From positions 1,302,001-1,366,000 of the forward strand of contig NZ_AHCF03000003.1 in the NCBI RefSeq assembly GCF_000238275.3: a stretch of DNA of 64,000 nucleotides. Direction: 5' to 3'. Shown here one piece after another: positions 1 to 64,000 of the stretch. Numbering within the stretch: the stretch's first letter is position 1; each line of letters opens with the position of its first letter. The position numbers and the translations under genes were made by a program. This stretch comes from Pseudoalteromonas undina. Lineage in GTDB: Bacteria > Pseudomonadota > Gammaproteobacteria > Enterobacterales > Alteromonadaceae. The notes under the pieces are model-generated. The model was not told where the DNA came from. It did no database searches and saw only the letters and a program-made list of their open reading frames with translations.

Positions 1-213
1 GGGGGGAAAGCAGCCTTTAACTCAGTTTCTAATAGTAAATTAACGGCTGAGTTAGCTGGTCAGGCTAAAGTTAGGACCACAACTGCAGTGAAGCTTGGGA
101 TGTTTGCCGCTCTAGTTACTGTGCTTGCTAGTGGTGTTCGAACTATGGCCATGGTCAATGAAGAAAAAGCCTTACATGAATTATACCTCAGAGGGATGAT
201 TGAACCGAAATGA
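1..213 (+). CDS. C-terminal fragment of an unrecognised protein with one hydrophobic segment (5' end outside window)
   Basis: Frame 1 is open from the window edge to TGA at 211-213, giving the last 70 residues of a protein that starts upstream. It has a polar, Ala/Ser/Thr-rich beginning, one hydrophobic stretch around residues 35-49 (GMFAALVTVLASGV) and a short charged tail. The next gene starts inside its stop codon (ATGA overlap at 210-213), so the two are translationally coupled. The same arrangement, an Ala/Gly-rich hydrophobic C-terminus coupled by ATGA to a small membrane protein, recurs at 7187-8238. A toxin tip followed by its immunity protein is possible, but no domain is recognised. 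Confidence 0.5.
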   Translation, partial: GGKAAFNSVSNSKLTAELAGQAKVRTTTAVKLGMFAALVTVLASGVRTMAMVNEEKALHELYLRGMIEPK

Positions 214-442
214 TAGGGCTAATAATAATAGGGTTTGCTTTTTTAGTTTACTACGGCAAAGTTAAGTATAATAAGCCCACTGGTAAAGCTGTTATTAGTG
301 GAGGGAGTAAGACTTTGCTGCTCTATGCTTCCAGTAATGGCCATTTTTTCAGTTTCTGAGCTATTGTTATTGCTGCTCCTGTTTATTGCAATTTTATCGG
401 AATTTATTAATATTTATTTTTATACCGTTTCAAAGGAGTTAT
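210..442 (+). pseudogene. small membrane protein, frame broken at a T6 run
   Basis: ATG at 210 overlaps the preceding stop codon. The frame runs for 49 residues, with an N-terminal membrane helix (MIGLIIIGFAFLVYY), and ends at TGA 357-359. A run of six T at 344-349 precedes the stop. Reading it as five T continues into a second strongly hydrophobic helix (LLLLLLFIAIL) and stops at TAA 440-442, giving a 76-residue two-helix protein. The region after the early stop codes for a textbook membrane helix in the shifted frame, so I read this as one gene with a one-base indel, or a sequencing error. The function is unknown; by position it could be the immunity partner of the upstream protein. Confidence 0.45.
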
Positions 443-447
443 AACGC

Positions 448-786
448 ATGTTTACTTTATTTTTTGTGGCTTCTTTGAATGTTGATTTTGCTCTTGCAGG
501 AAAAACTTCTGCGGGCTTAATACTTTGTGAGCAGATAAATAACCAAGTCAGTGGCTCTAAGTTAAATGAGTATAACCGATTAGATAGTGAGCTTAATAGT
601 TATTTAAACCTTGAGTTAGAAGCTAGCTCTGATTTGAGCTACAGCTTTTTCAGTGCTCAAGTTGATTACATTAATTCATTTGAATATGCTGACAAAAACA
701 AGCCTTTAGATGATAATTTACTATCTAAACAAAAATGCCAAGATCACATAGATAATGCAAATATGTTAATTCGAAAGTTTCAATAA
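448..786 (+). CDS. small secreted protein of unknown function
   Basis: The protein has 112 residues. A good Shine-Dalgarno (AAAGGAG, 432-438) lies nine bases before the ATG. The first 18 residues look like a short signal peptide ending at an Ala-Leu-Ala-Gly site, so export is likely. The remainder is polar and acidic, with two cysteines (in ILCEQ near residue 27 and KCQDH near residue 97) that could form a disulfide in the periplasm. The ribosome-binding site lies inside the end of the preceding reading frame, suggesting one transcript. I do not recognise the family. Confidence 0.55.
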   Translation: MFTLFFVASLNVDFALAGKTSAGLILCEQINNQVSGSKLNEYNRLDSELNSYLNLELEASSDLSYSFFSAQVDYINSFEYADKNKPLDDNLLSKQKCQDHIDNANMLIRKFQ

Positions 787-797
787 ATTAAAAAAAA

Positions 798-821
798 GGT
801 CAAATCTCGACTTCAGACATC
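798..821. repeat. 24-bp dispersed repeat, copy 1 (possible mobile-element end)
   Basis: This 24-base segment is the reverse complement of 60080-60103 with a single mismatch. The other copy sits exactly where an IS3-family orfB is cut off. It lies in a short gap between two small genes. The sequence resembles the conserved ends I associate with REP/RAYT-type elements (inference from memory). Confidence 0.5.
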
Positions 822-924
822 AAATTCATGCGGCAATCTTATAAGCTACTTTTAAAATAAAATGCGGGTGGCTCACTTGCTAATAAATCTCTCTGAGTTA
901 AATTTAAGGTAAAAGGAAGTTTTT

Positions 925-1158
925 ATGAAAAGTATTAGACGTATTTGGTTTTGGTTTACGCTAGTTGTGTGCCCATTGTTAATTATTTTAGGTGTAGCTA
1001 CCTTTGCACAGTTATTAGGGCAATACATGTATTCTGAGCAATTTAGTTTTTCGTCGCTGTCTAGCTTTCAAATTGCATTTATTGGTGGTGGTGTTTGTGC
1101 TTTTTCTGTATTTTTAAGCACGTTAAAAGAGGTAAAAATACGCTTTTTTGCAAAATAA
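925..1158 (+). CDS. small two-helix membrane protein
   Basis: The protein has 77 residues and a Shine-Dalgarno (AAAGGAAG, about 911-918) before the ATG. Two hydrophobic segments, about residues 8-32 and 49-65, are separated by a Ser/Phe-rich loop, and the C-terminus is basic. This predicts an inner-membrane hairpin protein. No family is recognised. It lies in a stretch of short accessory genes, so it may not be conserved between strains. Confidence 0.5.
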   Translation: MKSIRRIWFWFTLVVCPLLIILGVATFAQLLGQYMYSEQFSFSSLSSFQIAFIGGGVCAFSVFLSTLKEVKIRFFAK

Positions 1159-1410
1159 GGGGTTAATAGAAAAAAGGGGATCTTGTACCTCTGCAAATAA
1201 GCCACTTAAACACTTGTGATACCTTCCAAAACGCCAATTCAAACAACAGCAAACCCTCTTTTTTATATTTTATGTAAATCGAAGTAACCGATTGAACCAA
1301 AATAGCAACTCGGCTATGGTTAATGCATCAATTAAAATAAATTTAAAACGACTTAATCTACAGGTTCGTTATATGCAATTCAGATTTATGAGTATTATTC
1401 AAAGGTTCGT

Positions 1411-1877
1411 ATGGAAAATTTAGTTGTCATTAGGGAAGCGAAAAAAGTGTTCACCCATTTATTTTTGAACTTTCGCCTCATTTAGCTGAAGTTGCTCAGC
1501 TAGATTGGCATAGTGACGAAGCTATTCAAAAAATGCAAAATGATTACATTTCAAAAATGCTTCAAGAAACAGCGAAACCAAACATCACCTTTATCGCTGA
1601 GATCAATAATATTTCATTGGGTTTTATTCATGTACGAACACATGTGGATGGAATTTCAGGTGAAACTTGTGGAACTATACCGCTTCTTGCCGTATCACCA
1701 AAATCGCAAGGTTTGGGCTTAGGTAAACGTTTAATTGAACAGGGTGAAAAGAGGGCTAAAAACTTAGGCTGTAGGTTGTTACATCTAGAGGTCTTTGCAA
1801 ATAATAAGATAGCGGATAGCTTTTATCAAAATATAGGTTTTAAGCCTAAAACTGTTCATATGATAAAACCAATATAG
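1411..1877 (+). pseudogene. GNAT-family N-acetyltransferase interrupted by a frameshift at an A6 run
   Basis: ATG at 1411 opens a frame that reads MENLVVIREAKK and then stops early. The rest of a normal GNAT protein lies in the +1 frame up to TAG at 1875-1877. Adding one A to the run of six A at 1441-1446 joins the two into about 155 residues, the usual length for the family. The acetyl-CoA-binding motif A is clear (LLAVSPKSQGLGLGKRL), followed by the usual C-terminal ENxxAxxFYxxxGF-like segment (NKIADSFYQNIGF). GNAT proteins transfer acetyl groups from acetyl-CoA; the substrate cannot be told. An internal ATG at 1533 could still yield a 114-residue product lacking the N-terminal strands. Confidence 0.75.
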
Positions 1878-1992
1878 AGGAATTTGCATATAATAAGTTG
1901 CTAACACGTAATAATAACCATTATTTTGCGCTTAACAATGCCTTAGTTTGCTTTAAAAATGCTGAGCCCAATTCAAACACGGGAGTTATAAA

Positions 1993-2172
1993 ATGTCATC
2001 AGATAAAAAAGACAAAACTAAATCAAATAAAGTTGGTGCTGGCATAGCGCTTGGTGTTGGTGTCGGCTTAGCTATTGGCGCTTCAATGGGTAATATTGGT
2101 GCAGGGTTGGCAGTTGGAATAGCGTTAGGTATTGCTTTTGGGGTTAGTATGCAAAAAAAAAGAAGACTCTAA
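1993..2172 (+). CDS. glycine-zipper small membrane protein, C-terminus altered by an A9 run
   Basis: This frame encodes 59 residues. A lysine-rich head (DKKDKTK) is followed by a long Gly/Ala/Ile zipper (GAGIALGVGVGLAIGASMG and following), then KKRRL and TAA. The coding sequence contains nine A at 2153-2161. With eight A the frame would instead end KKEDSKKDDK and stop a little later, an acidic tail mirroring the charged head and, as far as I recall, typical of such proteins. The visible frame may therefore be a one-base slip. Proteins of this kind sit in membranes through GxxxG packing; the role is unknown. A GGGAG motif lies about seven bases upstream of the start. Confidence 0.5.
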   Translation: MSSDKKDKTKSNKVGAGIALGVGVGLAIGASMGNIGAGLAVGIALGIAFGVSMQKKRRL

Positions 2173-2238
2173 AAAAGATGACAAATAGATATTATGTCCA
2201 AGCTAATTAATAAGAGTGTTAGGTTTTGAAGAAAGATT

Positions 2239-2697
2239 ATGGACATGAAATTTATTTGGATATTGTTACTATTTTTAAGTTTTAATGCACTTGTAAATAG
2301 TGACGCTAAGCCTATTAAACTGATTTAGAAAACTAAATTAAACTGATTCAGAATAGGCTGGATTTCGTCGATCAAATGGCTTTCGCAAGCAATTCAGATA
2401 TAAAAGGCTTAGAAAAAGCAGCCAAAGATAATGCACTCACTTTGATTCTATTTGCTTTTTTTTGTACATGGTGGGCTAAATCAATCGGTAGAAGTGCATT
2501 AGGCTGGTTCCAGTATTTCAGTAATCGCTTTTTGTGCTTGGCAGCGCCGAGCAAACATCAACTACTGTAAGAGCTACTCGCATAGAGTCTAATTTATCTA
2601 ATAATTACTTTAACTACATAGAGCGGGTATTTCTGTGCGTGAGATTTAAGTTTTACAACGATATTTACTTAGTTAAGGCTGAAACTTGTTTTATATA
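2239..2697 (+). pseudogene. degenerate remnant of a small exported/membrane protein
   Basis: ATG at 2239 gives a 29-residue signal-like peptide (KFIWILLLFLSFNALVNS) that stops at TAG. After a stop in the linking region, 2376-2570 reads a frame containing a short hydrophobic segment (LTLILFAFFCTWWAKSIGRS) with an xFCxxWAxxxGR pattern seen in small membrane proteins. After another frame change, an acidic/aromatic tail runs to a stop near 2697. A short direct repeat (TTAAACTGATT) flanks the first break. No single frame covers the region, so I read it as a decayed gene. This is a weak call; the pieces could be unrelated. Confidence 0.25.
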
Positions 2698-2837
2698 GTC
2701 ATGAGAAGCTTACTCCAGAGCTGATTAGTAAATTATGTGACGCAATTTCAATATATTAATTATGGGTGTCACTTTATGTTTTTGTTTAAAACATCATGTG
2801 CTAAATTTATTACAGCTATATTTACAGGGAAGATAAA

Positions 2838-4547
2838 ATGACAAAGCGATTACGTTTTTTATTACCATCAGTATTATTTTGTTTTGGAACAAGCGCGCTA
2901 GCAGCTGAGCCGGTTTTATATTACGGCGGAGATATTCTCACTATGGAAGGAGAAAAGCCGCATTATGAGGAAGCTTTAGTTGAGTCAGAAGGGCGGATTG
3001 TTTACCTTGGCAGCTTAGCGAAGGCCAGAGAAAAGTTTGACAATCTACAAAACAAAGACCTTCAAGGGAAAACACTTTTACCCGGTTTTTTGGATGCCCA
3101 TAGCCATATGTACAATACGGGTTTAATTGCGCAATTGGCAAATTTATTACCTCCTCCCGATGGCCCCGGTGCAAATTTTAATAGTTTAGTGACAACAACC
3201 AAAAAGTGGATGGAGTCTGCTGAAGGGAAATTCATTATCGGAAAATTTGGTTGGGTGTTAGCTAATGGATATGACGATTCGCAGCTTAGCGAAAAACAAC
3301 ATCCCACTAAAGATGTTCTAGATAAAATTTCGTCTAAATACCCAGTGCTTATAATGCATCAATCGGGTCATCTAGCAAGTGTCAATTCAAAAGCTCTAGA
3401 AGTGGGTGGCTACACAAAGGATACCAAAGACCCCAAAGGCGGTTTAATTAGGCGCTTGGCCGACAATAGTCCTAATGGCGTGCTTGAAGAAGCGGCTTTT
3501 TTTAATCTATTACTGCCTATTGTTGCCACTAAATCTGATGCTGAAGTACAACAAAGGTCCATTGAGCTTGCTCAGGTGGAGTATGCTAAAAATGGGTACT
3601 TAACAGCTCAAGATGGCCGAACCACAGCGGATGCAACTTCGGCATTAGAAAGAGCAGCTCGTGATAAATCGCTATTCATTGATGTTGTTTCATACCCTGA
3701 CATAGTTTGGAATAAGTCAGCTGTTAAGCCCGAATTTTATAATTCAGAACGCAGTTATGTTAATCGATACCGAATTGGAGGTGTTAAATTAACTTTAGAT
3801 GGTTCACCACAAGGAAAAACGGCTTGGTTATCATCACATTATCATATGCCGCCTGAGGGTAAACCGCTGGACTATAAAGGTTATCCTATCATGAGTGATG
3901 AGATGGCCATTAAACATATAAACACTGCGTTTAAAAACAAATGGCAGATTATTGCTCACACCAATGGTGATGCAGCGATTGACCAATATATTAAAGCTAT
4001 TAAAGTGGCTAAAAAAAGTTATGGGTATGATGATCACCGTAGCGTGATGATTCACGGCCAGACTTTACGTAAAGATCAAATCCCGGATTTAGTAGATTTA
4101 GGGATCCTCCCATCGTTGTTTCCTATGCACACTTTTTACTGGGGCGATTGGCATGTAGAGTCTGTTTTGGGGCACCCAAGGGCAGATTATATTTCGCCAT
4201 CACGAGATGTAGTTGAAGCTGGTTTAACGGTTACTTCTCACCATGATGCCCCTGTGACATTTCCAAATTCAATGCGAGTGCTCGATGCAACGGTTAATCG
4301 TATTACGCGTTCGGGTAAAGTATTGGGGCCGGATCAACGTTTAACGCCTTATGAAGGGTTAAAAACATTAACGCAATGGGCTGCTATTCAATACTTTGAA
4401 GAAACAAGTAAAGGTACGCTAGCTGAGGGAAAGCTCGCGGATTTCGTCATTTTAAGTAACAACCCTTTAAAAGTGGAACCACTTACTATTAAGGATATAA
4501 AAATAGTGCAAAGCATTAAAGAAGGTCATGTTGTATATTCAAATTGA
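2838..4547 (+). CDS. periplasmic amidohydrolase, YtcJ-like (Amidohydro_3)
   Basis: The protein has 569 residues and a signal peptide ending near residue 23 (TSALAA), with an AGGGA ribosome site before the ATG. The metal-binding HxH of the amidohydrolase superfamily is at H88/H90 (GFLDAHSHMY). Later metal and catalytic positions are suggested by IIAHTNGDAA, VMIHGQ and TSHHDAPVTFP. The C-terminal strand set ends with the usual GTLAEGKLADFVILS. Such enzymes hydrolyse C-N or C-O bonds of unknown substrates; the fold is a TIM barrel flanked by a beta-sandwich built from both termini. It is a single-gene unit followed by a nine-base-pair hairpin at 4581-4605. Confidence 0.85.
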   Translation: MTKRLRFLLPSVLFCFGTSALAAEPVLYYGGDILTMEGEKPHYEEALVESEGRIVYLGSLAKAREKFDNLQNKDLQGKTLLPGFLDAHSHMYNTGLIAQLANLLPPPDGPGANFNSLVTTTKKWMESAEGKFIIGKFGWVLANGYDDSQLSEKQHPTKDVLDKISSKYPVLIMHQSGHLASVNSKALEVGGYTKDTKDPKGGLIRRLADNSPNGVLEEAAFFNLLLPIVATKSDAEVQQRSIELAQVEYAKNGYLTAQDGRTTADATSALERAARDKSLFIDVVSYPDIVWNKSAVKPEFYNSERSYVNRYRIGGVKLTLDGSPQGKTAWLSSHYHMPPEGKPLDYKGYPIMSDEMAIKHINTAFKNKWQIIAHTNGDAAIDQYIKAIKVAKKSYGYDDHRSVMIHGQTLRKDQIPDLVDLGILPSLFPMHTFYWGDWHVESVLGHPRADYISPSRDVVEAGLTVTSHHDAPVTFPNSMRVLDATVNRITRSGKVLGPDQRLTPYEGLKTLTQWAAIQYFEETSKGTLAEGKLADFVILSNNPLKVEPLTIKDIKIVQSIKEGHVVYSN

Positions 4548-4580
4548 TATTCAACATGAAACAATTTTAACGTTGAACTA

Positions 4581-4605
4581 TACGACGGCTTTAGTCGCCG
4601 TCGTA
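4581..4605. terminator. hairpin after the amidohydrolase gene
   Basis: A perfect nine-base-pair stem (TACGACGGC / GCCGTCGTA) has a seven-base loop, 34 bases past the stop codon. There is no T-tract, so termination is plausible but not certain. Confidence 0.45.
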
Positions 4606-4814
4606 TTAAACCTCAGCCTTGAGATGCAACAGTGAAGTTTGAGATTTAATGAATATTTATAAAACTTCTAACGGTTAATTCTTGTAAAAACTTGTCCCTT
4701 TTTTGTTTGCTTTTGAATTCATATGCTAATTTTTAAATGCTCGGTTAAGCGAATAATAATCAAATTTAAGGGTTGAAAATGAAAAAATGTACTAATTTAT
4801 TGTGAGAATGCATG

Positions 4815-4843
4815 TAGCGGCTTATTTTAGTCGCTATTTTTTT
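4815..4843 (+). terminator. rho-independent terminator in the leader of the cyclase gene
   Basis: A seven-pair stem (4815-4821 with 4830-4836, one G-U pair) is followed by seven T at 4837-4843. It ends 37 bases before the cyclase start codon and follows a short frame, so it could act as an attenuator rather than serving an upstream gene. Confidence 0.55.
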
Positions 4844-4880
4844 GGATAGCGCGTTAAACATATACAAATAAGGAGATACG

Positions 4881-5837
4881 ATGAAACTGGCAATGTTGAT
4901 GTCGTTTATGTTTTTTTTAATTAGTTGTTCGAGCTTAGCGACCAATAGCAAAGAATTAAGTAAATCTAAGCAAACTGAAGAGTTTATTACTCTTGTCAGT
5001 CATGCCAAAACCTATGACCTGTCTCATAATTGGGATGAAAATTCCCCAATAGCGTCCGTTAACCCAAAATACTCAATGGCACTTAATGCAAACCATGCTG
5101 ATACACGTGGTACATTTGGTGATAACAATCAGCTCTCATTCACCTCAGAAATAATGCAATGGAGTGGTCACCATGGAGGTCCTACTATTGATGCGTTAGG
5201 TCATATTGGTCGAGATGGTTTACTGTATGGTGGAGTAGATGCGGCGCAAGCGACCAATGATCGCAGAGGAATAGGACGCAGTGGTGTAGGGAGTGACTTA
5301 GGAATTGATCATTATCCTGTAAACTTATTGAGTAACCGAACGGTATTACTTGATGTGGCTCGCTTTATTAACGGTGACGATACCCCATTGGCTGCAGATT
5401 TTGACATAACGGCGTCACATTTAAAAAGAACAGCAAAATCGCAAGGTGTAAAAATTAAAAAAGGCGATACTGTGTTTATTAGAACGGGGTGGGGGCAATA
5501 TTTTGCTAATAACCCACAGCAATATATTGCAGAACATGCTGCAGGCGTTGGTTTAAGTGGTGCACAGTTTTTAATAAAGGCTGGTGCAAGTGTTGTTGGT
5601 AATGACACCCTTACTTTTGAAAAACGCCCACCTATTGCTACAGAACCCTCATTTCAGGTTTTTCCGGTACATATGATGTTATTAGCAGATAACGGTATTT
5701 ACATAATAGAAAATTTGTTCCTTGAGGAGCTAGCTAAAGAAAAAGTCTATGAGTTTATTGCCATTGTGCCGCCGCTTAAAATACGTGGTGGCACTGGCTC
5801 GGCATTACGCGTATTTGCACTTACAAGTAACTTATAG
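4881..5837 (+). CDS. cyclase-family (kynurenine formamidase-like) lipoprotein
   Basis: The protein has 318 residues and a lipoprotein signal (lipobox LISC, Cys16), so it should be membrane-anchored in the periplasm. AAGGAG precedes the ATG. The cyclase-family metal motif is present as HHGGPTIDALGHIG (residues 97-110; His97/98, Asp104 and His108 are the likely metal ligands), although the family's usual HxGTHxDxPxH has Pro-Thr and Ala-Leu-Gly in place of some positions. GDTVFIRTGW and GNDTL match later family blocks. Family members hydrolyse amide or ester bonds, as in formylkynurenine; this substrate is unknown. A terminator-like hairpin lies just upstream. Confidence 0.8.
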   Translation: MKLAMLMSFMFFLISCSSLATNSKELSKSKQTEEFITLVSHAKTYDLSHNWDENSPIASVNPKYSMALNANHADTRGTFGDNNQLSFTSEIMQWSGHHGGPTIDALGHIGRDGLLYGGVDAAQATNDRRGIGRSGVGSDLGIDHYPVNLLSNRTVLLDVARFINGDDTPLAADFDITASHLKRTAKSQGVKIKKGDTVFIRTGWGQYFANNPQQYIAEHAAGVGLSGAQFLIKAGASVVGNDTLTFEKRPPIATEPSFQVFPVHMMLLADNGIYIIENLFLEELAKEKVYEFIAIVPPLKIRGGTGSALRVFALTSNL

Positions 5838-5973
5838 TTGAATAAAGAGTAAGGTTAATAGTGGTTACTGTTTTTATATACAGTGGTATCGTTTTTTGAA
5901 ATAAGAAACATACACAAAGAGTATTTTTCTTTATCATGATAAAAGTACTGGCTGTAAAATTAACAATACTTAT

Positions 5974-6567
5974 ATGGACGACTCAAGGATGAACAAAGGA
6001 ATATTAAAATCGTGGAATGACGATAAAGGCTTTGGCTTTATTAAATCAAGCACACTGCAACACGATACCTTTATACACATATCGTCGCTCAAACATATGA
6101 GTCGTAAACCTAAAGTGGGTGACATTATCTATTTTGAGGTTGCGACTGAGCCTAACGGTAAAACTAAAGCTGTAAATTGCCGTATTGAGGGCGTACTAGC
6201 ACAACCACACATAAAAGCTTCATCAAGGCCGGTTAGAATAAGTAAAACCCCAGGTAAGAACTCACCTTTAATGAAACTTATAACACTTGGTATTATTTTT
6301 AGTATTGGTTTTAGTGTGTATAAAACCGGTTTTTTAAATACCAAGCAAACACCAGTCGTAACTAATGCTAACTTAGAGTCATTTATGCCCGCGAGTTCAA
6401 GCTCACTTAATAAAACACCACCAACATTTCGTTGTGATGGCCGCCAACATTGTAGCCAAATGACCTCGTATGCAGAGGCATTATTTTTTATTCAACATTG
6501 CCCAAATACTAAAATGGACGGTGATAGAGATGGCGAGCCTTGTGAACGGCTGTTTGGAAATAGGTAG
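5974..6567 (+). CDS. cold-shock domain / membrane helix / Excalibur-domain protein
   Basis: The protein has 197 residues in three parts. Residues about 7-70 are a cold-shock domain with RNP1 (KGFGFI, 18-23) and RNP2 (DTFIHIS, 31-37). Residues about 95-118 form a membrane helix. Residues about 150-197 resemble the Excalibur calcium-binding domain, with paired cysteines (RCDGRQHCSQM, HCP, EPCE) and the calcium-loop-like DGDRDGEPCE. The nucleic-acid-binding domain would be cytoplasmic and the Excalibur part periplasmic. Neither ATG 5974 nor ATG 5989 has a well-spaced ribosome site; homologues I recall begin close to the second. The function is unknown. Confidence 0.75.
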   Translation: MDDSRMNKGILKSWNDDKGFGFIKSSTLQHDTFIHISSLKHMSRKPKVGDIIYFEVATEPNGKTKAVNCRIEGVLAQPHIKASSRPVRISKTPGKNSPLMKLITLGIIFSIGFSVYKTGFLNTKQTPVVTNANLESFMPASSSSLNKTPPTFRCDGRQHCSQMTSYAEALFFIQHCPNTKMDGDRDGEPCERLFGNR

Positions 6568-6688
6568 TTTTTATATTGGGGTTATTAATAAACTAAAAAT
6601 TAGTTGATACCTGTTAAGTGGAATACGATTTTTAGTAATACAGTTATAAATAGCTGGTGGATTAAAGCCATTTATCATGGAGGTTGTT

Positions 6689-6997
6689 ATGTTTAAAGTA
6701 ATAATTGGATGTGCTGTTATATTTTCGTTTTTTTGTATGTTACTCGCCACCGCACCTTTTACGCCTGCAATATCAGGATCATTTATTATGCTGTTATTTG
6801 CAGGAGCTATTGGTTACAAGGGCTATTTGCAATCAAGTTTGATACTGCTGTTAATTAATACGCTGGCGGTTATTGGTAGCCCAGCTACAGATATAGGCAA
6901 CACTAATACATTACTGTTTTTACCAATATTATTTTCAATCTCATTTGGTGGTGTTTTATTAGGCGTAAGAAAGTTAACTTTAAAACACGTTTTGTAG
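6689..6997 (+). CDS. small integral membrane protein
   Basis: The protein has 102 residues and three predicted membrane helices, with a basic C-terminus (RKLTLKHVL). I chose ATG 6689 because GGAGG at 6679-6683 is correctly spaced for it; the alternative ATG at 6677 would overlap that site. The pattern resembles small uncharacterised inner-membrane proteins. I do not recognise a family, and the neighbours give no clue. Confidence 0.55.
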   Translation: MFKVIIGCAVIFSFFCMLLATAPFTPAISGSFIMLLFAGAIGYKGYLQSSLILLLINTLAVIGSPATDIGNTNTLLFLPILFSISFGGVLLGVRKLTLKHVL

Positions 6998-7186
6998 ACG
7001 AGAGTTTTGCCCACGTTTGAGGTAAAAGCGCTTTTTAGAATAAAACTTTATTTAAGTTGAAATGAAGTAGAAGAGAAAATTTAAGTATCAAAAAAATGTT
7101 TCAGTTACATTATATATTTTATCAAGAATGAAGGCGGGAGTTATTGACTTCAAGCATCCAACTTAAACGAATTTAATATTGGATTT

Positions 7187-7867
7187 ATGGGCACGTCAAC
7201 TAGCGTTTACGCAAAAAGAGTCGGCGATTTTGCAGATGCAGTAAAAGATTATCAGAAGTCACTCATGGAATACCGTCAAGCTGTTAAGAGCAAATCCCCA
7301 ATAAAAGCTGCAGCTAAACAAAAAGCAAAGCTTGCTTTTGAAAAAATGCAGAACAAGTTTAGATTGGAAGTGAAAGCTGTCACTAGTCAAATTAATTCTA
7401 GGCGCGGTACTCCAATAAGCAACTTCAAAAGAGGGGCTGATATAGCTAGAAGTAGTCGAAGTGTTGCAAAATTAGACTTAATAAATCCTATACATGCCGA
7501 TAACGTTGTGAAGTTTACTAAGTATGCAAAGTTTTTAGGTAATGGCTTAGCCGTTATCGACTTTGGAGGTCGAGTAGGAAATATTCATAATTCTTATAAA
7601 ACAGATGATAATTGGGAACGAGAAATGTTTATTGAATCAACTAGTTTTGTTGCAAGTGCAGCTACAGGTATTGGGGTTGTAAATGCTGGGGCTGCAGTTA
7701 TGACTTTTCTAGTTGTGGCAACGCCAGTAGGTTGGGTTGGCCTAATTGTTGGTGGGGCTTTGTTAGCAGGTGCAGCTGCTGGGGCTTCAATAAAGGTTAA
7801 CAAAATTGTAAAAGAAGATGCCGGAGGGATATATGATTATATTATGGAGCAGGTTAATAAATTATGA
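7187..7867 (+). CDS. putative orphan pore-forming toxin module with glycine-rich hydrophobic C-terminus
   Basis: The protein has 226 residues. The N-terminal half (about 1-110) is polar, Lys/Ala-rich and helical. Residues about 140-200 contain two long Gly/Ala-rich hydrophobic segments (SFVASAATGIGVVNAGAAV and GWVGLIVGGALLAGAAAGA), a hairpin like those of membrane-inserting toxins. There is no signal peptide. No good ribosome site precedes ATG 7187; the frame stays open a little further up to TGA at about 7145, as if a toxin tip had been separated from a longer carrier. The next gene overlaps by ATGA. Toxin followed by immunity protein is my inference from architecture; no family match is claimed. 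Confidence 0.5.
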   Translation: MGTSTSVYAKRVGDFADAVKDYQKSLMEYRQAVKSKSPIKAAAKQKAKLAFEKMQNKFRLEVKAVTSQINSRRGTPISNFKRGADIARSSRSVAKLDLINPIHADNVVKFTKYAKFLGNGLAVIDFGGRVGNIHNSYKTDDNWEREMFIESTSFVASAATGIGVVNAGAAVMTFLVVATPVGWVGLIVGGALLAGAAAGASIKVNKIVKEDAGGIYDYIMEQVNKL

Positions 7868-8238
7868 GTGATAGAGAAATTTGGGTCGCTATATTAATTA
7901 TGTCATCTATTATTTCTGGGATCCTTTATGTAGTTTTTGGCCAAATGACCGTACGTAAATTAAGAAAAAACCCTAAAACAAAAGATATACTCGGTCTAGA
8001 GGTTATTAGTGGTTGGGATATTATAAATGTTGCTCAAGCATTCTCCTTGCCAAGGCGTTGGTTACTTAAAATTGAAAAAAGTAAGTTTTCTTTTATGTAT
8101 GCGCACTCTTCGTTGTTATTTGAAAATACAACCAAATTCGATAGATTTCTTGGATGTATCTTTTATTGGTTATTAACACTTTCGGGTCTATTTGGCGCTT
8201 TACTCGTTGTACTTAACTTATTTGGCGTTTTTAGTTAA
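7864..8238 (+). CDS. small membrane protein, possible immunity partner of the upstream gene
   Basis: The protein has 124 residues. A membrane helix at about 7-26 is followed by a basic cytoplasmic stretch (VRKLRKNPKTK), an amphipathic middle, and a C-terminal hydrophobic region at about 97-121. The ATG overlaps the stop of the putative toxin gene, so the two are translated together, as is usual for toxin-immunity pairs. The reading of a membrane immunity protein that blocks a pore former in the inner membrane is an inference. A perfect 15-bp hairpin follows the stop codon. Confidence 0.5.
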   Translation: MSDREIWVAILIMSSIISGILYVVFGQMTVRKLRKNPKTKDILGLEVISGWDIINVAQAFSLPRRWLLKIEKSKFSFMYAHSSLLFENTTKFDRFLGCIFYWLLTLSGLFGALLVVLNLFGVFS

Positions 8239-8249
8239 TTGGTGTAAAT

Positions 8250-8285
8250 ATTGAATTGGCTAGTTATGTGACTAGCCAATTCAAT
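8250..8285. terminator. bidirectional terminator between convergent genes
   Basis: A perfect 15-base-pair stem (8250-8264 with 8271-8285) has the loop TATGTG. It sits between the plus-strand membrane protein gene and the minus-strand thiolase gene. Confidence 0.75.
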
Positions 8286-8325
8286 TATCAACTTTATTAC
8301 TACAAAAATGATTTAGCTTTACTCA

Positions 8326-9519
8326 TTAAAGCGCTTTAAAAATGGCTGCTATGCCTTGCCCGCCACCAATACACATTGTGACTAGCCCATATTTGCCTTG
8401 AGTTCGTTTGAGTTCGTACAAGCATTTAGTTGATAAAATTGCACCCGTTGCGCCAACAGGGTGGCCTAAGGCAATTGCACCACCATTCGGGTTTACCTTA
8501 TGGGCAGGGAAATTTAACTCGTTTTCAACGCACAGTGCTTGTACTGCAAAGGCCTCGTTAGACTCAATCACATCCATATCGTCGATGGTTAAGCCGGTTT
8601 TTTCAAATACCTGTTGTACTGCAGGAATAGGGCCGATACCCATTAAAGTAGGATCAACGCCGGCTCTGGCATAACCCACTAAGCGAGCGAGCGGTTTTAA
8701 GCCTTGGTCATTTGCTTTTTGCTCTGACATAAGTACCAACATGGCTGCACCATCGTTTATACCTGATGAGCTTGCTGCGGTAACGGTTCCACCTTTTTTA
8801 AAGTAAGGCTTTAAAGTTGCAAGTTTATCGGCTGTGGTATCGGCGCGAACATGTTCGTCGGTGTCAAAAATATGCGTCCCTTTTCGCGACTTGATTTCTA
8901 TTGGCACAATCTGCTCTTTAAAGTGGCCTGCACTAATGGCATTAGCTGCTTTATTATGGCTGTTTGCTGCGTACTCATCTTGCTGCTGACGGCTAATTGA
9001 ATATTTTTCTGCGATGTTTTCAGCAGTTATTCCCATAGGGTTATTATCCCATGGGTCTTGTAAGGTCGTGGTAAGCTCATCAACCATAGTGCTATTACCC
9101 ATTTTTTGCCCCCAGCGGTTACTTTCGAGGGTGTAGGCAGAGCTACTCATGCTTTCTGCTCCGCCAGCAAGGGTTGCATCTACATCACCTAATTGAATTT
9201 GTTGTGCCGCTTGTATGATTGCTTCAAGCCCTGAACCACATAAGCGATTAAGCGTTACAGCGTGGCTGCTTATAGGTAACCCAGCATCTAGTCCAATGAC
9301 CCTTGATAGGTAAGCGTCTTTTGGGCCGTTATGAATAACTTTGCCTATAACACATGAGCTAATTTGGTCAGGGGTAAGCTGAGATCTGGTTAGTGCTTCT
9401 TTTGCGCACAGTGTGCCAAGCTCAGCGGGGCTAAAATCTTTAAGGCTGCCACCAAAGCTACCAATTGCAGTACGAACCGCACTGAGTATTACTACGCTGT
9501 TGTTTGTATTTTGTGTCAT
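8326..9519 (-). CDS. acetyl-CoA C-acetyltransferase (thiolase)
   Basis: The protein has 397 residues, full length for a biosynthetic-type thiolase. The acyl-accepting cysteine is Cys94 ([10 protein letters not shown]), the catalytic His lies in [11 protein letters not shown], and the second cysteine is Cys383 (CIGGGQGIA). NEAFAVQ is the third family signature. It condenses two acetyl-CoA to acetoacetyl-CoA, or the reverse, in the cytoplasm, feeding short-chain acyl metabolism. It stands alone on the minus strand with no beta-oxidation neighbour, so atoB- or phaA-like roles cannot be separated. Only a weak AGAGAA precedes the ATG. Confidence 0.9.
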
Positions 9520-9713
9520 TGCTGTTCTCTTATTATTTTTATAATCATTTTTGCTGAAATATGTTTAATAGACAAAGGAGATCAATACTTCTATTAACAT
9601 CAAAGCATAACTTTTAAATAAACTAAAGGCGAGGTTGGGTTGAGCTGTATGTGTTTTCTAATAAAGTAAAATAGGCGTGTGATAATTATATTTTTGTGTA
9701 AATTTATAAAATA

Positions 9714-9734
9714 GGGCTCTCGTTATGAGAGCCC
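9714..9734 (-). terminator. terminator of the aerolysin-like gene
   Basis: An eight-pair perfect stem (GGGCTCTC / GAGAGCCC) with loop GTTAT is followed on the minus strand by a T-rich stretch. It lies just after the toxin stop codon. Confidence 0.7.
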
Positions 9735-9742
9735 ACGGGGAT

Positions 9743-11200
9743 TTATAAATCAATCATTTCAATATTAACAACTACATTTTTAAAACCAGCATCTTCAAAC
9801 TCTTTTTTTAACTTTTCTGCACTTGAGTAATCACTAGCTGAAACACTTCGCTTACTTCTTTGGTTAGTGACAAGTGGGGTTTCATCACCAAAATAAACGC
9901 TACCAGCAAATTGGCTTTGTGCATAAAAGTGGCCTGTTAGGGTTGTTTTTTTAGGTCTTAAAACATGACTTAAATAGTATTGCATTGTTGATAAGCTTGT
10001 TTGTTGTATCATCCAAGGCCAATCCCATTTTTTATTCTCACCTGGTATATAGCGGTGTTCCCATTGATACTCAATGCTCTTTTCTTGACCTGCCCAACGG
10101 CCTATTACAAAATTAGCAGTGTCATTAGGTCTGTTTTCAGGATGGCTTAATAAAGCATTGCCTCCCCAACGCATAAAGCCATTTATTGATAGATCGTAAG
10201 TAATATCAGCATCGAATGAATAAGGATACGATATTGATGATTTAAACAAATCGACCTTAGCATTAAGCTTTGTGAATGCTGGTACATTGGTTCTTGCCTG
10301 TACAACAACACGTTCAGCTTCTGAGCCGCCGTTACTTGTTCCCCATGCTTGCTCTGCTGCTATAGTAACCGATAATGAAGTGTCTGATCCGCCAGTAACT
10401 GAAGGGGACTTCCATGTATTGGATAAGGTAACTGACTCAGAAATACTGTAGTCATTTGTTTTAGACCAATTAGTAGCTGCATCGTATTCAATGGTAACGA
10501 CTGACATTTGAGCTGCTGACGTGTCATTCACTGCAGGGACTGTTAACGTTTTAATTAGTTCTTTGTCGGCAGCAACAATATCACCTGTTATTTTATATGA
10601 TTCGTTATCCATCACATATTCAAAGTTAGATACGGTAATAGCTGACTTTTCATCACATCGATAACCATCACAGCTGCCCCCATTATAACCTTGTATTTTC
10701 CATCCAGAGCCCGCTTTAGATACCTCCATGTCATCACCCACATAGCTTGAGCGATTTCCACCAACCCACGCAAAACCCATTGTGTGAGCAAGATATGAAA
10801 GGGGTTTTATAAAATCCTCTTTTTGGTTTACTAAGTCCCATTCAATTTGACTTTGACTGCCAGGCGCTACTTTTACGGAGCTTAATTTAGGGATCTCATT
10901 AATAGGATCGTTAGGGTAGCACCAAGAATTTACAGCAGACCCTTGTTTTATTTCACCTGCGTAGCCAGAGCCCATAATAACCCAGCCATTAGCTAATCCC
11001 GTTATTTGCCACTTACCCATTTTGTTAGTAAGTTCGTTTCTGTAGGTTTGCGCTTCAGCCTTTGTAATTAGTCTATTATCAGCTGAGCAAACTCCAGCAC
11101 CTAAGCTTTCATTTTTAAGTTGATCTGGATAAATTGCAGTTGTATTAGCACTTACAAAACTTGTGTGTGACAACAGCAATAGAGGTATTATTTTTTTCAT
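9743..11200 (-). CDS. proaerolysin-like beta-pore-forming toxin
   Basis: The 485-residue protein aligns by eye along its length with Aeromonas proaerolysin. A signal peptide (1-18) is followed by YPDQL as in mature proaerolysin. Shared blocks include WQITGLANGWVIMG, GEIKQG, SYLAH, AWVGGN, YVGDDM, TNWSKTN, ISYPYSFDAD and LSHPENRPN. Four cysteines (38, 94, 177, 182) match the two known disulfides. The region around 240-300 corresponds to the pore hairpin. Near the end, R448-S449-K450-R451 is a furin-like site followed by a 34-residue tail, where proaerolysin has its activation loop and propeptide. Known relatives are secreted, bind GPI-anchored glycoproteins, are cleaved and form heptameric pores. 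A strong ribosome site (AAAGGATG) precedes the ATG and a LysR gene lies upstream in the same direction. Confidence 0.93.
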   Translation of the reverse strand: MKKIIPLLLLSHTSFVSANTTAIYPDQLKNESLGAGVCSADNRLITKAEAQTYRNELTNKMGKWQITGLANGWVIMGSGYAGEIKQGSAVNSWCYPNDPINEIPKLSSVKVAPGSQSQIEWDLVNQKEDFIKPLSYLAHTMGFAWVGGNRSSYVGDDMEVSKAGSGWKIQGYNGGSCDGYRCDEKSAITVSNFEYVMDNESYKITGDIVAADKELIKTLTVPAVNDTSAAQMSVVTIEYDAATNWSKTNDYSISESVTLSNTWKSPSVTGGSDTSLSVTIAAEQAWGTSNGGSEAERVVVQARTNVPAFTKLNAKVDLFKSSISYPYSFDADITYDLSINGFMRWGGNALLSHPENRPNDTANFVIGRWAGQEKSIEYQWEHRYIPGENKKWDWPWMIQQTSLSTMQYYLSHVLRPKKTTLTGHFYAQSQFAGSVYFGDETPLVTNQRSKRSVSASDYSSAEKLKKEFEDAGFKNVVVNIEMIDL

Positions 11201-11225
11201 TAAGTTACATCCTTTAAAATCATAT

Positions 11226-11246
11226 TTTAATTAGGCCCTAATTAAA
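11226..11246. promoter_or_regulatory. palindromic operator candidate upstream of the aerolysin-like gene
   Basis: A perfect palindrome with ten-base arms (TTTAATTAGG / CCTAATTAAA) around a central C spans 11226-11246, ending 25 bases before the toxin start. It is long enough to be a dimeric regulator site. The LysR-type regulator encoded just upstream is the obvious candidate, by position only. Confidence 0.5.
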
Positions 11247-11382
11247 TAATCTAATTTTGGACCGATTTTGATTCTAAAGAACTCGCTATATTTTTATAGA
11301 GTGTTAAATGAAAGTTGGTTTTTCAAAAATATTAGTTGCTTAAATATTACAAAAATTCATTAAGACTATAGTGCTATTGTAG

Positions 11383-12264
11383 CTACATTTTTACCCCCTT
11401 GAGAGAGTACTCTAAAAAATCGATTAGATAGCGTGTGCTTTTTGGGATTAATTTATCAGGCCATATCAGGTTTACATCTCGTTTAATAGGCTTGAATTGC
11501 GTTAATACTTCAACCAAGCTTTCGTCTTTTATATGCGGTAATAAACAATATTTTGGACCATAATAAACACCTCTTCCTTCAATGGCAGCTAAGGCACACA
11601 TTTCTATATCGTTGGAAATAAAGTTGGGTTGAGGTTTAAAAATTACTTTTTCATTTTTATTTGCTTTAAAAGACCAATTTTCGAATGGCGAGCACGATAT
11701 GTGGGGGAGTTTAGCTAAATCGTCAAAATTACTTGGTATGCCATATTGCTCAATTAAACTCGATGAGCAAGCTAAAACAAAGCTCATTTGGTTAATGACT
11801 TTACATATATTTTGTGAGCTATCTAATTTTCCGATTCTAATAGCTAAATCAAACTCGGTGGCTTTTAAATCAAGGCGTTCATCTGATAGCATCATATGAA
11901 TCTTAATATTTGGATAAAGTAGGGTGAATTGATTTATAACGCCTGAGAAGTACACACTCTTTATAAAGTTTTGCGGTGCTATTAATTTAATTTTACTCAC
12001 TTTATTTTCACTAGAGTTCTTAAAATTGCACAGCGTACTTTGTAAACCCTCTACGTGAGCTAAGCAATGGCTATAAAAGCTCTTTCCTGGCTCTGTTAAT
12101 CGCAAACTTCCTTTTTCACGATAAAACAACGCTAAAGATAAGTCTTCTTCAAGTTTTTTTATTTTTCTTTGTAAAGTGGGTAAAGGAATATTTAACTTTA
12201 CTGACGCTTCATTAAATGTTTTGTAATCATTTACTTTTATAAAAAGCGCGATTATATCAAGCAA
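11383..12264 (-). CDS. LysR-family transcriptional regulator
   Basis: The protein has 293 residues. The N-terminal winged helix-turn-helix covers about residues 3-62 (FNEASVKLNIPLPTLQRKI then GSLRLTEPGKSF), followed by the two-lobed effector-binding domain from about residue 90. It starts at TTG: AGGAG lies seven bases before TTG 12264 and no ATG is closer. LysR regulators usually control a neighbouring gene; here the next gene in the same direction is the aerolysin-like toxin 182 bases on, so control of the toxin is a reasonable guess but not shown. The effector is unknown. Confidence 0.85.
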   Translation of the reverse strand: MLDIIALFIKVNDYKTFNEASVKLNIPLPTLQRKIKKLEEDLSLALFYREKGSLRLTEPGKSFYSHCLAHVEGLQSTLCNFKNSSENKVSKIKLIAPQNFIKSVYFSGVINQFTLLYPNIKIHMMLSDERLDLKATEFDLAIRIGKLDSSQNICKVINQMSFVLACSSSLIEQYGIPSNFDDLAKLPHISCSPFENWSFKANKNEKVIFKPQPNFISNDIEMCALAAIEGRGVYYGPKYCLLPHIKDESLVEVLTQFKPIKRDVNLIWPDKLIPKSTRYLIDFLEYSLKGVKM

Positions 12265-12582
12265 GGTAAATCTCCTGTATAAATTTGAGGTATAAAATCG
12301 TATTTAGTACTTAATTATTGGTTAGATTCATAAAACTAATCATTTATTTAAAGTACCCATTAGTCCCTTTTGTGGCAACAAAAATTTTACCTTTGTATTA
12401 AATGATTTAGTTACTCGTTTTAGGATAGGAAGTACTGAAGGAAAGTATTAGTAATTTTATAATAAATAACTCATTAGAAATAATTAGTAACATTTAATCA
12501 AACAATACAATAGACACGTAATAAGCTAGGTATTACGATTAACAAACTCAATAAAAAACGCTATAAAAAGCAGAGAGTTATT
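12265..12582. other. intergenic region between divergent LysR and small membrane protein genes
   Basis: This 318-base AT-rich gap must hold the promoters of the minus-strand LysR gene and the plus-strand gene at 12583. Apart from the LysR ribosome site at its left edge I see no convincing operator, hairpin or gene. Confidence 0.4.
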
Positions 12583-12822
12583 ATGGAAGGTAAACCAATA
12601 GATAAGAGTGTATTCGATTCTTTTTTTGGGGAATATTCATGGATGTTTAAGGCTTGTAGCATTGTTGCTTTTATAATGTGTGTATATATCAGTTTTAATA
12701 CTAAAGAGTATATATGGACGCTACTTATTAATGGCGATTTAAATTCTACTATGTTGGTTATGATACTCGGTTACTTATCTGAATTTAGATATCGCTTTAT
12801 TAAAGAATCAAGAAATAATTGA
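12583..12822 (+). CDS. small two-helix membrane protein
   Basis: The protein has 79 residues, with hydrophobic segments at about 20-38 and 45-64 and an acidic N-terminus. GAGAG lies upstream of the ATG. It is followed after 31 bases by another small membrane protein gene in the same direction, probably cotranscribed. I do not recognise the family. Confidence 0.5.
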   Translation: MEGKPIDKSVFDSFFGEYSWMFKACSIVAFIMCVYISFNTKEYIWTLLINGDLNSTMLVMILGYLSEFRYRFIKESRNN

Positions 12823-12853
12823 TAGCTACTAATTTAAATCTAAGGTACTAGAG

Positions 12854-13024
12854 ATGAATATATTTATAAAATGGTTGATTTTAGCTGCATTAATTATTGC
12901 CGCTATTGCTTGTTATTCTTATGGTAGCACTACTGGCTTATTTATTTTTATTATTGCGGGCTTTGTTTTTGAAATGGCGTTTTGGTTTAAGATGTTTCCT
13001 ATAAAAAAGAAATCGTCATTGTAG
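12854..13024 (+). CDS. very small membrane protein
   Basis: The frame encodes 56 residues from ATG 12854 to TAG 13022-13024. It has two closely packed hydrophobic helices (about 7-22 and 28-45) and a lysine-rich C-terminus (PIKKKSSL), consistent with cytoplasmic ends by the positive-inside rule. TAAGGTACTAGAG upstream offers a modest ribosome site. It is probably in one transcript with the gene at 12583. No family is recognised. Confidence 0.45.
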   Translation: MNIFIKWLILAALIIAAIACYSYGSTTGLFIFIIAGFVFEMAFWFKMFPIKKKSSL

Positions 13025-13085
13025 AAAGCTATTTAACCGTCTTGAAAAATAAATTTTTTTAGTTAGCGAGATAAGGGAATAAATA

Positions 13086-13112
13086 AAAAGGCTGCATTTT
13101 TTACAGCCTTTT
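13086..13112. terminator. bidirectional terminator before msrA
   Basis: The stem AAAAAGGCTG / CAGCCTTTTT has an AT-rich loop, with A and T tracts on both sides. It can end both the small plus-strand genes and the minus-strand msrA gene. Confidence 0.75.
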
Positions 13113-13126
13113 TGGTTTTTATAAAC

Positions 13127-13723
13127 TTAGTGAGTAACTCTATCGCCCCAAATGTCTTCTAGGCGGCTATCACGACCACAGCGCCAGCGATAGGTATTAT
13201 AACGAATAGGGTTATTTTTATAGTAATCTTGATGATAACTTTCTTTGCCCTTTATCGGGTAAAAGGTTTTCGCATCAAGAATAGGGGTTACCACTGTTTG
13301 CTTAGTAAACTCACTAATAACGGCTTGTTTAGATTTTTGAGCTAGCTTTCGCTGTTGCTCATTAGCTACAAAAATTGCGCTACGGTAGCTTGGGCCTTTA
13401 TCGCAGAACTGGCCTTTGGCGTCAAAAGGATCAATGTTAACCCAGTAATGGTTTAAAATATCTTGATAGCTTAATACGTCAGTGTTGTAGGTAACCAGAA
13501 CGGCTTCGTAATGACCGCGATGATTACCATTGTAAGTAGGATTTTTAATTTCACCGCCAGTAAAACCTGAGATCACATCGGTTACACCTTCGAGTTTTTC
13601 AAAGTCACTTTCCATACACCAAAAACAGCCTCCTGCTAAAATAGCTTGTTCGGTTTTAGCATGAGCAAATGAGCTAGTCAAAAGTACGGCAGAAGTGACT
13701 GCAAATACGAGTGTTTTATTCAT
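13127..13723 (-). CDS. msrA: exported peptide-methionine (S)-S-oxide reductase MsrA
   Basis: The protein has 198 residues and a cleavable signal peptide (about 1-22, SFAHA), so it acts in the periplasm rather than the cytoplasm. The catalytic motif GGCFWCME gives the nucleophile Cys33 and Cys36. Later blocks match the family (GFTGGEIKNPTY, HYEAVLVTYN, FCDKGPSYRSAIF, YHQDYYKNNP). The enzyme reduces the S-epimer of methionine sulfoxide in oxidised proteins. A resolving cysteine is probably C181 in WRCGRD. It is a monocistronic gene with a terminator just downstream. Confidence 0.93.
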   Translation of the reverse strand: MNKTLVFAVTSAVLLTSSFAHAKTEQAILAGGCFWCMESDFEKLEGVTDVISGFTGGEIKNPTYNGNHRGHYEAVLVTYNTDVLSYQDILNHYWVNIDPFDAKGQFCDKGPSYRSAIFVANEQQRKLAQKSKQAVISEFTKQTVVTPILDAKTFYPIKGKESYHQDYYKNNPIRYNTYRWRCGRDSRLEDIWGDRVTH

Positions 13724-13851
13724 AAAAATTATCCACCTAGTGTGTGAGTGCGTAAATGCTTGTTATAGTAGACCCGCTAACTGTAAATACTCTTTCATTG
13801 TGTAGCAGGTAACTTGTTTTAAATTCGCTTTATATAAAATGGACTCTATAA

Positions 13852-14439
13852 ATGGAAACCAGTAATTCGCGTACTGAATTAACCACACTTTTGCAAACCA
13901 ATTTTGCTTCTTTAGGCTATAAACTGCCAAGCGCTGATGAACTCGTTTCTCATGACCACAATGCCCAATACCATGGCTATGCATTTACTTTAAACCAAAA
14001 ACGCATAATTTACAGAAAGGCTAAAGTTACACCCGACAGACCTGACGCTTTTTTAGCACTATGGAAACGCCCAGCGGATTGTAGTAATTCTAAGCCAATT
14101 CCTTTTACCAATGAGTTTGACTACTTATTAGTAGCGGTTTCAAGTGATGGATTAACCTCTAGTAACAACCAAGTAGCAAATTCACAAAGTGGTTTATTTA
14201 TATTTCCGGTTGAGTTGTTAGTTAAAAAAGGCATAGTGAGCTCTTTAAACTCTAAGGGTAAAACAGCTTTTAGAGTGTTTCCACCTTGGAGCGAAAGCAG
14301 AGCCTTAAAAAGGACTAGCACATTTAGTAATTCTGCTAAAGTTACTCAGCGTTGGCAATGCGATTATTTCTTAAAGCAAGATCAAAATAAATTAATAGAT
14401 TTATCTAAGTTAAACAAAATTTTAGCTAACGCTGTTTAA
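13852..14439 (+). CDS. MepB-family protein
   Basis: The protein has 195 residues. Blocks of the MepB family are visible: YHGYAFTLNQKRIIYRKAKVTP, FLALWKR, FDYLLVAV, GLFIFPVELLVKKGIVS, GKTAFRVFPPW and TQRWQCDYF. The family was named from a gene next to a multidrug efflux pump in Staphylococcus; its biochemical role is unknown. There is no signal peptide, so it is cytoplasmic. No ribosome site is evident before the ATG. It stands alone here, divergent from msrA. Confidence 0.8.
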   Translation: METSNSRTELTTLLQTNFASLGYKLPSADELVSHDHNAQYHGYAFTLNQKRIIYRKAKVTPDRPDAFLALWKRPADCSNSKPIPFTNEFDYLLVAVSSDGLTSSNNQVANSQSGLFIFPVELLVKKGIVSSLNSKGKTAFRVFPPWSESRALKRTSTFSNSAKVTQRWQCDYFLKQDQNKLIDLSKLNKILANAV

Positions 14440-14531
14440 ATTTGAACTATTAAGCCACTTTACCAGCATTGTTTTATATAGGGTTGTTTACTAAAGTGAG
14501 ATCATACAGTCATACGAATAGTAGGTAAGAT

Positions 14532-14726
14532 ATGAACCAGTTAACCGAAAAATCAATTAGTTGCCCTTACTGTGGCGAATCCATAGAAGTATTAATTGAT
14601 GTGGCTGATATTGATGAGCAATACATAGAAGACTGCCAAGTGTGTTGTAAGCCTATTTCGTTTGTCGTATTTGAAGATAACGACGAACTTAATGTAAATG
14701 TATACAGTGAAGATGAGGCGTTTTGA
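14532..14726 (+). CDS. CPXCG-motif cysteine-rich protein
   Basis: The protein has 64 residues. CPYCG (residues 10-14) and CQVCCKPISFVV (residues 36-47) form a two-knuckle zinc-ribbon, followed by an acidic tail. This is the short CPXCG family common in gammaproteobacteria. It probably binds zinc; the role is not known. AGGTAAG lies upstream of the ATG. Confidence 0.85.
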   Translation: MNQLTEKSISCPYCGESIEVLIDVADIDEQYIEDCQVCCKPISFVVFEDNDELNVNVYSEDEAF

Positions 14727-14817
14727 ATATTTAGTGAAAGTTGGTGAACCGAACTTTTACACAAATCTAAGCTGAAAATTCAGTAACTTTAATTTTTCTT
14801 AATGATATTGGTTGTAT

Positions 14818-15132
14818 ATGATACCAAAGTGTTTTAAATGCCATGCTAAAATTTCATTATCGTGGTTTATTCTATCTTTAATGTCGACTCGTTATAGATG
14901 TATTCGTTGTGGCTCATTGCATGAATTCACAAATCTTCACCGCTATTTAGGCGTATTTTTTGCGGTACCGCTAGTTTTTTTAGTTATTATGCTAGAAGGT
15001 TTTATAACTTCAGCTCTACTAAGAGTAATTTTGTTAATTTCTGTTGCTATATTAATCATGATTTTAATACCTGGGCAACACCAATTAAGTGAAAAAGATA
15101 ATTTGGAAATTAAAAAAAGGAATAGTAACTGA
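14818..15132 (+). CDS. zinc-ribbon membrane protein
   Basis: From ATG 14818 the protein has 104 residues; a TTG at 14812 is an alternative start. The N-terminus carries two CxxC knuckles (CFKCHAK and YRCIRCGS) expected to bind one zinc ion. Two hydrophobic helices follow at about 45-62 and 66-85, then a charged tail. Such proteins are predicted inner-membrane proteins with a cytoplasmic zinc ribbon; the function is unknown. No strong ribosome site is visible. Confidence 0.65.
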   Translation: MIPKCFKCHAKISLSWFILSLMSTRYRCIRCGSLHEFTNLHRYLGVFFAVPLVFLVIMLEGFITSALLRVILLISVAILIMILIPGQHQLSEKDNLEIKKRNSN

Positions 15133-15227
15133 TTAGCAAAAGAGTGGTTCTAGTTTTAATGAAAACTTGGGCGATAATTGTCAGAAGGCTGTAAATACTT
15201 TCAGCCTTAAGATAACATTCAACTTGA

Positions 15228-15431
15228 TTAGCTTTGCTGCTGTTCACGCGCTAATTGGTTAGGCAGCAACTCCTCCACAATTTCTCTCGCTGGTAAGGTG
15301 TAGCGTACGCCATCAAACATAACCGATGTGAACTCATCAATATTAGTAATGCCGGTAAGGGTCCAACCTTCACCACGTTTTGGGCAGTAAACAGTAGTAG
15401 TTGGTTGTATTACTTTAAAATTGTCGCTCAT
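15228..15431 (-). CDS. small conserved-looking protein of unknown function
   Basis: The protein has 67 residues, is soluble and has no signal peptide. A single cysteine lies in VYCPKRGEGWTLTG and the C-terminus is Gln-rich (AREQQQS). It is divergent from the acetyltransferase gene at 15531. I do not recognise a named family; the compact beta-rich middle (TSVMFDGVRYTLPAREIV) suggests a folded domain. Confidence 0.6.
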   Translation of the reverse strand: MSDNFKVIQPTTTVYCPKRGEGWTLTGITNIDEFTSVMFDGVRYTLPAREIVEELLPNQLAREQQQS

Positions 15432-15530
15432 AGTTTATCTTAATTAATGCTTGTGAATACGATATGGTAAGTTAATAATGACGTTCTATAAAGTGCTATT
15501 TAAAGCGCGTTTATTTTATTTGGCATAGGC

Positions 15531-16040
15531 ATGTTTAAAACGATAAAATTACCCCGCGTTACCTTGCGTTTAATTACCCACAAACATGGCGCAGCGCTAT
15601 TAACAATTTTAAATAATCCCCTCGTTTATGAGTTTAACGATTATAAAACGCCGCTAAATAAAGAGCATGTTAAGCAATTAATTCAAGATGATATATCGAG
15701 TTATTATCAAGGGGAAGGTGTTCGGCTTGCGATTGAACATAATATGTCTGGCGTCTTAATTGGTACTTGTGGTTTGTATAACATTAATAACCAAACTAAA
15801 ACTGCTTATTTGGGCTTTGAGCTTGATCCTTTTTATTGGCAACAAGGCTTAATGCATGAAGTACTTAAAGGTTTTGTCAGTGAGATACATCGCTCTTTGA
15901 ACATTGAACACCTATACGCAGAAATTCATGGTAAAAATGTACGCTGTTATAACTTACTCACTAAACTCGGCTTTGTATTTAACCAGCAAATTAGTAACGG
16001 TGTATGGCATAAGCAATTAACTAAAATGGATGGCGCATGA
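15531..16040 (+). CDS. GNAT-family acetyltransferase, RimJ/RimL type
   Basis: The protein has 169 residues. The N-terminal strand (LPRVTLRLIT), the central core (AYLGFELDPFYWQQGLMHEVL) with a degenerate acetyl-CoA loop, and the C-terminal ENxxCYNLLxKLGF block place it with the RimJ/RimL-like GNATs. These acetylate N-terminal residues of ribosomal proteins or other substrates; the target is unknown. It overlaps the esterase gene downstream by four bases (ATGA), so the two are coupled. Confidence 0.85.
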   Translation: MFKTIKLPRVTLRLITHKHGAALLTILNNPLVYEFNDYKTPLNKEHVKQLIQDDISSYYQGEGVRLAIEHNMSGVLIGTCGLYNINNQTKTAYLGFELDPFYWQQGLMHEVLKGFVSEIHRSLNIEHLYAEIHGKNVRCYNLLTKLGFVFNQQISNGVWHKQLTKMDGA

Positions 16041-16933
16041 GAATTAAAAAAGCGATTATTTTAAATATGTTACTTACGGCTAGTGTATTTGGGCTTGCAA
16101 TAACTGGGGTTAGCTATTATCAAAATGATATTTCAGAGTTTGTTGATGTAACCCTAGATTCGAAAGTGCTTAAAGAGTCACGAAAAGTATTTATAAGGTT
16201 ACCCGGTAGTTTTGACAAAAATAAAGCGTATCCACTTATTATAAAAACAGATGGTAATTTTAATCTAGCTAATTGGGATAAAGCCTTAAAAACATTAAAT
16301 CATGAAAGTATATTAAATGAGTCTATTTTAGTTGCTATACCAAATCAGTTTTTTACTGATACTAGAAATCGTGATCTTGTGCCACCTTATGCAAGGAAGG
16401 ACGTTAATACAAATCCTCGACCTAAACATGAAAGTTCGCCTGAAATTTTTGGTAAGGCTGATTTGTTTTTAGCTTTTATAGAGCAAGAGTTACTTACTTA
16501 TTTAGAGGCCAACTACACATTAACTGAAAATCGAATTTTGACCGGATTTTCAGCCGGGGGCAGCTTTACTTTATACACGCTGCATACTAAACCAAAGTTA
16601 TTCAATGGTTACTTTGCATTTAGCCCAGCCGCTTGGTATGACGATATGACAGTGACTAAGCGGTTTGATACATTTTTAAAAACAAATATAAATTGTATAA
16701 AACAACCGACATTTTTATATATCACTGTCGGTGGGGCAGAGCACTCTTTAATGCTAGGTGCATACAATAATTTAGTTACTAGTTTAGCAAAACATCCAAA
16801 CGACTGGCTTAAGTGGGGAAGTACAATTAATAATAATGCTGAACATAATCAAAACCCTGCACTGAGTGTCGATAAAGCACTGTTAAATTATACGGCGTTC
16901 TTGAGCTCGCAAATTAACACGCCTTCTGATTAA
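16037..16933 (+). CDS. exported alpha/beta-hydrolase, esterase D/Fes type
   Basis: The protein has 298 residues with an N-terminal hydrophobic signal or anchor (about 7-26). The nucleophile elbow is GFSAGG with Ser172. The acid is expected after strand 7 and the catalytic His near AEHNQNP. The layout matches the putative esterase family (PF00756), which includes enterochelin esterases and S-formylglutathione hydrolases. The substrate is unknown; a periplasmic location argues against glutathione chemistry. It is translationally coupled to the upstream GNAT gene. Confidence 0.8.
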   Translation: MRIKKAIILNMLLTASVFGLAITGVSYYQNDISEFVDVTLDSKVLKESRKVFIRLPGSFDKNKAYPLIIKTDGNFNLANWDKALKTLNHESILNESILVAIPNQFFTDTRNRDLVPPYARKDVNTNPRPKHESSPEIFGKADLFLAFIEQELLTYLEANYTLTENRILTGFSAGGSFTLYTLHTKPKLFNGYFAFSPAAWYDDMTVTKRFDTFLKTNINCIKQPTFLYITVGGAEHSLMLGAYNNLVTSLAKHPNDWLKWGSTINNNAEHNQNPALSVDKALLNYTAFLSSQINTPSD

Positions 16934-17295
16934 TTAATGACGGTGATCAATTAAATATAGTTTGCATTGATTTTTATTGCTTTACTGCTGGAGTACCCAC
17001 CCAAAAGAACACATCATACTTTGTTTGATTTAAAACAAGTCTTAGCAATAGGTGAATTTTTTAAAATATAATCAGGAAGGGGGGAAATTGGTGGCGTGTA
17101 TTGGGCGTTTTTTTAACTTATATCTACGCGTTTTATTAAGTGAGTTATGTAGGAACAGGAAAACCAAATTAAACAAAGCAACAATGTAATTATTTAGATG
17201 TTCTAAGTTAGACATTTTAATTGCAGCTAACATCGGGTTTTCCATCAATGGTTCAGTAATACACAGACTTAAACTCTAGCTTTTTATAATTGACA
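16934..17295. other. intergenic region, nothing recognised
   Basis: This 362-base AT-rich gap lies between the convergent esterase and TetR genes. I found no frame of note, no strong hairpin and no repeat. It contains a short G-rich stretch near 17078 with no obvious meaning. Confidence 0.4.
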
Positions 17296-17817
17296 TTACA
17301 ACAATGCAATTTTGTTGCTCAGTTGTCTCAGCATGGCTTCTGCATTTGGTATCTCGTCGTTTAAGCCTGTGATCAGGGTCATAAAATAGCAGTCCATCAT
17401 CACACTTGCTTTTATTTCATCAAATTCTGGTTGTTCACTAAATAGTAGTTTTTTAAATTCATCCATTTGTGCTTTAAAAAAATCCTCACGCCAAATGATG
17501 TCGCTAATTAGTAATTTGCTAAATTCACTGTTTTCACAATAAAAGGAATATAGAGGGTGAGCGTAGTGGCGTAATTTCAATCGAGGAGGGCGCTGAGTAT
17601 CTGATTGCTTTGCTTGCTCGATAATAACTTCAATTTGTTGCTGCATACCTGCCATAAGCAGATCAATTTTATTTTCAAAATGACTAAACACAGTACCAAC
17701 TGCCACATTAGCTGCAACAGCAATTTCTCTTGTCGATGTGTGGTCATAACCTTGTAGTAAGAAAAGCTCCCATGCTGAAGCTAAAACTTTATCCCGTGTT
17801 TTTTCTTTTTTACTCAT
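17296..17817 (-). CDS. TetR-family transcriptional regulator
   Basis: From ATG 17817 the protein has 173 residues; a TTG nine bases upstream is an alternative. The DNA-binding helix-turn-helix is residues about 20-50 (TSTREIAVAANVAVGTVFSHFENK), typical TetR with Val-Phe-Ser in place of the usual Ser-Phe-Tyr. The remaining helical domain binds an unknown ligand. It is divergent from a small membrane protein gene; two palindromes sharing a TGAGCnnGCTCA core lie between them, so it probably represses itself and that neighbour. Confidence 0.87.
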   Translation of the reverse strand: MSKKEKTRDKVLASAWELFLLQGYDHTSTREIAVAANVAVGTVFSHFENKIDLLMAGMQQQIEVIIEQAKQSDTQRPPRLKLRHYAHPLYSFYCENSEFSKLLISDIIWREDFFKAQMDEFKKLLFSEQPEFDEIKASVMMDCYFMTLITGLNDEIPNAEAMLRQLSNKIALL

Positions 17818-17870
17818 ACTATTCAACGCTTTATATTTTTGTTAGAAGTTGGGCCTAAATCAGCACTTGA

Positions 17871-17892
17871 TTAATTGAGCGCGCTCAATTAA
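17871..17892. promoter_or_regulatory. TetR operator candidate 1
   Basis: A perfect 22-bp palindrome with arms TTAATTGAGCG / CGCTCAATTAA lies in the gap between the TetR gene and the divergent small gene. It shares its core with a second palindrome six bases on. Confidence 0.65.
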
Positions 17893-17897
17893 ATTTA

Positions 17898-17909
17898 TGA
17901 GCATGCTCA
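17898..17909. promoter_or_regulatory. TetR operator candidate 2
   Basis: TGAGCATGCTCA is a perfect 12-bp palindrome with the same half-site (TGAGC/GCTCA) as the preceding site. Centre-to-centre spacing is about 22 bases, two helical turns, suggesting two dimers on one DNA face. Confidence 0.6.
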
Positions 17910-17928
17910 ATTAATCTAAAGGTGATAC

Positions 17929-18111
17929 ATGGAGTTTATCAAACGTGTTATTGGTTATGTACTTTTTATTCCACTTATTTATTTTTATTCTTTTATTCTC
18001 GGCCCAATCCTAAAAGCCGTTTTAGTCCCAGGTGGGGTTGTGTTTTTGTGGCTTATTTTAGGGCCAAAAGAGGGGACGCGTGCGTTAAAAAAAGCATTTA
18101 AGAGAAAGTAG
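17929..18111 (+). CDS. small membrane protein under likely TetR control
   Basis: The protein has 60 residues, with two hydrophobic segments (about 8-28 and 32-45) and a strongly basic C-terminus (KKAFKRK). AAAGGTGA precedes the ATG. It is divergent from the TetR gene and shares its palindromic operators, so it is the likely regulated target. The function is unknown. Confidence 0.6.
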   Translation: MEFIKRVIGYVLFIPLIYFYSFILGPILKAVLVPGGVVFLWLILGPKEGTRALKKAFKRK

Positions 18112-18138
18112 TTAAGCCTTCTGCAAAAACAATAAAAA

Positions 18139-18160
18139 AGCCCTGCTATTTTGCAGGGCT
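18139..18160. terminator. bidirectional terminator before the porin gene
   Basis: An eight-pair stem (AGCCCTGC / GCAGGGCT) has the loop TATTTT and flanking A/T tracts. It lies between convergent genes. Confidence 0.75.
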
Positions 18161-18208
18161 TTAGTCAGTTTAACTTTGCAAATTTAAGCTTGAAAGCTCA
18201 ACAGGCCA

Positions 18209-19417
18209 TTAAAGAACGTATCTAAAACCAAAAGCAATACCGTCATCTTCCGATTGTTCCATTTGTGCTTGCTGTTGCTTATTATCACTTTCAAAATCAC
18301 CAAAGTCTTTACGCGCTTCTACATAAAGTTGGGTGTTTTCATCTATTAAGTAATGCACTCCAATAACAGCAAATTGACGCTTAAATACATCGTTAGGATC
18401 GGCGTTAAAGTTTGGTTGAATTACGTAGTCATCACCTGCATCAAATAAGTTGTAGGCAATAAATGGTCTAAAATCGTTTTCAAAACGATAAGACACAAAT
18501 GTTTCAATACCAATTGCATCTTTAATTAAACGACCAATGTTATCTGTGTCGTGGTTTTCGTTTTTATTGATATTAGCAGCTACATATAAACCTGGCGCAT
18601 CAATATTGCCCCAAATAACACCGGCACCGTAAATTAAATCGTCAACTGAACGGGTTGTTCCGTCGCCATAAGTTAATTCAAACTCGCCACGGTTAATACC
18701 GGCAGTCAGTTTTAGCTTATCAGTCACGTTATAAGTTACTGCACCGCCAAATGTATAGTTAAATTCAACTTGTTGCGCCGCAGTATCGCCTGACTCAAAA
18801 TTAGCCTGGCATTGTGATTCTGTAATATCACTTACATCACAGGTATAAAATGCGCTATTTTTTAACTGAGTTTGTACACTAAAATCAAAATCACCGTAAC
18901 TATTACGGTATTGCAATGTTTTATCGCCACGTCCCGTACCATTTACAGCACCGTCGTCTTTGTTGTAGGTATATACACCTGCGGCATTGCCATCCCAAAC
19001 ATAGCTGTAGTTAGTTGCATATACTACGTCAAACCACGCCCCCCATTGTTTACCAATAGTAATTTGGCCGTATTTGTCGTGTTTAAGTCCTGCATAACCT
19101 AAACGATTATACAAAAATTCATCTTGAATTGATTCAAAACGGTTGTTGTATACAATATCGCTACTGCCAACAGGGTTTACACCCCATTCAACTAAAGCCA
19201 TTGCTTCCCAGCCGTTCTTTAGTTGACGTTTAAAATCAAAATTAATTCGTGAGGCACCATTAACCACTTCATTTTGACCTTGAGTATTAATTACTCGCGC
19301 ATCTATATAGCCGCCAATAGCGACTGTATTTTTTTCATCCTTAAATACTTCAATTGCTGAAACACTCGGTGTTGTTAAAACACCTGCAATCGCGAGCGAT
19401 ACTAATTTTATTTTCAT
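18209..19417 (-). CDS. outer-membrane porin (Gram-negative general porin type)
   Basis: From ATG 19417 the protein has 402 residues. I prefer this start because it gives a clean signal peptide (MKIKLVSLAIAGVLTTPSVSA) and has AAGGCA upstream; the frame is open 22 codons further. The mature protein begins with IEVFKDEKNTVAIGGYIDARV, typical of OmpC/Porin_4-like barrels. It has alternating beta-strand patterns and the conserved GWEAMALVEWGVNP and DKYGQITIGKQWGAW blocks. It ends in aromatic-hydrophobic FGFRYVL, as outer-membrane barrels do. It should form a trimeric diffusion channel. Confidence 0.87.
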   Translation of the reverse strand: MKIKLVSLAIAGVLTTPSVSAIEVFKDEKNTVAIGGYIDARVINTQGQNEVVNGASRINFDFKRQLKNGWEAMALVEWGVNPVGSSDIVYNNRFESIQDEFLYNRLGYAGLKHDKYGQITIGKQWGAWFDVVYATNYSYVWDGNAAGVYTYNKDDGAVNGTGRGDKTLQYRNSYGDFDFSVQTQLKNSAFYTCDVSDITESQCQANFESGDTAAQQVEFNYTFGGAVTYNVTDKLKLTAGINRGEFELTYGDGTTRSVDDLIYGAGVIWGNIDAPGLYVAANINKNENHDTDNIGRLIKDAIGIETFVSYRFENDFRPFIAYNLFDAGDDYVIQPNFNADPNDVFKRQFAVIGVHYLIDENTQLYVEARKDFGDFESDNKQQQAQMEQSEDDGIAFGFRYVL

Positions 19418-20030
19418 TGTGTGTGCCTTGCCTAAAAAAGACGTTTTTATAATTACTAAATTCGAAGTCGTGCAGACTAGCAAAGCAATAAAAGGCTCAA
19501 AAGTGAAAAATTATCAACGATAATTAATACAAAATACGCAGCTTGTTCACTTTAAGTTAATGCTGTATTTATTTTGTAGCCGTATAAACCGCTATTTAAT
19601 TTTGGAATAAGACATTAGGATTAAATGCAGGAGGGGGAGAGTTGAATTTTTTTCATAGTTGCTACTATCGGCATAGGTAGAGCTAAAACTCTAATGCTAT
19701 AAAAAACGTTAATATAGCCGTATTAAATGTTAATAAAAGTAAAATGCGACCAATTAGCGATTTAGTACGTTTAAATTATTTATTTTTCTGTAACGGTGAT
19801 TGTTTTTTTATTAAACATATTTTTACCGCGTTAACAGCATAATAGTGAATTTCACTTCGCTTTTTTGCACATTTACTCGTTCATCTCTTTGGCTGTTTTA
19901 ATCCTTCAATAGCTAATAAACAACTACTGTTTACTTTAGGTTGTGCTTTAAACTTTCATAGAAAAAAACGCTGATTTGGTTTAAACTGCGCGCAATTTAA
20001 ATACTTCAGTCTCCCTTGGAGGGTAGCGCT
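19418..20030. other. intergenic region between divergent porin and ABC-F genes
   Basis: About 600 bases hold the promoters of both genes. The right end carries the GGAGGG ribosome site of the ABC-F gene at 20018-20023. I see no clear operator, hairpin or additional gene. Confidence 0.4.
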
Positions 20031-21617
20031 ATTATTAGTACAGCTAACATCACCATGCAATTTGGTGCTAAACCGTTATTTGAAAATATCTCAGCTAAAT
20101 TTGGTGAATCAAACCGCTATGGTTTAATTGGTGCCAATGGTTGTGGTAAATCAACGTTTATGAAAATTCTAAGCGGTGAGCTTGAGCCATCATCGGGTAA
20201 TGTAAGCACAGATCCTAATGAACGTGTTGCTAAACTAAATCAAGATCAATTCGCTTACGAAGAGTACTCAGTGATCGACACTGTAATTATGGGTCACAAA
20301 GAGCTTTGGGATATTAAACAAGAGCGTGACCGTATCTATAGCCTACCTGAGATGAGTGAAGAGGACGGCATGAAAGTAGCCGATCTTGAAACTGAGTTTG
20401 CTGAAATGGATGGCTATTCTGCTGAGTCAAAAGCGGGTGAGCTATTATTAGGTGTTGGTATAGCGACAGAGCAACATTACGGTCCTATGTCTGAAATCGC
20501 ACCAGGTTTTAAACTTCGAGTGTTATTAGCCCAAGTGTTGTTTTCAGACCCTGATATCATGTTGCTTGATGAGCCTACCAATAACTTGGACATTTACACA
20601 ATCAAGTGGTTGGAAGATGTTCTAAATCAACGTGACTGTACTATGATCATCATTTCGCATGACCGTCACTTTTTAAACTCGGTATGTACACACATGGCCG
20701 ATATTGACTACGGTGAATTACGTATTTACCCGGGTAACTACGATGAATATATGTTCGCAGCAACCCAAGCTCGCGAGCGTTTATTAAGTGAAAACGCCAA
20801 AAAGAAAAGTCAAATAGCAGAACTACAACAGTTTGTATCGCGCTTTTCTGCTAATGCTTCAAAAGCAAAGCAAGCAACTTCACGTGCAAAACGTATTGAT
20901 AAAATTCAATTAGACGAAGTGAAAGCCTCGTCACGTCAGTCGCCATTTATCCGTTTTGAACAAGAAAAACAGTTATTCCGTAACGCGCTTGAAATGACCA
21001 GCTTATCGCAAGGCTTCGAAGAAACTTTATTCTCAGGTTTAGAAGGCTTAGTTGAGGTAGGTGAACGTATTGCCATTATTGGTGAAAATGGTGTGGGTAA
21101 AACAACATTATTAAACACCTTATCAGGACGCTTAGCACCTAAAAGCGGTGAGTTCAAATGGTCTGAAAATGCTAACATTGGCTATTATGCACAAGATCAT
21201 GCCGATGAGTTTGAAAAAGACATGAACTTATTTGAGTGGATGGAGCAGTGGCAGCAAGAGGGTGATGACGAGCAAGTGGTTCGTAGTTTCTTGGGTCGTA
21301 TGTTGTTTTCACAAAACGATATTAAAAAATCTGTAAAAGTTATCTCAGGTGGTGAGCAAGGTCGTATGCTGTTTGGTAAAATCATGATGCATAAACCAAA
21401 TATCTTATTAATGGATGAACCGACGAACCACATGGATATGGAATCAATTGAAGCGCTTAACTTAGCACTTGAAGCGTATGAAGGTACCTTGATGTTTGTG
21501 TCACACGACCGTCAGTTTGTATCATCAGTTGCTACCCGTATTTGGGAAATTAAAGACGGTAAAATTATCGACTTTAGAGGAAACTACAGCGAATACTTGG
21601 CGAGTAAAGAAGCATAA
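20031..21617 (+). CDS. ybiT: ABC-F family ATPase YbiT, apparent AUU start
   Basis: The soluble protein is about 528 residues with two ABC cassettes. Walker A motifs are GANGCGKST and GENGVGKTT; Walker B motifs are [11 protein letters not shown] and [11 protein letters not shown]. The signature is ISGGEQGRM in cassette 2 and degenerate in cassette 1, as in E. coli YbiT. The sequence between the cassettes is the usual charged linker. ABC-F proteins bind the ribosomal E site and relieve stalling. The start is unusual. GGAGGG (20018-20023) is spaced seven bases before ATT ATT AGT, and [12 protein letters not shown] aligns with E. coli MLVTSNVTMQFG, so ATT 20031 is probably the initiator. The alternative TTG 20016 has no ribosome site and would place the GGAGGG inside the gene. 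Confidence 0.93.
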
Positions 21618-21642
21618 CAGCAAGTATTTTCAGCATTTAAAA

Positions 21643-21668
21643 AAAGCCATGTTTAACATGGCTTTTTT
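21643..21668 (+). terminator. terminator after ybiT
   Basis: The stem AGCCATG / CATGGCT has loop TTTAA, is preceded by A residues and is followed by six T. Confidence 0.75.
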
Positions 21669-21770
21669 ATTGCCTGCTGGTCGCATTACTGCGGCATTTA
21701 AGTATATAATACCCGCCATAAAACCGGACATAAGTCCGCTATTTTTAAAATACATTACTGAGGAGTATTT

Positions 21771-22253
21771 ATGACTGTTGGCATTATTATGGGTTCTAAA
21801 TCAGATTGGCCAACCATGGAACACGCTGCGCTGATGCTAGAAAAATTTGGCATTGCTTATGAAACTAAAGTGGTTTCTGCTCACCGCACTCCTCAATTAC
21901 TTGCTGATTACGCAAGTTCTGCAAGCGAACGAGGCATTAAAGTAATTATTGCAGGCGCAGGTGGGGCAGCCCACTTACCGGGTATGGCTGCAGCGTTTAC
22001 ATCATTGCCTGTTTTAGGCGTTCCAGTTAAGTCAAAAGCGTTAAATGGTGTTGATTCATTATTGTCTATTTGCCAGATGCCTAAGGGCGTTGCTGTTGGC
22101 ACATTGGCTATTGGTGAGCCTGGTGCAGCTAATGCCGGTTTATTGGCTGCACAAATATTAGGCTGTCAAAACCCTGAAATTTTCGCCAAAATTGAAGCGT
22201 TTCGTAAAGAGCAAACCGACACTATTCTAGCTAACCCAAATCCTGCAGAGTAA
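21771..22253 (+). CDS. purE: N5-carboxyaminoimidazole ribonucleotide mutase PurE
   Basis: The 160-residue protein has the class I PurE signature GSKSDWPTM at the N-terminus and SAHRTP with the catalytic His. It moves the carboxylate from N5-CAIR to C4 in purine synthesis, acting after PurK, whose gene begins two bases after its stop. GAGGAG precedes the ATG. A TATAAT hexamer (21705-21710) and a small CGGAC/GTCCG hairpin (21725-21738) lie in the leader; no PurR-like box was seen. Confidence 0.97.
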
Positions 22254-22255
22254 TA

Positions 22256-23398
22256 ATGACTATATTAATTTTAGGTGCTGGGCAGCTTGCGCGAATGATG
22301 AGCCTTGCTGGCGCACCGCTTAATTTAAATGTGGTTGCTTATGATGTTGGCAGCCAACAAATTGTGCACCCGCTAACCAACCAAGTGTATGCAACCACAC
22401 TTGAGCAAGCTATCGATGATGCAGATGCGATTACCGCTGAATTTGAACATATCCCCGATGATGTATTAACGCTTTGCTGTAATAGCAATAAGTTTTATCC
22501 AGGTAAACAAGCAATAAAAACCGGTGGTGACCGTTCGCTTGAAAAAGCTTTGTTAGATAAAACCGAAGTAGCTTGTGCCCCATACCAACTTATTACTGAA
22601 AAAGCGCACCTTGAACAAGCAGTTAAAACATTAGGCAAACCGTTAGTAATAAAAACCTGCCAAGCTGGGTATGACGGCAAAGGACAGTGGCGTTTAAAAT
22701 CAGATGATGAGATAAACACTATTTGGGCTGAAATGGCCGACTTTATTGCCTCAGGTACAGAGCAGGCACCGCACACAATTATTGCTGAGAAAATGATCCC
22801 GTTTGATCGTGAAGTCTCTATTATTGGCGCGCGCGACAAAGAGGGTAACGTTGCAATTTATCCACTTACTGAAAACCAACATACCAATGGTGTATTAACG
22901 CTTTCACTAGCCGGTAAAGATAATAGTTTAGTTGAGAGCCAAGCAACCTCAGCATTTACCCGTATTGCTAATGAGCTTAATTATGTAGGTGTATTGGCCA
23001 TAGAGTTTTTTGATGTTCAAGGTACGTTATTAGTTAACGAAATTGCCCCTCGCGTGCATAACTCAGGGCATTGGACTCAGCAAGGTGCTCATTGCTCGCA
23101 ATTTGAAAACCATATGCGTGCTGTTGCAGGGTTACCTTTGGGTAATACGCAAATTAAGCAACCTACTGCTATGATCAACGTCTTAGGGCAAGAAAAAATC
23201 CCAAATGAGGTTTTAAAAACAGCGGATGTAACCAGTCACTGGTATGGTAAAGGCGTTAAGCCCGGTCGTAAAATGGGGCATATTAATGTTTCGGGTGAGA
23301 GTTTACAGCAATTAGGTAACCGCCTAGCTGAACTTACATCATGCTTGCCAGAGCAGGATTACCCAGGCGTATTAGCTACTAGCAAATCGCTATTATAA
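22256..23398 (+). CDS. purK: N5-carboxyaminoimidazole ribonucleotide synthase PurK
   Basis: The protein has 380 residues, full length, and an ATP-grasp fold. ILGAGQLARMM at the N-terminus binds the nucleotide substrate. KTCQAGYDGKGQW is the glycine-rich ATP loop, and EIAPRVHNSGHWT is the metal-binding signature. It makes N5-CAIR from AIR, bicarbonate and ATP and hands it to PurE. It is the second gene of the purEK operon, with a two-base gap. Confidence 0.97.
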   Translation: MTILILGAGQLARMMSLAGAPLNLNVVAYDVGSQQIVHPLTNQVYATTLEQAIDDADAITAEFEHIPDDVLTLCCNSNKFYPGKQAIKTGGDRSLEKALLDKTEVACAPYQLITEKAHLEQAVKTLGKPLVIKTCQAGYDGKGQWRLKSDDEINTIWAEMADFIASGTEQAPHTIIAEKMIPFDREVSIIGARDKEGNVAIYPLTENQHTNGVLTLSLAGKDNSLVESQATSAFTRIANELNYVGVLAIEFFDVQGTLLVNEIAPRVHNSGHWTQQGAHCSQFENHMRAVAGLPLGNTQIKQPTAMINVLGQEKIPNEVLKTADVTSHWYGKGVKPGRKMGHINVSGESLQQLGNRLAELTSCLPEQDYPGVLATSKSLL

Positions 23399-23462
23399 GT
23401 TAAAAAATTAAGCGGTAAGTTGAATTCAATTTATCGCTTTACCTTCTAAAGGTTTCTTTTTA

Positions 23463-23687
23463 ATGATCCACCCAAAGTTTCGTACTATTGTGTTTGCTTT
23501 TTTTATGGCACTTTTCATGTCAGGGTTTATGTCATTTGTTATTTCAATATTTAATGTGGGCATGGTCGATAATATTGTAACTATATGGCTTAAAGCCTGG
23601 TTATTTGCTTTTTGCATTGCCTTTCCTACAGTTATATTTGTTGCCCCCGTTGTCCATAAACTGACTAATAAACTTATTCGGGCTTAA
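23463..23687 (+). CDS. DUF2798 small membrane protein
   Basis: The protein has 74 residues and two membrane helices. The family pattern is clear: a first helix with FFMALFMSGFMSFVI, then NVGM, LKAWLFAFCIAFPTV and a final APVVHKL. The function of DUF2798 is unknown. It lies four bases before the YeiH-type gene, so the two are probably cotranscribed. Confidence 0.8.
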   Translation: MIHPKFRTIVFAFFMALFMSGFMSFVISIFNVGMVDNIVTIWLKAWLFAFCIAFPTVIFVAPVVHKLTNKLIRA

Positions 23688-23690
23688 ACT

Positions 23691-24620
23691 ATGCTGATCG
23701 CTAAACTGCATAAGCCAACATTCATATTATTACTCACACTTTGTATGACTCCGTTTATAGGAGCAGGAAGTGCATTGGTATTAGGCGCCATATTTGCCAT
23801 TACCTTAGGCAACCCGTTTAGTGAACTTTCTCAAAAAGCCAGTAAAGTAATGCTCAAGCTTGCTGTTGTAGGCTTAGGCTTTGCTGTTGATTTTAATGAA
23901 GTAATTGAAGTAGGGCGCAGCTCATTAGTATTAACAATTGTTAGTATTACTGCCATAATCGGGCTTGGAGAGATTTTAACCCAAGTTTTTAAGCTTAATC
24001 GTAATACAGGCGTGCTAATTTCATTTGGTACCGCTATTTGCGGTGGCAGCGCCATTGCCGCTATGGCACCGGTCATAAAAGCTAAAGATCACGAAGTCGC
24101 TGTTGCCTTAGGGATTGTATTTTTACTCAATGGAGTGGGATTATTATTATTTCCCGCAATTGGGCACTATTTTGAGTTAACCCAACAGCAATTTGGTTTG
24201 TGGGCCGCATTAGCCATTCACGATACTAGCAGCGTAGTGGGGGCATCGGCTACTTATGGTGCAGTGGCACTGAGTATTGCCACTACGGTAAAATTGACCC
24301 GTGCGATGTGGATCATTCCTTATACAGCGGTTGCGGGAGTGTTTATGCGCTCTGATGAAAAGGCGAGTATTCCTTTATTTATTGTGGGCTTTTTATTAGC
24401 CGCATTAATTAATACTTATATGCCGTCGTTTTCATCGACATGGGAGCTTATTAATAGTGCAGCCAAGCAATTATTAGTGGTTACACTGTTTTTAATTGGC
24501 AGTGGTTTGTCACTATCGGTTCTTAAGCAAGCAGGTATAAAACCATTTTTGATGGCAATTACTTTGTGGGTTATAGTCAGCAGCACTATTTTATTATTAA
24601 TTATAGATGGATTCATATAA
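23691..24620 (+). CDS. YeiH-family putative sulfate exporter
   Basis: The protein has 309 residues and about nine to ten membrane helices, matching the UPF0324/YeiH family. Family marks include VVGLGFAVDFNEV, FGTAICGGSAIAA and AIHDTSSVVGASATYG. Members are described as putative sulfate or sulfonate exporters, but transport has rarely been shown. The stop codon overlaps the next ATG by one base (TAATG), so the secreted EEP-domain gene is coupled to it. Confidence 0.87.
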   Translation: MLIAKLHKPTFILLLTLCMTPFIGAGSALVLGAIFAITLGNPFSELSQKASKVMLKLAVVGLGFAVDFNEVIEVGRSSLVLTIVSITAIIGLGEILTQVFKLNRNTGVLISFGTAICGGSAIAAMAPVIKAKDHEVAVALGIVFLLNGVGLLLFPAIGHYFELTQQQFGLWAALAIHDTSSVVGASATYGAVALSIATTVKLTRAMWIIPYTAVAGVFMRSDEKASIPLFIVGFLLAALINTYMPSFSSTWELINSAAKQLLVVTLFLIGSGLSLSVLKQAGIKPFLMAITLWVIVSSTILLLIIDGFI

Positions 24621-25789
24621 TGAAACGTAATCTGAGTATTACAGCAATCAGCAGTGTGTTATTTGCTGTTTTTTCTAGCAGCCCTGTATTAGCTGAATCG
24701 CTACGCGTAGCAACCTTCAATGTTAGTATGGATGCCACTAATTACACCGCAAAAAATCAACAAGTAAAAAGTGATGCATTGGTAAACGCACTGCGTTCAA
24801 ATCACCAACAAATTAAAAATATTGCTGAAATAATCCAGCGCGTCCGCCCAGATGTAGTACTACTCAATGAGTTTGACTACATTCCAAAAGAGCAAGGTAT
24901 CGAGTATTTTAAAAGCCATTATTTAAATGTAGGGCAAAATAATCAAGCAGCAATTGATTACCCATACGTTTACATTGCCCCCGTTAATACTGGCTTAGCA
25001 ACTGAGTTTGACTTGGACAATAACGGCAAAAAAACTGGGGTAATGGGTGATGCACAGGGCTTTGGTTTTTTTGAAGGCCATTACGCAATGGCGTTTTTAT
25101 CTCGCTACCCGATTGATTTTGACAACATCAGAACCCTGCAAACCTTTAAGCACAAAGATTTACCTAATGTACAAATGCCGGTTGACCCAAAAACTAATAC
25201 CAATTGGTATAACGATGAAGAGTGGAATACTTTACGTTTAAGCTCTAAATCTTTTTGGGATATACCCGTAAAAGTAAACGATAAAGTAGTCCATATGCTA
25301 GCGTCGCACCCAACACCACCTGTGTTTGATGGCGAAGAAGACAGAAACGGTATTCGTAACCATGATGAAATTAGGCTTATTGCCGATTACGTTAATAACG
25401 AAAGTTACCTTTATGATGATAATGGTAAAAAGGGTGGGCTTGCAGCAAAATCGCGATTTGTGATTTTAGGTGATCTAAATGCCGCACCTGAAGGTGATAA
25501 AAAGCGTACTAATACTACTGATCAAATACTTAAAAGCCCATTGATTAACGCTGGTTTTATTCCAACCAGTGAGGGCGCAAAAGAGCAATACCCGCAAGCT
25601 TATGCTAAAAACTATACCGCTAATTGGCAAGCACGCGTTGATTACGTTTTGCCTTCAAACTATGGGTTAACCATTAAAGGTGGTGGTGTTTTTTGGCCGA
25701 AAAAACAAAGCGAATTATATCGTTTAATTAAAGATAGAAATGCATCAAGCGACCACCGATTAGTCTGGCTTGATTTAACGATTGAATAA
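24620..25789 (+). CDS. exported endonuclease/exonuclease/phosphatase-family protein
   Basis: From ATG 24620 the protein has 389 residues with a signal peptide (about 1-24, SSPVLA). I chose this start because it begins a clean signal and overlaps the upstream stop codon. EEP-fold motifs are LRVATFNVSMD, VVLLNEFDY (metal-binding Glu), FVILGDLNAAPEG and SSDHRLVWLDL (catalytic Asp-His). The fold hydrolyses phosphodiesters; extracellular DNA or phospholipid is possible. In marine bacteria such proteins often help to harvest phosphate, but no Pho box was seen. Confidence 0.85.
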   Translation: MKRNLSITAISSVLFAVFSSSPVLAESLRVATFNVSMDATNYTAKNQQVKSDALVNALRSNHQQIKNIAEIIQRVRPDVVLLNEFDYIPKEQGIEYFKSHYLNVGQNNQAAIDYPYVYIAPVNTGLATEFDLDNNGKKTGVMGDAQGFGFFEGHYAMAFLSRYPIDFDNIRTLQTFKHKDLPNVQMPVDPKTNTNWYNDEEWNTLRLSSKSFWDIPVKVNDKVVHMLASHPTPPVFDGEEDRNGIRNHDEIRLIADYVNNESYLYDDNGKKGGLAAKSRFVILGDLNAAPEGDKKRTNTTDQILKSPLINAGFIPTSEGAKEQYPQAYAKNYTANWQARVDYVLPSNYGLTIKGGGVFWPKKQSELYRLIKDRNASSDHRLVWLDLTIE

Positions 25790-25894
25790 ACGGGTTACTC
25801 ACCCCGATATCAGCGTTGTTTATCTTAAATAATTGCAATTATAAAGGTGCTTCTGCTTAAATATGGTTAATTATAATAACCGTCAAGAAGCACT

Positions 25895-28396
25895 ATGATT
25901 TTTAAATTCTCATCTTCTAAAACACTTGTTGCAATCGCTGTTGCATCAAGTGTTATGTTAGCGGGTTGTACAGCAACCGCTACAACTTCTACTGACTCAT
26001 CTATTCAAACAAATACCACCGTTGCTATTGTTGTTAACACGCCCGCAGATTTGGGCGATTCAAAAATTACCCTTGAACAAGCGATGGCTCACCCTGATTG
26101 GATTGGACGCCAACCGCAAAGCGCTTTTTGGAGTGCAGATTCAAGTACCATCATTTACGCGCGTAAGCAGCAAGGTAGTGAGCTAAGAGATTTATTCGCT
26201 CAAGCTGTAAACTCACAAACAGCAGAGCAAGTGGCACTAGAAAAATTACACAGTGTTGGTTCAAGTAAAGCTGTTTTTTCAAACGATAAATCACTTCAAG
26301 CTTATGTGTTTGAGGGTAATGTATTTATCAAAAACGTAAAATCAGGCGCAATTAAACAAATTACGCAAAGCTCTGCGACAGAGTCAAAACCACAATTTTT
26401 AAACGACGGTAACTTAGCGTATCGCCAAGGTAATATCTTTTTTAAAGTAGATTTAACCACAGGTTTAACCCGTGAAATTGCCAACTTAAAACTGTCTGAT
26501 AAACCACAAGGCGTAAAAGAACCATCAACTTATATTGCCAAAGAGCAACATAAGCTGATTGATTACATTGCACTACAGCACAAAAATAAACAAGACAAGC
26601 ATGCGCGTAAAGAGCAAGTAAAAGCTAATAACAGCTCAATTGCTAACACCCATTATTATTTAGGCGATGGCAACACGGTTGATGAAGCCGAGCTTTCTCC
26701 AAATGGCGATGCGTTAATTGTTGTAGTACAAGAAAAAAGCTCATGGCGTGGTGAAGGCGATATTATGCCTAATTACATCACTGATGATGCGACGATAGAG
26801 CCTAAAAAAGTTCGCCGTCGCGTAGCTGATTCTAAAGAGCAAACCTCAGAGCTTGTTTATATTAACCTTGCAGATCAAAGCCAAACCACATTAGGCTTTA
26901 ATACCTTACCTGGTTTTGATGAAGATGTACTTGCTGAGGTTAAAAAAGAAAACTTCGCCCGTGAAGGTAAAACCTATAAATCTAAAAAACAACCTCGTGG
27001 TATAAACGTTATTTCAGATTGGGGTTGGAATCAATCACCGATCAGCTGGAACGATGATGGTAGCCAAGTAGCGATTATGCTTGAAGCATGGGATAACAAA
27101 GATCGTTGGTTAGCTACTGTAGATTTTGAAAATAACAAACTTGTCTCTCAACATCGACTACATGACGACGCATGGATTGCGTATGCGTTTAACGACTTTG
27201 GTTGGTTAAATGATTCCAATACTTTGTATTACTTATCAGAAGAGTCGGGCTATAGTCAACTTTATAAAAAGCCACTTGATGGTAAAGCCACTGCGCTTAC
27301 CATGGGTAAATTTGAAGTATCTAATTTAACCCTTACTGATGACAATAGTGCTATTTACTATAAAGCGAATATTGAGCATCCAGGCCTTTATGAAATATAC
27401 CGCGTTAACCCACAAACAGGTGATAGCGAGCAAGTAACAGACTTAAACGGCATGACGGATTACACTTTAAGCCCTGATCAGTCTAAGTTATTATTAAAGC
27501 ACTCTAAAATTACCATGCCGACTGAACTTTATGTGGCTGAGGCTAAAGCAAACACAACGGCAACTCGTTTAACTAACACGGTATCTGACGCGTTCTTAGC
27601 TAAAAAACTAACGGCGCCTAAAATTGTTGCTGTACCTTCAAGCCATACAGAACAGCCAATATACGCCAAAGTTTATTACCCAGCGGATTACCAAGAAGGT
27701 GAAACAGGTAAAAACCGTAAAGCGGTTATTTTTAACCATGGTGCCGGTTACCTGCAAAATTCACACATGGGTTGGTCTGGTTACTTTCGCGAATTTATGT
27801 TCCATTCATTACTTGCCGATGAAGGTTACGTAGTGATGGATATGGATTACCGAGCATCAAAGGGGTATGGCCGAGATTGGCGTACTGCTATTTACCGCCA
27901 AATGGGAACACCTGAAACACAAGATTTAGCTGATGGCGTAAAATGGATGGCTGAAAATGCTAACGTTGATACTCAAGCGGTTGGTACTTACGGTGGTTCA
28001 TACGGCGGATTTATGACCTTTATGGCGTTATTTACCGCGCCAGACTTGTTTCAATCAGGTGCTGCGCTTCGCCCTGTGACTGATTGGGCACATTATAATA
28101 CAGGCTATACTTCTAACATTTTGAATCACCCAGATGTTGACCCAATTGCTTATGAGCGTAGTTCACCTATTTACTATGCAGAAGGGCTTAAAAAGCATTT
28201 ATTAATAAATGCGCCGATGGTTGATGATAATGTATTTTTTCAAGATTCAATTCGTTTAGTACAGCGTTTGATAGAACTTGAGAAAGAAAACTTTGAAACA
28301 GCAATCTTTCCAGTAGAGCCGCATGGTTTTGTGCAGCCTTCGAGCTGGTTAGATGAATACCGTCGAATTTATAAGCTGTTTAAAGAAACACTATAA
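25895..28396 (+). CDS. S9-family prolyl oligopeptidase lipoprotein
   Basis: The protein has 833 residues. The lipobox LAGC (about residues 21-24) marks a periplasm-facing lipoprotein. Residues about 60-560 form the beta-propeller of DPP-IV/acyl-aminoacyl-peptidase type, and the C-terminal 260 residues are the hydrolase domain. The nucleophile is Ser702 in GGSYGGF; the acid is probably in MVDDNVFF and the His in EPHGF. It cleaves small peptides, often after proline. It is a single gene with a strong terminator. Confidence 0.92.
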   Translation: MIFKFSSSKTLVAIAVASSVMLAGCTATATTSTDSSIQTNTTVAIVVNTPADLGDSKITLEQAMAHPDWIGRQPQSAFWSADSSTIIYARKQQGSELRDLFAQAVNSQTAEQVALEKLHSVGSSKAVFSNDKSLQAYVFEGNVFIKNVKSGAIKQITQSSATESKPQFLNDGNLAYRQGNIFFKVDLTTGLTREIANLKLSDKPQGVKEPSTYIAKEQHKLIDYIALQHKNKQDKHARKEQVKANNSSIANTHYYLGDGNTVDEAELSPNGDALIVVVQEKSSWRGEGDIMPNYITDDATIEPKKVRRRVADSKEQTSELVYINLADQSQTTLGFNTLPGFDEDVLAEVKKENFAREGKTYKSKKQPRGINVISDWGWNQSPISWNDDGSQVAIMLEAWDNKDRWLATVDFENNKLVSQHRLHDDAWIAYAFNDFGWLNDSNTLYYLSEESGYSQLYKKPLDGKATALTMGKFEVSNLTLTDDNSAIYYKANIEHPGLYEIYRVNPQTGDSEQVTDLNGMTDYTLSPDQSKLLLKHSKITMPTELYVAEAKANTTATRLTNTVSDAFLAKKLTAPKIVAVPSSHTEQPIYAKVYYPADYQEGETGKNRKAVIFNHGAGYLQNSHMGWSGYFREFMFHSLLADEGYVVMDMDYRASKGYGRDWRTAIYRQMGTPETQDLADGVKWMAENANVDTQAVGTYGGSYGGFMTFMALFTAPDLFQSGAALRPVTDWAHYNTGYTSNILNHPDVDPIAYERSSPIYYAEGLKKHLLINAPMVDDNVFFQDSIRLVQRLIELEKENFETAIFPVEPHGFVQPSSWLDEYRRIYKLFKETL

Positions 28397-28412
28397 ATAG
28401 CGGTAAGTTAAT

Positions 28413-28441
28413 AAAAAAACGCCACAATGTGGCGTTTTTTT
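28413..28441. terminator. bidirectional terminator between S9 peptidase and rhombosortase genes
   Basis: A long stem AAAAAAACGCCAC / GTGGCGTTTTTTT with loop AAT lies between convergent genes and overlaps the rhombosortase stop region. Confidence 0.85.
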
Positions 28442-29027
28442 ATTCTTTATTTTTGCTGATGAATTTAATAATTAAAGGAACGCCCAACAATGCGCCGCCA
28501 ATCGCGCCAATTAAATGTGCATCAACAGCCACCGTTGAGTTTATCAATGCGCCTATATCAGCACTAGGGCCATTTATTTGTTCAGCGATTAGCTTTACCC
28601 ACACACCAATAAACAACACATAACCCGATTTAAGTCCAACAGTGATATCTTTTATGGCTCCCCAAATGATCACGCCATGCAAAACTGCACTAAGCCCTGT
28701 GTAAATTGTAATTGTGGGGCAAAACCAAAAAACACCTAAGCCACACCAAATTGCCAATGTGGCAATATTAAAGCTATATCTGCTTGGGGATGTGTACTCA
28801 CCATGCAATAACCAAATAAGCGCGATACCGGCACAATTCAGCCCTAAGTGCGCCCAATTGGCATGTACAAATTGGCTGGTAAACAAACGCCACAGTTGGC
28901 CTTGTTCAATCAGTTGACGATTAAATTCAAGTTCGTTGTTTATACCCAGCCATGCTAAGAAAGTACTTAATACAATTAAACATAAGGGAGGGAAAACATA
29001 GCGCGGCTGAAGAGGTAAATTAAGCAT
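28440..29027 (-). CDS. rhombosortase, rhomboid-family intramembrane protease
   Basis: The protein has 195 residues and about six membrane helices. Rhombosortase marks are present: WRLFTSQFVHANWAHLGLN in the first loop, GLSAVLHG with the likely nucleophile Ser, and DAHLIGAIGG with the catalytic His. Members process proteins carrying a C-terminal GlyGly-CTERM signal, usually secreted proteases destined for attachment to the cell surface. No GlyGly-CTERM protein is visible in this window, so its substrates must lie elsewhere. No exact gene symbol is assigned, although rrtA would be the family name. Confidence 0.82.
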   Translation of the reverse strand: MLNLPLQPRYVFPPLCLIVLSTFLAWLGINNELEFNRQLIEQGQLWRLFTSQFVHANWAHLGLNCAGIALIWLLHGEYTSPSRYSFNIATLAIWCGLGVFWFCPTITIYTGLSAVLHGVIIWGAIKDITVGLKSGYVLFIGVWVKLIAEQINGPSADIGALINSTVAVDAHLIGAIGGALLGVPLIIKFISKNKE

Positions 29028-29122
29028 TTAGCGATCATTTTTATATTTATTTTTGCATATTGTGCCTGTTTAACTTTAAGATGCCAATTATCTTCCATGC
29101 AATTTAAGTTTATTAAGTGATT

Positions 29123-30901
29123 ATGAATTTTAAGCTCAACTGTTTATTCGCACTGACTCTAAGTGCCTTGTCTTTTCCTTTGTTTGCACAAAACGCTAGC
29201 ACAATTGAAACACGTGAACCTGAAGCGGCCACAGGTGTTGTACATAAGCAATTAGTGGCTGGCGATAAGTACATGGTAGCCGCCGCTAATCCGTATGCTT
29301 CACAAGCAGGTAAAGCCATTTTAGCGCAAGGCGGCAGTGCGGTTGATGCCGCTATTGCCACCCAATTAGTACTTACATTAGTTGAGCCGCAATCATCAGG
29401 TATTGGCGGTGGTACCTTTATGATGTATTACAATAAAGCTAATAATAAACTCACCAGCTTTGATGGCCGTGAAACCGCGCCGAGTAATGCCGATGAAAAC
29501 CTGTTTTTAAATAAACACGGCAACGCAGTAAAATGGATTGAAGCGGTTGTAGGTGGGCGCTCTGTAGGCGTACCCGGTATTTTACATGCATTTGCCAGCG
29601 CTCATAAACAGTATGGCACCTTACCTTGGGCTAGCTTATTTAAACCTGCAATTACCCTTGCTGAGCAAGGGTTTGAAGTATCGCCTCGATTACATGGGTT
29701 ACTGGTTAGGCAACTAAACCCAGGCGTAATGAGTATGCCGGTGATTAATGAGTATTTTTTCCCTAATGGCAAAGTAATTGAAGTAGGTAGTATTAAAAAA
29801 AATCAGCCATTAGCTAATTTATATAAAGACATTGCTTCAAAAGGGATAGATGCGTTTTACAAAGGCGATAACGCCAAAGCTATGGTAAAAGCAGTACAGC
29901 AGTCAAAAATTGCGCCTGGTAAATTATCTGAGCAAGATCTTGCTAATTACAGCAGTAAAGAGCGTGCACCCGTTTGTATAAAATACCGAGTTTATAATGT
30001 TTGCTCTATGGCGCCGCCAAGTAGTGGCGGTATCTCAGTACTACAAATTTTAGGCTTGCTTGAACACAAAAACATGGCAAACATTAAAGCCAATAGCGCA
30101 GAGGCAATTCATTACTTTAGCCAAGCGTCACGTATTGCGTTTGCCGATCGTAATAAATACATTGGCGATCCTGACTTTACCCAAGTACCTACTCAAGAGT
30201 TATTAAATAAAGACTATATTGCCACCCGCGCAAAATTAATTACTGAAAAAGATCAAAAAGCATTGCCAGGCAACCCTGTTGATCACTTAAGCTATGCAAA
30301 TGATGATTCTTTTGAATTGCCCTCTACCTCGCATGTATCAATTGTGGATAGCAAAGGCAATGCTGTTTCAATGACCAGCTCTATTGAAATGGCGTTTGGC
30401 TCAACAGTGATGGTTAATGGTTATATTTTAAATAATCAGTTGACTGATTTTTCACTTTCGCCACGTAAAAATGGCAAATTAGTGGCCAATAGGGTCGAAG
30501 CGCATAAACGCCCGCGTAGCTCAATGTCACCGGTGATGGTATTTAACCAAGATGGCAGCTTACGTTTAGTGGTGGGCTCTCCTGGTGGGAGTCGTATTAT
30601 TGATTATGTAGCGCAAGTGGTTATTGGTGTTCTAGATTGGGATTTAAACGCCCAACAAGCCATTAATCTACCGCGTACTACTAATCGTAATGATTATACT
30701 AGCCTTGAGAAAGGTACTGAGCTTGAAGCGCTTGTACCGGAGCTTGAAGAGCGCGGCCATGATGTACGTGTTATTGACCTAAACTCAGGCTTGCATGCGG
30801 TAGAGGTAAAAAACAACCGTTTGTATGGCGCTGCCGATCCGCGCAGAGAAGGGATGGCGTTATCTGATTTAAGTAATAATAAAGCCTCATTTAAATTTTA
30901 A
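29123..30901 (+). CDS. ggt: gamma-glutamyltransferase
   Basis: From ATG 29123 the protein has 592 residues; a GTG six bases upstream is a weaker alternative. A signal peptide (about 1-20) sends it to the periplasm. The precursor splits at Thr402 (PST|SHVSIVD: the catalytic Thr begins the small subunit). Substrate-binding blocks VEPQSSGIGGGTFM, DGRETAP, MAPPSSGGI and VVGSPGGSRI are all present. It transfers or hydrolyses gamma-glutamyl groups of glutathione. A terminator follows at 30914-30940. Confidence 0.95.
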   Translation: MNFKLNCLFALTLSALSFPLFAQNASTIETREPEAATGVVHKQLVAGDKYMVAAANPYASQAGKAILAQGGSAVDAAIATQLVLTLVEPQSSGIGGGTFMMYYNKANNKLTSFDGRETAPSNADENLFLNKHGNAVKWIEAVVGGRSVGVPGILHAFASAHKQYGTLPWASLFKPAITLAEQGFEVSPRLHGLLVRQLNPGVMSMPVINEYFFPNGKVIEVGSIKKNQPLANLYKDIASKGIDAFYKGDNAKAMVKAVQQSKIAPGKLSEQDLANYSSKERAPVCIKYRVYNVCSMAPPSSGGISVLQILGLLEHKNMANIKANSAEAIHYFSQASRIAFADRNKYIGDPDFTQVPTQELLNKDYIATRAKLITEKDQKALPGNPVDHLSYANDDSFELPSTSHVSIVDSKGNAVSMTSSIEMAFGSTVMVNGYILNNQLTDFSLSPRKNGKLVANRVEAHKRPRSSMSPVMVFNQDGSLRLVVGSPGGSRIIDYVAQVVIGVLDWDLNAQQAINLPRTTNRNDYTSLEKGTELEALVPELEERGHDVRVIDLNSGLHAVEVKNNRLYGAADPRREGMALSDLSNNKASFKF

Positions 30902-30913
30902 ACCATGTATAAT

Positions 30914-30940
30914 AAACAGCAGGTTTGCTGCCTGCTGTTT
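30914..30940 (+). terminator. terminator after ggt
   Basis: A ten-pair perfect stem (AAACAGCAGG / CCTGCTGTTT) has a seven-base loop, 13 bases past the ggt stop codon. Confidence 0.75.
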
Positions 30941-31258
30941 TAAATGTAACAGATTAATAGTTAATAACTATTTGGTTGAAAATAGCATGTTAACTAACGT
31001 AAAAAAATTAGCAAACCTAAACATAATTGGCACTGTTGTAACCATTAAACAAAGCACGCACATTATTTAATGCGCGTTTAACGTTTTAAACCCACATCAG
31101 GCAGCTAACATATTCACCAAATATGAGTGGCTTTATACTAAAGTAGCGCTTGTATTTGTACATTTTCAATGGTCTGACAAGCTTAAATGTCATTGCAATT
31201 TAGCCTTTAACAATGATAATGGCAGATCATTATTTAAGATTCAGTAAAGCTTGGAAAT
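30941..31258. other. upstream region of the malic enzyme gene
   Basis: About 320 bases follow the ggt terminator. The region must hold the malic enzyme promoter; I could not pick a convincing -35/-10 pair, operator or small gene. Confidence 0.35.
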
Positions 31259-32953
31259 ATGACTACAAATACCGATCCAAATTATCTTTATATTCCTTAT
31301 TCTGGCCCAGGCCTAATTGAAACCCCATTATTGAATAAAGGAAGTGCATTTAGCCAAAAAGAGCGTGAAAACTTTAATCTTGCTGGTTTACTTCCACCTC
31401 GTTACGAAACAATAGAAGAGCAAGTTGAGCGTTGTTACCAACAGTACTCAAGTTTTAATGACAACTTAAATAAGCACATTTATTTACGTGCCATTCAAGA
31501 CAATAACGAAACGCTTTACTACCGTTTGGTACGCGATCATATTGAAGAAATGATGCCTATTATTTACACCCCAACGGTGGGTGATGCCTGTGAGAAGTTT
31601 TCTGATATTTATCGCAGTGCACGTGGTTTGTTTATTTCTTATGAAGATCGCTTTCAAATTGACGATATTTTACGTAATGCCACTAAAGGTAAAGTTAAAG
31701 TTATCGTGGTTACCGATGGCGAACGTATTTTAGGCTTGGGCGACCAAGGTATTGGCGGTATGGGTATTCCAATTGGTAAGCTCTCTTTATATACCGCCTG
31801 TGGTGGTATTAGCCCAGCGTACACATTACCGGTTATGCTTGATGTAGGCACGAATAACGAAAAACTATTAAACGACCCAATGTACATGGGTGCACGCCAT
31901 AAGCGTATTGCGCAAGATGAATACGATGAGTTTTTAGATTTATTCATTAAAGCGGTTAAGCGTCGTTGGCCAAGCGTATTACTGCAATTTGAAGATTTTG
32001 CACAACCAAATGCTATGCCATTATTAAAGCGTTACCGCAATGAAATTTGTAGCTTTAATGATGACATTCAAGGCACTGCATCGGTTACTGTGGGTTCATT
32101 ATTAGCAGCGTGTCGTGTTAAAGGTGCTAAACTTTCGACTCAAAAAGTTGTGTTTGTAGGCGCAGGATCTGCAGGCTGTGGTATTGCTGAACAAATTGTT
32201 AGCACTATGGTGGCCGAAGGTATCAGTGAAGCACAAGCTCGCAGCCAAGTATTTATGGTTGACCGTTTTGGTTTATTAACTGATGGCATGGAAGGCTTAC
32301 GCGACTTCCAACAAATGTTAGCGCAACCAACGAGCTGCCTAGCCGATTGGACTTACAGCGGCGAATACGCGTCATTATTAGATGTAATGCACTGTGCAGA
32401 ACCAGATATTTTAATTGGTGTATCAGGTCAACCGGGCTTATTCACTGAGCAAGTTATTCGCGCTATGCACGCAAACTGTGAAGCACCTATTATTTTCCCG
32501 TTAAGTAATCCATCTAAACAAGTAGAAGCTTACCCAGAAGATGTTATTAAATGGACTGATGGTAAAGCGATTGTAGCTACAGGTAGCCCATTTGAGCCTG
32601 TTGTTTATAACGGCGTTACTTACCCAATTCCTCAATGTAATAACAGCTACATTTTCCCAGGTATTGGCTTAGGTGTAATTGCTGCTAAAGCAACGCGTAT
32701 TACCGATGCGATGCTAATAATGTCGAGTGAAATGTTGGCAGAGTCATCACCATTAGCTAATACGGGCAAAGGTAGCTTATTACCTGCGCTAACAGAAATT
32801 GAAACACTAAGTAAACGTATTGCATTTGCAGTCGCTAAAAAAGCAATTGAAGAGGGCGTTGCTCTTGAAATTTCAGATGATGCTCTGTGGGCAGCCATCG
32901 ACAGAAACTACTGGTTACCGAAGTATCGTAACTACAAGCGTTGCAGCATTTAA
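31259..32953 (+). CDS. maeA: NAD-dependent malic enzyme (oxaloacetate-decarboxylating)
   Basis: The protein has 564 residues, the length of the large bacterial malic enzymes. [40 protein letters not shown] and [13 protein letters not shown] contain the substrate and metal residues. [15 protein letters not shown] is the Rossmann dinucleotide loop, and [13 protein letters not shown] is the late signature. It converts malate to pyruvate and CO2, reducing NAD+. It is a single gene ending in a terminator. Confidence 0.95.
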
Positions 32954-32966
32954 TGCTTCATTACTA

Positions 32967-32990
32967 AAAAACAGGCTTTTGCCTGTTTTT
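32967..32990 (+). terminator. terminator after maeA
   Basis: The stem AAACAGGC / GCCTGTTT has loop TTTT and a T-tract. Confidence 0.75.
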
Positions 32991-33060
32991 TTATGCTTGT
33001 TCATCGGCAATTAACCACATAAGGTGTTAACTAAGGCAATCAATTTAAAAGGATAGACCT

Positions 33061-33771
33061 ATGAAAACACTTTCGATTTTAACGGCTGCTTTGCTAAGCA
33101 CGTCAGCCTATGCAACTAATGCCCCTGAAGAGCCTCATATCTATGTAAAAGGTGAAGCATCGGTAACGACTATGCCAGATCATGTTTTATTAACAGTGGG
33201 TATTACGGAAATAGATAAAAACTTAATTGCCGCAAAAAAACAAACTGATACTACGATGGCCAGTGCAATTAGTTTAGTAAAAAAACTAGGCGTAGCTGAT
33301 GCAGATATTAATGCTGGTCAAATCTCAATCTATCGTGATAATCAATATAACCGCGAAACAGGTAAGCAAGAGTTTACCGGGTTTAAAGTATCCAGAACGC
33401 TTACAATTAAACTCTCTGCGATTAATAAATACCCTGAGCTTTTACAAAGTTTAGTTAATAACGGTATTAATGAAATTAGACAGACGCAGTTTTTAGCGAG
33501 CAACTATGATGAGCTGCACAAAAAAGCACAAAAATTAGCTATTAAACAAGCTAAAGCAGCGGCAAAAGAGTTAACTGATGATTTTGATGTTGAATTGAAA
33601 GGCTTATATAGTGCGTCTTTAAGTCCGCTTGATATGCCATCAGTACCTTACATGCGCAGTGAAAAAGTAATGATGGCTGATGGTGCACCGAGTAACTATG
33701 TACCCGATGCATATCATGCTGGTGAAATTACAATAAGCGCATCAAGTTACGCAATTTATTATATTGATTAA
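33061..33771 (+). CDS. SIMPL-domain (DUF541) periplasmic protein
   Basis: The protein has 236 residues with a signal peptide (about 1-19, STSAYA) and AAAGGA upstream. The SIMPL pattern is clear: IYVKGEASVTTMPDHVLLTVGI, VKKLGVADADINAGQI, FTGFKVSRTL and LVNNGINEI, followed by KAQKLAIKQAKAAAKELT. Relatives include E. coli YggE, which lowers oxidative stress by an unknown mechanism. Its last four bases overlap the convergent DUF2254 gene. Confidence 0.85.
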   Translation: MKTLSILTAALLSTSAYATNAPEEPHIYVKGEASVTTMPDHVLLTVGITEIDKNLIAAKKQTDTTMASAISLVKKLGVADADINAGQISIYRDNQYNRETGKQEFTGFKVSRTLTIKLSAINKYPELLQSLVNNGINEIRQTQFLASNYDELHKKAQKLAIKQAKAAAKELTDDFDVELKGLYSASLSPLDMPSVPYMRSEKVMMADGAPSNYVPDAYHAGEITISASSYAIYYID

Positions 33772-35129
33772 GCTCTTATAGGTGGGTGGCGCTCAAATCG
33801 TGCCACCAACTGCTTTCCTTGTGACTCACTAATACGCACAATGGCATACAGCATATTACTAATCTCTTGACGATCGTATTCGTTAACTATGTGCTGATTA
33901 ATATCATCAACAATAGCATTTAAATAATTAAACACACTGTTTCGTGCATCCACATTCTCATTAGCAATAAATAAAATATTTTTAAATGCTTCAATAACGT
34001 TAGTCATTACATAGGCATCGGCTTTTGCATAATTGCGTAAAGGGGTGAAGTTATCATGAAGTAGTTCATCAAAACTTGTTTCATGAAAGTACAACAATGG
34101 TTGCTCATCTTTTTCATAGCATGAATAATTTATTGCATTAATCTTTAGTCGTTCTATTAATAATATACTCAACATATCAATAGATTTAACGGCAGTACCC
34201 GGATCGTTTATTCCTGGGCTCATAGCTTTTACGGCAATTTCTGATATTTGTGTTAACCCATAGCGGTAATGGTCGCTAATGTATTCTTCTATATAAAAAA
34301 TAAAGCAGTCTAAAATTTTCTCAATCAACTCTTCGTTCTCAGATATGCCCTTATTACACTTTAAAAACGGGTAACCTTTAACTGTAAAATAACCTTGCTT
34401 AACCGTAATAAACAGCTCAATATTTTCATCTGCTAGTAGGGCACATAATTTATTAGAATGAACCCCTTTGTAGTAACCCTCGGTTGTACTGTTTATTGAA
34501 TGCCAGTTTGAAAACTCGGGAAAGTTATCCACGGGGTTTTCGTCTTGCATCTTGATAATGTCTTGAATTTCTTTTTTTGTTTGCCTAAACAAGCCATTTA
34601 ATACGTTATCTACTTGTATTGCTTTTGAAATAGAATGAATAAAAAATACAAATAACCCTAAAGATATTAACCCAAAAACAAGCGCAAACAACACACCAAG
34701 AGCAGGAATAGCGGTATTACCATTATCGAGTTTGTTGATATTTATCAGCATTATTATTGAATAAATAATACTACCCAAATAAAAACCTAAAACCATTTGG
34801 TGTGATTTACGGGTAATGAGCCCAGGAACAACTCGAGGTGATAAGCTTGCACTGGCTGAATTTAATACCACCATCACCATAGAAAAACTAAATACTGTTA
34901 ACGAAATAATGCTGCCAGCGAGGGTGCTTAAAATGGTACGTGCGTTTTCTGCGCTATCAACTAATATAAATGAAATTAGTGATTTAAGTTTCTCAATAGG
35001 GGCTAAGTACTCGACTGACATCGTCAGCACAGCAAAAAATAAAAAAGCAACAGATAATAAAGAGGGATAAAACCCAATACTGTTAATTATTTCGCGGTAG
35101 CTATTGGTTATTTTTGTTCTTAAATACAT
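33768..35129 (-). CDS. DUF2254 membrane protein
   Basis: The protein has 453 residues. The N-terminal 170 residues carry about four membrane helices; the family block NARTILSTLAGSIISLTVFSFSMVMVVLN with ASLSPRVV lies after the second. A large cytoplasmic domain follows, containing AVKAMSPGINDPGTAVKSI, the other family signature. The function of DUF2254 is unknown. It converges on the SIMPL gene with overlapping ends. Confidence 0.9.
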   Translation of the reverse strand: MYLRTKITNSYREIINSIGFYPSLLSVAFLFFAVLTMSVEYLAPIEKLKSLISFILVDSAENARTILSTLAGSIISLTVFSFSMVMVVLNSASASLSPRVVPGLITRKSHQMVLGFYLGSIIYSIIMLININKLDNGNTAIPALGVLFALVFGLISLGLFVFFIHSISKAIQVDNVLNGLFRQTKKEIQDIIKMQDENPVDNFPEFSNWHSINSTTEGYYKGVHSNKLCALLADENIELFITVKQGYFTVKGYPFLKCNKGISENEELIEKILDCFIFYIEEYISDHYRYGLTQISEIAVKAMSPGINDPGTAVKSIDMLSILLIERLKINAINYSCYEKDEQPLLYFHETSFDELLHDNFTPLRNYAKADAYVMTNVIEAFKNILFIANENVDARNSVFNYLNAIVDDINQHIVNEYDRQEISNMLYAIVRISESQGKQLVARFERHPPIRA

Positions 35130-35251
35130 ATTATCCTTACTTATTACGATACCAATCTATAAATCACTCTAGCATATTTGATACTAAAGTAAGTGATTTT
35201 ACAGCTTAAGTTATGTGTTATTATTGCTTAAAAATTTAATGGAAAAATACT

Positions 35252-35620
35252 GTGATTATATCGAGTTATGCGGCTTTACTGGCACTATATTATATTTACC
35301 TGAGTATTAATGTTGTAAAAATACGCAAGGCTGAAGGCATTTCACTTGGTAATGGGAGCCATCCTGCGCTTGAACGTGCAACTCGAGCTCATGGGAATTT
35401 TATTGAGTATGTACCAATTAGCCTAATTTTACTTTTCTTATTAGAGTATCAAGGCTTAGCAAGTCATTATATGCATGCACTTGGGGGTTTGCTATTTATA
35501 AGCCGTGCACTTCATGGCTCAGCTATTAGTACTAACAATTTGAAAGCACGTGTATTAAGTATGATGATGACATTTGCTATTCTTTTTGTAAGTTCCTTAA
35601 TTTTATTGTTAAGTCGATAA
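35252..35620 (+). CDS. MAPEG-family membrane protein
   Basis: The protein has 122 residues with four membrane helices. It starts at GTG, a choice fixed by position after a stop upstream. The MAPEG signature RATRAHGNFIEYVPISLIL is in the second quarter and RALHG follows. The family comprises glutathione S-transferase- and peroxidase-like membrane enzymes; bacterial members are mostly uncharacterised. The SBP-like gene begins seven bases after its stop, so the two may share a transcript. Confidence 0.87.
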   Translation: MIISSYAALLALYYIYLSINVVKIRKAEGISLGNGSHPALERATRAHGNFIEYVPISLILLFLLEYQGLASHYMHALGGLLFISRALHGSAISTNNLKARVLSMMMTFAILFVSSLILLLSR

Positions 35621-35626
35621 ATAAAG

Positions 35627-36523
35627 ATGCGATTCGCTATTGTTTTTATAAACTTATGTTTTGCCACTTCGTTGGTGTCATTTGTATGGGCAATAGAAAA
35701 TGACAATAGCAATCAAAGTATTGATGGTTTAAATTATGTTTATCCTAAAACGATGCGAGTTGGTGAAGATGAAATTCTTTATCCGTTAGTTTTATTGAGA
35801 ACGGCCTTACAATACAGCGGCGCAAAATATACATTAAAAGCATCGAGTATTTCTATGCCTCAAAGCCGCTCATTAAAACAAATTATACATAATGATGAAG
35901 TCAACGTTGCATGGACCATGACTTCACAGCAGCGAGAAAAAGAGCTATTGCCCGTAAGAGTGCCTATTTTTAAAGGTTTATACGGGTGGCGTTTACTTGT
36001 CACTACACAGAATAAACAAAAAAAATTATCAAGCTTAAAAAAAATTGATGACTTTAAAGGTATCCACTTTATTCAAGGTCACGACTGGCCAGATACTCAA
36101 GTTTTATTAGATAGTGGATTAACGGTATCAACATCAATTGAATACAGCTCATTATTTAATATGTTAATAAAAGGCAGAGGAGATGTATTTCCTCGATCGT
36201 TGCTTGAGGTTGAAACGGAGCTAAATACCTTTAAAGGTGATGCAAAACTTACAACTCTTCCTCAGTTAATACTGCAATACCCAAGTGCAATTTACTTCTT
36301 TTTTAGTAAAGATACGCCCGAGTTGGCCTATGCAGTTGAAAATGGCTTAGCGGTCATGCGTAAAAATGGCGAGTTTGACCGCTTATTTAATGCGTATCAT
36401 CGCAGTGCCATTGAGCACGCAGATATTAAAAACAAGATTATTATTAGATTAGAAAACAAAAACTTACCCTTATTAACACCACTTGATAATACTTCACTTT
36501 GGTTTTCAGAAAAAGACATGTAA
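35627..36523 (+). CDS. periplasmic substrate-binding-like protein (family 3 type)
   Basis: The protein has 298 residues and a signal peptide (about 1-22, TSLVSFVWA). The two-lobe family 3 layout is visible: YVYPKTMRVGEDE, then GLYGWRLLVT, LKKIDDFKGIHFIQGHDWPD, RGDVFPRSLLEVETEL and LAVMRKNGEFDRLFNAYH. There is no transporter gene beside it, so it may be a stand-alone sensor or binding protein. The ligand is unknown. It is followed after six bases by a sulfotransferase gene. Confidence 0.75.
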   Translation: MRFAIVFINLCFATSLVSFVWAIENDNSNQSIDGLNYVYPKTMRVGEDEILYPLVLLRTALQYSGAKYTLKASSISMPQSRSLKQIIHNDEVNVAWTMTSQQREKELLPVRVPIFKGLYGWRLLVTTQNKQKKLSSLKKIDDFKGIHFIQGHDWPDTQVLLDSGLTVSTSIEYSSLFNMLIKGRGDVFPRSLLEVETELNTFKGDAKLTTLPQLILQYPSAIYFFFSKDTPELAYAVENGLAVMRKNGEFDRLFNAYHRSAIEHADIKNKIIIRLENKNLPLLTPLDNTSLWFSEKDM

Positions 36524-36529
36524 AACCCC

Positions 36530-37168
36530 ATGAAACAAAAAATATTTATTATTGGCTTACCGCGAACCGGTACCACCAGTGTATGTAATGCATTTTTACA
36601 TTTTGGTATACCAACTGCTCATACTGCATACACTACCGCCTGTTTTGATAATGCGGTCGCAATTGCAGACACCCCCATATTTAACGATTTTAAAGTATTA
36701 GATAAATACTATCCTGGCGCAAAATTTATATATTTAGAGCGAGAGCTTACTGCATGGATACCATCAATAAGACAGCTTTTACAACGAATGCACACTAATT
36801 TAACCCGTGCAGATGGTGGCTTTAACATTCATTTAAAGCGCTGTTATTTAAATACATTTAAAGACTTTTCACTAGAGAATATAAATAACGACCAGTATTT
36901 AACTGATTGTTATAACGTACACATTAATAATGCTAAGGCTTATTTTAGTAATCGAGAACAAGATTTTTTAGCGATAGATATAGCTAAACCTAACAGTTTT
37001 AGTCATCTTTGTGATTTTTTAAATATTACCTCTGAGTTAAATGGCTTTGAAAAAATGAATATGGGGGGTAAGGTCACCGCGTGGAATGATATAAAACATC
37101 CATTAAAAATTGAATCGACAGCGAAAGGGCGGATAGATAAACTTTTACCTTATGAGACACAAATTTAA
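36530..37168 (+). CDS. sulfotransferase-family protein
   Basis: The protein has 212 residues. The 5'-phosphosulfate loop is the N-terminal FIIGLPRTGTTSVCNAF. A later LERELTAWIPSI stretch could carry the 3'-phosphate-binding Arg. No signal peptide is present, so it is cytoplasmic and should use PAPS. The acceptor is unknown. It lies closely behind the SBP-like gene. Confidence 0.8.
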   Translation: MKQKIFIIGLPRTGTTSVCNAFLHFGIPTAHTAYTTACFDNAVAIADTPIFNDFKVLDKYYPGAKFIYLERELTAWIPSIRQLLQRMHTNLTRADGGFNIHLKRCYLNTFKDFSLENINNDQYLTDCYNVHINNAKAYFSNREQDFLAIDIAKPNSFSHLCDFLNITSELNGFEKMNMGGKVTAWNDIKHPLKIESTAKGRIDKLLPYETQI

Positions 37169-37236
37169 ACCGCGAGCAAAGATTTTTATTTTTAAATACG
37201 CTAAAATCCACGCATTATTTTATAAGTTGTATCCAT

Positions 37237-37809
37237 ATGTTTGAATTAAAATACCACACGCCATTTGAATGGACCGAAGTTGTTTTAGCCGACTTTGAAA
37301 CTTTTTTACAAGACCACGCTGCTGCTGAAAAAAAAGCATCGGGCATGGCTATGTCTATGCTTTCACATTACCCTGATAAGCGTAAATTAGTTAAAGCTAT
37401 GACTGATTTAGCCTTAGAAGAGTTAATTCATTTCAAGCAAGTGCTGAAATTACTCATTGAGCGTGATACTAATTTAGGTGACGATAAAAAAGACCCTTAC
37501 ATTAAACAAATTCGCGCACACTTTAGACATGGACGCGATGGGTTTTTAATGGATAGGCTACTCGTTGGCGGTGTAATTGAGGCGAGGGGACACGAACGTT
37601 TTTCTTTAGTTGCCGAAGCCTTACCAGAAGGAAAAGAAAAAGATTTTTATGTTGCGATAGCCAAGTCAGAAGAAAAACATAAAAACCTATTTGTTGAACT
37701 TGCTTACGAATACTTTGATAAACAAGAAGTTGATGAACGTTTAGAAGAGTTATTAATAATAGAAGCAGAAATTTGTAAAAATATACCATTTACTGCTGCT
37801 CTACATTAA
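37237..37809 (+). CDS. miaE: tRNA-(ms2io6A)-hydroxylase MiaE
   Basis: The protein has 190 residues and a ferritin-like di-iron helical bundle. Iron ligands are expected in ALEELIHFKQV (Glu-x-x-His) and KSEEKHKNLF (Glu-x-x-His), with further Glu ligands in the other helices (EARGHERF). MiaE hydroxylates ms2i6A37 of tRNAs reading U-initial codons. This matches the family over its whole length. Confidence 0.93.
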   Translation: MFELKYHTPFEWTEVVLADFETFLQDHAAAEKKASGMAMSMLSHYPDKRKLVKAMTDLALEELIHFKQVLKLLIERDTNLGDDKKDPYIKQIRAHFRHGRDGFLMDRLLVGGVIEARGHERFSLVAEALPEGKEKDFYVAIAKSEEKHKNLFVELAYEYFDKQEVDERLEELLIIEAEICKNIPFTAALH

Positions 37810-37992
37810 TACCTAACCACGGCATGTTGACATCAAGTTAGCATGCCAATATAAGTACTTCCCTCTATTGTTATGAAAAATATTGTTTAATAACGCATAA
37901 CTAGATCAACTTAACTGCACTTAGTTAACACTGCCTAACAATAAACAGCTATTATCATTTTAATGTATAGCTTGCTTTAAGGACGTGAACCG

Positions 37993-38961
37993 ATGCAACC
38001 AATTAATCATATTGCCGTGCTTACCTCTGGAGGTGATGCTCCAGGGATGAACACCGCTTTATTTGCCATCGTAAAAACCGCTCAACAACAAGGCATAAAA
38101 GTGTCAGGCGTTCGAAAAGGATATGAGGGTTTAATTGATAATGATTTAGTGACACTTGATTGCAAAAACCTGCAACAAAGTATGCACTTGGGCGGTACCG
38201 TTTTAAAAACCGCACGTAGTGAAAGGTTTAGAACTGAGACAGGCAGACAGCAAGCTTTAGCTACAATTGAACATAATAATATTGATGCATTAATTGTCAT
38301 AGGTGGCGATGGCTCTTTTAGAGGCTGTTTATGGTTATCACACATAACCAATATCCCTTATATTGGTATTCCCGGCACCATAGATAACGATATTGCAGGC
38401 ACAGACTACACCTTAGGATTTGATACGGCAGTAAACACATCAATGCAATGTATTGATAATATTAGAGATACAGCAGAATCTCATAATAGGGTGTTTGTTA
38501 TTGAAGTTATGGGGCGTGATTCCGGATATATTGGCACTTATGCCGGTTTAACCTCTGGTGCCGATTCAGTATTGATCCCTGAAAATGACAAAGATATCGA
38601 TGATTTATTGCTAAAGATTAGCGATTATCATAGCGAACACGCATTTATCGTGGTGGTATCTGAGGGGGATGAAAATGGTGTTGAATATGTATGTGAAAAA
38701 ATAACTGCCGTAAATTCAAGTATAGATTTACGTGTAACTAAGCTAGGGCACTTACAGCGCGGCGGAAACCCATCGGCTGCGGATCGTATGCTAGCAATAA
38801 AATTAGGCGTACACAGTGTTAAGGCTTTATGTGCTGGAGAAAGCGCTAAAATGGTGGGTATTTTAAATAACACAGTTTCAAATACTTCTATGCAAGATGT
38901 TGTAAAACAACATGTTATAAATGAAGAGCTGCAAGGGCTGTTATCTATTTTTTGCCGCTAA
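37993..38961 (+). CDS. pfkA: ATP-dependent 6-phosphofructokinase
   Basis: The protein has 322 residues. The ATP-binding signature is LTSGGDAPGMN, and IGGDGSFRG has Gly at the position where PPi-dependent enzymes have Asp, which supports ATP use. GIPGTIDNDI carries the catalytic Asp region and LGHLQRGGNP binds fructose 6-phosphate. It phosphorylates fructose 6-phosphate in glycolysis. AAGGAC lies upstream of the ATG. Confidence 0.95.
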   Translation: MQPINHIAVLTSGGDAPGMNTALFAIVKTAQQQGIKVSGVRKGYEGLIDNDLVTLDCKNLQQSMHLGGTVLKTARSERFRTETGRQQALATIEHNNIDALIVIGGDGSFRGCLWLSHITNIPYIGIPGTIDNDIAGTDYTLGFDTAVNTSMQCIDNIRDTAESHNRVFVIEVMGRDSGYIGTYAGLTSGADSVLIPENDKDIDDLLLKISDYHSEHAFIVVVSEGDENGVEYVCEKITAVNSSIDLRVTKLGHLQRGGNPSAADRMLAIKLGVHSVKALCAGESAKMVGILNNTVSNTSMQDVVKQHVINEELQGLLSIFCR

Positions 38962-38988
38962 CGACTAATTAAATAGGAGTAATGAACA

Positions 38989-39414
38989 ATGCGAGATAAT
39001 AAAAATTATAAAATGACAATTATTAAAGGTATTACAATAAGTTTTTTATTAGCCGGTTCAACAGTCGTATTGGCCAAAGATGATTGTGCAGATTTAACGG
39101 GATGTGCGAAAAAAGCCTGTGAAGTTAACCTCGAGTTATTAGCTTCAAAACGCCAAGGTAATTCATACAAAGTTGCAGGTCTCAATAAAGCACTTAATAA
39201 CATAAACGCATATTGTACCAATGATGGATTAAAAGCAGAGTTACAACAAAAAATAGATGATACAAATTCAGAAATTGAAGAATATAAAATCGATCTTAAA
39301 AAAGCTAAGCGCCAAGGTAAGCATGACAAAGTTGAAAAGTATCAGCAAAAGCTAAACGACGAAACTAAACAGCTTAAGCAATTAATTGATGAGCTAAATA
39401 GTTTGGTTGATTAA
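38989..39414 (+). CDS. DUF1090 exported protein
   Basis: The protein has 141 residues with a signal peptide ending near residue 29 (VVLAKDD). The four-cysteine N-terminal part (DDCADLTGCAKKACEV, then AYCTNDG) and the long lysine/glutamate coiled-coil that follows are the DUF1090 pattern. It would be periplasmic; the role is unknown. Start 38989 has AGGAG nine bases upstream; ATG 39013 is an alternative with a more typical signal. Confidence 0.8.
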   Translation: MRDNKNYKMTIIKGITISFLLAGSTVVLAKDDCADLTGCAKKACEVNLELLASKRQGNSYKVAGLNKALNNINAYCTNDGLKAELQQKIDDTNSEIEEYKIDLKKAKRQGKHDKVEKYQQKLNDETKQLKQLIDELNSLVD

Positions 39415-39770
39415 AATGTCATTACAGAGTTTTTATATTTAATAAAGTAGAGCATTTTATTGAATATAAATATTATGCGATAAAAGGGCTAAAATACCGT
39501 GTTTGTAAGTGACCTAATTGCCGACAGTTAGTTTGATTAAGTATATTTCTATCGCATTTAACATAATATAAATTATAGGTAGTAGTATTTAAGTGCATGT
39601 GCGGCGCTCTATTTTAATAACTTCAAGCTCACTAAGTCCAATACTAGACGGTATCGGACATTGGATGCATTTAAACGACTATTACGGTAATTCATAGTTA
39701 TCACCTTGAGGTTCCTTAATGCTTGGCTTAATATTAAACCATAAGCCGTAAAAAATGTTGAAGTATTCAT
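39415..39770. other. intergenic region before the response-regulator operon
   Basis: This 356-base AT-rich gap holds the promoter of the operon that follows. I see no clear operator, hairpin or small gene. Confidence 0.4.
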
Positions 39771-40154
39771 ATGGAATTTGTACGCCCACTCGAACCTATT
39801 TTAATCATTGATGATGTTAAACAGATCCGTGCTGATTTAAGCCAAGTGTTAGCCGGCTTAGGTTTTGATGACATTATTGAGTGTGATAATTTTGATTGTG
39901 CTAAACCCTTACTTAGCGAAAAATCACCCAACGTTATATTTTTAGATGTTGATTTACCTGATTCTGAAAGCATCGAAATTTTAGAGTCGATCAATAACGA
40001 GCACCCACATGCTCATGTGGTTATGTGCTCAGGCCATAATAGTTTTGAGACCGTACAAAATACTTGGGAACTTGGCGCAAAAGAATTTATAGCCAAGCCT
40101 TTCAACGCGCAAAAAGTTGATGCCGTAATGAAACGTTTAGAACTGATAGATTAA
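39771..40154 (+). CDS. single-domain response regulator
   Basis: The protein has 127 residues, a receiver domain with no output domain. The acidic pair is Asp14-Asp15, the phosphoacceptor is Asp59 (VIFLDVDLPDS), and the conserved Lys lies in FIAKPF. No histidine kinase is nearby. It lies eight bases before the MoxR gene and may act as a switch on that cluster; this link is inferred only from position. Confidence 0.87.
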   Translation: MEFVRPLEPILIIDDVKQIRADLSQVLAGLGFDDIIECDNFDCAKPLLSEKSPNVIFLDVDLPDSESIEILESINNEHPHAHVVMCSGHNSFETVQNTWELGAKEFIAKPFNAQKVDAVMKRLELID

Positions 40155-40162
40155 AGGACATT

Positions 40163-41068
40163 ATGCAGCACCTAGTTACCACTATTATTGATGACCTATC
40201 TACCGTTATATTTGGCAAGCAACAACAAATAAAATTAGCATTAACCTGTTTGTTTAGCGAAGGCCATTTACTAATTGAAGACTTACCAGGTATGGGTAAA
40301 ACCACTTTATCGCATGCATTAGCTGCTGTTTTGGGTTTGTCGTATCAGCGTATTCAATTTACTAGCGATTTATTACCCGCTGATATTATTGGTACCAATA
40401 TTTTTAATAATAAAGAACATAGTTTTTCATTTCATAAAGGCCCAATTTTTAGCCAAGTAGTACTTGCTGATGAAATAAATCGTGCGGGTCCTAAAACCCA
40501 AAGTGCGTTATTAGAAGCCATGGAAGAACAACAAGTGACCGTAGATGGAGAAAAGTACCCGCTCCCTACTCCGTTTTTTGTTATTGCTACTCAAAACCCT
40601 TTATATCAAGCAGGGACTTATCCGCTGCCAGAATCGCAATTAGATCGTTTTTTAATGCGTATAAGCTTAGGCTTTCCACCTAAAAACGCTGAAAAAAGAT
40701 TACTATTAAACAATCAAAAGCGCGATTACTCCCAATTACCACAGCGAATTAACCAGCAACAACTTAAACAAATACAAGAATCTATAGCTAATATTACGCT
40801 AAGCGCTGCGGTTATTGATTATATAATTGAATTAGTGACTTACACACGTGAGGCTCAATCGTTAGCTGCTTCGCTTTCACCAAGAGCCAGTATGGCGCTG
40901 GCAAAATCTGCAAGGGCATGGGCCTATATTGAAGGTCGAGACTTTGTTCTACCTGAAGATGTACAAGCGGTATTTTCTAGTGTGTGCCAGCATCGATTAG
41001 GTTTGCATGGTGAGTCTGGCAAAAACCAAATTGCAGACATTTTAAAACATGTTTTAGTGCCCGTTTAG
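40163..41068 (+). CDS. MoxR-family AAA+ ATPase
   Basis: The protein has 301 residues. Walker A is GMGKTT in LIEDLPGMGKTTLSHAL. Walker B is VVLADEINRAGPKTQSALLEAMEE, and sensor 1 is FFVIATQNP. MoxR ATPases act as chaperones, often assembling complexes together with DUF58 proteins. It is the first gene of a MoxR-DUF58-transglutaminase operon, preceded by AAAGGA. Confidence 0.93.
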   Translation: MQHLVTTIIDDLSTVIFGKQQQIKLALTCLFSEGHLLIEDLPGMGKTTLSHALAAVLGLSYQRIQFTSDLLPADIIGTNIFNNKEHSFSFHKGPIFSQVVLADEINRAGPKTQSALLEAMEEQQVTVDGEKYPLPTPFFVIATQNPLYQAGTYPLPESQLDRFLMRISLGFPPKNAEKRLLLNNQKRDYSQLPQRINQQQLKQIQESIANITLSAAVIDYIIELVTYTREAQSLAASLSPRASMALAKSARAWAYIEGRDFVLPEDVQAVFSSVCQHRLGLHGESGKNQIADILKHVLVPV

Positions 41069-41072
41069 ATCA

Positions 41073-42062
41073 ATGGGTATTTTAAAATTAAAACGCCCTA
41101 CTTTTATTCATGCTATAAAAAGTACAATTTTAACGACTTTATTAAAAAATAAGCACAAAAAAAATAGCATCACTTTAACGCATAATACTATTTATGTTTT
41201 GCCTTCCACACTGGGTGTATATTTTACGATTGTTGCACTATTAAATTTTGTAATGGGAATTAATTATCAAAATAATTTAATACTGTTTATGGCGTATTTA
41301 ATGTTTGTGATTATTATTTTTGCCTTGTTGTTAGGTTATAGCAACGCTAAAGGCTTAACTGTCAGCTTTAAGAATACTATTGAGAGTTATGCGCCACAGC
41401 CACCTCAATTAGTGTGGCAAATAAAATCAAACGACACATGTCAGTCAATCACCTTAAGTTATCCCAATAATTTAGAACAAGACTGCTATATAGAGAGTGT
41501 TAAAGCCGATACCATACAATGTCAGTTACCATTGCCTTATTTAAAGCGCGGACGCTATTTACTAAAGCCAATAAAAATTGCTAGTAATTATCCATTTGGT
41601 TTGGTGAGTGTATGGAGCTATATTCAACCAGATCATACCGTTTATGTTTACCCTTCAATTATTAAAACACCAAATCAAAAACAATTAAGCCAAATGACTG
41701 CTAATGATGATGAAGGAGCTGAAAAACATCTAGGCGATGACGAATTTGAAAGTTTAATTACCCATTTGCCAGAAATGGGGTTGCAGCGAGTTTCGTGGAA
41801 ACACTACGCAAAAACTCAGCAATTATTAGTAAAACAATTTAGTGATTTTAAATCTGCCGATACACAATTTGACTTTAATTTAATGACAGGCGATACCGAG
41901 CAACGCTTAGGGCAATTGTGTTACCTAGTATGCCAAGCGTTTGAAAGCGACATTAATTACTCGATGAAATTGCCCAATAAATCCATAGAAAATGGATCAG
42001 GTAAGCTTCATCTGCAACGCTGCTTACAAGCCTTAAGTAATGTAGGCGCTGATTATGAATGA
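41073..42062 (+). CDS. DUF58 membrane-anchored protein
   Basis: The protein has 329 residues. Two membrane helices lie at about 48-85 and the rest is soluble. The DUF58 signature LQRVSWKHYAKTQQLLVKQF is near residue 245. These proteins have a von Willebrand-like fold and work with MoxR ATPases. It overlaps the transglutaminase gene downstream by eight bases. Confidence 0.87.
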   Translation: MGILKLKRPTFIHAIKSTILTTLLKNKHKKNSITLTHNTIYVLPSTLGVYFTIVALLNFVMGINYQNNLILFMAYLMFVIIIFALLLGYSNAKGLTVSFKNTIESYAPQPPQLVWQIKSNDTCQSITLSYPNNLEQDCYIESVKADTIQCQLPLPYLKRGRYLLKPIKIASNYPFGLVSVWSYIQPDHTVYVYPSIIKTPNQKQLSQMTANDDEGAEKHLGDDEFESLITHLPEMGLQRVSWKHYAKTQQLLVKQFSDFKSADTQFDFNLMTGDTEQRLGQLCYLVCQAFESDINYSMKLPNKSIENGSGKLHLQRCLQALSNVGADYE

Positions 42063-44028
42063 GATAAAAAATCAACGCGTTATAAATTTTTCTCTGTCAT
42101 TTATTTACTTAGGTTTAGTGAGCTTTTTTATAGAACACTTGCCCCTACCCTTTATTATTATGCTTAGCGTGTTATGTGGTTGGAATATTTATTTAACTCT
42201 TAAACACAAACAAAAGCCCAATGCGTGGCTGGCCAACGGACTCGCTGCAATAGCATTAATTATTATGCTCAGCAGTGTTGGCTTTAAAGATACCGTGGTG
42301 CTGTTTGTTGCCATGCTTTTGCTGTCATGCGTTTTTAAATTACTACAGGCAAAAACAAAGCAGCATTATCAATTGATCATCACCCTCACATTCTTCTCAC
42401 TTTCAGCAGTGTATTTGTTTAGCCAAACTATTTTTACCACTTTAATTATTAGTACACTGTATATTTTAAATTTTGCTGTACTTGGGTTACTTGAATCTAG
42501 TCATAGTTTAAAACTGTCATCAAAACAAAGTGCTAAACTAATATTTCTGGCTTTTCCTTTGGCAGTTGTACTCTTAATATTTTTACCAAAACTTCCTGCA
42601 TTTTGGCAATTCCCTGGCCCTAAAATGGCACAAACAGGCCTATCGGAACAAGTAGACCCATTTGATATTGCAAAGTTATCAAACTCCGATGAGTTGGTTT
42701 TTAGAGCGAAGTTTGATGATAACTCAGTCTCTACCCCTTATTATTGGCGCGCTATTGTACATGATGAATTTGACGGTAAAACTTGGAAAACATCTTCGTT
42801 TTTAAAACAAGCAATGATGTTACCAAGCCAAAATAGCAGCAATGGAAATACCACTCAATACTCAATAATTGCTGAGCCAGCAATGGCTGATTGGTTATAT
42901 GGGCTTGGCTATGCCAGTAGTAACAATGAAAATGTAGTTTCCAATTCAGTGGGTTTACTGCGTAAAAAACAATATAAATCCAAAGTGTTACAATATTCTG
43001 TTAGTACTAAACCATTATCGACTAAGAAGCTTAATAGCGTAGAGCAGCTTTTTTATAAAACGCTTACTGTGAGTAATAATCAAAAAAGTTATCAACTTGC
43101 GCAACAGTTAAAAAACAGAAGTGCTAACGCTGATGAGCTTTTTAATAAACTGTTAGATTATTTTTCGCAAAATAGTTTCAGTTACACTCTTACGCCAACA
43201 CCTATGCGCGGTGATGATACGCTTGATCAATTTATGTTTAATAATAAACGTGGCTTTTGTGGTCATTATGCCAGTGCAGCTGCCTTTATTTTTAGAAGTG
43301 CTGGCGTTCCAGCGCGGGTAGTAAGCGGATATTTAGGCGGAGAGCATAATCAAAACAATGACTATATTACCGTTCGTCAATACGATGCGCATGCTTGGGT
43401 TGAGGTATATACTAATGCAGGCTGGAGAATATTTGATGCAACAGCGGTTGTTGCGCCCGAACGATTAAATGGTTCTTTATCACAGAGTGCTGCATTAAAT
43501 GATGAATTTAAAAATAATATTAATTTTGGTTTAGTTAGCTTAAGTAATTATGCTGCCATAAACTGGCTTCGCCTTGAATTAGAAAACCTCGATTATCAAT
43601 GGTCTAGTTGGGTGCTGGGATTTGATAAAAATAAACAACAAGATTTATTAGCGTCCCTGTTTGGTATCACTTATGTTTGGTTAGTACCGCTTGGAGTTAT
43701 TATTGTTTTAATTTTAAGTTTTAGTGCTTATTTTATTTATATGAACCGCCCCAAGGCAACAACCAAACAACCTCCGCTGGTAAAAGAGTATTATCAAATA
43801 CTCAGTTGGGCTAATAAGCACACTATAAACTACCCTAAAAATGCTACGCCTATTCAAACATTACAACACATTAGTCAACAAGCCCCCTATGCAGAGCAAC
43901 AAATAACCACCTTTTGTCACTTATTTGAGCAAGTGCGCTATGCAAGGCAACCATTTACCAAAGAACGTAAAAATCAGGCTAAAGATCTGATAAAATTAAT
44001 TAAATCTATAAAACAGAGAAATCTATGA
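42055..44028 (+). CDS. TgpA-type transglutaminase membrane protein
   Basis: The protein has 657 residues. About six to seven N-terminal helices (to about residue 190) are followed by a large periplasmic part. The transglutaminase core has Cys in [20 protein letters not shown], His in DAHAWVEVY and Asp in IFDATA. A final membrane helix (about 545-565) and a cytoplasmic tail follow. TgpA in Pseudomonas aeruginosa is essential and has the same MoxR/DUF58 neighbours. It overlaps the antiporter gene by four bases. Confidence 0.9.
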
Positions 44029-45347
44029 ACGCAGTTATTATAGGCGTTATTTTAATGCTGGGACTCACTTTGGTCCGCGTAAATGTGATTGTTGCAATGA
44101 CAATAAGTGCGCTTGTTGCCGGATTAACCGCAGGCATGGGCTTAAAAGAAAGTATTGATGCTTTTAATTCTGGCTTATCATCAGGCGCCGAAATTGCTTT
44201 AAGCTATGCGATGCTAGGTGCATTTGCCGTCGCTATCTCTAAGTCAGGCTTAACGCGTATTTTGGCTGCTAAGTTACTCGCTAAAGTAAATGCTCAAACA
44301 GGCTCTAGTGAAACCATATTAAGCTACTTTATTCTGTTTATTATTTTGATTTGTGCTATTTCTTCTCAAAACTTGGTGCCGGTGCATATCGCTTTTATTC
44401 CCATTTTGATCCCGCCGCTGCTTGTTGTGTTTAATAAACTGCGATTAGATAGACGTGCCATTGCTTGTATTTTAACCTTTGGTTTAGCCACCTCGTATAT
44501 GGTGCTGCCGTATGGTTTTGGGGGTATTTATTTATACTCAATATTACATAAAAACCTAGTTGATAATGGCCTTGAGATTGTTAATACCAGTGTCCCTTTA
44601 GCAATGATAATTCCAGCTATTGGTATGTTTGTCGGCTTGTTGATTGCCCTATTTATTAGTTATCGAAAACGCCGTGAATACACAAGCACAGCATTAACTG
44701 TGCAAAGCCAACAAGCTGATGTTGAAAACCCAAAAAAGGTAATGCTAGTTGGTTTATTTGCCGTGCTTGCATCACTCATTGCTCAAAATGCCAGTGGCTC
44801 AATGATATTAGGTGGCCTAGTCGGGGTGGTTATATTTAGTGTATTTGGTGTTGTTAAGTGGGAAGAAAACGGCGACGTATTTAGTAAGGGTGTTGCCATG
44901 ATGGCAATGATTGGTTTTATTATGATTTCAGCGCAAGGTTTTGCTGCGGTAATGAAAGAAACCGGACACGTTGCTAGCCTAGTCCATAGCAGCGCCGCCA
45001 TTTTTGACGGTAATAAACCCATAGCAGCCGCAGTAATTTTATTGGTCGGCTTATTTATAACTATGGGCATTGGTAGTTCATTTTCAACTGTGCCAATAAT
45101 TGCCACTTTATTTGTGCCTTTATGTTTAGAGCTAAACTTTTCTGTTATGGCAACCGCTGCGCTTGTTGGTACTGCAGGCGCATTAGGCGATGCTGGCTCC
45201 CCTGCCTCTGACTCTACGCTAGGGCCAACATCAGGACTTAATGCTGACGGACAACACGACCACATTTGGGATTCGGTTGTGCCAACCTTTATTCACTTTA
45301 ATATTCCGTTATTGGTGTTTGGCTGGATAGCCGCTATGGTTTTATAA
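44025..45347 (+). CDS. Na+/H+ antiporter family protein (NhaC/YuiF-like)
   Basis: The protein has 440 residues and about eleven membrane helices. The antiporter family marks are [19 protein letters not shown] and [32 protein letters not shown], with charged residues inside the membrane region that are unusual for a simple channel. Family members exchange Na+ for H+, but the true ion is not tested here. It is the last gene of the MoxR operon by overlap (ATGA). Confidence 0.8.
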
Positions 45348-45353
45348 TTATTT

Positions 45354-45377
45354 AAAGGCGTGCATTGCACGCCTTTT
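45354..45377 (+). terminator. terminator after the antiporter gene
   Basis: The stem AAAGGCGTGC / GCACGCCTTT has a tiny loop and is followed by T residues, just after the operon's last stop codon. Confidence 0.75.
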
Positions 45378-45544
45378 TATTAGTCTCATTTATTACTTTA
45401 ATACGCCCTCCTCATTGAAAAACTAATACTTTTTATCTTATTCAATTGCTAAGTTGCCCATAAGATAAATATAGTATGATGTGTTCTTTGTGGTTAATAA
45501 TATAAGCACAAATCATGGTGCTTATATTGTTTTTACTTTAGGTG

Positions 45545-45979
45545 TTATAACTCAAAACCATGCAGCATTTTGTCACACACGACAGGTGTTGGCCTGTGGT
45601 TATCATCAACAGCAACAAAGGTAAAGCTGCCTGTAATAGCTGAGTGCTTGTTATCTTTGTGCATAGTTTCTAGAAATATTTCAACATCCACTTTTAAACT
45701 GGTATTCCCCACATGCGATACCTTTGATATCAATTCAGCAAATGAACCAGCAGGAATAGCTTCTTTAAAATCGACTCTATCTGATGAAATAGTTACTAAT
45801 GGTTTACGGCAAAAACGGGTGGCAGCTATAAAAGCAACTTCATCCATCCATGCTAATGCGTCACCACCAAATAGCGTATTATGATGGTTAGTACGCCCAG
45901 GAAATACGGCCTTAGTTACCGAAGTGGTCGAATCTTTTATACGTTGCGCAATAATGGCTTCGCGCTCTACTTGAGTCAT
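45545..45979 (-). CDS. acyl-CoA thioesterase, hot-dog fold
   Basis: The protein has 144 residues. The hot-dog signature HHNTLFGGDALAWMDEVAFIAA is near residue 32, with the catalytic Asp in this helix. SSDRVDFKEAIPAGSF matches the acyl-CoA thioesterase family to which YciA belongs. It hydrolyses acyl-CoA thioesters in the cytoplasm. It lies six bases from the M23 peptidase gene in the same direction. Confidence 0.9.
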   Translation of the reverse strand: MTQVEREAIIAQRIKDSTTSVTKAVFPGRTNHHNTLFGGDALAWMDEVAFIAATRFCRKPLVTISSDRVDFKEAIPAGSFAELISKVSHVGNTSLKVDVEIFLETMHKDNKHSAITGSFTFVAVDDNHRPTPVVCDKMLHGFEL

Positions 45980-45984
45980 AATCT

Positions 45985-46803
45985 CTACTTTTTGTTAGCT
46001 AATGTGTCTTGCATTAATAATGCAGGGTCAAGGCGTTCACCTTGCCAATTAAATCGCCAATCTAAATGCGGCCCAGTTACACGGCCCGTAGCACCTATTT
46101 CAGCTACCTTTGTACCTTGTTCAATCTTCTGCCCTACTTTTACATCAAGCTTACTTAAATGAATATAAGTAGAAGTAACCCCATGCCCATGATCTAAAAT
46201 CAAAGTACCACCAGAGTAATATAAATCTGGTTCAGCAAATACTACCGTCCCGCTGATCGGAGCATACACAGGTGAACCTGTTTTGTTTGCTATATCTAAA
46301 CCAAAGTGTGGCCTGCGAGGTTCGCCATTGAAGTAACGTTGGCTACCATAAACACCTGAAATGCGTCCTTTTGCAGGCCTAAGTACTGGCTGTAAAAAGT
46401 ATTCTAAATCAGAGTTAACAGCCCGTGCTTTTCGTACTGCGATCGCTTCACGGCTAATACGTTCACTTACCGCTTTTGGCGGCGATACGTATTTTTTAGC
46501 AACACCGGTAATTTTATCTATATCGTAATCGCGAAGAGTAATAACTAAATCTTGGCTGTGGCTTTTACCGGTTTTATCTACCCAGCTTAATGTATGTACA
46601 GGTTTTGCATCACGGCCAAAACCAAATACAAATAACCCATTATCAGCAAGTTTTAACGACTTACCATTGAGGGTTACCGACTTAGCGTTATCTAATTGCC
46701 CTGTTACTAGGCCGCCTTGAGTTAAATGCCCTTTTAGCTCAAGCGCTATAGCACTAAAGCTAGTTGATACAATTAACGCCGAAACGAATAAGGATTTAAG
46801 CAT
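45985..46803 (-). CDS. M23-family metallopeptidase
   Basis: From ATG 46803 the protein has 272 residues. The frame is open ten codons further, but this start gives a proper signal peptide (MLKSLFVSALIVSTSFSAIA). Metal ligands are His and Asp in HFGLDIANKTG and His in GPHLDWRFNW; the usual HLH is HLD here, a variant seen in related proteins. An N-terminal beta-rich domain of about 100 residues precedes the peptidase. It should cut peptidoglycan cross-bridges or activate amidases. It overlaps the upstream PTPS-like gene by eight bases. Confidence 0.88.
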   Translation of the reverse strand: MLKSLFVSALIVSTSFSAIALELKGHLTQGGLVTGQLDNAKSVTLNGKSLKLADNGLFVFGFGRDAKPVHTLSWVDKTGKSHSQDLVITLRDYDIDKITGVAKKYVSPPKAVSERISREAIAVRKARAVNSDLEYFLQPVLRPAKGRISGVYGSQRYFNGEPRRPHFGLDIANKTGSPVYAPISGTVVFAEPDLYYSGGTLILDHGHGVTSTYIHLSKLDVKVGQKIEQGTKVAEIGATGRVTGPHLDWRFNWQGERLDPALLMQDTLANKK

Positions 46804-47653
46804 AACTAATCGACCCCTTTCCAACACCTTCATAGGCGATAATTTTGACGTCTTTTTCTGGGTGCTCTAATTTCACTTGGCTGGCAATATAGTCAGCAAT
46901 ACATTCTACCGTGGTATCAATTGGTAAAATGTCGCAACGTGATTCACTAATAGCCATTTCAAAGTAACCTTGCGCCGCAGTATACGCAAAACAAACATCA
47001 TCACTTTTAGCTGAGATATGTTTTAATTCAGAGGCGTTTATTTGATCTTCGCTAGATGCTAAGTAAATATCACGCCATTTATCAGCCCACTGTTTTTGCA
47101 AACGAGGCATAGAAATACCGCCAAGGCTTATACCAATTTGTGAGCGATGACCATGAATAATACGCTGGCAATTACCGTCATGCTTTTTAAGGCCATGGCT
47201 ATAGTGGTAATAAAAGCTCTGATTGTGCTCAGGCTTTAACACCAACTCAATCTTTTCAATATTATCAGGAAGCTGTGGCAGTATTGTGGCAACTAAGTAC
47301 TCTGTTACTGATTCAACGTTAATCTCATCAGTATCTATTAAGCAATATGCTTGATGAGGCGCACTCATTGCAAGGTGCTTGTTATCAGCAAATGTACAAT
47401 CTAATGTTTTGTGATCAGCAAACTCGTTGATGCTGCCGTTTATGTTGTTAGGAACAGCTAAACGGTGATCTATACACTCATCAATAATGCCTTTAATTTG
47501 CTTTTTAACTAAGCCAAAGTCTAAAACCATAGACTCTTCGTTTAGTTTGCCATGTAAAGTCAAATCAACAATCCAACTTTCGCCAACTGCACCGCGTTTA
47601 TTGCATAAGTAAGAAAAATCAATCACAGTGAGTGAGTTAACAAAAAGGGTCAT
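46796..47653 (-). CDS. PTPS-family protein (6-carboxytetrahydropterin synthase-like), extended form
   Basis: The protein has 285 residues, more than twice the length of QueD. The first half contains SMVLDFGLVKKQIKGIIDECIDHRL, the PTPS block with the Asp-His pair. The second half contains IIHGHRSQIGI and a C-terminal DTTVECIADYIASQV with KIIAYEGVGKG, where the catalytic Glu is expected. The two halves together look like a split or duplicated PTPS unit. It may act on a pterin or deazaguanine precursor; no other que gene is nearby. It overlaps the M23 gene. Confidence 0.8.
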   Translation of the reverse strand: MTLFVNSLTVIDFSYLCNKRGAVGESWIVDLTLHGKLNEESMVLDFGLVKKQIKGIIDECIDHRLAVPNNINGSINEFADHKTLDCTFADNKHLAMSAPHQAYCLIDTDEINVESVTEYLVATILPQLPDNIEKIELVLKPEHNQSFYYHYSHGLKKHDGNCQRIIHGHRSQIGISLGGISMPRLQKQWADKWRDIYLASSEDQINASELKHISAKSDDVCFAYTAAQGYFEMAISESRCDILPIDTTVECIADYIASQVKLEHPEKDVKIIAYEGVGKGSISYA

Positions 47654-47790
47654 AAATTTCCTTTAAACTGATTAAAAGTCAGTCCCAATTATAATGATTT
47701 CTGTTAGTAATTGCGCGGTTTAATCATACTAAAATCAGTTGCATTTACTGATTGCTTATAATTAAACCATTTTTTAACTGCTCCGAGTTG

Positions 47791-47814
47791 TTTAGCGTAC
47801 AAGTGTACGCTAAA
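47791..47814. promoter_or_regulatory. FabR-type operator upstream of fabA
   Basis: A perfect palindrome with ten-base arms (TTTAGCGTAC / GTACGCTAAA) and spacer AAGT ends 34 bases before the fabA start. It matches the consensus I recall for FabR, the repressor of unsaturated fatty-acid genes (AGCGTACAnnTGTACGCT). A fabR gene is not in the window. Confidence 0.8.
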
Positions 47815-47848
47815 GTACGGGGCAATTTCTAAGCAAAGATAAAGTGTT

Positions 47849-48364
47849 ATGGAACCTAAAAATAGCTATACAAAAGAAGATTTGATCCTTTGTGGTCAAG
47901 GTGAAATGTTTGGTGAAGGAAATTGTCGTTTGCCAAGTGACAACATGTTAATGATGGATCGTATCATTTCAATTACCGATGACGGTGGTGAACATGGTAA
48001 AGGTCAAATAGTTGCAGAGCTAGATATCGATCCTAGCCTTTGGTTTTTCGACTGTCATTTTAAAGGCGACCCAGTAATGCCTGGTTGTTTAGGCTTAGAT
48101 GCTATGTGGCAACTTGTGGGCTTTTTCTTAGGTTGGTCTGGTGGTCCTGGTCTTGGTCGTGCACTCGGTGTAGGTGAAGTTAAATTTACCGGTCAAATAT
48201 TGCCAACAGCTAAAAAAGTAACCTACCGTCTAGACATGAAACGCGTTATTAAGCGTAAATTGTTTATGGGTATGGCTGATGGAACCGTAGAAGTAGATGG
48301 CCGCGTGATCTACGAAGCAAAAGATTTAAAGGTAGGCTTGTTCCAAGATACCAGCGCGTTTTAA
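47849..48364 (+). CDS. fabA: 3-hydroxydecanoyl-ACP dehydratase/isomerase FabA
   Basis: The protein has 171 residues and matches FabA end to end. The catalytic His is in [24 protein letters not shown] and the partner Asp is in GLDAMW. It dehydrates 3-hydroxydecanoyl-ACP and isomerises the product to cis-3-decenoyl-ACP, the branch to unsaturated fatty acids. A FabR-type operator lies just upstream and a terminator downstream. Confidence 0.97.
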
Positions 48365-48380
48365 GTTTAAAACACGCAAC

Positions 48381-48408
48381 AAAAAGGCCTCCATTTGGAG
48401 GCCTTTTT
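48381..48408. terminator. bidirectional terminator between fabA and rmf
   Basis: A twelve-pair stem (AAAAAGGCCTCC / GGAGGCCTTTTT) with loop ATTT lies between convergent genes. Confidence 0.85.
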
Positions 48409-48427
48409 GCTTTAATTCGTTATGAGT

Positions 48428-48598
48428 TTATGTTTTATACATATTGCGATTTTCTATTGCCTCGCGCCAACCACCAAGCCACTCAGACTTAGGATCAACT
48501 TGTTGATAAGGGCAGTGCTCTTTTGAGCGACCAGCTAAACCTGCTTTAAAACCTTGAGAATGAGCTCTTTCTAAACGATCTCTTTTCTGTCTCTTCAT
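48428..48598 (-). CDS. rmf: ribosome modulation factor
   Basis: From ATG 48598 the protein has 56 residues and aligns along its length with E. coli Rmf (MKRQKRDRLERAH, then GFKAGLAGRSKEHCPYQ and WLGGWREA). A GTG 15 bases upstream extends the frame but not the homology. Rmf dimerises 70S ribosomes into inactive 100S particles in stationary phase. It is usually controlled by growth rate and ppGpp; no promoter is claimed here. Confidence 0.95.
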   Translation of the reverse strand: MKRQKRDRLERAHSQGFKAGLAGRSKEHCPYQQVDPKSEWLGGWREAIENRNMYKT

Positions 48599-48973
48599 CG
48601 GTAAAATCCTCACCTTTATATTTATATTTTTGTAGCATAAAGTTCATCTACATTTAATAAATAGCCAACAAAAATGTTTAATTCAAACACAAAATACAAT
48701 TAATTTGTTTGACTTTAACTAAGCTGCTGATGCAATGATAAATTAATTAAAAAATAAATTTACTGCTCAAACTTAATCAACTTTAACCTATATAACTTTA
48801 TTTAAATGTTCCGACATATCGGCTCAAAAACACATAAGTGTCATATTTGTGACTGGCAACATAAGCTAAAGTTCCTCATTAATTTGTAATCGAAAAATGA
48901 ACAGATTTCGTTGTTTTAAAAAGATTGCAAATAAACACTTGATTATTTAAAACCGATCGGTCTAATATAAGTT
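48599..48973. other. divergent promoter region of rmf and acuR
   Basis: The gap between two divergent genes is very AT-rich. Its right end holds the acuR promoter and operator. The left part should hold the rmf promoter. No small gene is seen. Confidence 0.45.
48939..48968 (+). promoter_or_regulatory. acuR promoter with operator in the spacer
   Basis: TTGATT (48939-48944) and TAATAT (48963-48968) are separated by 18 bases. The palindrome ACCGATCGGT (48952-48961) lies in the spacer, and a close copy of it precedes acuI. The -10 hexamer ends five bases before the acuR ATG, so the transcript is likely leaderless. Repression by AcuR binding between -35 and -10 would be the classic mode. Confidence 0.6.
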
Positions 48974-49609
48974 ATGAATAAAATATCAGCAGTTACAAAT
49001 AGGCGTGGCCGCCCACCCAAAATAGCCAGAGACAACGCAGACACTAAAGCGTTGCTCCTTCGTGTGGGATTAGAAACCCTCACTGAGTTTGGTTTTAGTG
49101 CCACAGGGCTCGACACCATATTAAAAAAAGCCAAAGTCCCTAAGGGCTCGTTTTATCATTACTTTAAAAATAAAGAAGCATTTGGCTTAGCTTTGGTTGA
49201 TGCGTACGACACGTTTTTTATAGCTAAACTTAAGTTTTATTTAGAGCAACCTGAAGTACCGCCCCTAGAACGCATTGTTAACTTTACCCAAAGTGCTATA
49301 GCTGGGATGCAAAAATATGATTACAAACGCGGTTGTTTAGTAGGCAATTTAAACCAAGAACTCAATCATTTAAGTGACGAGTTTAAAATACGCCTAATGC
49401 AGAGTTACCATGCTTGGCAAGCACAGTTAACACAGTGCTTAGACTTGGCTCAACAGCAACACACTATTAAAGCTGATATTGATACCACACAAATGAGTGA
49501 ATTTTTTTGGATTGGTTGGGAAGGCGCAGTAATGCGAGCTAAACTAACACAATCAAGCAAGCCACTGACTTTATACACAGAAATGTTTTTACGCACATTA
49601 CTCAAATGA
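48974..49609 (+). CDS. acuR: TetR-family regulator AcuR
   Basis: The protein has 211 residues. It closely resembles Rhodobacter AcuR: RRGRPPK, then GLETLTEFGFSATGLDTILKKAKVPKGSFYHYFKNKEAFGLALV, KRGCLVGNLNQE and EFFWIGWEGAVMRAKL. AcuR represses the acrylate pathway and is released by acrylate. The gene starts with no room for a ribosome site after the -10 box. The acuI gene follows 49 bases on. Confidence 0.92.
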   Translation: MNKISAVTNRRGRPPKIARDNADTKALLLRVGLETLTEFGFSATGLDTILKKAKVPKGSFYHYFKNKEAFGLALVDAYDTFFIAKLKFYLEQPEVPPLERIVNFTQSAIAGMQKYDYKRGCLVGNLNQELNHLSDEFKIRLMQSYHAWQAQLTQCLDLAQQQHTIKADIDTTQMSEFFWIGWEGAVMRAKLTQSSKPLTLYTEMFLRTLLK

Positions 49610-49633
49610 TGCATTTTTTATTATCAATTTAAA

Positions 49634-49644
49634 GACGATCGGTC
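49634..49644 (+). promoter_or_regulatory. AcuR operator candidate before acuI
   Basis: GACGATCGGTC shares CGATCGGTCTAA with the site in front of acuR. It is an imperfect inverted repeat lying just before the acuI ribosome site (AAAAGGA). Confidence 0.6.
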
Positions 49645-49658
49645 TAAAAGGAAATCTA

Positions 49659-50651
49659 ATGAGCAATCCTATTAAAGCTATTGTTATAGACAAGCAAGAC
49701 GACGACTACAGTGCCAATTTAAGCAGCATAAACAGTGATGATTTACCAAACGAAAATGTATTAATTGACGTACTGTACAGTACCCTAAATTACAAAGATG
49801 GCTTAGCCATTACTGGCAAAGGTCCTGTAGTTCGCAGCTTCCCTATGGTACCTGGCATTGATTTAGTGGGTACAGTTACTAACAGCGACAGTGAAGAATT
49901 TAAAGCTGGCGATAAGGTGATTTTAAATGGCTTTGGTGTTGGCGAAAAACATTGGGGTGGCCTAGCCCAAAAAGCGGCTCTTAGCAGCGATTGGTTAATT
50001 CCCCTACCTGCCAACTTATCAGCTAAACAAGCTATGCAAATTGGTACTGCCGGTTACACAGCAATGTTGAGCGTGATTGCCCTTGAAAAACAAGGGATCA
50101 CCCCTGACTCAGGTGAAGTGTTAGTCACCGGTGCCAATGGTGGCGTAGGCAGTTTTGCTATTTATTTACTAAGCCAGCTAGGTTATCAAGTAACCGCAGC
50201 AACAGGTCGCATGGAACAAGCTGACTATTTAAAATCATTAGGTGCAACTAATGTAATTGATAGGAACGAGTTTTCAAACCCAGGTAAACCACTGCAAAAA
50301 GAACGCTTTGCTGCTGCCATTGATTCTGTAGGGAGTCACACACTTGCTAATATTTGTGCCTCACTTAAATACGGTGGCGTAGTAACAGCTTGTGGGCTTG
50401 CACAAGGTATGGATTTGCCAGCGTCTGTTGCGCCATTTATTTTACGTGGTATTTCTTTAATGGGTATTGATAGCGTAATGCGCCCTAAAGCGGACCGTGT
50501 TGAAGCATGGGATCGTTTAGCATCCCTAGTTAGTAGCGATTACTTAGATAAAATTTCGACCGAAATCACACTTGATCAGGTTATTGAAAATGCTGAACAG
50601 CTCATGCAGGGCCAAATTCGTGGTCGTGTTGTGGTTAATTGTCAAAGTTAA
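49659..50651 (+). CDS. acuI: acrylyl-CoA reductase AcuI
   Basis: The protein has 330 residues, a zinc-free medium-chain dehydrogenase of the YhdH/AcuI group. LNYKDGLAITGKGPVVRSFPMVPGIDLVGTV is the N-terminal part of the family block. VLVTGANGGVGSFAIYLL is the NADPH-binding loop and SLMGIDSVM is the late signature. It reduces acryloyl-CoA to propionyl-CoA with NADPH, detoxifying acrylate made from DMSP. No DMSP lyase is in the window. Confidence 0.93.
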   Translation: MSNPIKAIVIDKQDDDYSANLSSINSDDLPNENVLIDVLYSTLNYKDGLAITGKGPVVRSFPMVPGIDLVGTVTNSDSEEFKAGDKVILNGFGVGEKHWGGLAQKAALSSDWLIPLPANLSAKQAMQIGTAGYTAMLSVIALEKQGITPDSGEVLVTGANGGVGSFAIYLLSQLGYQVTAATGRMEQADYLKSLGATNVIDRNEFSNPGKPLQKERFAAAIDSVGSHTLANICASLKYGGVVTACGLAQGMDLPASVAPFILRGISLMGIDSVMRPKADRVEAWDRLASLVSSDYLDKISTEITLDQVIENAEQLMQGQIRGRVVVNCQS

Positions 50652-50723
50652 GCATTTTTGCTATTAAACTCTCGTTATTAAATTTATAATACTGGCCGTA
50701 TTTTTAATAACGAGAGAACACCT

Positions 50724-51140
50724 ATGAGCAACCAAGAACTTTTCAGTAATAACCCACTGCAAGGCGTTAAATTAGAGCAAGTGGTTGAAGAACTGGTTGA
50801 GCAATATGGGTGGGAACTCCTGCATGCCTACTTACAACTCAACTGCTTTAAAAATAACCCTGACATTAAATCTGCGGTTAAATTTTTACGTAAAACCGAG
50901 TGGGCACAGCAAAAAGTAGATAATTTCTATTTGTACCGCCTAAAAAACTTACCACGCCCAGATGACGTACAATACGAACTGCCTCCACGAGACCGTATTA
51001 TCCCTGAAGGCGATAAACCAGGTGAACCATGCGAGTTAAGCTTTTCTGATGCTAAGCGTATTCAAGAGAAAAAAGCAGCCAAGCAACGTGCCCGTACTCG
51101 TAAACAACGTTCAAATTCAAGTAACCCTTGGGGTAACTAA
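50724..51140 (+). CDS. VF530-family DNA-binding protein (DUF2132)
   Basis: The protein has 138 residues. The VF530 domain covers about 10-80 (NPLQGVKLEQVVEELVEQYGWELL, then INCFKNNPDIKSAVKFLRKTEWAQQKVDNFYL, with LPRPDD after). The C-terminal 40 residues are basic (KRIQEKKAAKQRARTRKQR) and likely bind nucleic acid. The family is named from a Vibrio fischeri structure, and its biological role is not known. GAGAGAA precedes the ATG. Confidence 0.9.
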   Translation: MSNQELFSNNPLQGVKLEQVVEELVEQYGWELLHAYLQLNCFKNNPDIKSAVKFLRKTEWAQQKVDNFYLYRLKNLPRPDDVQYELPPRDRIIPEGDKPGEPCELSFSDAKRIQEKKAAKQRARTRKQRSNSSNPWGN

Positions 51141-51156
51141 GCTAATTTCATAAAAG

Positions 51157-51182
51157 AGCTAACTTTATTGTTAGCTTTTTTT
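51157..51182. terminator. terminator after the VF530 gene
   Basis: The stem AGCTAAC / GTTAGCT with loop TTTATT is followed by seven T. It lies between convergent genes. Confidence 0.75.
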
Positions 51183-51196
51183 GTTTATTGAGGAAA

Positions 51197-51628
51197 TTAA
51201 TAGCCTCGGTGTTTCCAAAAATCATCTTCTGTTTTGGTCTGTTCATTAGTTAGATTAAATGTTTTATCAGCAATGACTTTTCCTGCTAATGATAAGGTCA
51301 TACGCCAGTTACCTATTTTATCTTCTATAGGCTCCCACACGGTGTCGCCTAAATAAAACGACCAATCGTTATCTTTAACATATACATTCCCCTCAAAAGG
51401 CTGCATCACTTCGCCATCGGCATCTATAATACCGGGGTGATAAATACAATAATGTAGCTTTTCGCCTTTGGCTTTTTTGATATTTACTATTAGGCCAAAT
51501 TCCACATCAATACACGCGGTTACCTTTGTGGTGAATTGCGTGATTTGTGGTAACGATTTACTGGCTTTGTCCCAGTTGGAATATATACCGTAACTTTCTA
51601 ATGTAATTTGTGGTTTAGATTTTGCCAT
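51197..51628 (-). CDS. DUF3859 protein
   Basis: The protein has 143 residues. The DUF3859 pattern is visible: ITLESYGIYSN, TACIDVEFGLIV, PGIIDADGEVMQPFEG, YLGDTVWEPIEDKIGNWRMTL and DKTFNL. There is no signal peptide. The function is unknown. It lies 57 bases downstream of the kinase gene in the same direction, so the two may be cotranscribed. Confidence 0.75.
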   Translation of the reverse strand: MAKSKPQITLESYGIYSNWDKASKSLPQITQFTTKVTACIDVEFGLIVNIKKAKGEKLHYCIYHPGIIDADGEVMQPFEGNVYVKDNDWSFYLGDTVWEPIEDKIGNWRMTLSLAGKVIADKTFNLTNEQTKTEDDFWKHRGY

Positions 51629-51684
51629 TTAACTTTCTATTTTTTCTTTCTATTGTTAAGCCACCAGCCTCAGCGAGTGACTTA

Positions 51685-53502
51685 TTAATTAAGTAGTTGT
51701 TTTGGATTTTTAGGATAATAATTGCTGGGTTGCTGCTCGCATAAACTAAACTCGCGAGTATTTTTATACGGCAACTTCATAAAACCAGCGACCCCAACAT
51801 CAGTTATATTAACCGCGTACTGCATGAGTTTATTTAGCAAACGTTTAAATTCAACTTCTTTACTAGCATCGAGTAATCGATAGTAATGGTGAATTTTCAT
51901 CCTATCTGGTAGTGCTTCAAAAATAATACAACCCGTATGATGTATCTGGTTTAGCTCAAATACACATTTAATCACCTTTTTAGGCAGTTGCAGTTGTTCA
52001 TCGGGATCTTTACCATCTTCAAAATATGAGTGCGGACGGGTTACCTCGCTGGCTTTTACATTAACCACTTCATAGTCAAGCTCAGGTAACTGGTTAAATT
52101 TGAACGCACCGGTGCCATCGCGTTCTAACTGAATTGTTTTGCGGGCATCAAATAAACAACACTTAAATAAGCCTTTTTGACTAATCGCTTGTGCCAGCAT
52201 TACAGTATTATTTACCGCATCAGTAAACGCGGTGGCTAAAGCTTCATCGTGCATAATAAGTGATGACTCAACATACAAAGAATCATCTTTCCAATGAAAA
52301 CTCAGTCCCCCTACTACCGGGTATTTCGCTAAGCGACTAATTGACGCTAAAAACGCTTTTTCGGTATCCCCAGTATCAAACAAAAATTCTTTGTAATACC
52401 TATCTAACTGGGCATCGTTTACATCGAGTAATTGCTGTTTATGGTCGGCTTGGCGTAAAAATTGTTTTCGGGAACTATATACAACGGTTTCGGGCTCAGG
52501 ATCTTGGCTAAACCAAAAAGGAATGCGTGCTTTAGTGTCTTGCTTTGGTAGCTCTGGTAAAAATGCTTTTGCCATAGTTTCTATGTTACGCATAAAATAG
52601 TCGCCGGCTTTATCCCTTACACTACGCTCTTTTGAAAGCATGCCGTCAATTACATTCGCAAGCTCTTTTGGTAGCATTAAACTACTGGCCGGAATAGCCT
52701 GAGCGCCAAATCGACAAGACTGAGCCGATGCAAGTGCATACAACGTTGATGCAACCCCCTGCTCATCAAAACGAGGGGATGACTTTTCGCCAGACATTTG
52801 CGCATCACCAATAAAATACACATCACCCATTCGCGCGTTAGTGGTGCTTAAATCACCCGACATTAAATCCATAAAATTACTGGCAATAGGGTTACCTTGT
52901 TCATCTACTTGGGCATATACCGAGCTTCCCCAATCAACCAATGAAAGCTGCTTGGCTTTTTCATCCCACACCAAGTTAGAGGGTTTAATATCGCCATGCA
53001 CAATAGGTTGAGGGCTTAATCCATTTTTATGATGGCGTAAATCAAGCAACACATTTCTCAATTTTACCGCTAAGTTCATTATTTTTGCAGCAGATAGCCG
53101 CCCTTGCTTAAGTGATACTTTTTCAAGGTCTTCACCTACTGCACGGGCCATCATTAAAATGCCCTGTTTTTTAATCCGCTCAAAGCCATAAAATTTTGGT
53201 ATTAGCGGATTATCAATTTGAGACAGCATATACGCTTCGTCTTCAAGGCGATCTCGCACACTTTGTGCCAGCGTTATTCTTGAAAATTTAAACACCCACG
53301 GCAGGCCATGTTCATCATCACCCGCAAAAACAAAGCCAAACGCACCAGAGCCAATCATTTCAACATTTTTATAACCAAGTAGTGTTAGCTGTTTAATACA
53401 AATGTTAAGCCATTGGCGATGCTTTTTAGCATCACGGTGCGATAACAAATAAACAGACTGTTCTTCGTTAATATAAAAGTTGCGAATTTCTTTTGCTTTC
53501 AA
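51685..53502 (-). CDS. serine/threonine protein kinase with unknown C-terminal domain
   Basis: The protein has 605 residues. The kinase domain (about 45-320) has the glycine loop IGSGAFGFVFAG (50-61), the likely ATP Lys at Lys72 (WVFKFS), the catalytic loop HGDIKPSN (169-176) and DWG at 190-192 in place of DFG. The C-terminal 280 residues are soluble, with no membrane helix, and match no domain I know. The kinase is cytoplasmic; its target is unknown. Two-component-like partners are absent; DUF3859 is the only neighbour in line. Confidence 0.87.
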   Translation of the reverse strand: MKAKEIRNFYINEEQSVYLLSHRDAKKHRQWLNICIKQLTLLGYKNVEMIGSGAFGFVFAGDDEHGLPWVFKFSRITLAQSVRDRLEDEAYMLSQIDNPLIPKFYGFERIKKQGILMMARAVGEDLEKVSLKQGRLSAAKIMNLAVKLRNVLLDLRHHKNGLSPQPIVHGDIKPSNLVWDEKAKQLSLVDWGSSVYAQVDEQGNPIASNFMDLMSGDLSTTNARMGDVYFIGDAQMSGEKSSPRFDEQGVASTLYALASAQSCRFGAQAIPASSLMLPKELANVIDGMLSKERSVRDKAGDYFMRNIETMAKAFLPELPKQDTKARIPFWFSQDPEPETVVYSSRKQFLRQADHKQQLLDVNDAQLDRYYKEFLFDTGDTEKAFLASISRLAKYPVVGGLSFHWKDDSLYVESSLIMHDEALATAFTDAVNNTVMLAQAISQKGLFKCCLFDARKTIQLERDGTGAFKFNQLPELDYEVVNVKASEVTRPHSYFEDGKDPDEQLQLPKKVIKCVFELNQIHHTGCIIFEALPDRMKIHHYYRLLDASKEVEFKRLLNKLMQYAVNITDVGVAGFMKLPYKNTREFSLCEQQPSNYYPKNPKQLLN

Positions 53503-53714
53503 TGCATGTACTCAAAATAATAAGGTGTAAAAACGCCCTTCGATTATTAGTTTTATATAAAGAGATTACAATAGCTTATAGCTTTGTTTTTATCTGCAGT
53601 TATAAATATGATTGATAAAAACATAAATAATAAAAAATATTGCATCCAATATCCTGTTCTGGCCGTTGCTTAATGACATCTAGTTAAAGAATAATGATTT
53701 AAAGGACTTTAAGC

Positions 53715-55730
53715 GTGAAGAAACTAGCATTTATAACATTAGGAATTTTACCGTTTAGTTATGCACAAGCAAGCATAGAGAAATTAACCGTTTACGGACA
53801 CAGAGATAGCCTAATTGGCGAGTCTATTAGTGCCTCAAGCGGTATTATTGGGCAAGGCGAGATTCAACAACGTCCTATGTTAAGAAGTGCAGAATTGTTG
53901 GAACTGATCCCAGGTATGGCAGTAACTCAACATAGTGGCTCAGGAAAAGCGAATCAATACTTTATAAGGGGCTTTAATTTAGATCACGGAACAGATTTCG
54001 CCACTAATATTGATGGTATGCCAATAAATTTACCTAGCCATGGGCACGGTCAAGGCTATACCGATTTAAATTTTATTATTCCAGAATCTATATCAAGCAT
54101 TAATTATCAGAAAGGATCTTATAGCGCTACCCAAGGAGACTTTTCATCAGCTGGGAGCGCAAATTTTAATCTTATAGATACACTAACTCATCAACAAGTA
54201 AGTCTTAGTATTGGAGAAGATAACTACAAGCGAGCCACAGTACTCGCTTCAACTGATGTTACAAAAGGTAAACTAATGGCCGCAGCTGAGTGGCAAGGAT
54301 ACTCCGGTCCATGGGATGATATTAATGAAGCTGTTAATAAAAAAAACGCACTCCTTCGATATGTTGGCAAAGCATTTAATGGCGATTTTACCCTCAGTGC
54401 TATGGCCTATCACAACAGCTGGAATTCAGCTGACCAAATCCCTAAGCGCGCAGTTTCTCAAGGGTTAATTTCTCAGCTTGGCTCTTTAGATACGTCATTA
54501 GGTGGCAATTCTAGCCGCTATAGTTTATCGACCGTTTGGCAAGGTGAAAACCTAAAGGTAAATGCATACGCAATAAGTTATGACTTAGATTTATACTCAA
54601 ATTTTAGCTATTTTTTAAATGATCCTGTTAATGGCGATCAATTTAACCAAAAAGACAGTCGTAAAGTATATGGTGGCGAATTTAATTATCAGCTTGATAC
54701 CAAAATGCTAGCTATTAACATGCAACATACGGCAGGGTTAGCACTTCATCATACCAACATTGATAACGTTGGCTTATATAACACAAAAAAAAGAAAGCGA
54801 TTATCTACAGTAAGACAAGACGATTTAAATCAAACTAGTTACTCAGCCCATTGGGGATCAAAGCTTTTTTTAAGTACCAATCTAGAAGCAAGCTTAGGTA
54901 TTCGATACGACTACTATAACGTTGATGTTAATAGCAATATTTCAGCTAATTCGGGTAGTCAAAACGATGATTTAGTGAGTTTAAAAGCTAGTTTAAACTA
55001 CCAATTTACCGATTTAGTAGCCGCCTATGCTAATTGGGGTCAGTCATTTCATTCAAATGATGCTCGTGGAGCAACAATTAATGTAGACCCTGTTACATTA
55101 GATAAATCAGAGCAAGTAGATTTACTGGTAAAAAGTGAAGGCGCTGAAATTGGTTTAAGGTTTGCTGAACCAAAAACATTTAACTTATCGGCTGCATTAT
55201 GGTGGTTAAACCTCGACTCAGAACTTCTATTTGTTGGCGATGCAGGTAATACAGAGCCTAGTGATGCCTCTGAGCGCTATGGTATAGAGATGAGCGCCTA
55301 TTATTGGGTTAATAATAGTTTTAGTCTTGATGCTGAAGCATCATTTACCCACTCTCGTTTAAGCATAAATAATGTCAAAAACTATATAGAAGGTGCAGTA
55401 CCCGTTGTCGCAAGCGCTGGCTTAAATTGGCATTTAACAGAACAATGGCAGTCATCGTTACGTATTCGCCATATAGGTAAACGCACATTAACAAGCGACG
55501 GAGAAAAACGCTCGGAGCCATTAACCGTAGTTAATAGCTCTATAAGTTATCAGCAAACTCATTGGCAAGTAGAGTTTGAGTTACTGAATTTATTTAACAG
55601 CAGAGACCATGATATTGATTATTATTATTCATCGCGCTTACCTAATGAGCCCATTGATGGTGTTGAAGATAATCACTTTCACCCTATAGAGCCAAGAACT
55701 GCCCGATTAAGTTTTAGCTTATTATTTTAA
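53715..55730 (+). CDS. TonB-dependent outer-membrane receptor
   Basis: The protein has 671 residues, starting at GTG with AAAGGA nine bases upstream. A signal peptide (about 1-19) is followed by the TonB-box-like EKLTVYGH. The plug domain (about 35-145) carries LLELIPGMAVTQHSGSGKANQYFIRGFNLDHGTDFA. A 22-strand barrel follows, ending in the aromatic ARLSFSLLF. The plug motif GHGQGYTDLNF is shared by a common but uncharacterised receptor group. The ligand is unknown; no Fur box was found upstream. Confidence 0.9.
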   Translation: MKKLAFITLGILPFSYAQASIEKLTVYGHRDSLIGESISASSGIIGQGEIQQRPMLRSAELLELIPGMAVTQHSGSGKANQYFIRGFNLDHGTDFATNIDGMPINLPSHGHGQGYTDLNFIIPESISSINYQKGSYSATQGDFSSAGSANFNLIDTLTHQQVSLSIGEDNYKRATVLASTDVTKGKLMAAAEWQGYSGPWDDINEAVNKKNALLRYVGKAFNGDFTLSAMAYHNSWNSADQIPKRAVSQGLISQLGSLDTSLGGNSSRYSLSTVWQGENLKVNAYAISYDLDLYSNFSYFLNDPVNGDQFNQKDSRKVYGGEFNYQLDTKMLAINMQHTAGLALHHTNIDNVGLYNTKKRKRLSTVRQDDLNQTSYSAHWGSKLFLSTNLEASLGIRYDYYNVDVNSNISANSGSQNDDLVSLKASLNYQFTDLVAAYANWGQSFHSNDARGATINVDPVTLDKSEQVDLLVKSEGAEIGLRFAEPKTFNLSAALWWLNLDSELLFVGDAGNTEPSDASERYGIEMSAYYWVNNSFSLDAEASFTHSRLSINNVKNYIEGAVPVVASAGLNWHLTEQWQSSLRIRHIGKRTLTSDGEKRSEPLTVVNSSISYQQTHWQVEFELLNLFNSRDHDIDYYYSSRLPNEPIDGVEDNHFHPIEPRTARLSFSLLF

Positions 55731-55892
55731 ATTCCGCCTATGACAATAAAAACGAATGAAAATGATTTATAGAGCGAAAATAACAGAAAAAAGTAACTAT
55801 ATCGTTGTTATTTGCTGTTTCACCGTATCCTACTTAACTACAGTAGGCTAAATAAGGTAAAACACCCCTTTAAATTATTCTTAGGTTAAAAA

Positions 55893-57410
55893 ATGAAACG
55901 TATTATAAAAGCCTCTTCAATCGCGCTTGCACTGGGTATGTGTATTAATGCACAAGCAGCAGACTTTAATTTTTCTACAAAAGTAGACAGCGACGCAAAT
56001 ACGCTGGTTGTATTTTATAGCCAAGATGGCAGCAACAGCCAATTTAAAACACTTGATAAACAATTTGATGGCCAATTACAACGTGTTATCGATATAGAAA
56101 ACTTCACTGGCGATTACGCAAAAGTCGCGCAACTTGTCGCGCCTAGTAAAAGTAACTACAGCCGTATTTTGGTTGTAGGTACAGGTAAAGCAGACGAATT
56201 AAATAAAGCAAAAGCGGCTAAGTTAGGCGGTAATATTCATGCTCGCCTAGTTAAAGCTAAAGTAGGCACTGCCAGTGTTATTTTTGATGATGTAACGGGT
56301 GCAAATGATAATGCTGCGCTTGCTGCTAATTTTGCCCACGGTGCAAACCTACGCGATCACCGTTTTGAAAACTACAAAAAAAAACCAAGCACTGAAACAG
56401 TTAGCTATACGTTTGATGTTGATAACACCAAGCAAACTCGCAAGCTTTACAGCCAATTAGAGAGTATTCAAGCAGGTGTATTTTTAGCACGCGATTTAAC
56501 CTCAGAAGTGGCTACAGAAATGACACCGGTTGATTTTGCCAATGCAGCAAAAGAATTAGCGTCGTTAGGGGTTACTATCAAAGTGTTAGAGCCTAAAGAA
56601 CTAAAAGAACTAGGCATGGGCGCATTAGAAGCTGTGGGTAGAGGTAGCCAGCAAGGTGCACGTTTAGTAGTTGCTCATTATAAAGGTTCTGACGCTGCCC
56701 CTATTGCCCTTGTTGGTAAAGGCATTACGTTCGACTCAGGTGGTTACAGCATTAAAACCGGCGCGTCTATTGCACGTATGAAATCAGACATGGCCGGTGC
56801 TGCTGCAGTGCTTGGTACTGTAAAAGCAATGGCGTTAGCTAAAGCAGATAAAAACGTAGTAGCTGTTATGGGCATGGCAGCTAATATGGTATCGCAATTT
56901 GCTGTAGCGCCGGGCGATGTTGTTCGCACCGCTGAAAGCTTAAGTGTAGAAATTTTAAATACCGATGCTGAAGGTCGTTTAGTACTAAGTGATGCAATGT
57001 GGTATGCACGTGAGCACTACAAACCAGAGATCATGATTGATGTTGCAACCTTAACGGGTTCTAAAATTCGTGCTGTTGGTAATGAATACGCAGCGGTATT
57101 CTCTGATGATGACACACTAGTATCGCAACTTACCCTTGCAGGTAAACAAGTAAACGAAAACCTATGGCGCTTACCATTAGGTTATAAAGATATGTTGAAG
57201 TCTGACATTGCTGATATAACAAATGTAGGTTCAGGTGGCCCTGGTGCAACCACAGCCGCTACTTTCTTAGAGCATTTTGCTGGCGACACCCGTTGGGTGC
57301 ATATCGATATTGCAGGTAATGCCTTAGTGAAAAAAGGTAAAGATGAGCTATCACCAGGGGGAACGGGGTTTGGTGTTCGCTTATTAAGCGAATGGTTATT
57401 AGCTAACTAA
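55893..57410 (+). CDS. exported leucyl aminopeptidase (M17)
   Basis: The protein has 505 residues and a signal peptide (about 1-22, INAQA), so it is periplasmic or secreted, unlike cytoplasmic PepA. The C-terminal catalytic domain has GKGITFDSGGYSIKTGASIARMKSDMAG (metal and catalytic Lys region) and the hallmark NTDAEGRLVLSDAMWYA. It releases N-terminal amino acids using two zinc or manganese ions. It is a single gene with a long terminator. Confidence 0.93.
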   Translation: MKRIIKASSIALALGMCINAQAADFNFSTKVDSDANTLVVFYSQDGSNSQFKTLDKQFDGQLQRVIDIENFTGDYAKVAQLVAPSKSNYSRILVVGTGKADELNKAKAAKLGGNIHARLVKAKVGTASVIFDDVTGANDNAALAANFAHGANLRDHRFENYKKKPSTETVSYTFDVDNTKQTRKLYSQLESIQAGVFLARDLTSEVATEMTPVDFANAAKELASLGVTIKVLEPKELKELGMGALEAVGRGSQQGARLVVAHYKGSDAAPIALVGKGITFDSGGYSIKTGASIARMKSDMAGAAAVLGTVKAMALAKADKNVVAVMGMAANMVSQFAVAPGDVVRTAESLSVEILNTDAEGRLVLSDAMWYAREHYKPEIMIDVATLTGSKIRAVGNEYAAVFSDDDTLVSQLTLAGKQVNENLWRLPLGYKDMLKSDIADITNVGSGGPGATTAATFLEHFAGDTRWVHIDIAGNALVKKGKDELSPGGTGFGVRLLSEWLLAN

Positions 57411-57428
57411 TTGTTTATTAATACTAAT

Positions 57429-57465
57429 AAAAGCGCCAAAGTAGGTTTACTACTTTGGCGCTTTT
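57429..57465. terminator. terminator after the aminopeptidase gene
   Basis: A perfect 16-base-pair stem (57429-57444 with 57450-57465) has loop GTTTA, with T residues on the 3' side. Confidence 0.85.
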
Positions 57466-57593
57466 TGTACGAAAACAGTTTTATAGAGCTCAATACATCA
57501 CTATTAATAAATCCTTAAAAGTGTGTTTATTATTTGATTTTGTTTGATTTATAATCAAAGATAGAAGGAACAATTAGTAACGAGGTCAAAGGA

Positions 57594-59141
57594 ATGAAAA
57601 TAACCTACCTGCTCTACAGCATTTTTTATTTAAGCATTTGTTTTCTTTTCTATTTTGAACAGCTCTCCACCATTGCTGCAGCAATTATAGTGCTGTTATC
57701 TGCAATTTTTTATATAAAACCAGTAAAATCTGAATCAGCAAATAACAATTCGTCACTAGGTGCCGTGCAGTCGTTCAATAACAAAATTGCACAAAACATT
57801 ACCAAAGCCACCTCAAAAAATGCCATAGGCGCAGCTGAAGTGTCATTTTATGTTGATAGCTTATCTAAAGAAATAGACGCCTGTTATAAAGAAAGTGAAA
57901 CTGTCGGGCGTGCCACACACGAGCTTTCACAAAATAGTACTGAACTCAGTGACAGCATGACCACTATTAATCAAGCAATGGTACAAACAGCGCAAGCCTC
58001 AAGCTCTGCCGATAGCCGCTTACAAACGGCCACCAGCCAAATTGATTCGTTATCAGGCTCTATAGATAAAGTGGCCCAGCAATTAGATTTATTATTAAAA
58101 AGTGCCAGTGATATACAAAGCATTACCCAAGTTATTCAAAACATTGCAGAGCAAACCAATCTACTTGCTTTAAATGCAGCCATAGAGGCCGCTCGTGCAG
58201 GTGAGCAAGGTCGTGGTTTTGCGGTTGTTGCCGACGAAGTGCGTAACCTTGCAAATAAAACCAATGAAGCAACCAAACAAATTGCTGACATGCTCACAGA
58301 CATTAACGCCAACAGTATAAAAACCAATGAAGATATGAAGCAGGTTTCACAGCAAAGTATTTCTGTAAAATCAGAGCTTGAAAACGTGACTCAATCCTTT
58401 TTAACAATTAACCAAGATATTGGTGCCTCATCTACCGCGCTTGATAGTATGCATCAGTCTGTTTCTGCATTTCAGCATGCAACCACACAAATAAATAGCT
58501 CAGTCACTAGCATCAGTAGTTTATTGGGCGAAGTTACTAAAAAAGGCAGTACAATTTCTCAGCAAGCGTCTTCTTTATCGCTGGGATCAGAATCAATATT
58601 TAGAGAGCTTGAAAACATAGAGTATGACGCATTCTTTAAACCAATTCTGATATCGGCTAAACACGCCAGTAAAGCAATTGGCGAATGTTTTGAGGGTTGG
58701 ATCCAAAGCGGAAAAATAACCCAGCAACAACTTTTTTCGCAAAACTATAAACCCATCGAGAATACTAATCCAACCAAGTACACAACCGATTACGATAAAC
58801 TTACAGATCAATCACTGCCGGCTATTCAAGAACCAATTCTGGAAAATAAAGACATAATTTTTGCAGGAGCCGTTGATACTAAGGGCTACTTTCCTACTCA
58901 TAACAAACGCTATAGCCAAGCCCTAACCGGTAACTTTGAAAAAGATTTAGTAAACAACCGTACTAAACGTATTTTTAATGACCCGACAGGAATTCGCTGT
59001 GGTAGCCACACCGAAAGCTTTTTATTACAAACCTATAAACGTGATACCGGTGAAATACTGCATGACCTCTCGGTGCCAATTTATGTAAACGGTAAACATT
59101 GGGGCGGGTTTAGAATTGGGTTTAAAAGTACAAATCATTAA
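57594..59141 (+). CDS. methyl-accepting chemotaxis protein with C-terminal sensory domain
   Basis: The protein has 515 residues. Two membrane helices (about 4-22 and 25-46) form a short hairpin with almost no periplasmic part. The long cytoplasmic coiled coil contains the MCP tip [37 protein letters not shown], which binds CheA and CheW. The last 170 residues form a PAS/Cache-like domain ([39 protein letters not shown]), so sensing is probably cytoplasmic. AAAGGA precedes the ATG. Confidence 0.9.
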
Positions 59142-59150
59142 TTCATATAA

Positions 59151-59175
59151 AAAGGGAGACACATGGTCTCCCTTT
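59151..59175. terminator. terminator between MCP and cytochrome b genes
   Basis: A ten-pair stem (AAAGGGAGAC / GTCTCCCTTT) with loop ACATG lies between convergent genes. Confidence 0.75.
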
Positions 59176-59190
59176 CTATATGTGATGTGT

Positions 59191-59742
59191 TTATTTTTTA
59201 GAAAACAGCATACGTTTAAAGGTGTTATCAGCCAAAATGTAATGATGAAATAATGCAGCCGCCGCATGTAAGCCTATTACGTAATAACCAACTTCGCCCG
59301 CTGTTTCGTGTATTTCTTTAATGGTTTTACCCAGCTCTTTGTTTTCACTTGCCAATGGAGGCAACTCTAAACCAAAAAATGGCACAGGTTTACCTGCCAT
59401 ACTTAATATTAACCAACCCGCAATTGGCATAGCAAACATAAACACATACAGCGCAAGGTGTACAAATTTAGCTAACTTATCTTGCCACTTTGCAGGCTCA
59501 GGGTGTATAGCTGGTACCGAGCCGCCCACTACACGCGCAACTACCCTCACGCTTACTAAAGCTAAAACCGATAAACCCAACATAAAATGCCACATTTTAA
59601 AGGCATCACGGGTTTCAGTGCCTTTATCAAATAATTCGCGAAGTTCAATACTACCGTACACAGTCACAATTAAAATAAACATCAACCAATGCAAAGCAAC
59701 AGAGAGTGTATTGTAATGAGTATCTGTATTTTTAAAATTCAT
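59191..59742 (-). CDS. cytochrome b561-family protein
   Basis: From ATG 59742 the protein has 183 residues; GGAGG lies seven bases upstream, which decides the start. Four membrane helices carry haem-ligand histidines in VALHWLMF, KMWHFMLG, FVHLALY and GLHAAAALFHHYILADNTF. This is the small diheme b561 type (YodB/CybB-like), which moves electrons from quinol to a periplasmic acceptor. The partner is unknown. Confidence 0.9.
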   Translation of the reverse strand: MNFKNTDTHYNTLSVALHWLMFILIVTVYGSIELRELFDKGTETRDAFKMWHFMLGLSVLALVSVRVVARVVGGSVPAIHPEPAKWQDKLAKFVHLALYVFMFAMPIAGWLILSMAGKPVPFFGLELPPLASENKELGKTIKEIHETAGEVGYYVIGLHAAAALFHHYILADNTFKRMLFSKK

Positions 59743-60053
59743 AATACCTCCTAATAAACGCATTAAAGTTAAAAGCTCACTTATGCATATGAGTACATGT
59801 ATACAGGCTAACCTTTAATCATTCACAGTTTAATGATCTGAAACATAGAATGAGTTAATAAGTCAGTTCAATAGTTTAATGATTCTGGAATTTAAGTATT
59901 AGTTATAATAACTGAGCAAGCTTAAAATAAACTTAAATAATAGGCATAAAAAAACGGCAACCTTAAGTTACCGTTTTAAAAATCAACGTGTTTTAGAAAT
60001 AATAAACAGCAGCAAATGAAAGAGTATCGAGAACGACGAGTGATTTAGACTAG
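59743..60053. other. AT-rich region left of the IS remnant
   Basis: This stretch of about 300 bases contains one imperfect hairpin with A/T tracts at 59950-59977 (stem with one mismatch) that looks like a terminator whose gene is missing. Two copies of GTTTAATGATnCTG-like words near 59827 and 59875 are probably chance. It is likely the edge of an inserted or deleted segment. Confidence 0.4.
59950..59977. terminator. orphan terminator-like hairpin
   Basis: Stem AAAACGG(C)AAC / GTT(A)CCGTTTT with one mismatch and loop CTTAA. It ends no visible gene on either strand. Confidence 0.5.
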
Positions 60054-60359
60054 CTAAAGGTAGCAGAATTGGTTCTTATGATGTCTGAAGTCAAGATTTG
60101 ACCCCATTGGTTTTTTTAGCGCATGAAATACGCGTGGGCTACCATAGGTTTGATGATTTACATTGAACACGTGCTTTATCATCAACAACAAATTAGCATC
60201 TGACAGCACTCTAGCTGACACTGTACGCTCACGCCAAGCATAAAACCCACTACGCGAAACATTAAGCCAAGAACACAAGCATTTGACGCCTAAAGCTTGT
60301 CCGAACTTTTTGATGAATCCAAATCGTTCTGATGTACTTCCGCCAGATACCGTTGCCAC
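60054..60359 (-). pseudogene. IS3-family transposase orfB, 5' fragment
   Basis: The fragment of 101 residues includes the N-terminal IS3 OrfB helix-turn-helix and the HQTYGSPRVFHALK block. It then runs out of homology into the 24-bp repeat and a random tail to TAG. The whole integrase core (DDE) is missing, so no transposase can be made. It overlaps orfA as expected for programmed frameshifting. Confidence 0.8.
60080..60103. repeat. 24-bp dispersed repeat, copy 2, at the orfB break
   Basis: Reverse complement of 798-821 with one mismatch. It sits at the point where the IS3 orfB loses homology, suggesting that it is the end of another element inserted in or deleted next to the IS. Confidence 0.55.
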
Positions 60360-60664
60360 TTTTTTAGCAGGTCATTCTCCTGCTTAAGGCGCTCATTTTC
60401 TTTCTTAAGCTTTTGAATGTTATTTAACTCTTTTTTTGTTGGGAGTTTACTCATTGTTTCGTTGTTGCTTTGATAGCGCGGTGCGTTTTTAAACTTACCT
60501 TCTCGATACTCTTTTCGCCAACGACTCAGCATTAACGGATGAATATCTAGCGCCTCGGCAACGTCCTTTGACAAGACATCGTCTCGTAAGCTTAGTTCGA
60601 CTGCTTTGACTTTAAAATTAACGGGATAAAACCATGTCTTTCTAGGTTAGGTATATCTAGGCAT
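60290..60664 (-). pseudogene. IS3-family transposase orfA with an internal stop
   Basis: The helix-turn-helix DVAEALDIHPLMLSRWRKEYREGKF and the leucine-zipper-like coil KLKKENERLKQENDLLKKW are typical of IS3 OrfA. The family's N-terminus (MPRYT, PRKTW) is interrupted by TAA at 60647-60649. A later internal start at 60574 gives a 94-residue piece. A perfect hairpin hides the ribosome site upstream. Confidence 0.8.
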
Positions 60665-60669
60665 TTTAG

Positions 60670-60691
60670 CCTCCTCAAAGTAATGAGGAGG
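60670..60691 (-). promoter_or_regulatory. hairpin sequestering the IS orfA ribosome site
   Basis: CCTCCTCA / TGAGGAGG form a perfect eight-pair stem with a six-base loop; on the minus strand one arm is the GGAGG of orfA. In IS elements such hairpins stop translation when the transcript comes from outside. Here the protected gene is already dead. Confidence 0.6.
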
Positions 60692-60736
60692 TGTCCACTA
60701 AAACGGGTGAGGAGCATTGTCCTTTTAAACGACTTG

Positions 60737-62377
60737 TTATGTCGCGGTTTGCTCAACTTTTTCAATTACTTTTGTCGATAGTTTAGCCATTATTTTTTTA
60801 ATAAAGTTTGGCTTTTTATGCGTTTCTGGGACAAGTTCAACTAAAGAGATAAAACTAACCCCTTTACTTTTTAGAACGTCAAATGATTTTTGATCATGAT
60901 TGCAAAGGTTTCTCGCCTTATCCTGTCTTTGTTGTTCTGTATTTCCCTTAACTAAGGGCAAGTATTTATCTAAGTTTGTATATGGGTTTTCTAGCTTTTT
61001 ATCAAAAAACACCTGATACAATAGCAGCCAATATTGGTCGATATCAAAGAGGCTCAATTGAAGAATACTTTTACAAAACACGACAACTTTTTGTTGGTGC
61101 GGTGTAAATAAATACAAAGTAGTGATAGCAATAACATCACCAGTCTTTATAATTTTATCCGCCATTTCATCGCTTAATGTTGCCGAGTAATATTTAGCAA
61201 TATAGAAAAGACACCAAACCATACCATCCGAGTTTTTATTAATTATGCACTCAGTTAGGGTAAAAATAAGTGACTTATAATAACTATCGTTAGGTTTTCT
61301 TGTCGCAACTGAAAGTAGATCGCCAATCAATGGTAACAAAATCGGATAATGCATTGTTAAGTTTATAGAGTAATCAAGCAAAGCAATTTTGGCTTTTGGG
61401 GTAGCTTTGTTTATTAATGATTTCAATGTAAATTTAAGGATGCTACCACCTGAGTTTTTTTCCTGAAGATCGAGGGCATAGTCGAGCATTTTTATACAAT
61501 AAAATTCATTCACTTTCTTACGTTGGCTAATTCTTGAGCCAAGGTCCGAAACCCAGTCAGCAGCTGTGGGCTTAGGAAGTTTTTTGATTTCGGTTTTCTT
61601 TATGTTTAAAAGCAAACCGTATACAGATAAAAATTCCGACAGATCTCTTATGAAAGATTCTGATTCTTCGTATGTTGAGCAAAAAGCTGTGTAATCATCG
61701 ATAAATCTATAAAACTCATAACCTTTGCCTTTAAGAAGTTTGTCCACCTCATATAATATGATTTCACTTATGATATTTGATGTCCCTGGCCCTATAGCTA
61801 CTCCTGTAGTCTCATTCCTTTTCATCATCCTTTGATGTTGGTCTAGTTCATTCTCAAAACCACCATTTTGGTTTATTTTTGCAGCTTGCACGCCCAAAAG
61901 TGCCCATGGTATAGAATGAGTGTAAATACTTGGGTAAAAATTTGAAATATCGGAATGTACGATAAATTTTTTACCTTTACAGGAATCATTATATCTCTTT
62001 GTTTTACGTTTGGATTGTTCGTAAGTCATTACAATAATTCGACCATCTTTATGTTTTAACGGTCGAATTATGCTGTTTTCATTGTTTTCAATATGACTGA
62101 GGGAATCCCAGTTTTCAGTTATGGTATTTACCAAATGTGCGTAAGGTAAAGGGTGAGGAATGGATATTTTACGATGGACATTATTAAATCTAGTTACGTT
62201 AAATGACAAATCATCATATCCACCACTTCGTAGTTTTATTGCTACTAATTCATCAGCAATGTCCGCACTAAAAGCACCGGAATTGAATATTGATGGTAAT
62301 TCTTCATTTCTGTTTTTTTGAAGTGGGAAGTAATTTGATTTAAGAAGTCCTTCTTTCACAAACTTTGAGTCTATCAT
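60737..62377 (-). CDS. stand-alone reverse transcriptase, UG/Abi (defence-associated) type
   Basis: From ATG 62377 (with AGAGGGA just upstream) the protein has 546 residues; ATG 62398 lacks a ribosome site. The N-terminus has a YFP-like motif (SNYFPLQ) typical of this group. The first catalytic Asp is in SDISNFYPSIYTHSIPWAL (near 143) and the paired Asp in YRFIDDYTAFC (225-228), replacing YxDD with FIDD. GVAIGPGTSNIISEIIL is RT motif 4. After about residue 290 the protein is purely helical, about 250 residues, as in Abi/DRT enzymes. There is no maturase or Zn domain, so it is not a group II intron. Phage defence is an inference from family; the exact UG class is not assigned. Confidence 0.85.
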   Translation of the reverse strand: MIDSKFVKEGLLKSNYFPLQKNRNEELPSIFNSGAFSADIADELVAIKLRSGGYDDLSFNVTRFNNVHRKISIPHPLPYAHLVNTITENWDSLSHIENNENSIIRPLKHKDGRIIVMTYEQSKRKTKRYNDSCKGKKFIVHSDISNFYPSIYTHSIPWALLGVQAAKINQNGGFENELDQHQRMMKRNETTGVAIGPGTSNIISEIILYEVDKLLKGKGYEFYRFIDDYTAFCSTYEESESFIRDLSEFLSVYGLLLNIKKTEIKKLPKPTAADWVSDLGSRISQRKKVNEFYCIKMLDYALDLQEKNSGGSILKFTLKSLINKATPKAKIALLDYSINLTMHYPILLPLIGDLLSVATRKPNDSYYKSLIFTLTECIINKNSDGMVWCLFYIAKYYSATLSDEMADKIIKTGDVIAITTLYLFTPHQQKVVVFCKSILQLSLFDIDQYWLLLYQVFFDKKLENPYTNLDKYLPLVKGNTEQQRQDKARNLCNHDQKSFDVLKSKGVSFISLVELVPETHKKPNFIKKIMAKLSTKVIEKVEQTAT

Positions 62378-62398
62378 CCGATCCCTCTGTAGCGACAT

Positions 62399-62729
62399 AA
62401 CAGCTTATTGAACACCACTTTGGGGAGTTATAGCACCCCAAAACGGCGTATATTACATTGCTCAATAATTCCACTAAATAACTTCAATGTAAACAAGTTA
62501 TTACGCAAGTTATAAAATTATCGTTGTTAAAATACACCAAAACGACTTTTAATAATGTTCTTGGGCAAAACACCGCACACTGTCTAAATATACAGTATTC
62601 TTTTTTAAGTTGAATATCGTTTATGAAATCTCTGTTTCTAACCATGGTTAAATTATAATGGTGCGATTTAAAACAAAAAAGCACAGCTCAAAGAGCTGTG
62701 CTTTCAATAATTAAATTAGAGCTGACAAG
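62399..62729. other. structured non-coding region upstream of the reverse transcriptase
   Basis: This region follows the terminator of the SDR operon (62678-62704) on the minus strand. It has a seven-pair hairpin TTTGGGG/CCCCAAA at 62419-62442, an eight-pair inverted repeat AATAACTT/AAGTTATT at 62477-62502 and a CAAGTTAT direct repeat nearby. Several defence RTs use a co-encoded upstream RNA as template, so an ncRNA here is possible but unproven. No convincing peptide is seen. Confidence 0.4.
62678..62704 (-). terminator. terminator of the SDR-mmsB operon
   Basis: A twelve-pair stem (AAAGCACAGCTC / GAGCTGTGCTTT) with loop AAA has a T-tract on the minus strand. It separates the catabolic operon from the reverse transcriptase gene. 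Confidence 0.85.
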
Positions 62730-63500
62730 TTATAAACGTATGCCGCCGTCTATCTCTACTACACGGCCAGTGAAAAAGTCGTTTTCGATAATATACTGAG
62801 CAGTATGGGCTATTTCAGCGGTTTCACCTAAGCGCCCTACGGGTGTTACTGCTAGCATGCGCTGTTTAGCTTCTGGCTTCATTACATCGGTCATCGCGGT
62901 GCTAATAACACCTGGGGCAATAGCGCCAACGCGAATACCAAAACGGCCAAGCTCTTTTGCCCATGTAGTGGTTAGTGCCACAACACCTGCTTTTGAGGCA
63001 GCATAGTTAGTTTGGCCAATATTACCCGCACGCGCTACGCTTGACATATTTACAATTACGCCGCCTTTGCCTGATTCAATCATGTGGCTAGCCGCTTCGC
63101 GCCCTGCTAAAAATACACCTGTTAAGTTAACGTCAATTACTGATTGAAATTGATCAAGCGACATTTTTTTTACCACTTTGCCGTCTTTGGCTTTTATAAA
63201 CATACCATCGCGTAAAATGCCGGCGTTATTAATTAATACCCCAATGTGACCAAAGTCACTGTTAATGGTATTAAATACGTCTTCAACTTCGCTCTCAACG
63301 GTTACATTAGCGCTGTAGCCTTTAATAGTGCCTGTTACGCCTGCTAATGCAGATAGTTGCTCGGTTGCTTCATTTAATTGGGCTTGCGCCATATCAATTA
63401 AGGCAATATTAGCGCCCATTAAGGCAAACTTTTGCGCCATTGCAAAACCTAAGCCTTGTGCGCCACCGGTAATAACTACGGTATTATTATTTATTTCCAC
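62730..63500 (-). CDS. short-chain dehydrogenase/reductase (FabG-like)
   Basis: The protein has 256 residues. The cofactor loop is TGGAQGLG, then NNAG, and the catalytic Ser and Tyr-x-x-x-Lys are in NMSSVA and YAASK. It starts at GTG with AGGAAAG upstream. It lies nine bases after mmsB, so a role in branched-chain amino-acid breakdown (3-hydroxyacyl-CoA dehydrogenase type) is likely. NAD is the probable cofactor. Confidence 0.85.
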   Translation of the reverse strand: MEINNNTVVITGGAQGLGFAMAQKFALMGANIALIDMAQAQLNEATEQLSALAGVTGTIKGYSANVTVESEVEDVFNTINSDFGHIGVLINNAGILRDGMFIKAKDGKVVKKMSLDQFQSVIDVNLTGVFLAGREAASHMIESGKGGVIVNMSSVARAGNIGQTNYAASKAGVVALTTTWAKELGRFGIRVGAIAPGVISTAMTDVMKPEAKQRMLAVTPVGRLGETAEIAHTAQYIIENDFFTGRVVEIDGGIRL

Positions 63501-63509
63501 AATACTTTC

Positions 63510-64000
63510 CTACTTCGAAAACAATTTAAAAATGGCACTAAAATCATCACTGCCTGCACCTTGGTGCTGCATCATAGTGTATAAATTTTTAGCCATTGAG
63601 CCCATTGGCGTTAGTGAATTACTCTGCTGCGCCGCCTCCATAGCAAGGCCTAAGTCTTTAGCCATTAAATCAACCATAAAGCCGGGTTTATAGTCGTTAC
63701 TAGCTGGTGCGGTTTCCATAACACCTGGGCAGGGGTTATAAAGTTCTAACGTCCAGTTACGACCCGAACTTACGCTCATTATGTCACTGAGTACTTTTGC
63801 ATCGAGACCGTTATTAATGCCCATTTGAATAGCTTCACTGGTACCCGCCATTAAAATACTCAACAGCATATTGTTACATATTTTAGCAACTTGCCCTGCA
63901 CCAATATCACCAGCATGGAATATGTTTTTACCCATATCGACTAATACAGTATTGGCTTTATCGAATGCAGTTTGCTCACCACCCACAATAAACGTAAGCG
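63510..64000 (-). CDS. mmsB: 3-hydroxyisobutyrate dehydrogenase MmsB, 5' end outside window
   Basis: The last 163 residues or so are present; the frame is open at the right edge, where LTFIVGGEQTAFDKA is the MmsB middle block. The substrate-binding GAGQVAKICNNMLL (catalytic Lys) and KDLGLAME follow. It oxidises 3-hydroxyisobutyrate to methylmalonate semialdehyde in valine breakdown. The Rossmann N-terminal domain lies beyond the window. Confidence 0.92.
   Translation of the reverse strand, partial: LTFIVGGEQTAFDKANTVLVDMGKNIFHAGDIGAGQVAKICNNMLLSILMAGTSEAIQMGINNGLDAKVLSDIMSVSSGRNWTLELYNPCPGVMETAPASNDYKPGFMVDLMAKDLGLAMEAAQQSNSLTPMGSMAKNLYTMMQHQGAGSDDFSAIFKLFSK

Follow-up and report, generated by a model that had tools for sequence, protein, structure and literature searches.

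The reverse transcriptase (RT) gene drt4 of Pseudoalteromonas undina is, with a probability of roughly 0.86, an integron gene cassette inserted at an attI site and coding for a DRT4 defence polymerase, at a locus where the adjacent integrase gene (intI) has been deleted and the attC site of the cassette has been split. The features on which this reading is built are collected in Table 1, where "the window" denotes the whole stretch of 64,000 nucleotides that was analysed.

Table 1. Positions of features at the drt4 locus, numbered from the first nucleotide of the window.
Feature	Position	Strand	Remarks
drt4 (UG15) CDS	60737..62377	-	546 aa; ATG preceded by AGAGG; frame open up to ATG 62398
attI core, about 106 bp	62398..62503	-	recurs across the genus; the genes behind it vary with the locus
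Inferred IntI recombination point G/TT	62400..62401	-	homology to relatives' attI ends and homology to the Colwellia cassette begins
Candidate cassette promoter (Pc-like)	62465..62493	-	TTTACA, 17 nt, AATTAT with preceding TG; points into drt4; weak
LexA-like box CTGT-N8-ACAG, from the promoter that intI once had	62580..62595	.	
intI residue	62623..62658	+	MKSLFLTMVKL then stop, against MKSIFLTMIKDHM in G102; remainder deleted
Terminator-like hairpin	62677-62705		one present, no more than chance gives (shuffle mean 1.8)
SDR gene bordering the integron locus on the left	62730..63500	-	named by eye and from the matching gene's annotation
attC 5' half (R''-L'') of the drt4 cassette	60717..60740	-	interrupted by the IS
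Right-truncated IS3-family element inside attC	60115..60716	-	right end approximate
Cytochrome b561-like gene	59191..59763	-	named by eye; right flank of the locus in sister species

The RT protein is a member of the known Drt4/UG15 family. The preliminary description had located its gene at 60737..62377; this is a real ORF, but it begins at the second ATG, and the full ORF in the ORF list (60737-62398, minus strand) encodes 553 residues. The shorter product has the length common to many close homologues, and the frame is intact. Pfam RVT_1 matched the protein at 44 bits (cut-off 29.6), and 812 proteins among 7,998 scored candidates matched it at E≤0.001. Its PADLOC score was 658.6 bits with Drt4, against 280 with Drt6, 196 with UG30, 155 with UG31 and 148 with AbiK, and the NCBIfam Drt4 model gave 621 bits (cut-off 450). 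The protein fell far under the cut-offs of the NCBIfam Drt3b, group II and retron St85 models; scores of 45 bits with the group II model (cut-off 300) and 43 bits with the retron St85 model (cut-off 235) argue against a group II intron or a retron, two of the outcomes that the preliminary description had named as contrary to its own view. PDB sequences of DRT4/UG15 align to residues 11-486 of 553 with E about 1e-102, and the solved DRT4 is ∼37% identical. Three aspartates, two of them within the FIDD motif, are invariant in 45 of 45 aligned family members (D149, D233 and D234 in alignment numbering, which is one lower than the D150, D234 and D235 of the 553-residue frame). In the same 45 sequences Pro24 and Gln26 (alignment numbering) of an N-terminal NYFPLQK segment are invariant, and 14 tyrosine positions are shared by 80% or more of the sequences.

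An AlphaFold2 model of the RT (mean pLDDT 90.6, pTM 0.88) superimposed on the DRT4 structure 9vdo with TM scores of 0.85/0.94 (rmsd 1.6) and on the UG15 structure 9l9s with 0.84/0.86 (rmsd 2.1); the structures ranking next after DRT4/UG15 were DRT6, AbiK and Abi-P2, with TM scores of 0.47-0.82. The C-terminal part of the model is helical, with a poorly predicted tail at about residues 521-552. Because profile scores, PDB sequence match, invariant aspartates and model fold all agree, the RT was assigned to UG15/Drt4, the class being read from profile scores and fold in place of an RT tree. The earlier proposal of a stand-alone UG/Abi-type RT from a defence family, with a FIDD active site, an N-terminal YFP motif and a long helical C-terminus, is thereby borne out, except for its statement that the class could not be assigned and might be undescribed. 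No partner ORF was seen beside drt4 in the ORF list. A search for an ncRNA partner with Rfam, which holds described RNAs only, found no match at drt4 (positions 50000-64000, E≤1), and one sub-threshold match 9 kb away, to the STnc430 sRNA at 51103-51188 (32 bits, cut-off 47), is probably due to chance. The 64-kb window contains no tRNA genes.

drt4 was identified as a cassette because it starts at the G/TT that ends attI, has half an attC site behind it, and is represented in Colwellia by a copy lying between attC sites. In the Colwellia locus (L018), where no intI was found, drt4 is flanked on both sides by attC, at 9908-9998 (E 4e-15; a site that belonged to the training set of the attC model) and at 11659-11831 (E 4e-5). 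When the cassette flanks were compared with this one close homologue, the window and Colwellia agreed at 1-5 of 10 positions per 10-nt block before the junction and at 8-10 of 10 after it; the junction reads AAGCTG/TTATGTCGC in the window versus GGGGCG/TTATTATGTCGC in Colwellia. At and after the drt4 stop codon both read CATAACAAGTCGTTT, the start of attC, a site that is complete in the Colwellia homologue and present as the 5' half only in the window, where the end of the IS3 element starts about 24 nt in. Since its attC is broken, the window copy of drt4 is probably no longer movable as a cassette. The two drt4 genes are 94.5% identical in DNA with a dN/dS of 0.20, a ratio that spans their whole divergence, not only the time at the present site, and that points to purifying selection on drt4 throughout it.

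The repeat preceding drt4 was recognised as attI plus the start of intI because intI directly adjoins it in three relatives (G102, G037 and G087), in which an open intI frame lies between the same SDR gene and the attI repeat. The stretch containing the SDR gene has a match in all 108 genus genomes, the weakest at about 66-73% identity, and these matches may include paralogues. In the window the adjoining intI is reduced to about 10 codons, so that the locus is not a complete integron, and the attC model returned no match at E≤0.1 in the 64 kb, where a CALIN has two or more attC; drt4 is the only cassette now recognised at the locus. Elsewhere in the P. undina genome a single intI exceeds the cut-off; it lies at a distance of 132 kb from drt4, and its product is 57% identical to the G102-type IntI. 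Insertion at an attG was dropped as an explanation, the site being homologous to the attI beside intI in relatives. Reading the repeat as an attC or a MITE was dropped as well: the attC matches all lie on one side of it, and intI directly adjoins it. A counterpoint to the attI reading is that the attC model weakly matches the attI of one further locus, L201 (E 0.046).

The 255 bp before drt4 occur repeatedly within the genus. A 135-bp query matched at least 52 of 108 genomes at E≤1e-6, often in several copies, and a family search for the repeat matched at least 22 of 395 genomes, 21 of them in the genus; copy numbers are lower bounds, with up to eight candidates per genome scored in the genus and up to two in the family. 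In the P. undina genome itself the repeat has five matches at E≤0.001, of which three reach E≤2e-19; scoring 150 of 2,145 candidates there also gave at least 20 attC matches at E≤0.1. Among 39 copies, which include the window's own site two times and several further duplicates (a site retrieved in two fetches, or a locus shared by sister genomes), the GTTA end is present in all and the AATAAGCTG/TTA end in 31; the DNA behind the end differs by locus. Of 42 copies with downstream DNA, 40 have an ORF of at least 60 aa on the same strand whose start is no more than 81 nt from GTTA, a count made without a chance control.

To locate attC sites, a covariance model (R1) was built from 29 attC, chosen by eye among 69 candidates that a pattern-and-fold search of the fetched loci had given on either strand; compensatory changes are present at five of its nine base pairs. 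Over 62 sources (732,124 bases) the model gave 122 matches at E≤0.1. At 40 attI-copy loci every one of the 73 attC matches with E<0.01 lay downstream of the repeat and on the same strand, including 7 that by their coordinates are training-set sites; two matches at 0.01<E≤0.1 stand outside this count and are likewise downstream on the same strand. No attC was found at E<0.01 upstream of the repeat (about 4 kb, 39 loci) or on the opposite strand. Matches occurred in 26 of the 35 loci with downstream DNA (L118, L122, L130, L133 and L136 are without it, and L123 is almost without upstream DNA).

Where about 4 kb of upstream DNA was available (39 copies), traces of intI were detected in nine and not found in the other 30; in five of these 30 the upstream genes were read by eye and look like ordinary chromosomal ones. 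The motif TTTACA-N16-18-AA(T/C)TAT is present in 53 of 55 distinct attI copies and the LexA-like CTGT-N8-ACAG in 29 of 55, against 0.035 expected per mononucleotide-shuffled set; copies that share a locus among sister genomes do not count as independent. The LexA-like box persists in many attI copies though intI is gone. Dispersed intI-less attI copies (L108-L147, L055-L060 and L073) head cassette arrays at recurring chromosomal loci. The L125 copy adjoins an amylase-like gene that, in genome G000, flanks that genome's own integron. A general enrichment of defence genes at attI copies found no support: PADLOC matches at E≤1e-5, both weak, were obtained for 2 of 20 other first cassettes, which had been picked by length from 40.

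The IS3 element beside the RT gene had been described as dead, and its OrfA and OrfB are indeed cut relative to an intact copy (L187:283-1475). Its adjacency to the RT gene stands too, but the surrounding integron had been overlooked: the gene is a cassette at attI, and the IS3 element lies inside the attC of that cassette. The "core catabolic operon" said to precede the RT gene is the preliminary description's own naming. Members of this IS3-family element (L184-L195) share one position and one orientation inside attC sites. The IS left end yielded 12 exact matches in 7 of 108 genomes and 11 distinct places, each of them by eye behind an attC 5' half, with TAACAA in 10, TAATAA in L188 and TAACGC in L194. 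Copies L187, L189 and L195 show 3-bp target duplications (CTA, CAA and ACA) and have the attC 3' half beyond the IS right end. Apart from IS1111-type elements and group IIC introns, no mobile elements that target attC are known to us. The same right-truncated relic closes the array in the window (60060-60740) and in the more distant genome G035 (L070:5148-5871), behind different cassettes, which suggests exchange within the IS or the array.

In two sister species (G096 and G068) the same site carries other genes. The intI deletion aligns as one shared junction in the window, G096 and G068, and the three have no DNA in common from attI to the cytochrome b561-like gene, apart from brief matches at the IS relic's edge. 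The G096 array consists of a gene without PADLOC or Pfam match, an attC (E 0.0025) and a Ser/Thr kinase whose PADLOC matches (mads_6, Stk2 and PD-T4-6) may reflect the kinase domain alone. The G068 array pairs a GmrSD_N protein (PADLOC NsnA, 1e-77) with a HEPN protein, and an attC (E 3e-5) comes after them. At this cassette site of the sister species (L057:1618-3250), the GmrSD_N and HEPN RiboL-PSP proteins precede one attC, and the pair is likely a two-gene defence cassette. An intI over the cut-off and without internal stops is present elsewhere in all three genomes, and recombination in trans is therefore possible; another IntI of the same genome would have performed it. Three sister species with one common intI deletion and three cassette sets constitute a natural test of trans capture at an orphan attI. 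The broader proposition that dispersed intI-less attI sites, each with its own promoter and many with a LexA-like box, still work as docks for which a small number of integrases (perhaps just one) encoded elsewhere in the genome act in trans, and that defence genes such as drt4 are exchanged there after local intI loss, is a tentative one that we regard as rather doubtful.

Differing cassettes in the window and the two sisters could also be what differential loss has left of a single long array in their ancestor, with no new capture at an intI-less attI, an explanation to which we assign somewhat less than even odds. Cassette loss is common, and the IS relic held in common with the more distant G035 implies that parts of an old array persist; on the other hand, the three arrays lack nucleotide homology except at the relic edge, and a search of both sister genomes for drt4 at E≤0.001 gave no match. 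A separate question is whether drt4 at its present site is a silent fossil, intact by chance, unexpressed and no longer protective. Its broken attC, the dead IS, the lost intI and a promoter-like site no better than chance would all fit such a fate, which we nevertheless consider unlikely given the intact frame, the dN/dS of 0.20 between genera (over their whole divergence) and the retention of TTTACA-N16-18-AA(T/C)TAT in nearly all attI copies.

Two further explanations bear on the identity and the vehicle of the gene. That the RT represents an undescribed UG/Abi class could be argued from its modest identity to the solved DRT4 and from the poorly predicted C-terminal tail, but Drt4 is the best model by a wide margin, residues 11-486 align at E 1e-102 and the fold is the same; profile scores and fold rule this class out for practical purposes, and we give it almost no credence. 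Many RT defence genes travel on phages, plasmids or other islands, and drt4 might have been brought by one of these, with the likeness of its ends to attI and attC arising by chance. The patchy occurrence of DRT4 agrees with such carriage: a genus search at E≤0.001 found matches in 14 of 108 genomes and a Drt4-like protein in 5, namely the window's own and four genomes at 37-41% identity. With the threshold at E≤1e-80, matches came from 6 of the 395 family genomes and from 4 of the 394 order genomes; the only close one besides the window's genome is a 93% copy in genome G183, presumably the Colwellia sp. E2M01 copy of L018, with which it agrees in identity and in contig position. The close named homologues are from Colwellia (93%), Shewanella morhuae (89%), Eionea flava (86%), Vibrio cholerae (69%) and V. 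parahaemolyticus (68%). Strict core-gene status, named earlier as an argument against a defence role, fails accordingly, with a close gene in 1 of 108 genus genomes; drt4 has a patchy distribution, is not core and was probably spread by horizontal transfer. Against island carriage, 50,697 phage records yielded no full-length relative and 72,556 plasmid records a single one, at 37% identity, and a viral-contig scan, which detects close relatives only, found none; prophage, plasmid or viral carriage was rejected for want of a close relative in these collections. In addition, the left junction is the attI end, an attC half lies behind the stop codon and the Colwellia copy is flanked by attC. We therefore regard an island origin as very improbable and retain the integron cassette as the form in which drt4 arrived.

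Taken together, the locus can be read as follows. A DRT4 gene was most likely captured as a cassette at a chromosomal integron attI between the SDR and cytochrome b561-like genes. The integrase gene beside attI has been deleted, only its initial codons being left, and the attC of the drt4 cassette has been split by an IS3 element of the attC-inserting kind. Transcription of drt4 probably starts from a promoter inside attI, for which the hexamers are weak evidence because the whole attI core is conserved and a promoter scan of the region is at chance level (7 promoter-like sites versus a shuffle mean of 9.2). DRT4 is described as a single-gene, template-independent, Tyr-primed polymerase whose random ssDNA is toxic when phage ORF55 protects its 3' end (PMC13213688, PMC13314766). 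Assembly into a hexamer is a further trait of the DRT4/UG15 class. The same chemistry is expected here because fold and catalytic residues agree: by homology, the enzyme would make template-independent, tyrosine-primed ssDNA that turns toxic once a phage DNA-binding protein protects its 3' end, and the infected cell would thereby stop phage growth. With only 37% identity to the solved DRT4, trigger and product may therefore differ. Expression, polymerase product, phage trigger and defence activity of the window's drt4 are predictions, as is recombination in trans, while the analysis does show the family, the fold, the cassette junctions, the loss of intI and the differing cassettes at the common site.

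DRT4, antiphage cassettes and intI-less arrays are each already known. The window's RT resembles DRT4/UG15 (PDB 9vdo, 9vdv and 9l9s; NF041749) in combining an RT with a helical C-terminal domain, in being a single gene as far as the ORF list and Rfam indicate, in its catalytic aspartates and in its fold; it differs from the solved proteins in sequence (∼37% identity) and in being borne on an integron cassette, and it is known here from sequence and predicted fold. DRT6, AbiK and Abi-P2 belong to the same superfamily; they come directly after DRT4/UG15 in the fold comparison and rank among the runners-up by profile, but are set apart by TM scores of 0.47-0.82 and much lower profile scores. A literature search that covered few subscription papers, and is weak evidence of absence, returned no paper announcing DRT4 as an integron cassette and, within the same scope, no report of dispersed attI-headed intI-less arrays in Pseudoalteromonas. 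In place of the new RT class first suspected, the locus offers a well-defined example of a DRT4 gene that travels from one marine genus to another in the form of a single integron cassette.

Integron cassettes that carry antiphage genes are reported to have been described in 2025 by Darracq, by Getz and by Kieffer, all three cited in PMC12444791. The drt4 cassette resembles them in carrying a defence gene and differs in that its platform is without its own intI. An SDR-intI-attI block related to the window's locus is present on plasmid pRVS1-224 of the fish pathogen Aliivibrio salmonicida (NZ_CP034238.1, L201:7001-9195). In this block IntI is 97-98% identical to that of G102 in two matched pieces, the attI core is 93% identical and an SDR gene adjoins; it differs from the window's locus in lying on a MOBH plasmid with a predicted dfrA1 and an intI that matches in two pieces, while the window copy is chromosomal and without intI. 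Behind the plasmid attI are six attC matches at E≤2e-4 and the predicted dfrA1, with a predicted sul2 further off. We take the pRVS1 integron to be the one called 'class 5', a designation of which no mention was found in the papers searched for it. If orphan attI sites still receive cassettes in trans, this bears on how integrase-less integrons renew phage defence. DeltaattI cassettes have been described (PMC12901181), and another paper describes intI-less arrays (CALIN) at recurring loci, for example in Xanthomonas, and CALINs mobilisable in trans (PMC12444791). The arrays reported here are like the CALIN and Xanthomonas arrays in carrying cassettes without an adjacent intI at recurring loci; unlike CALINs, they begin with a recognisable attI, with a LexA-like box in 29 of 55 copies.
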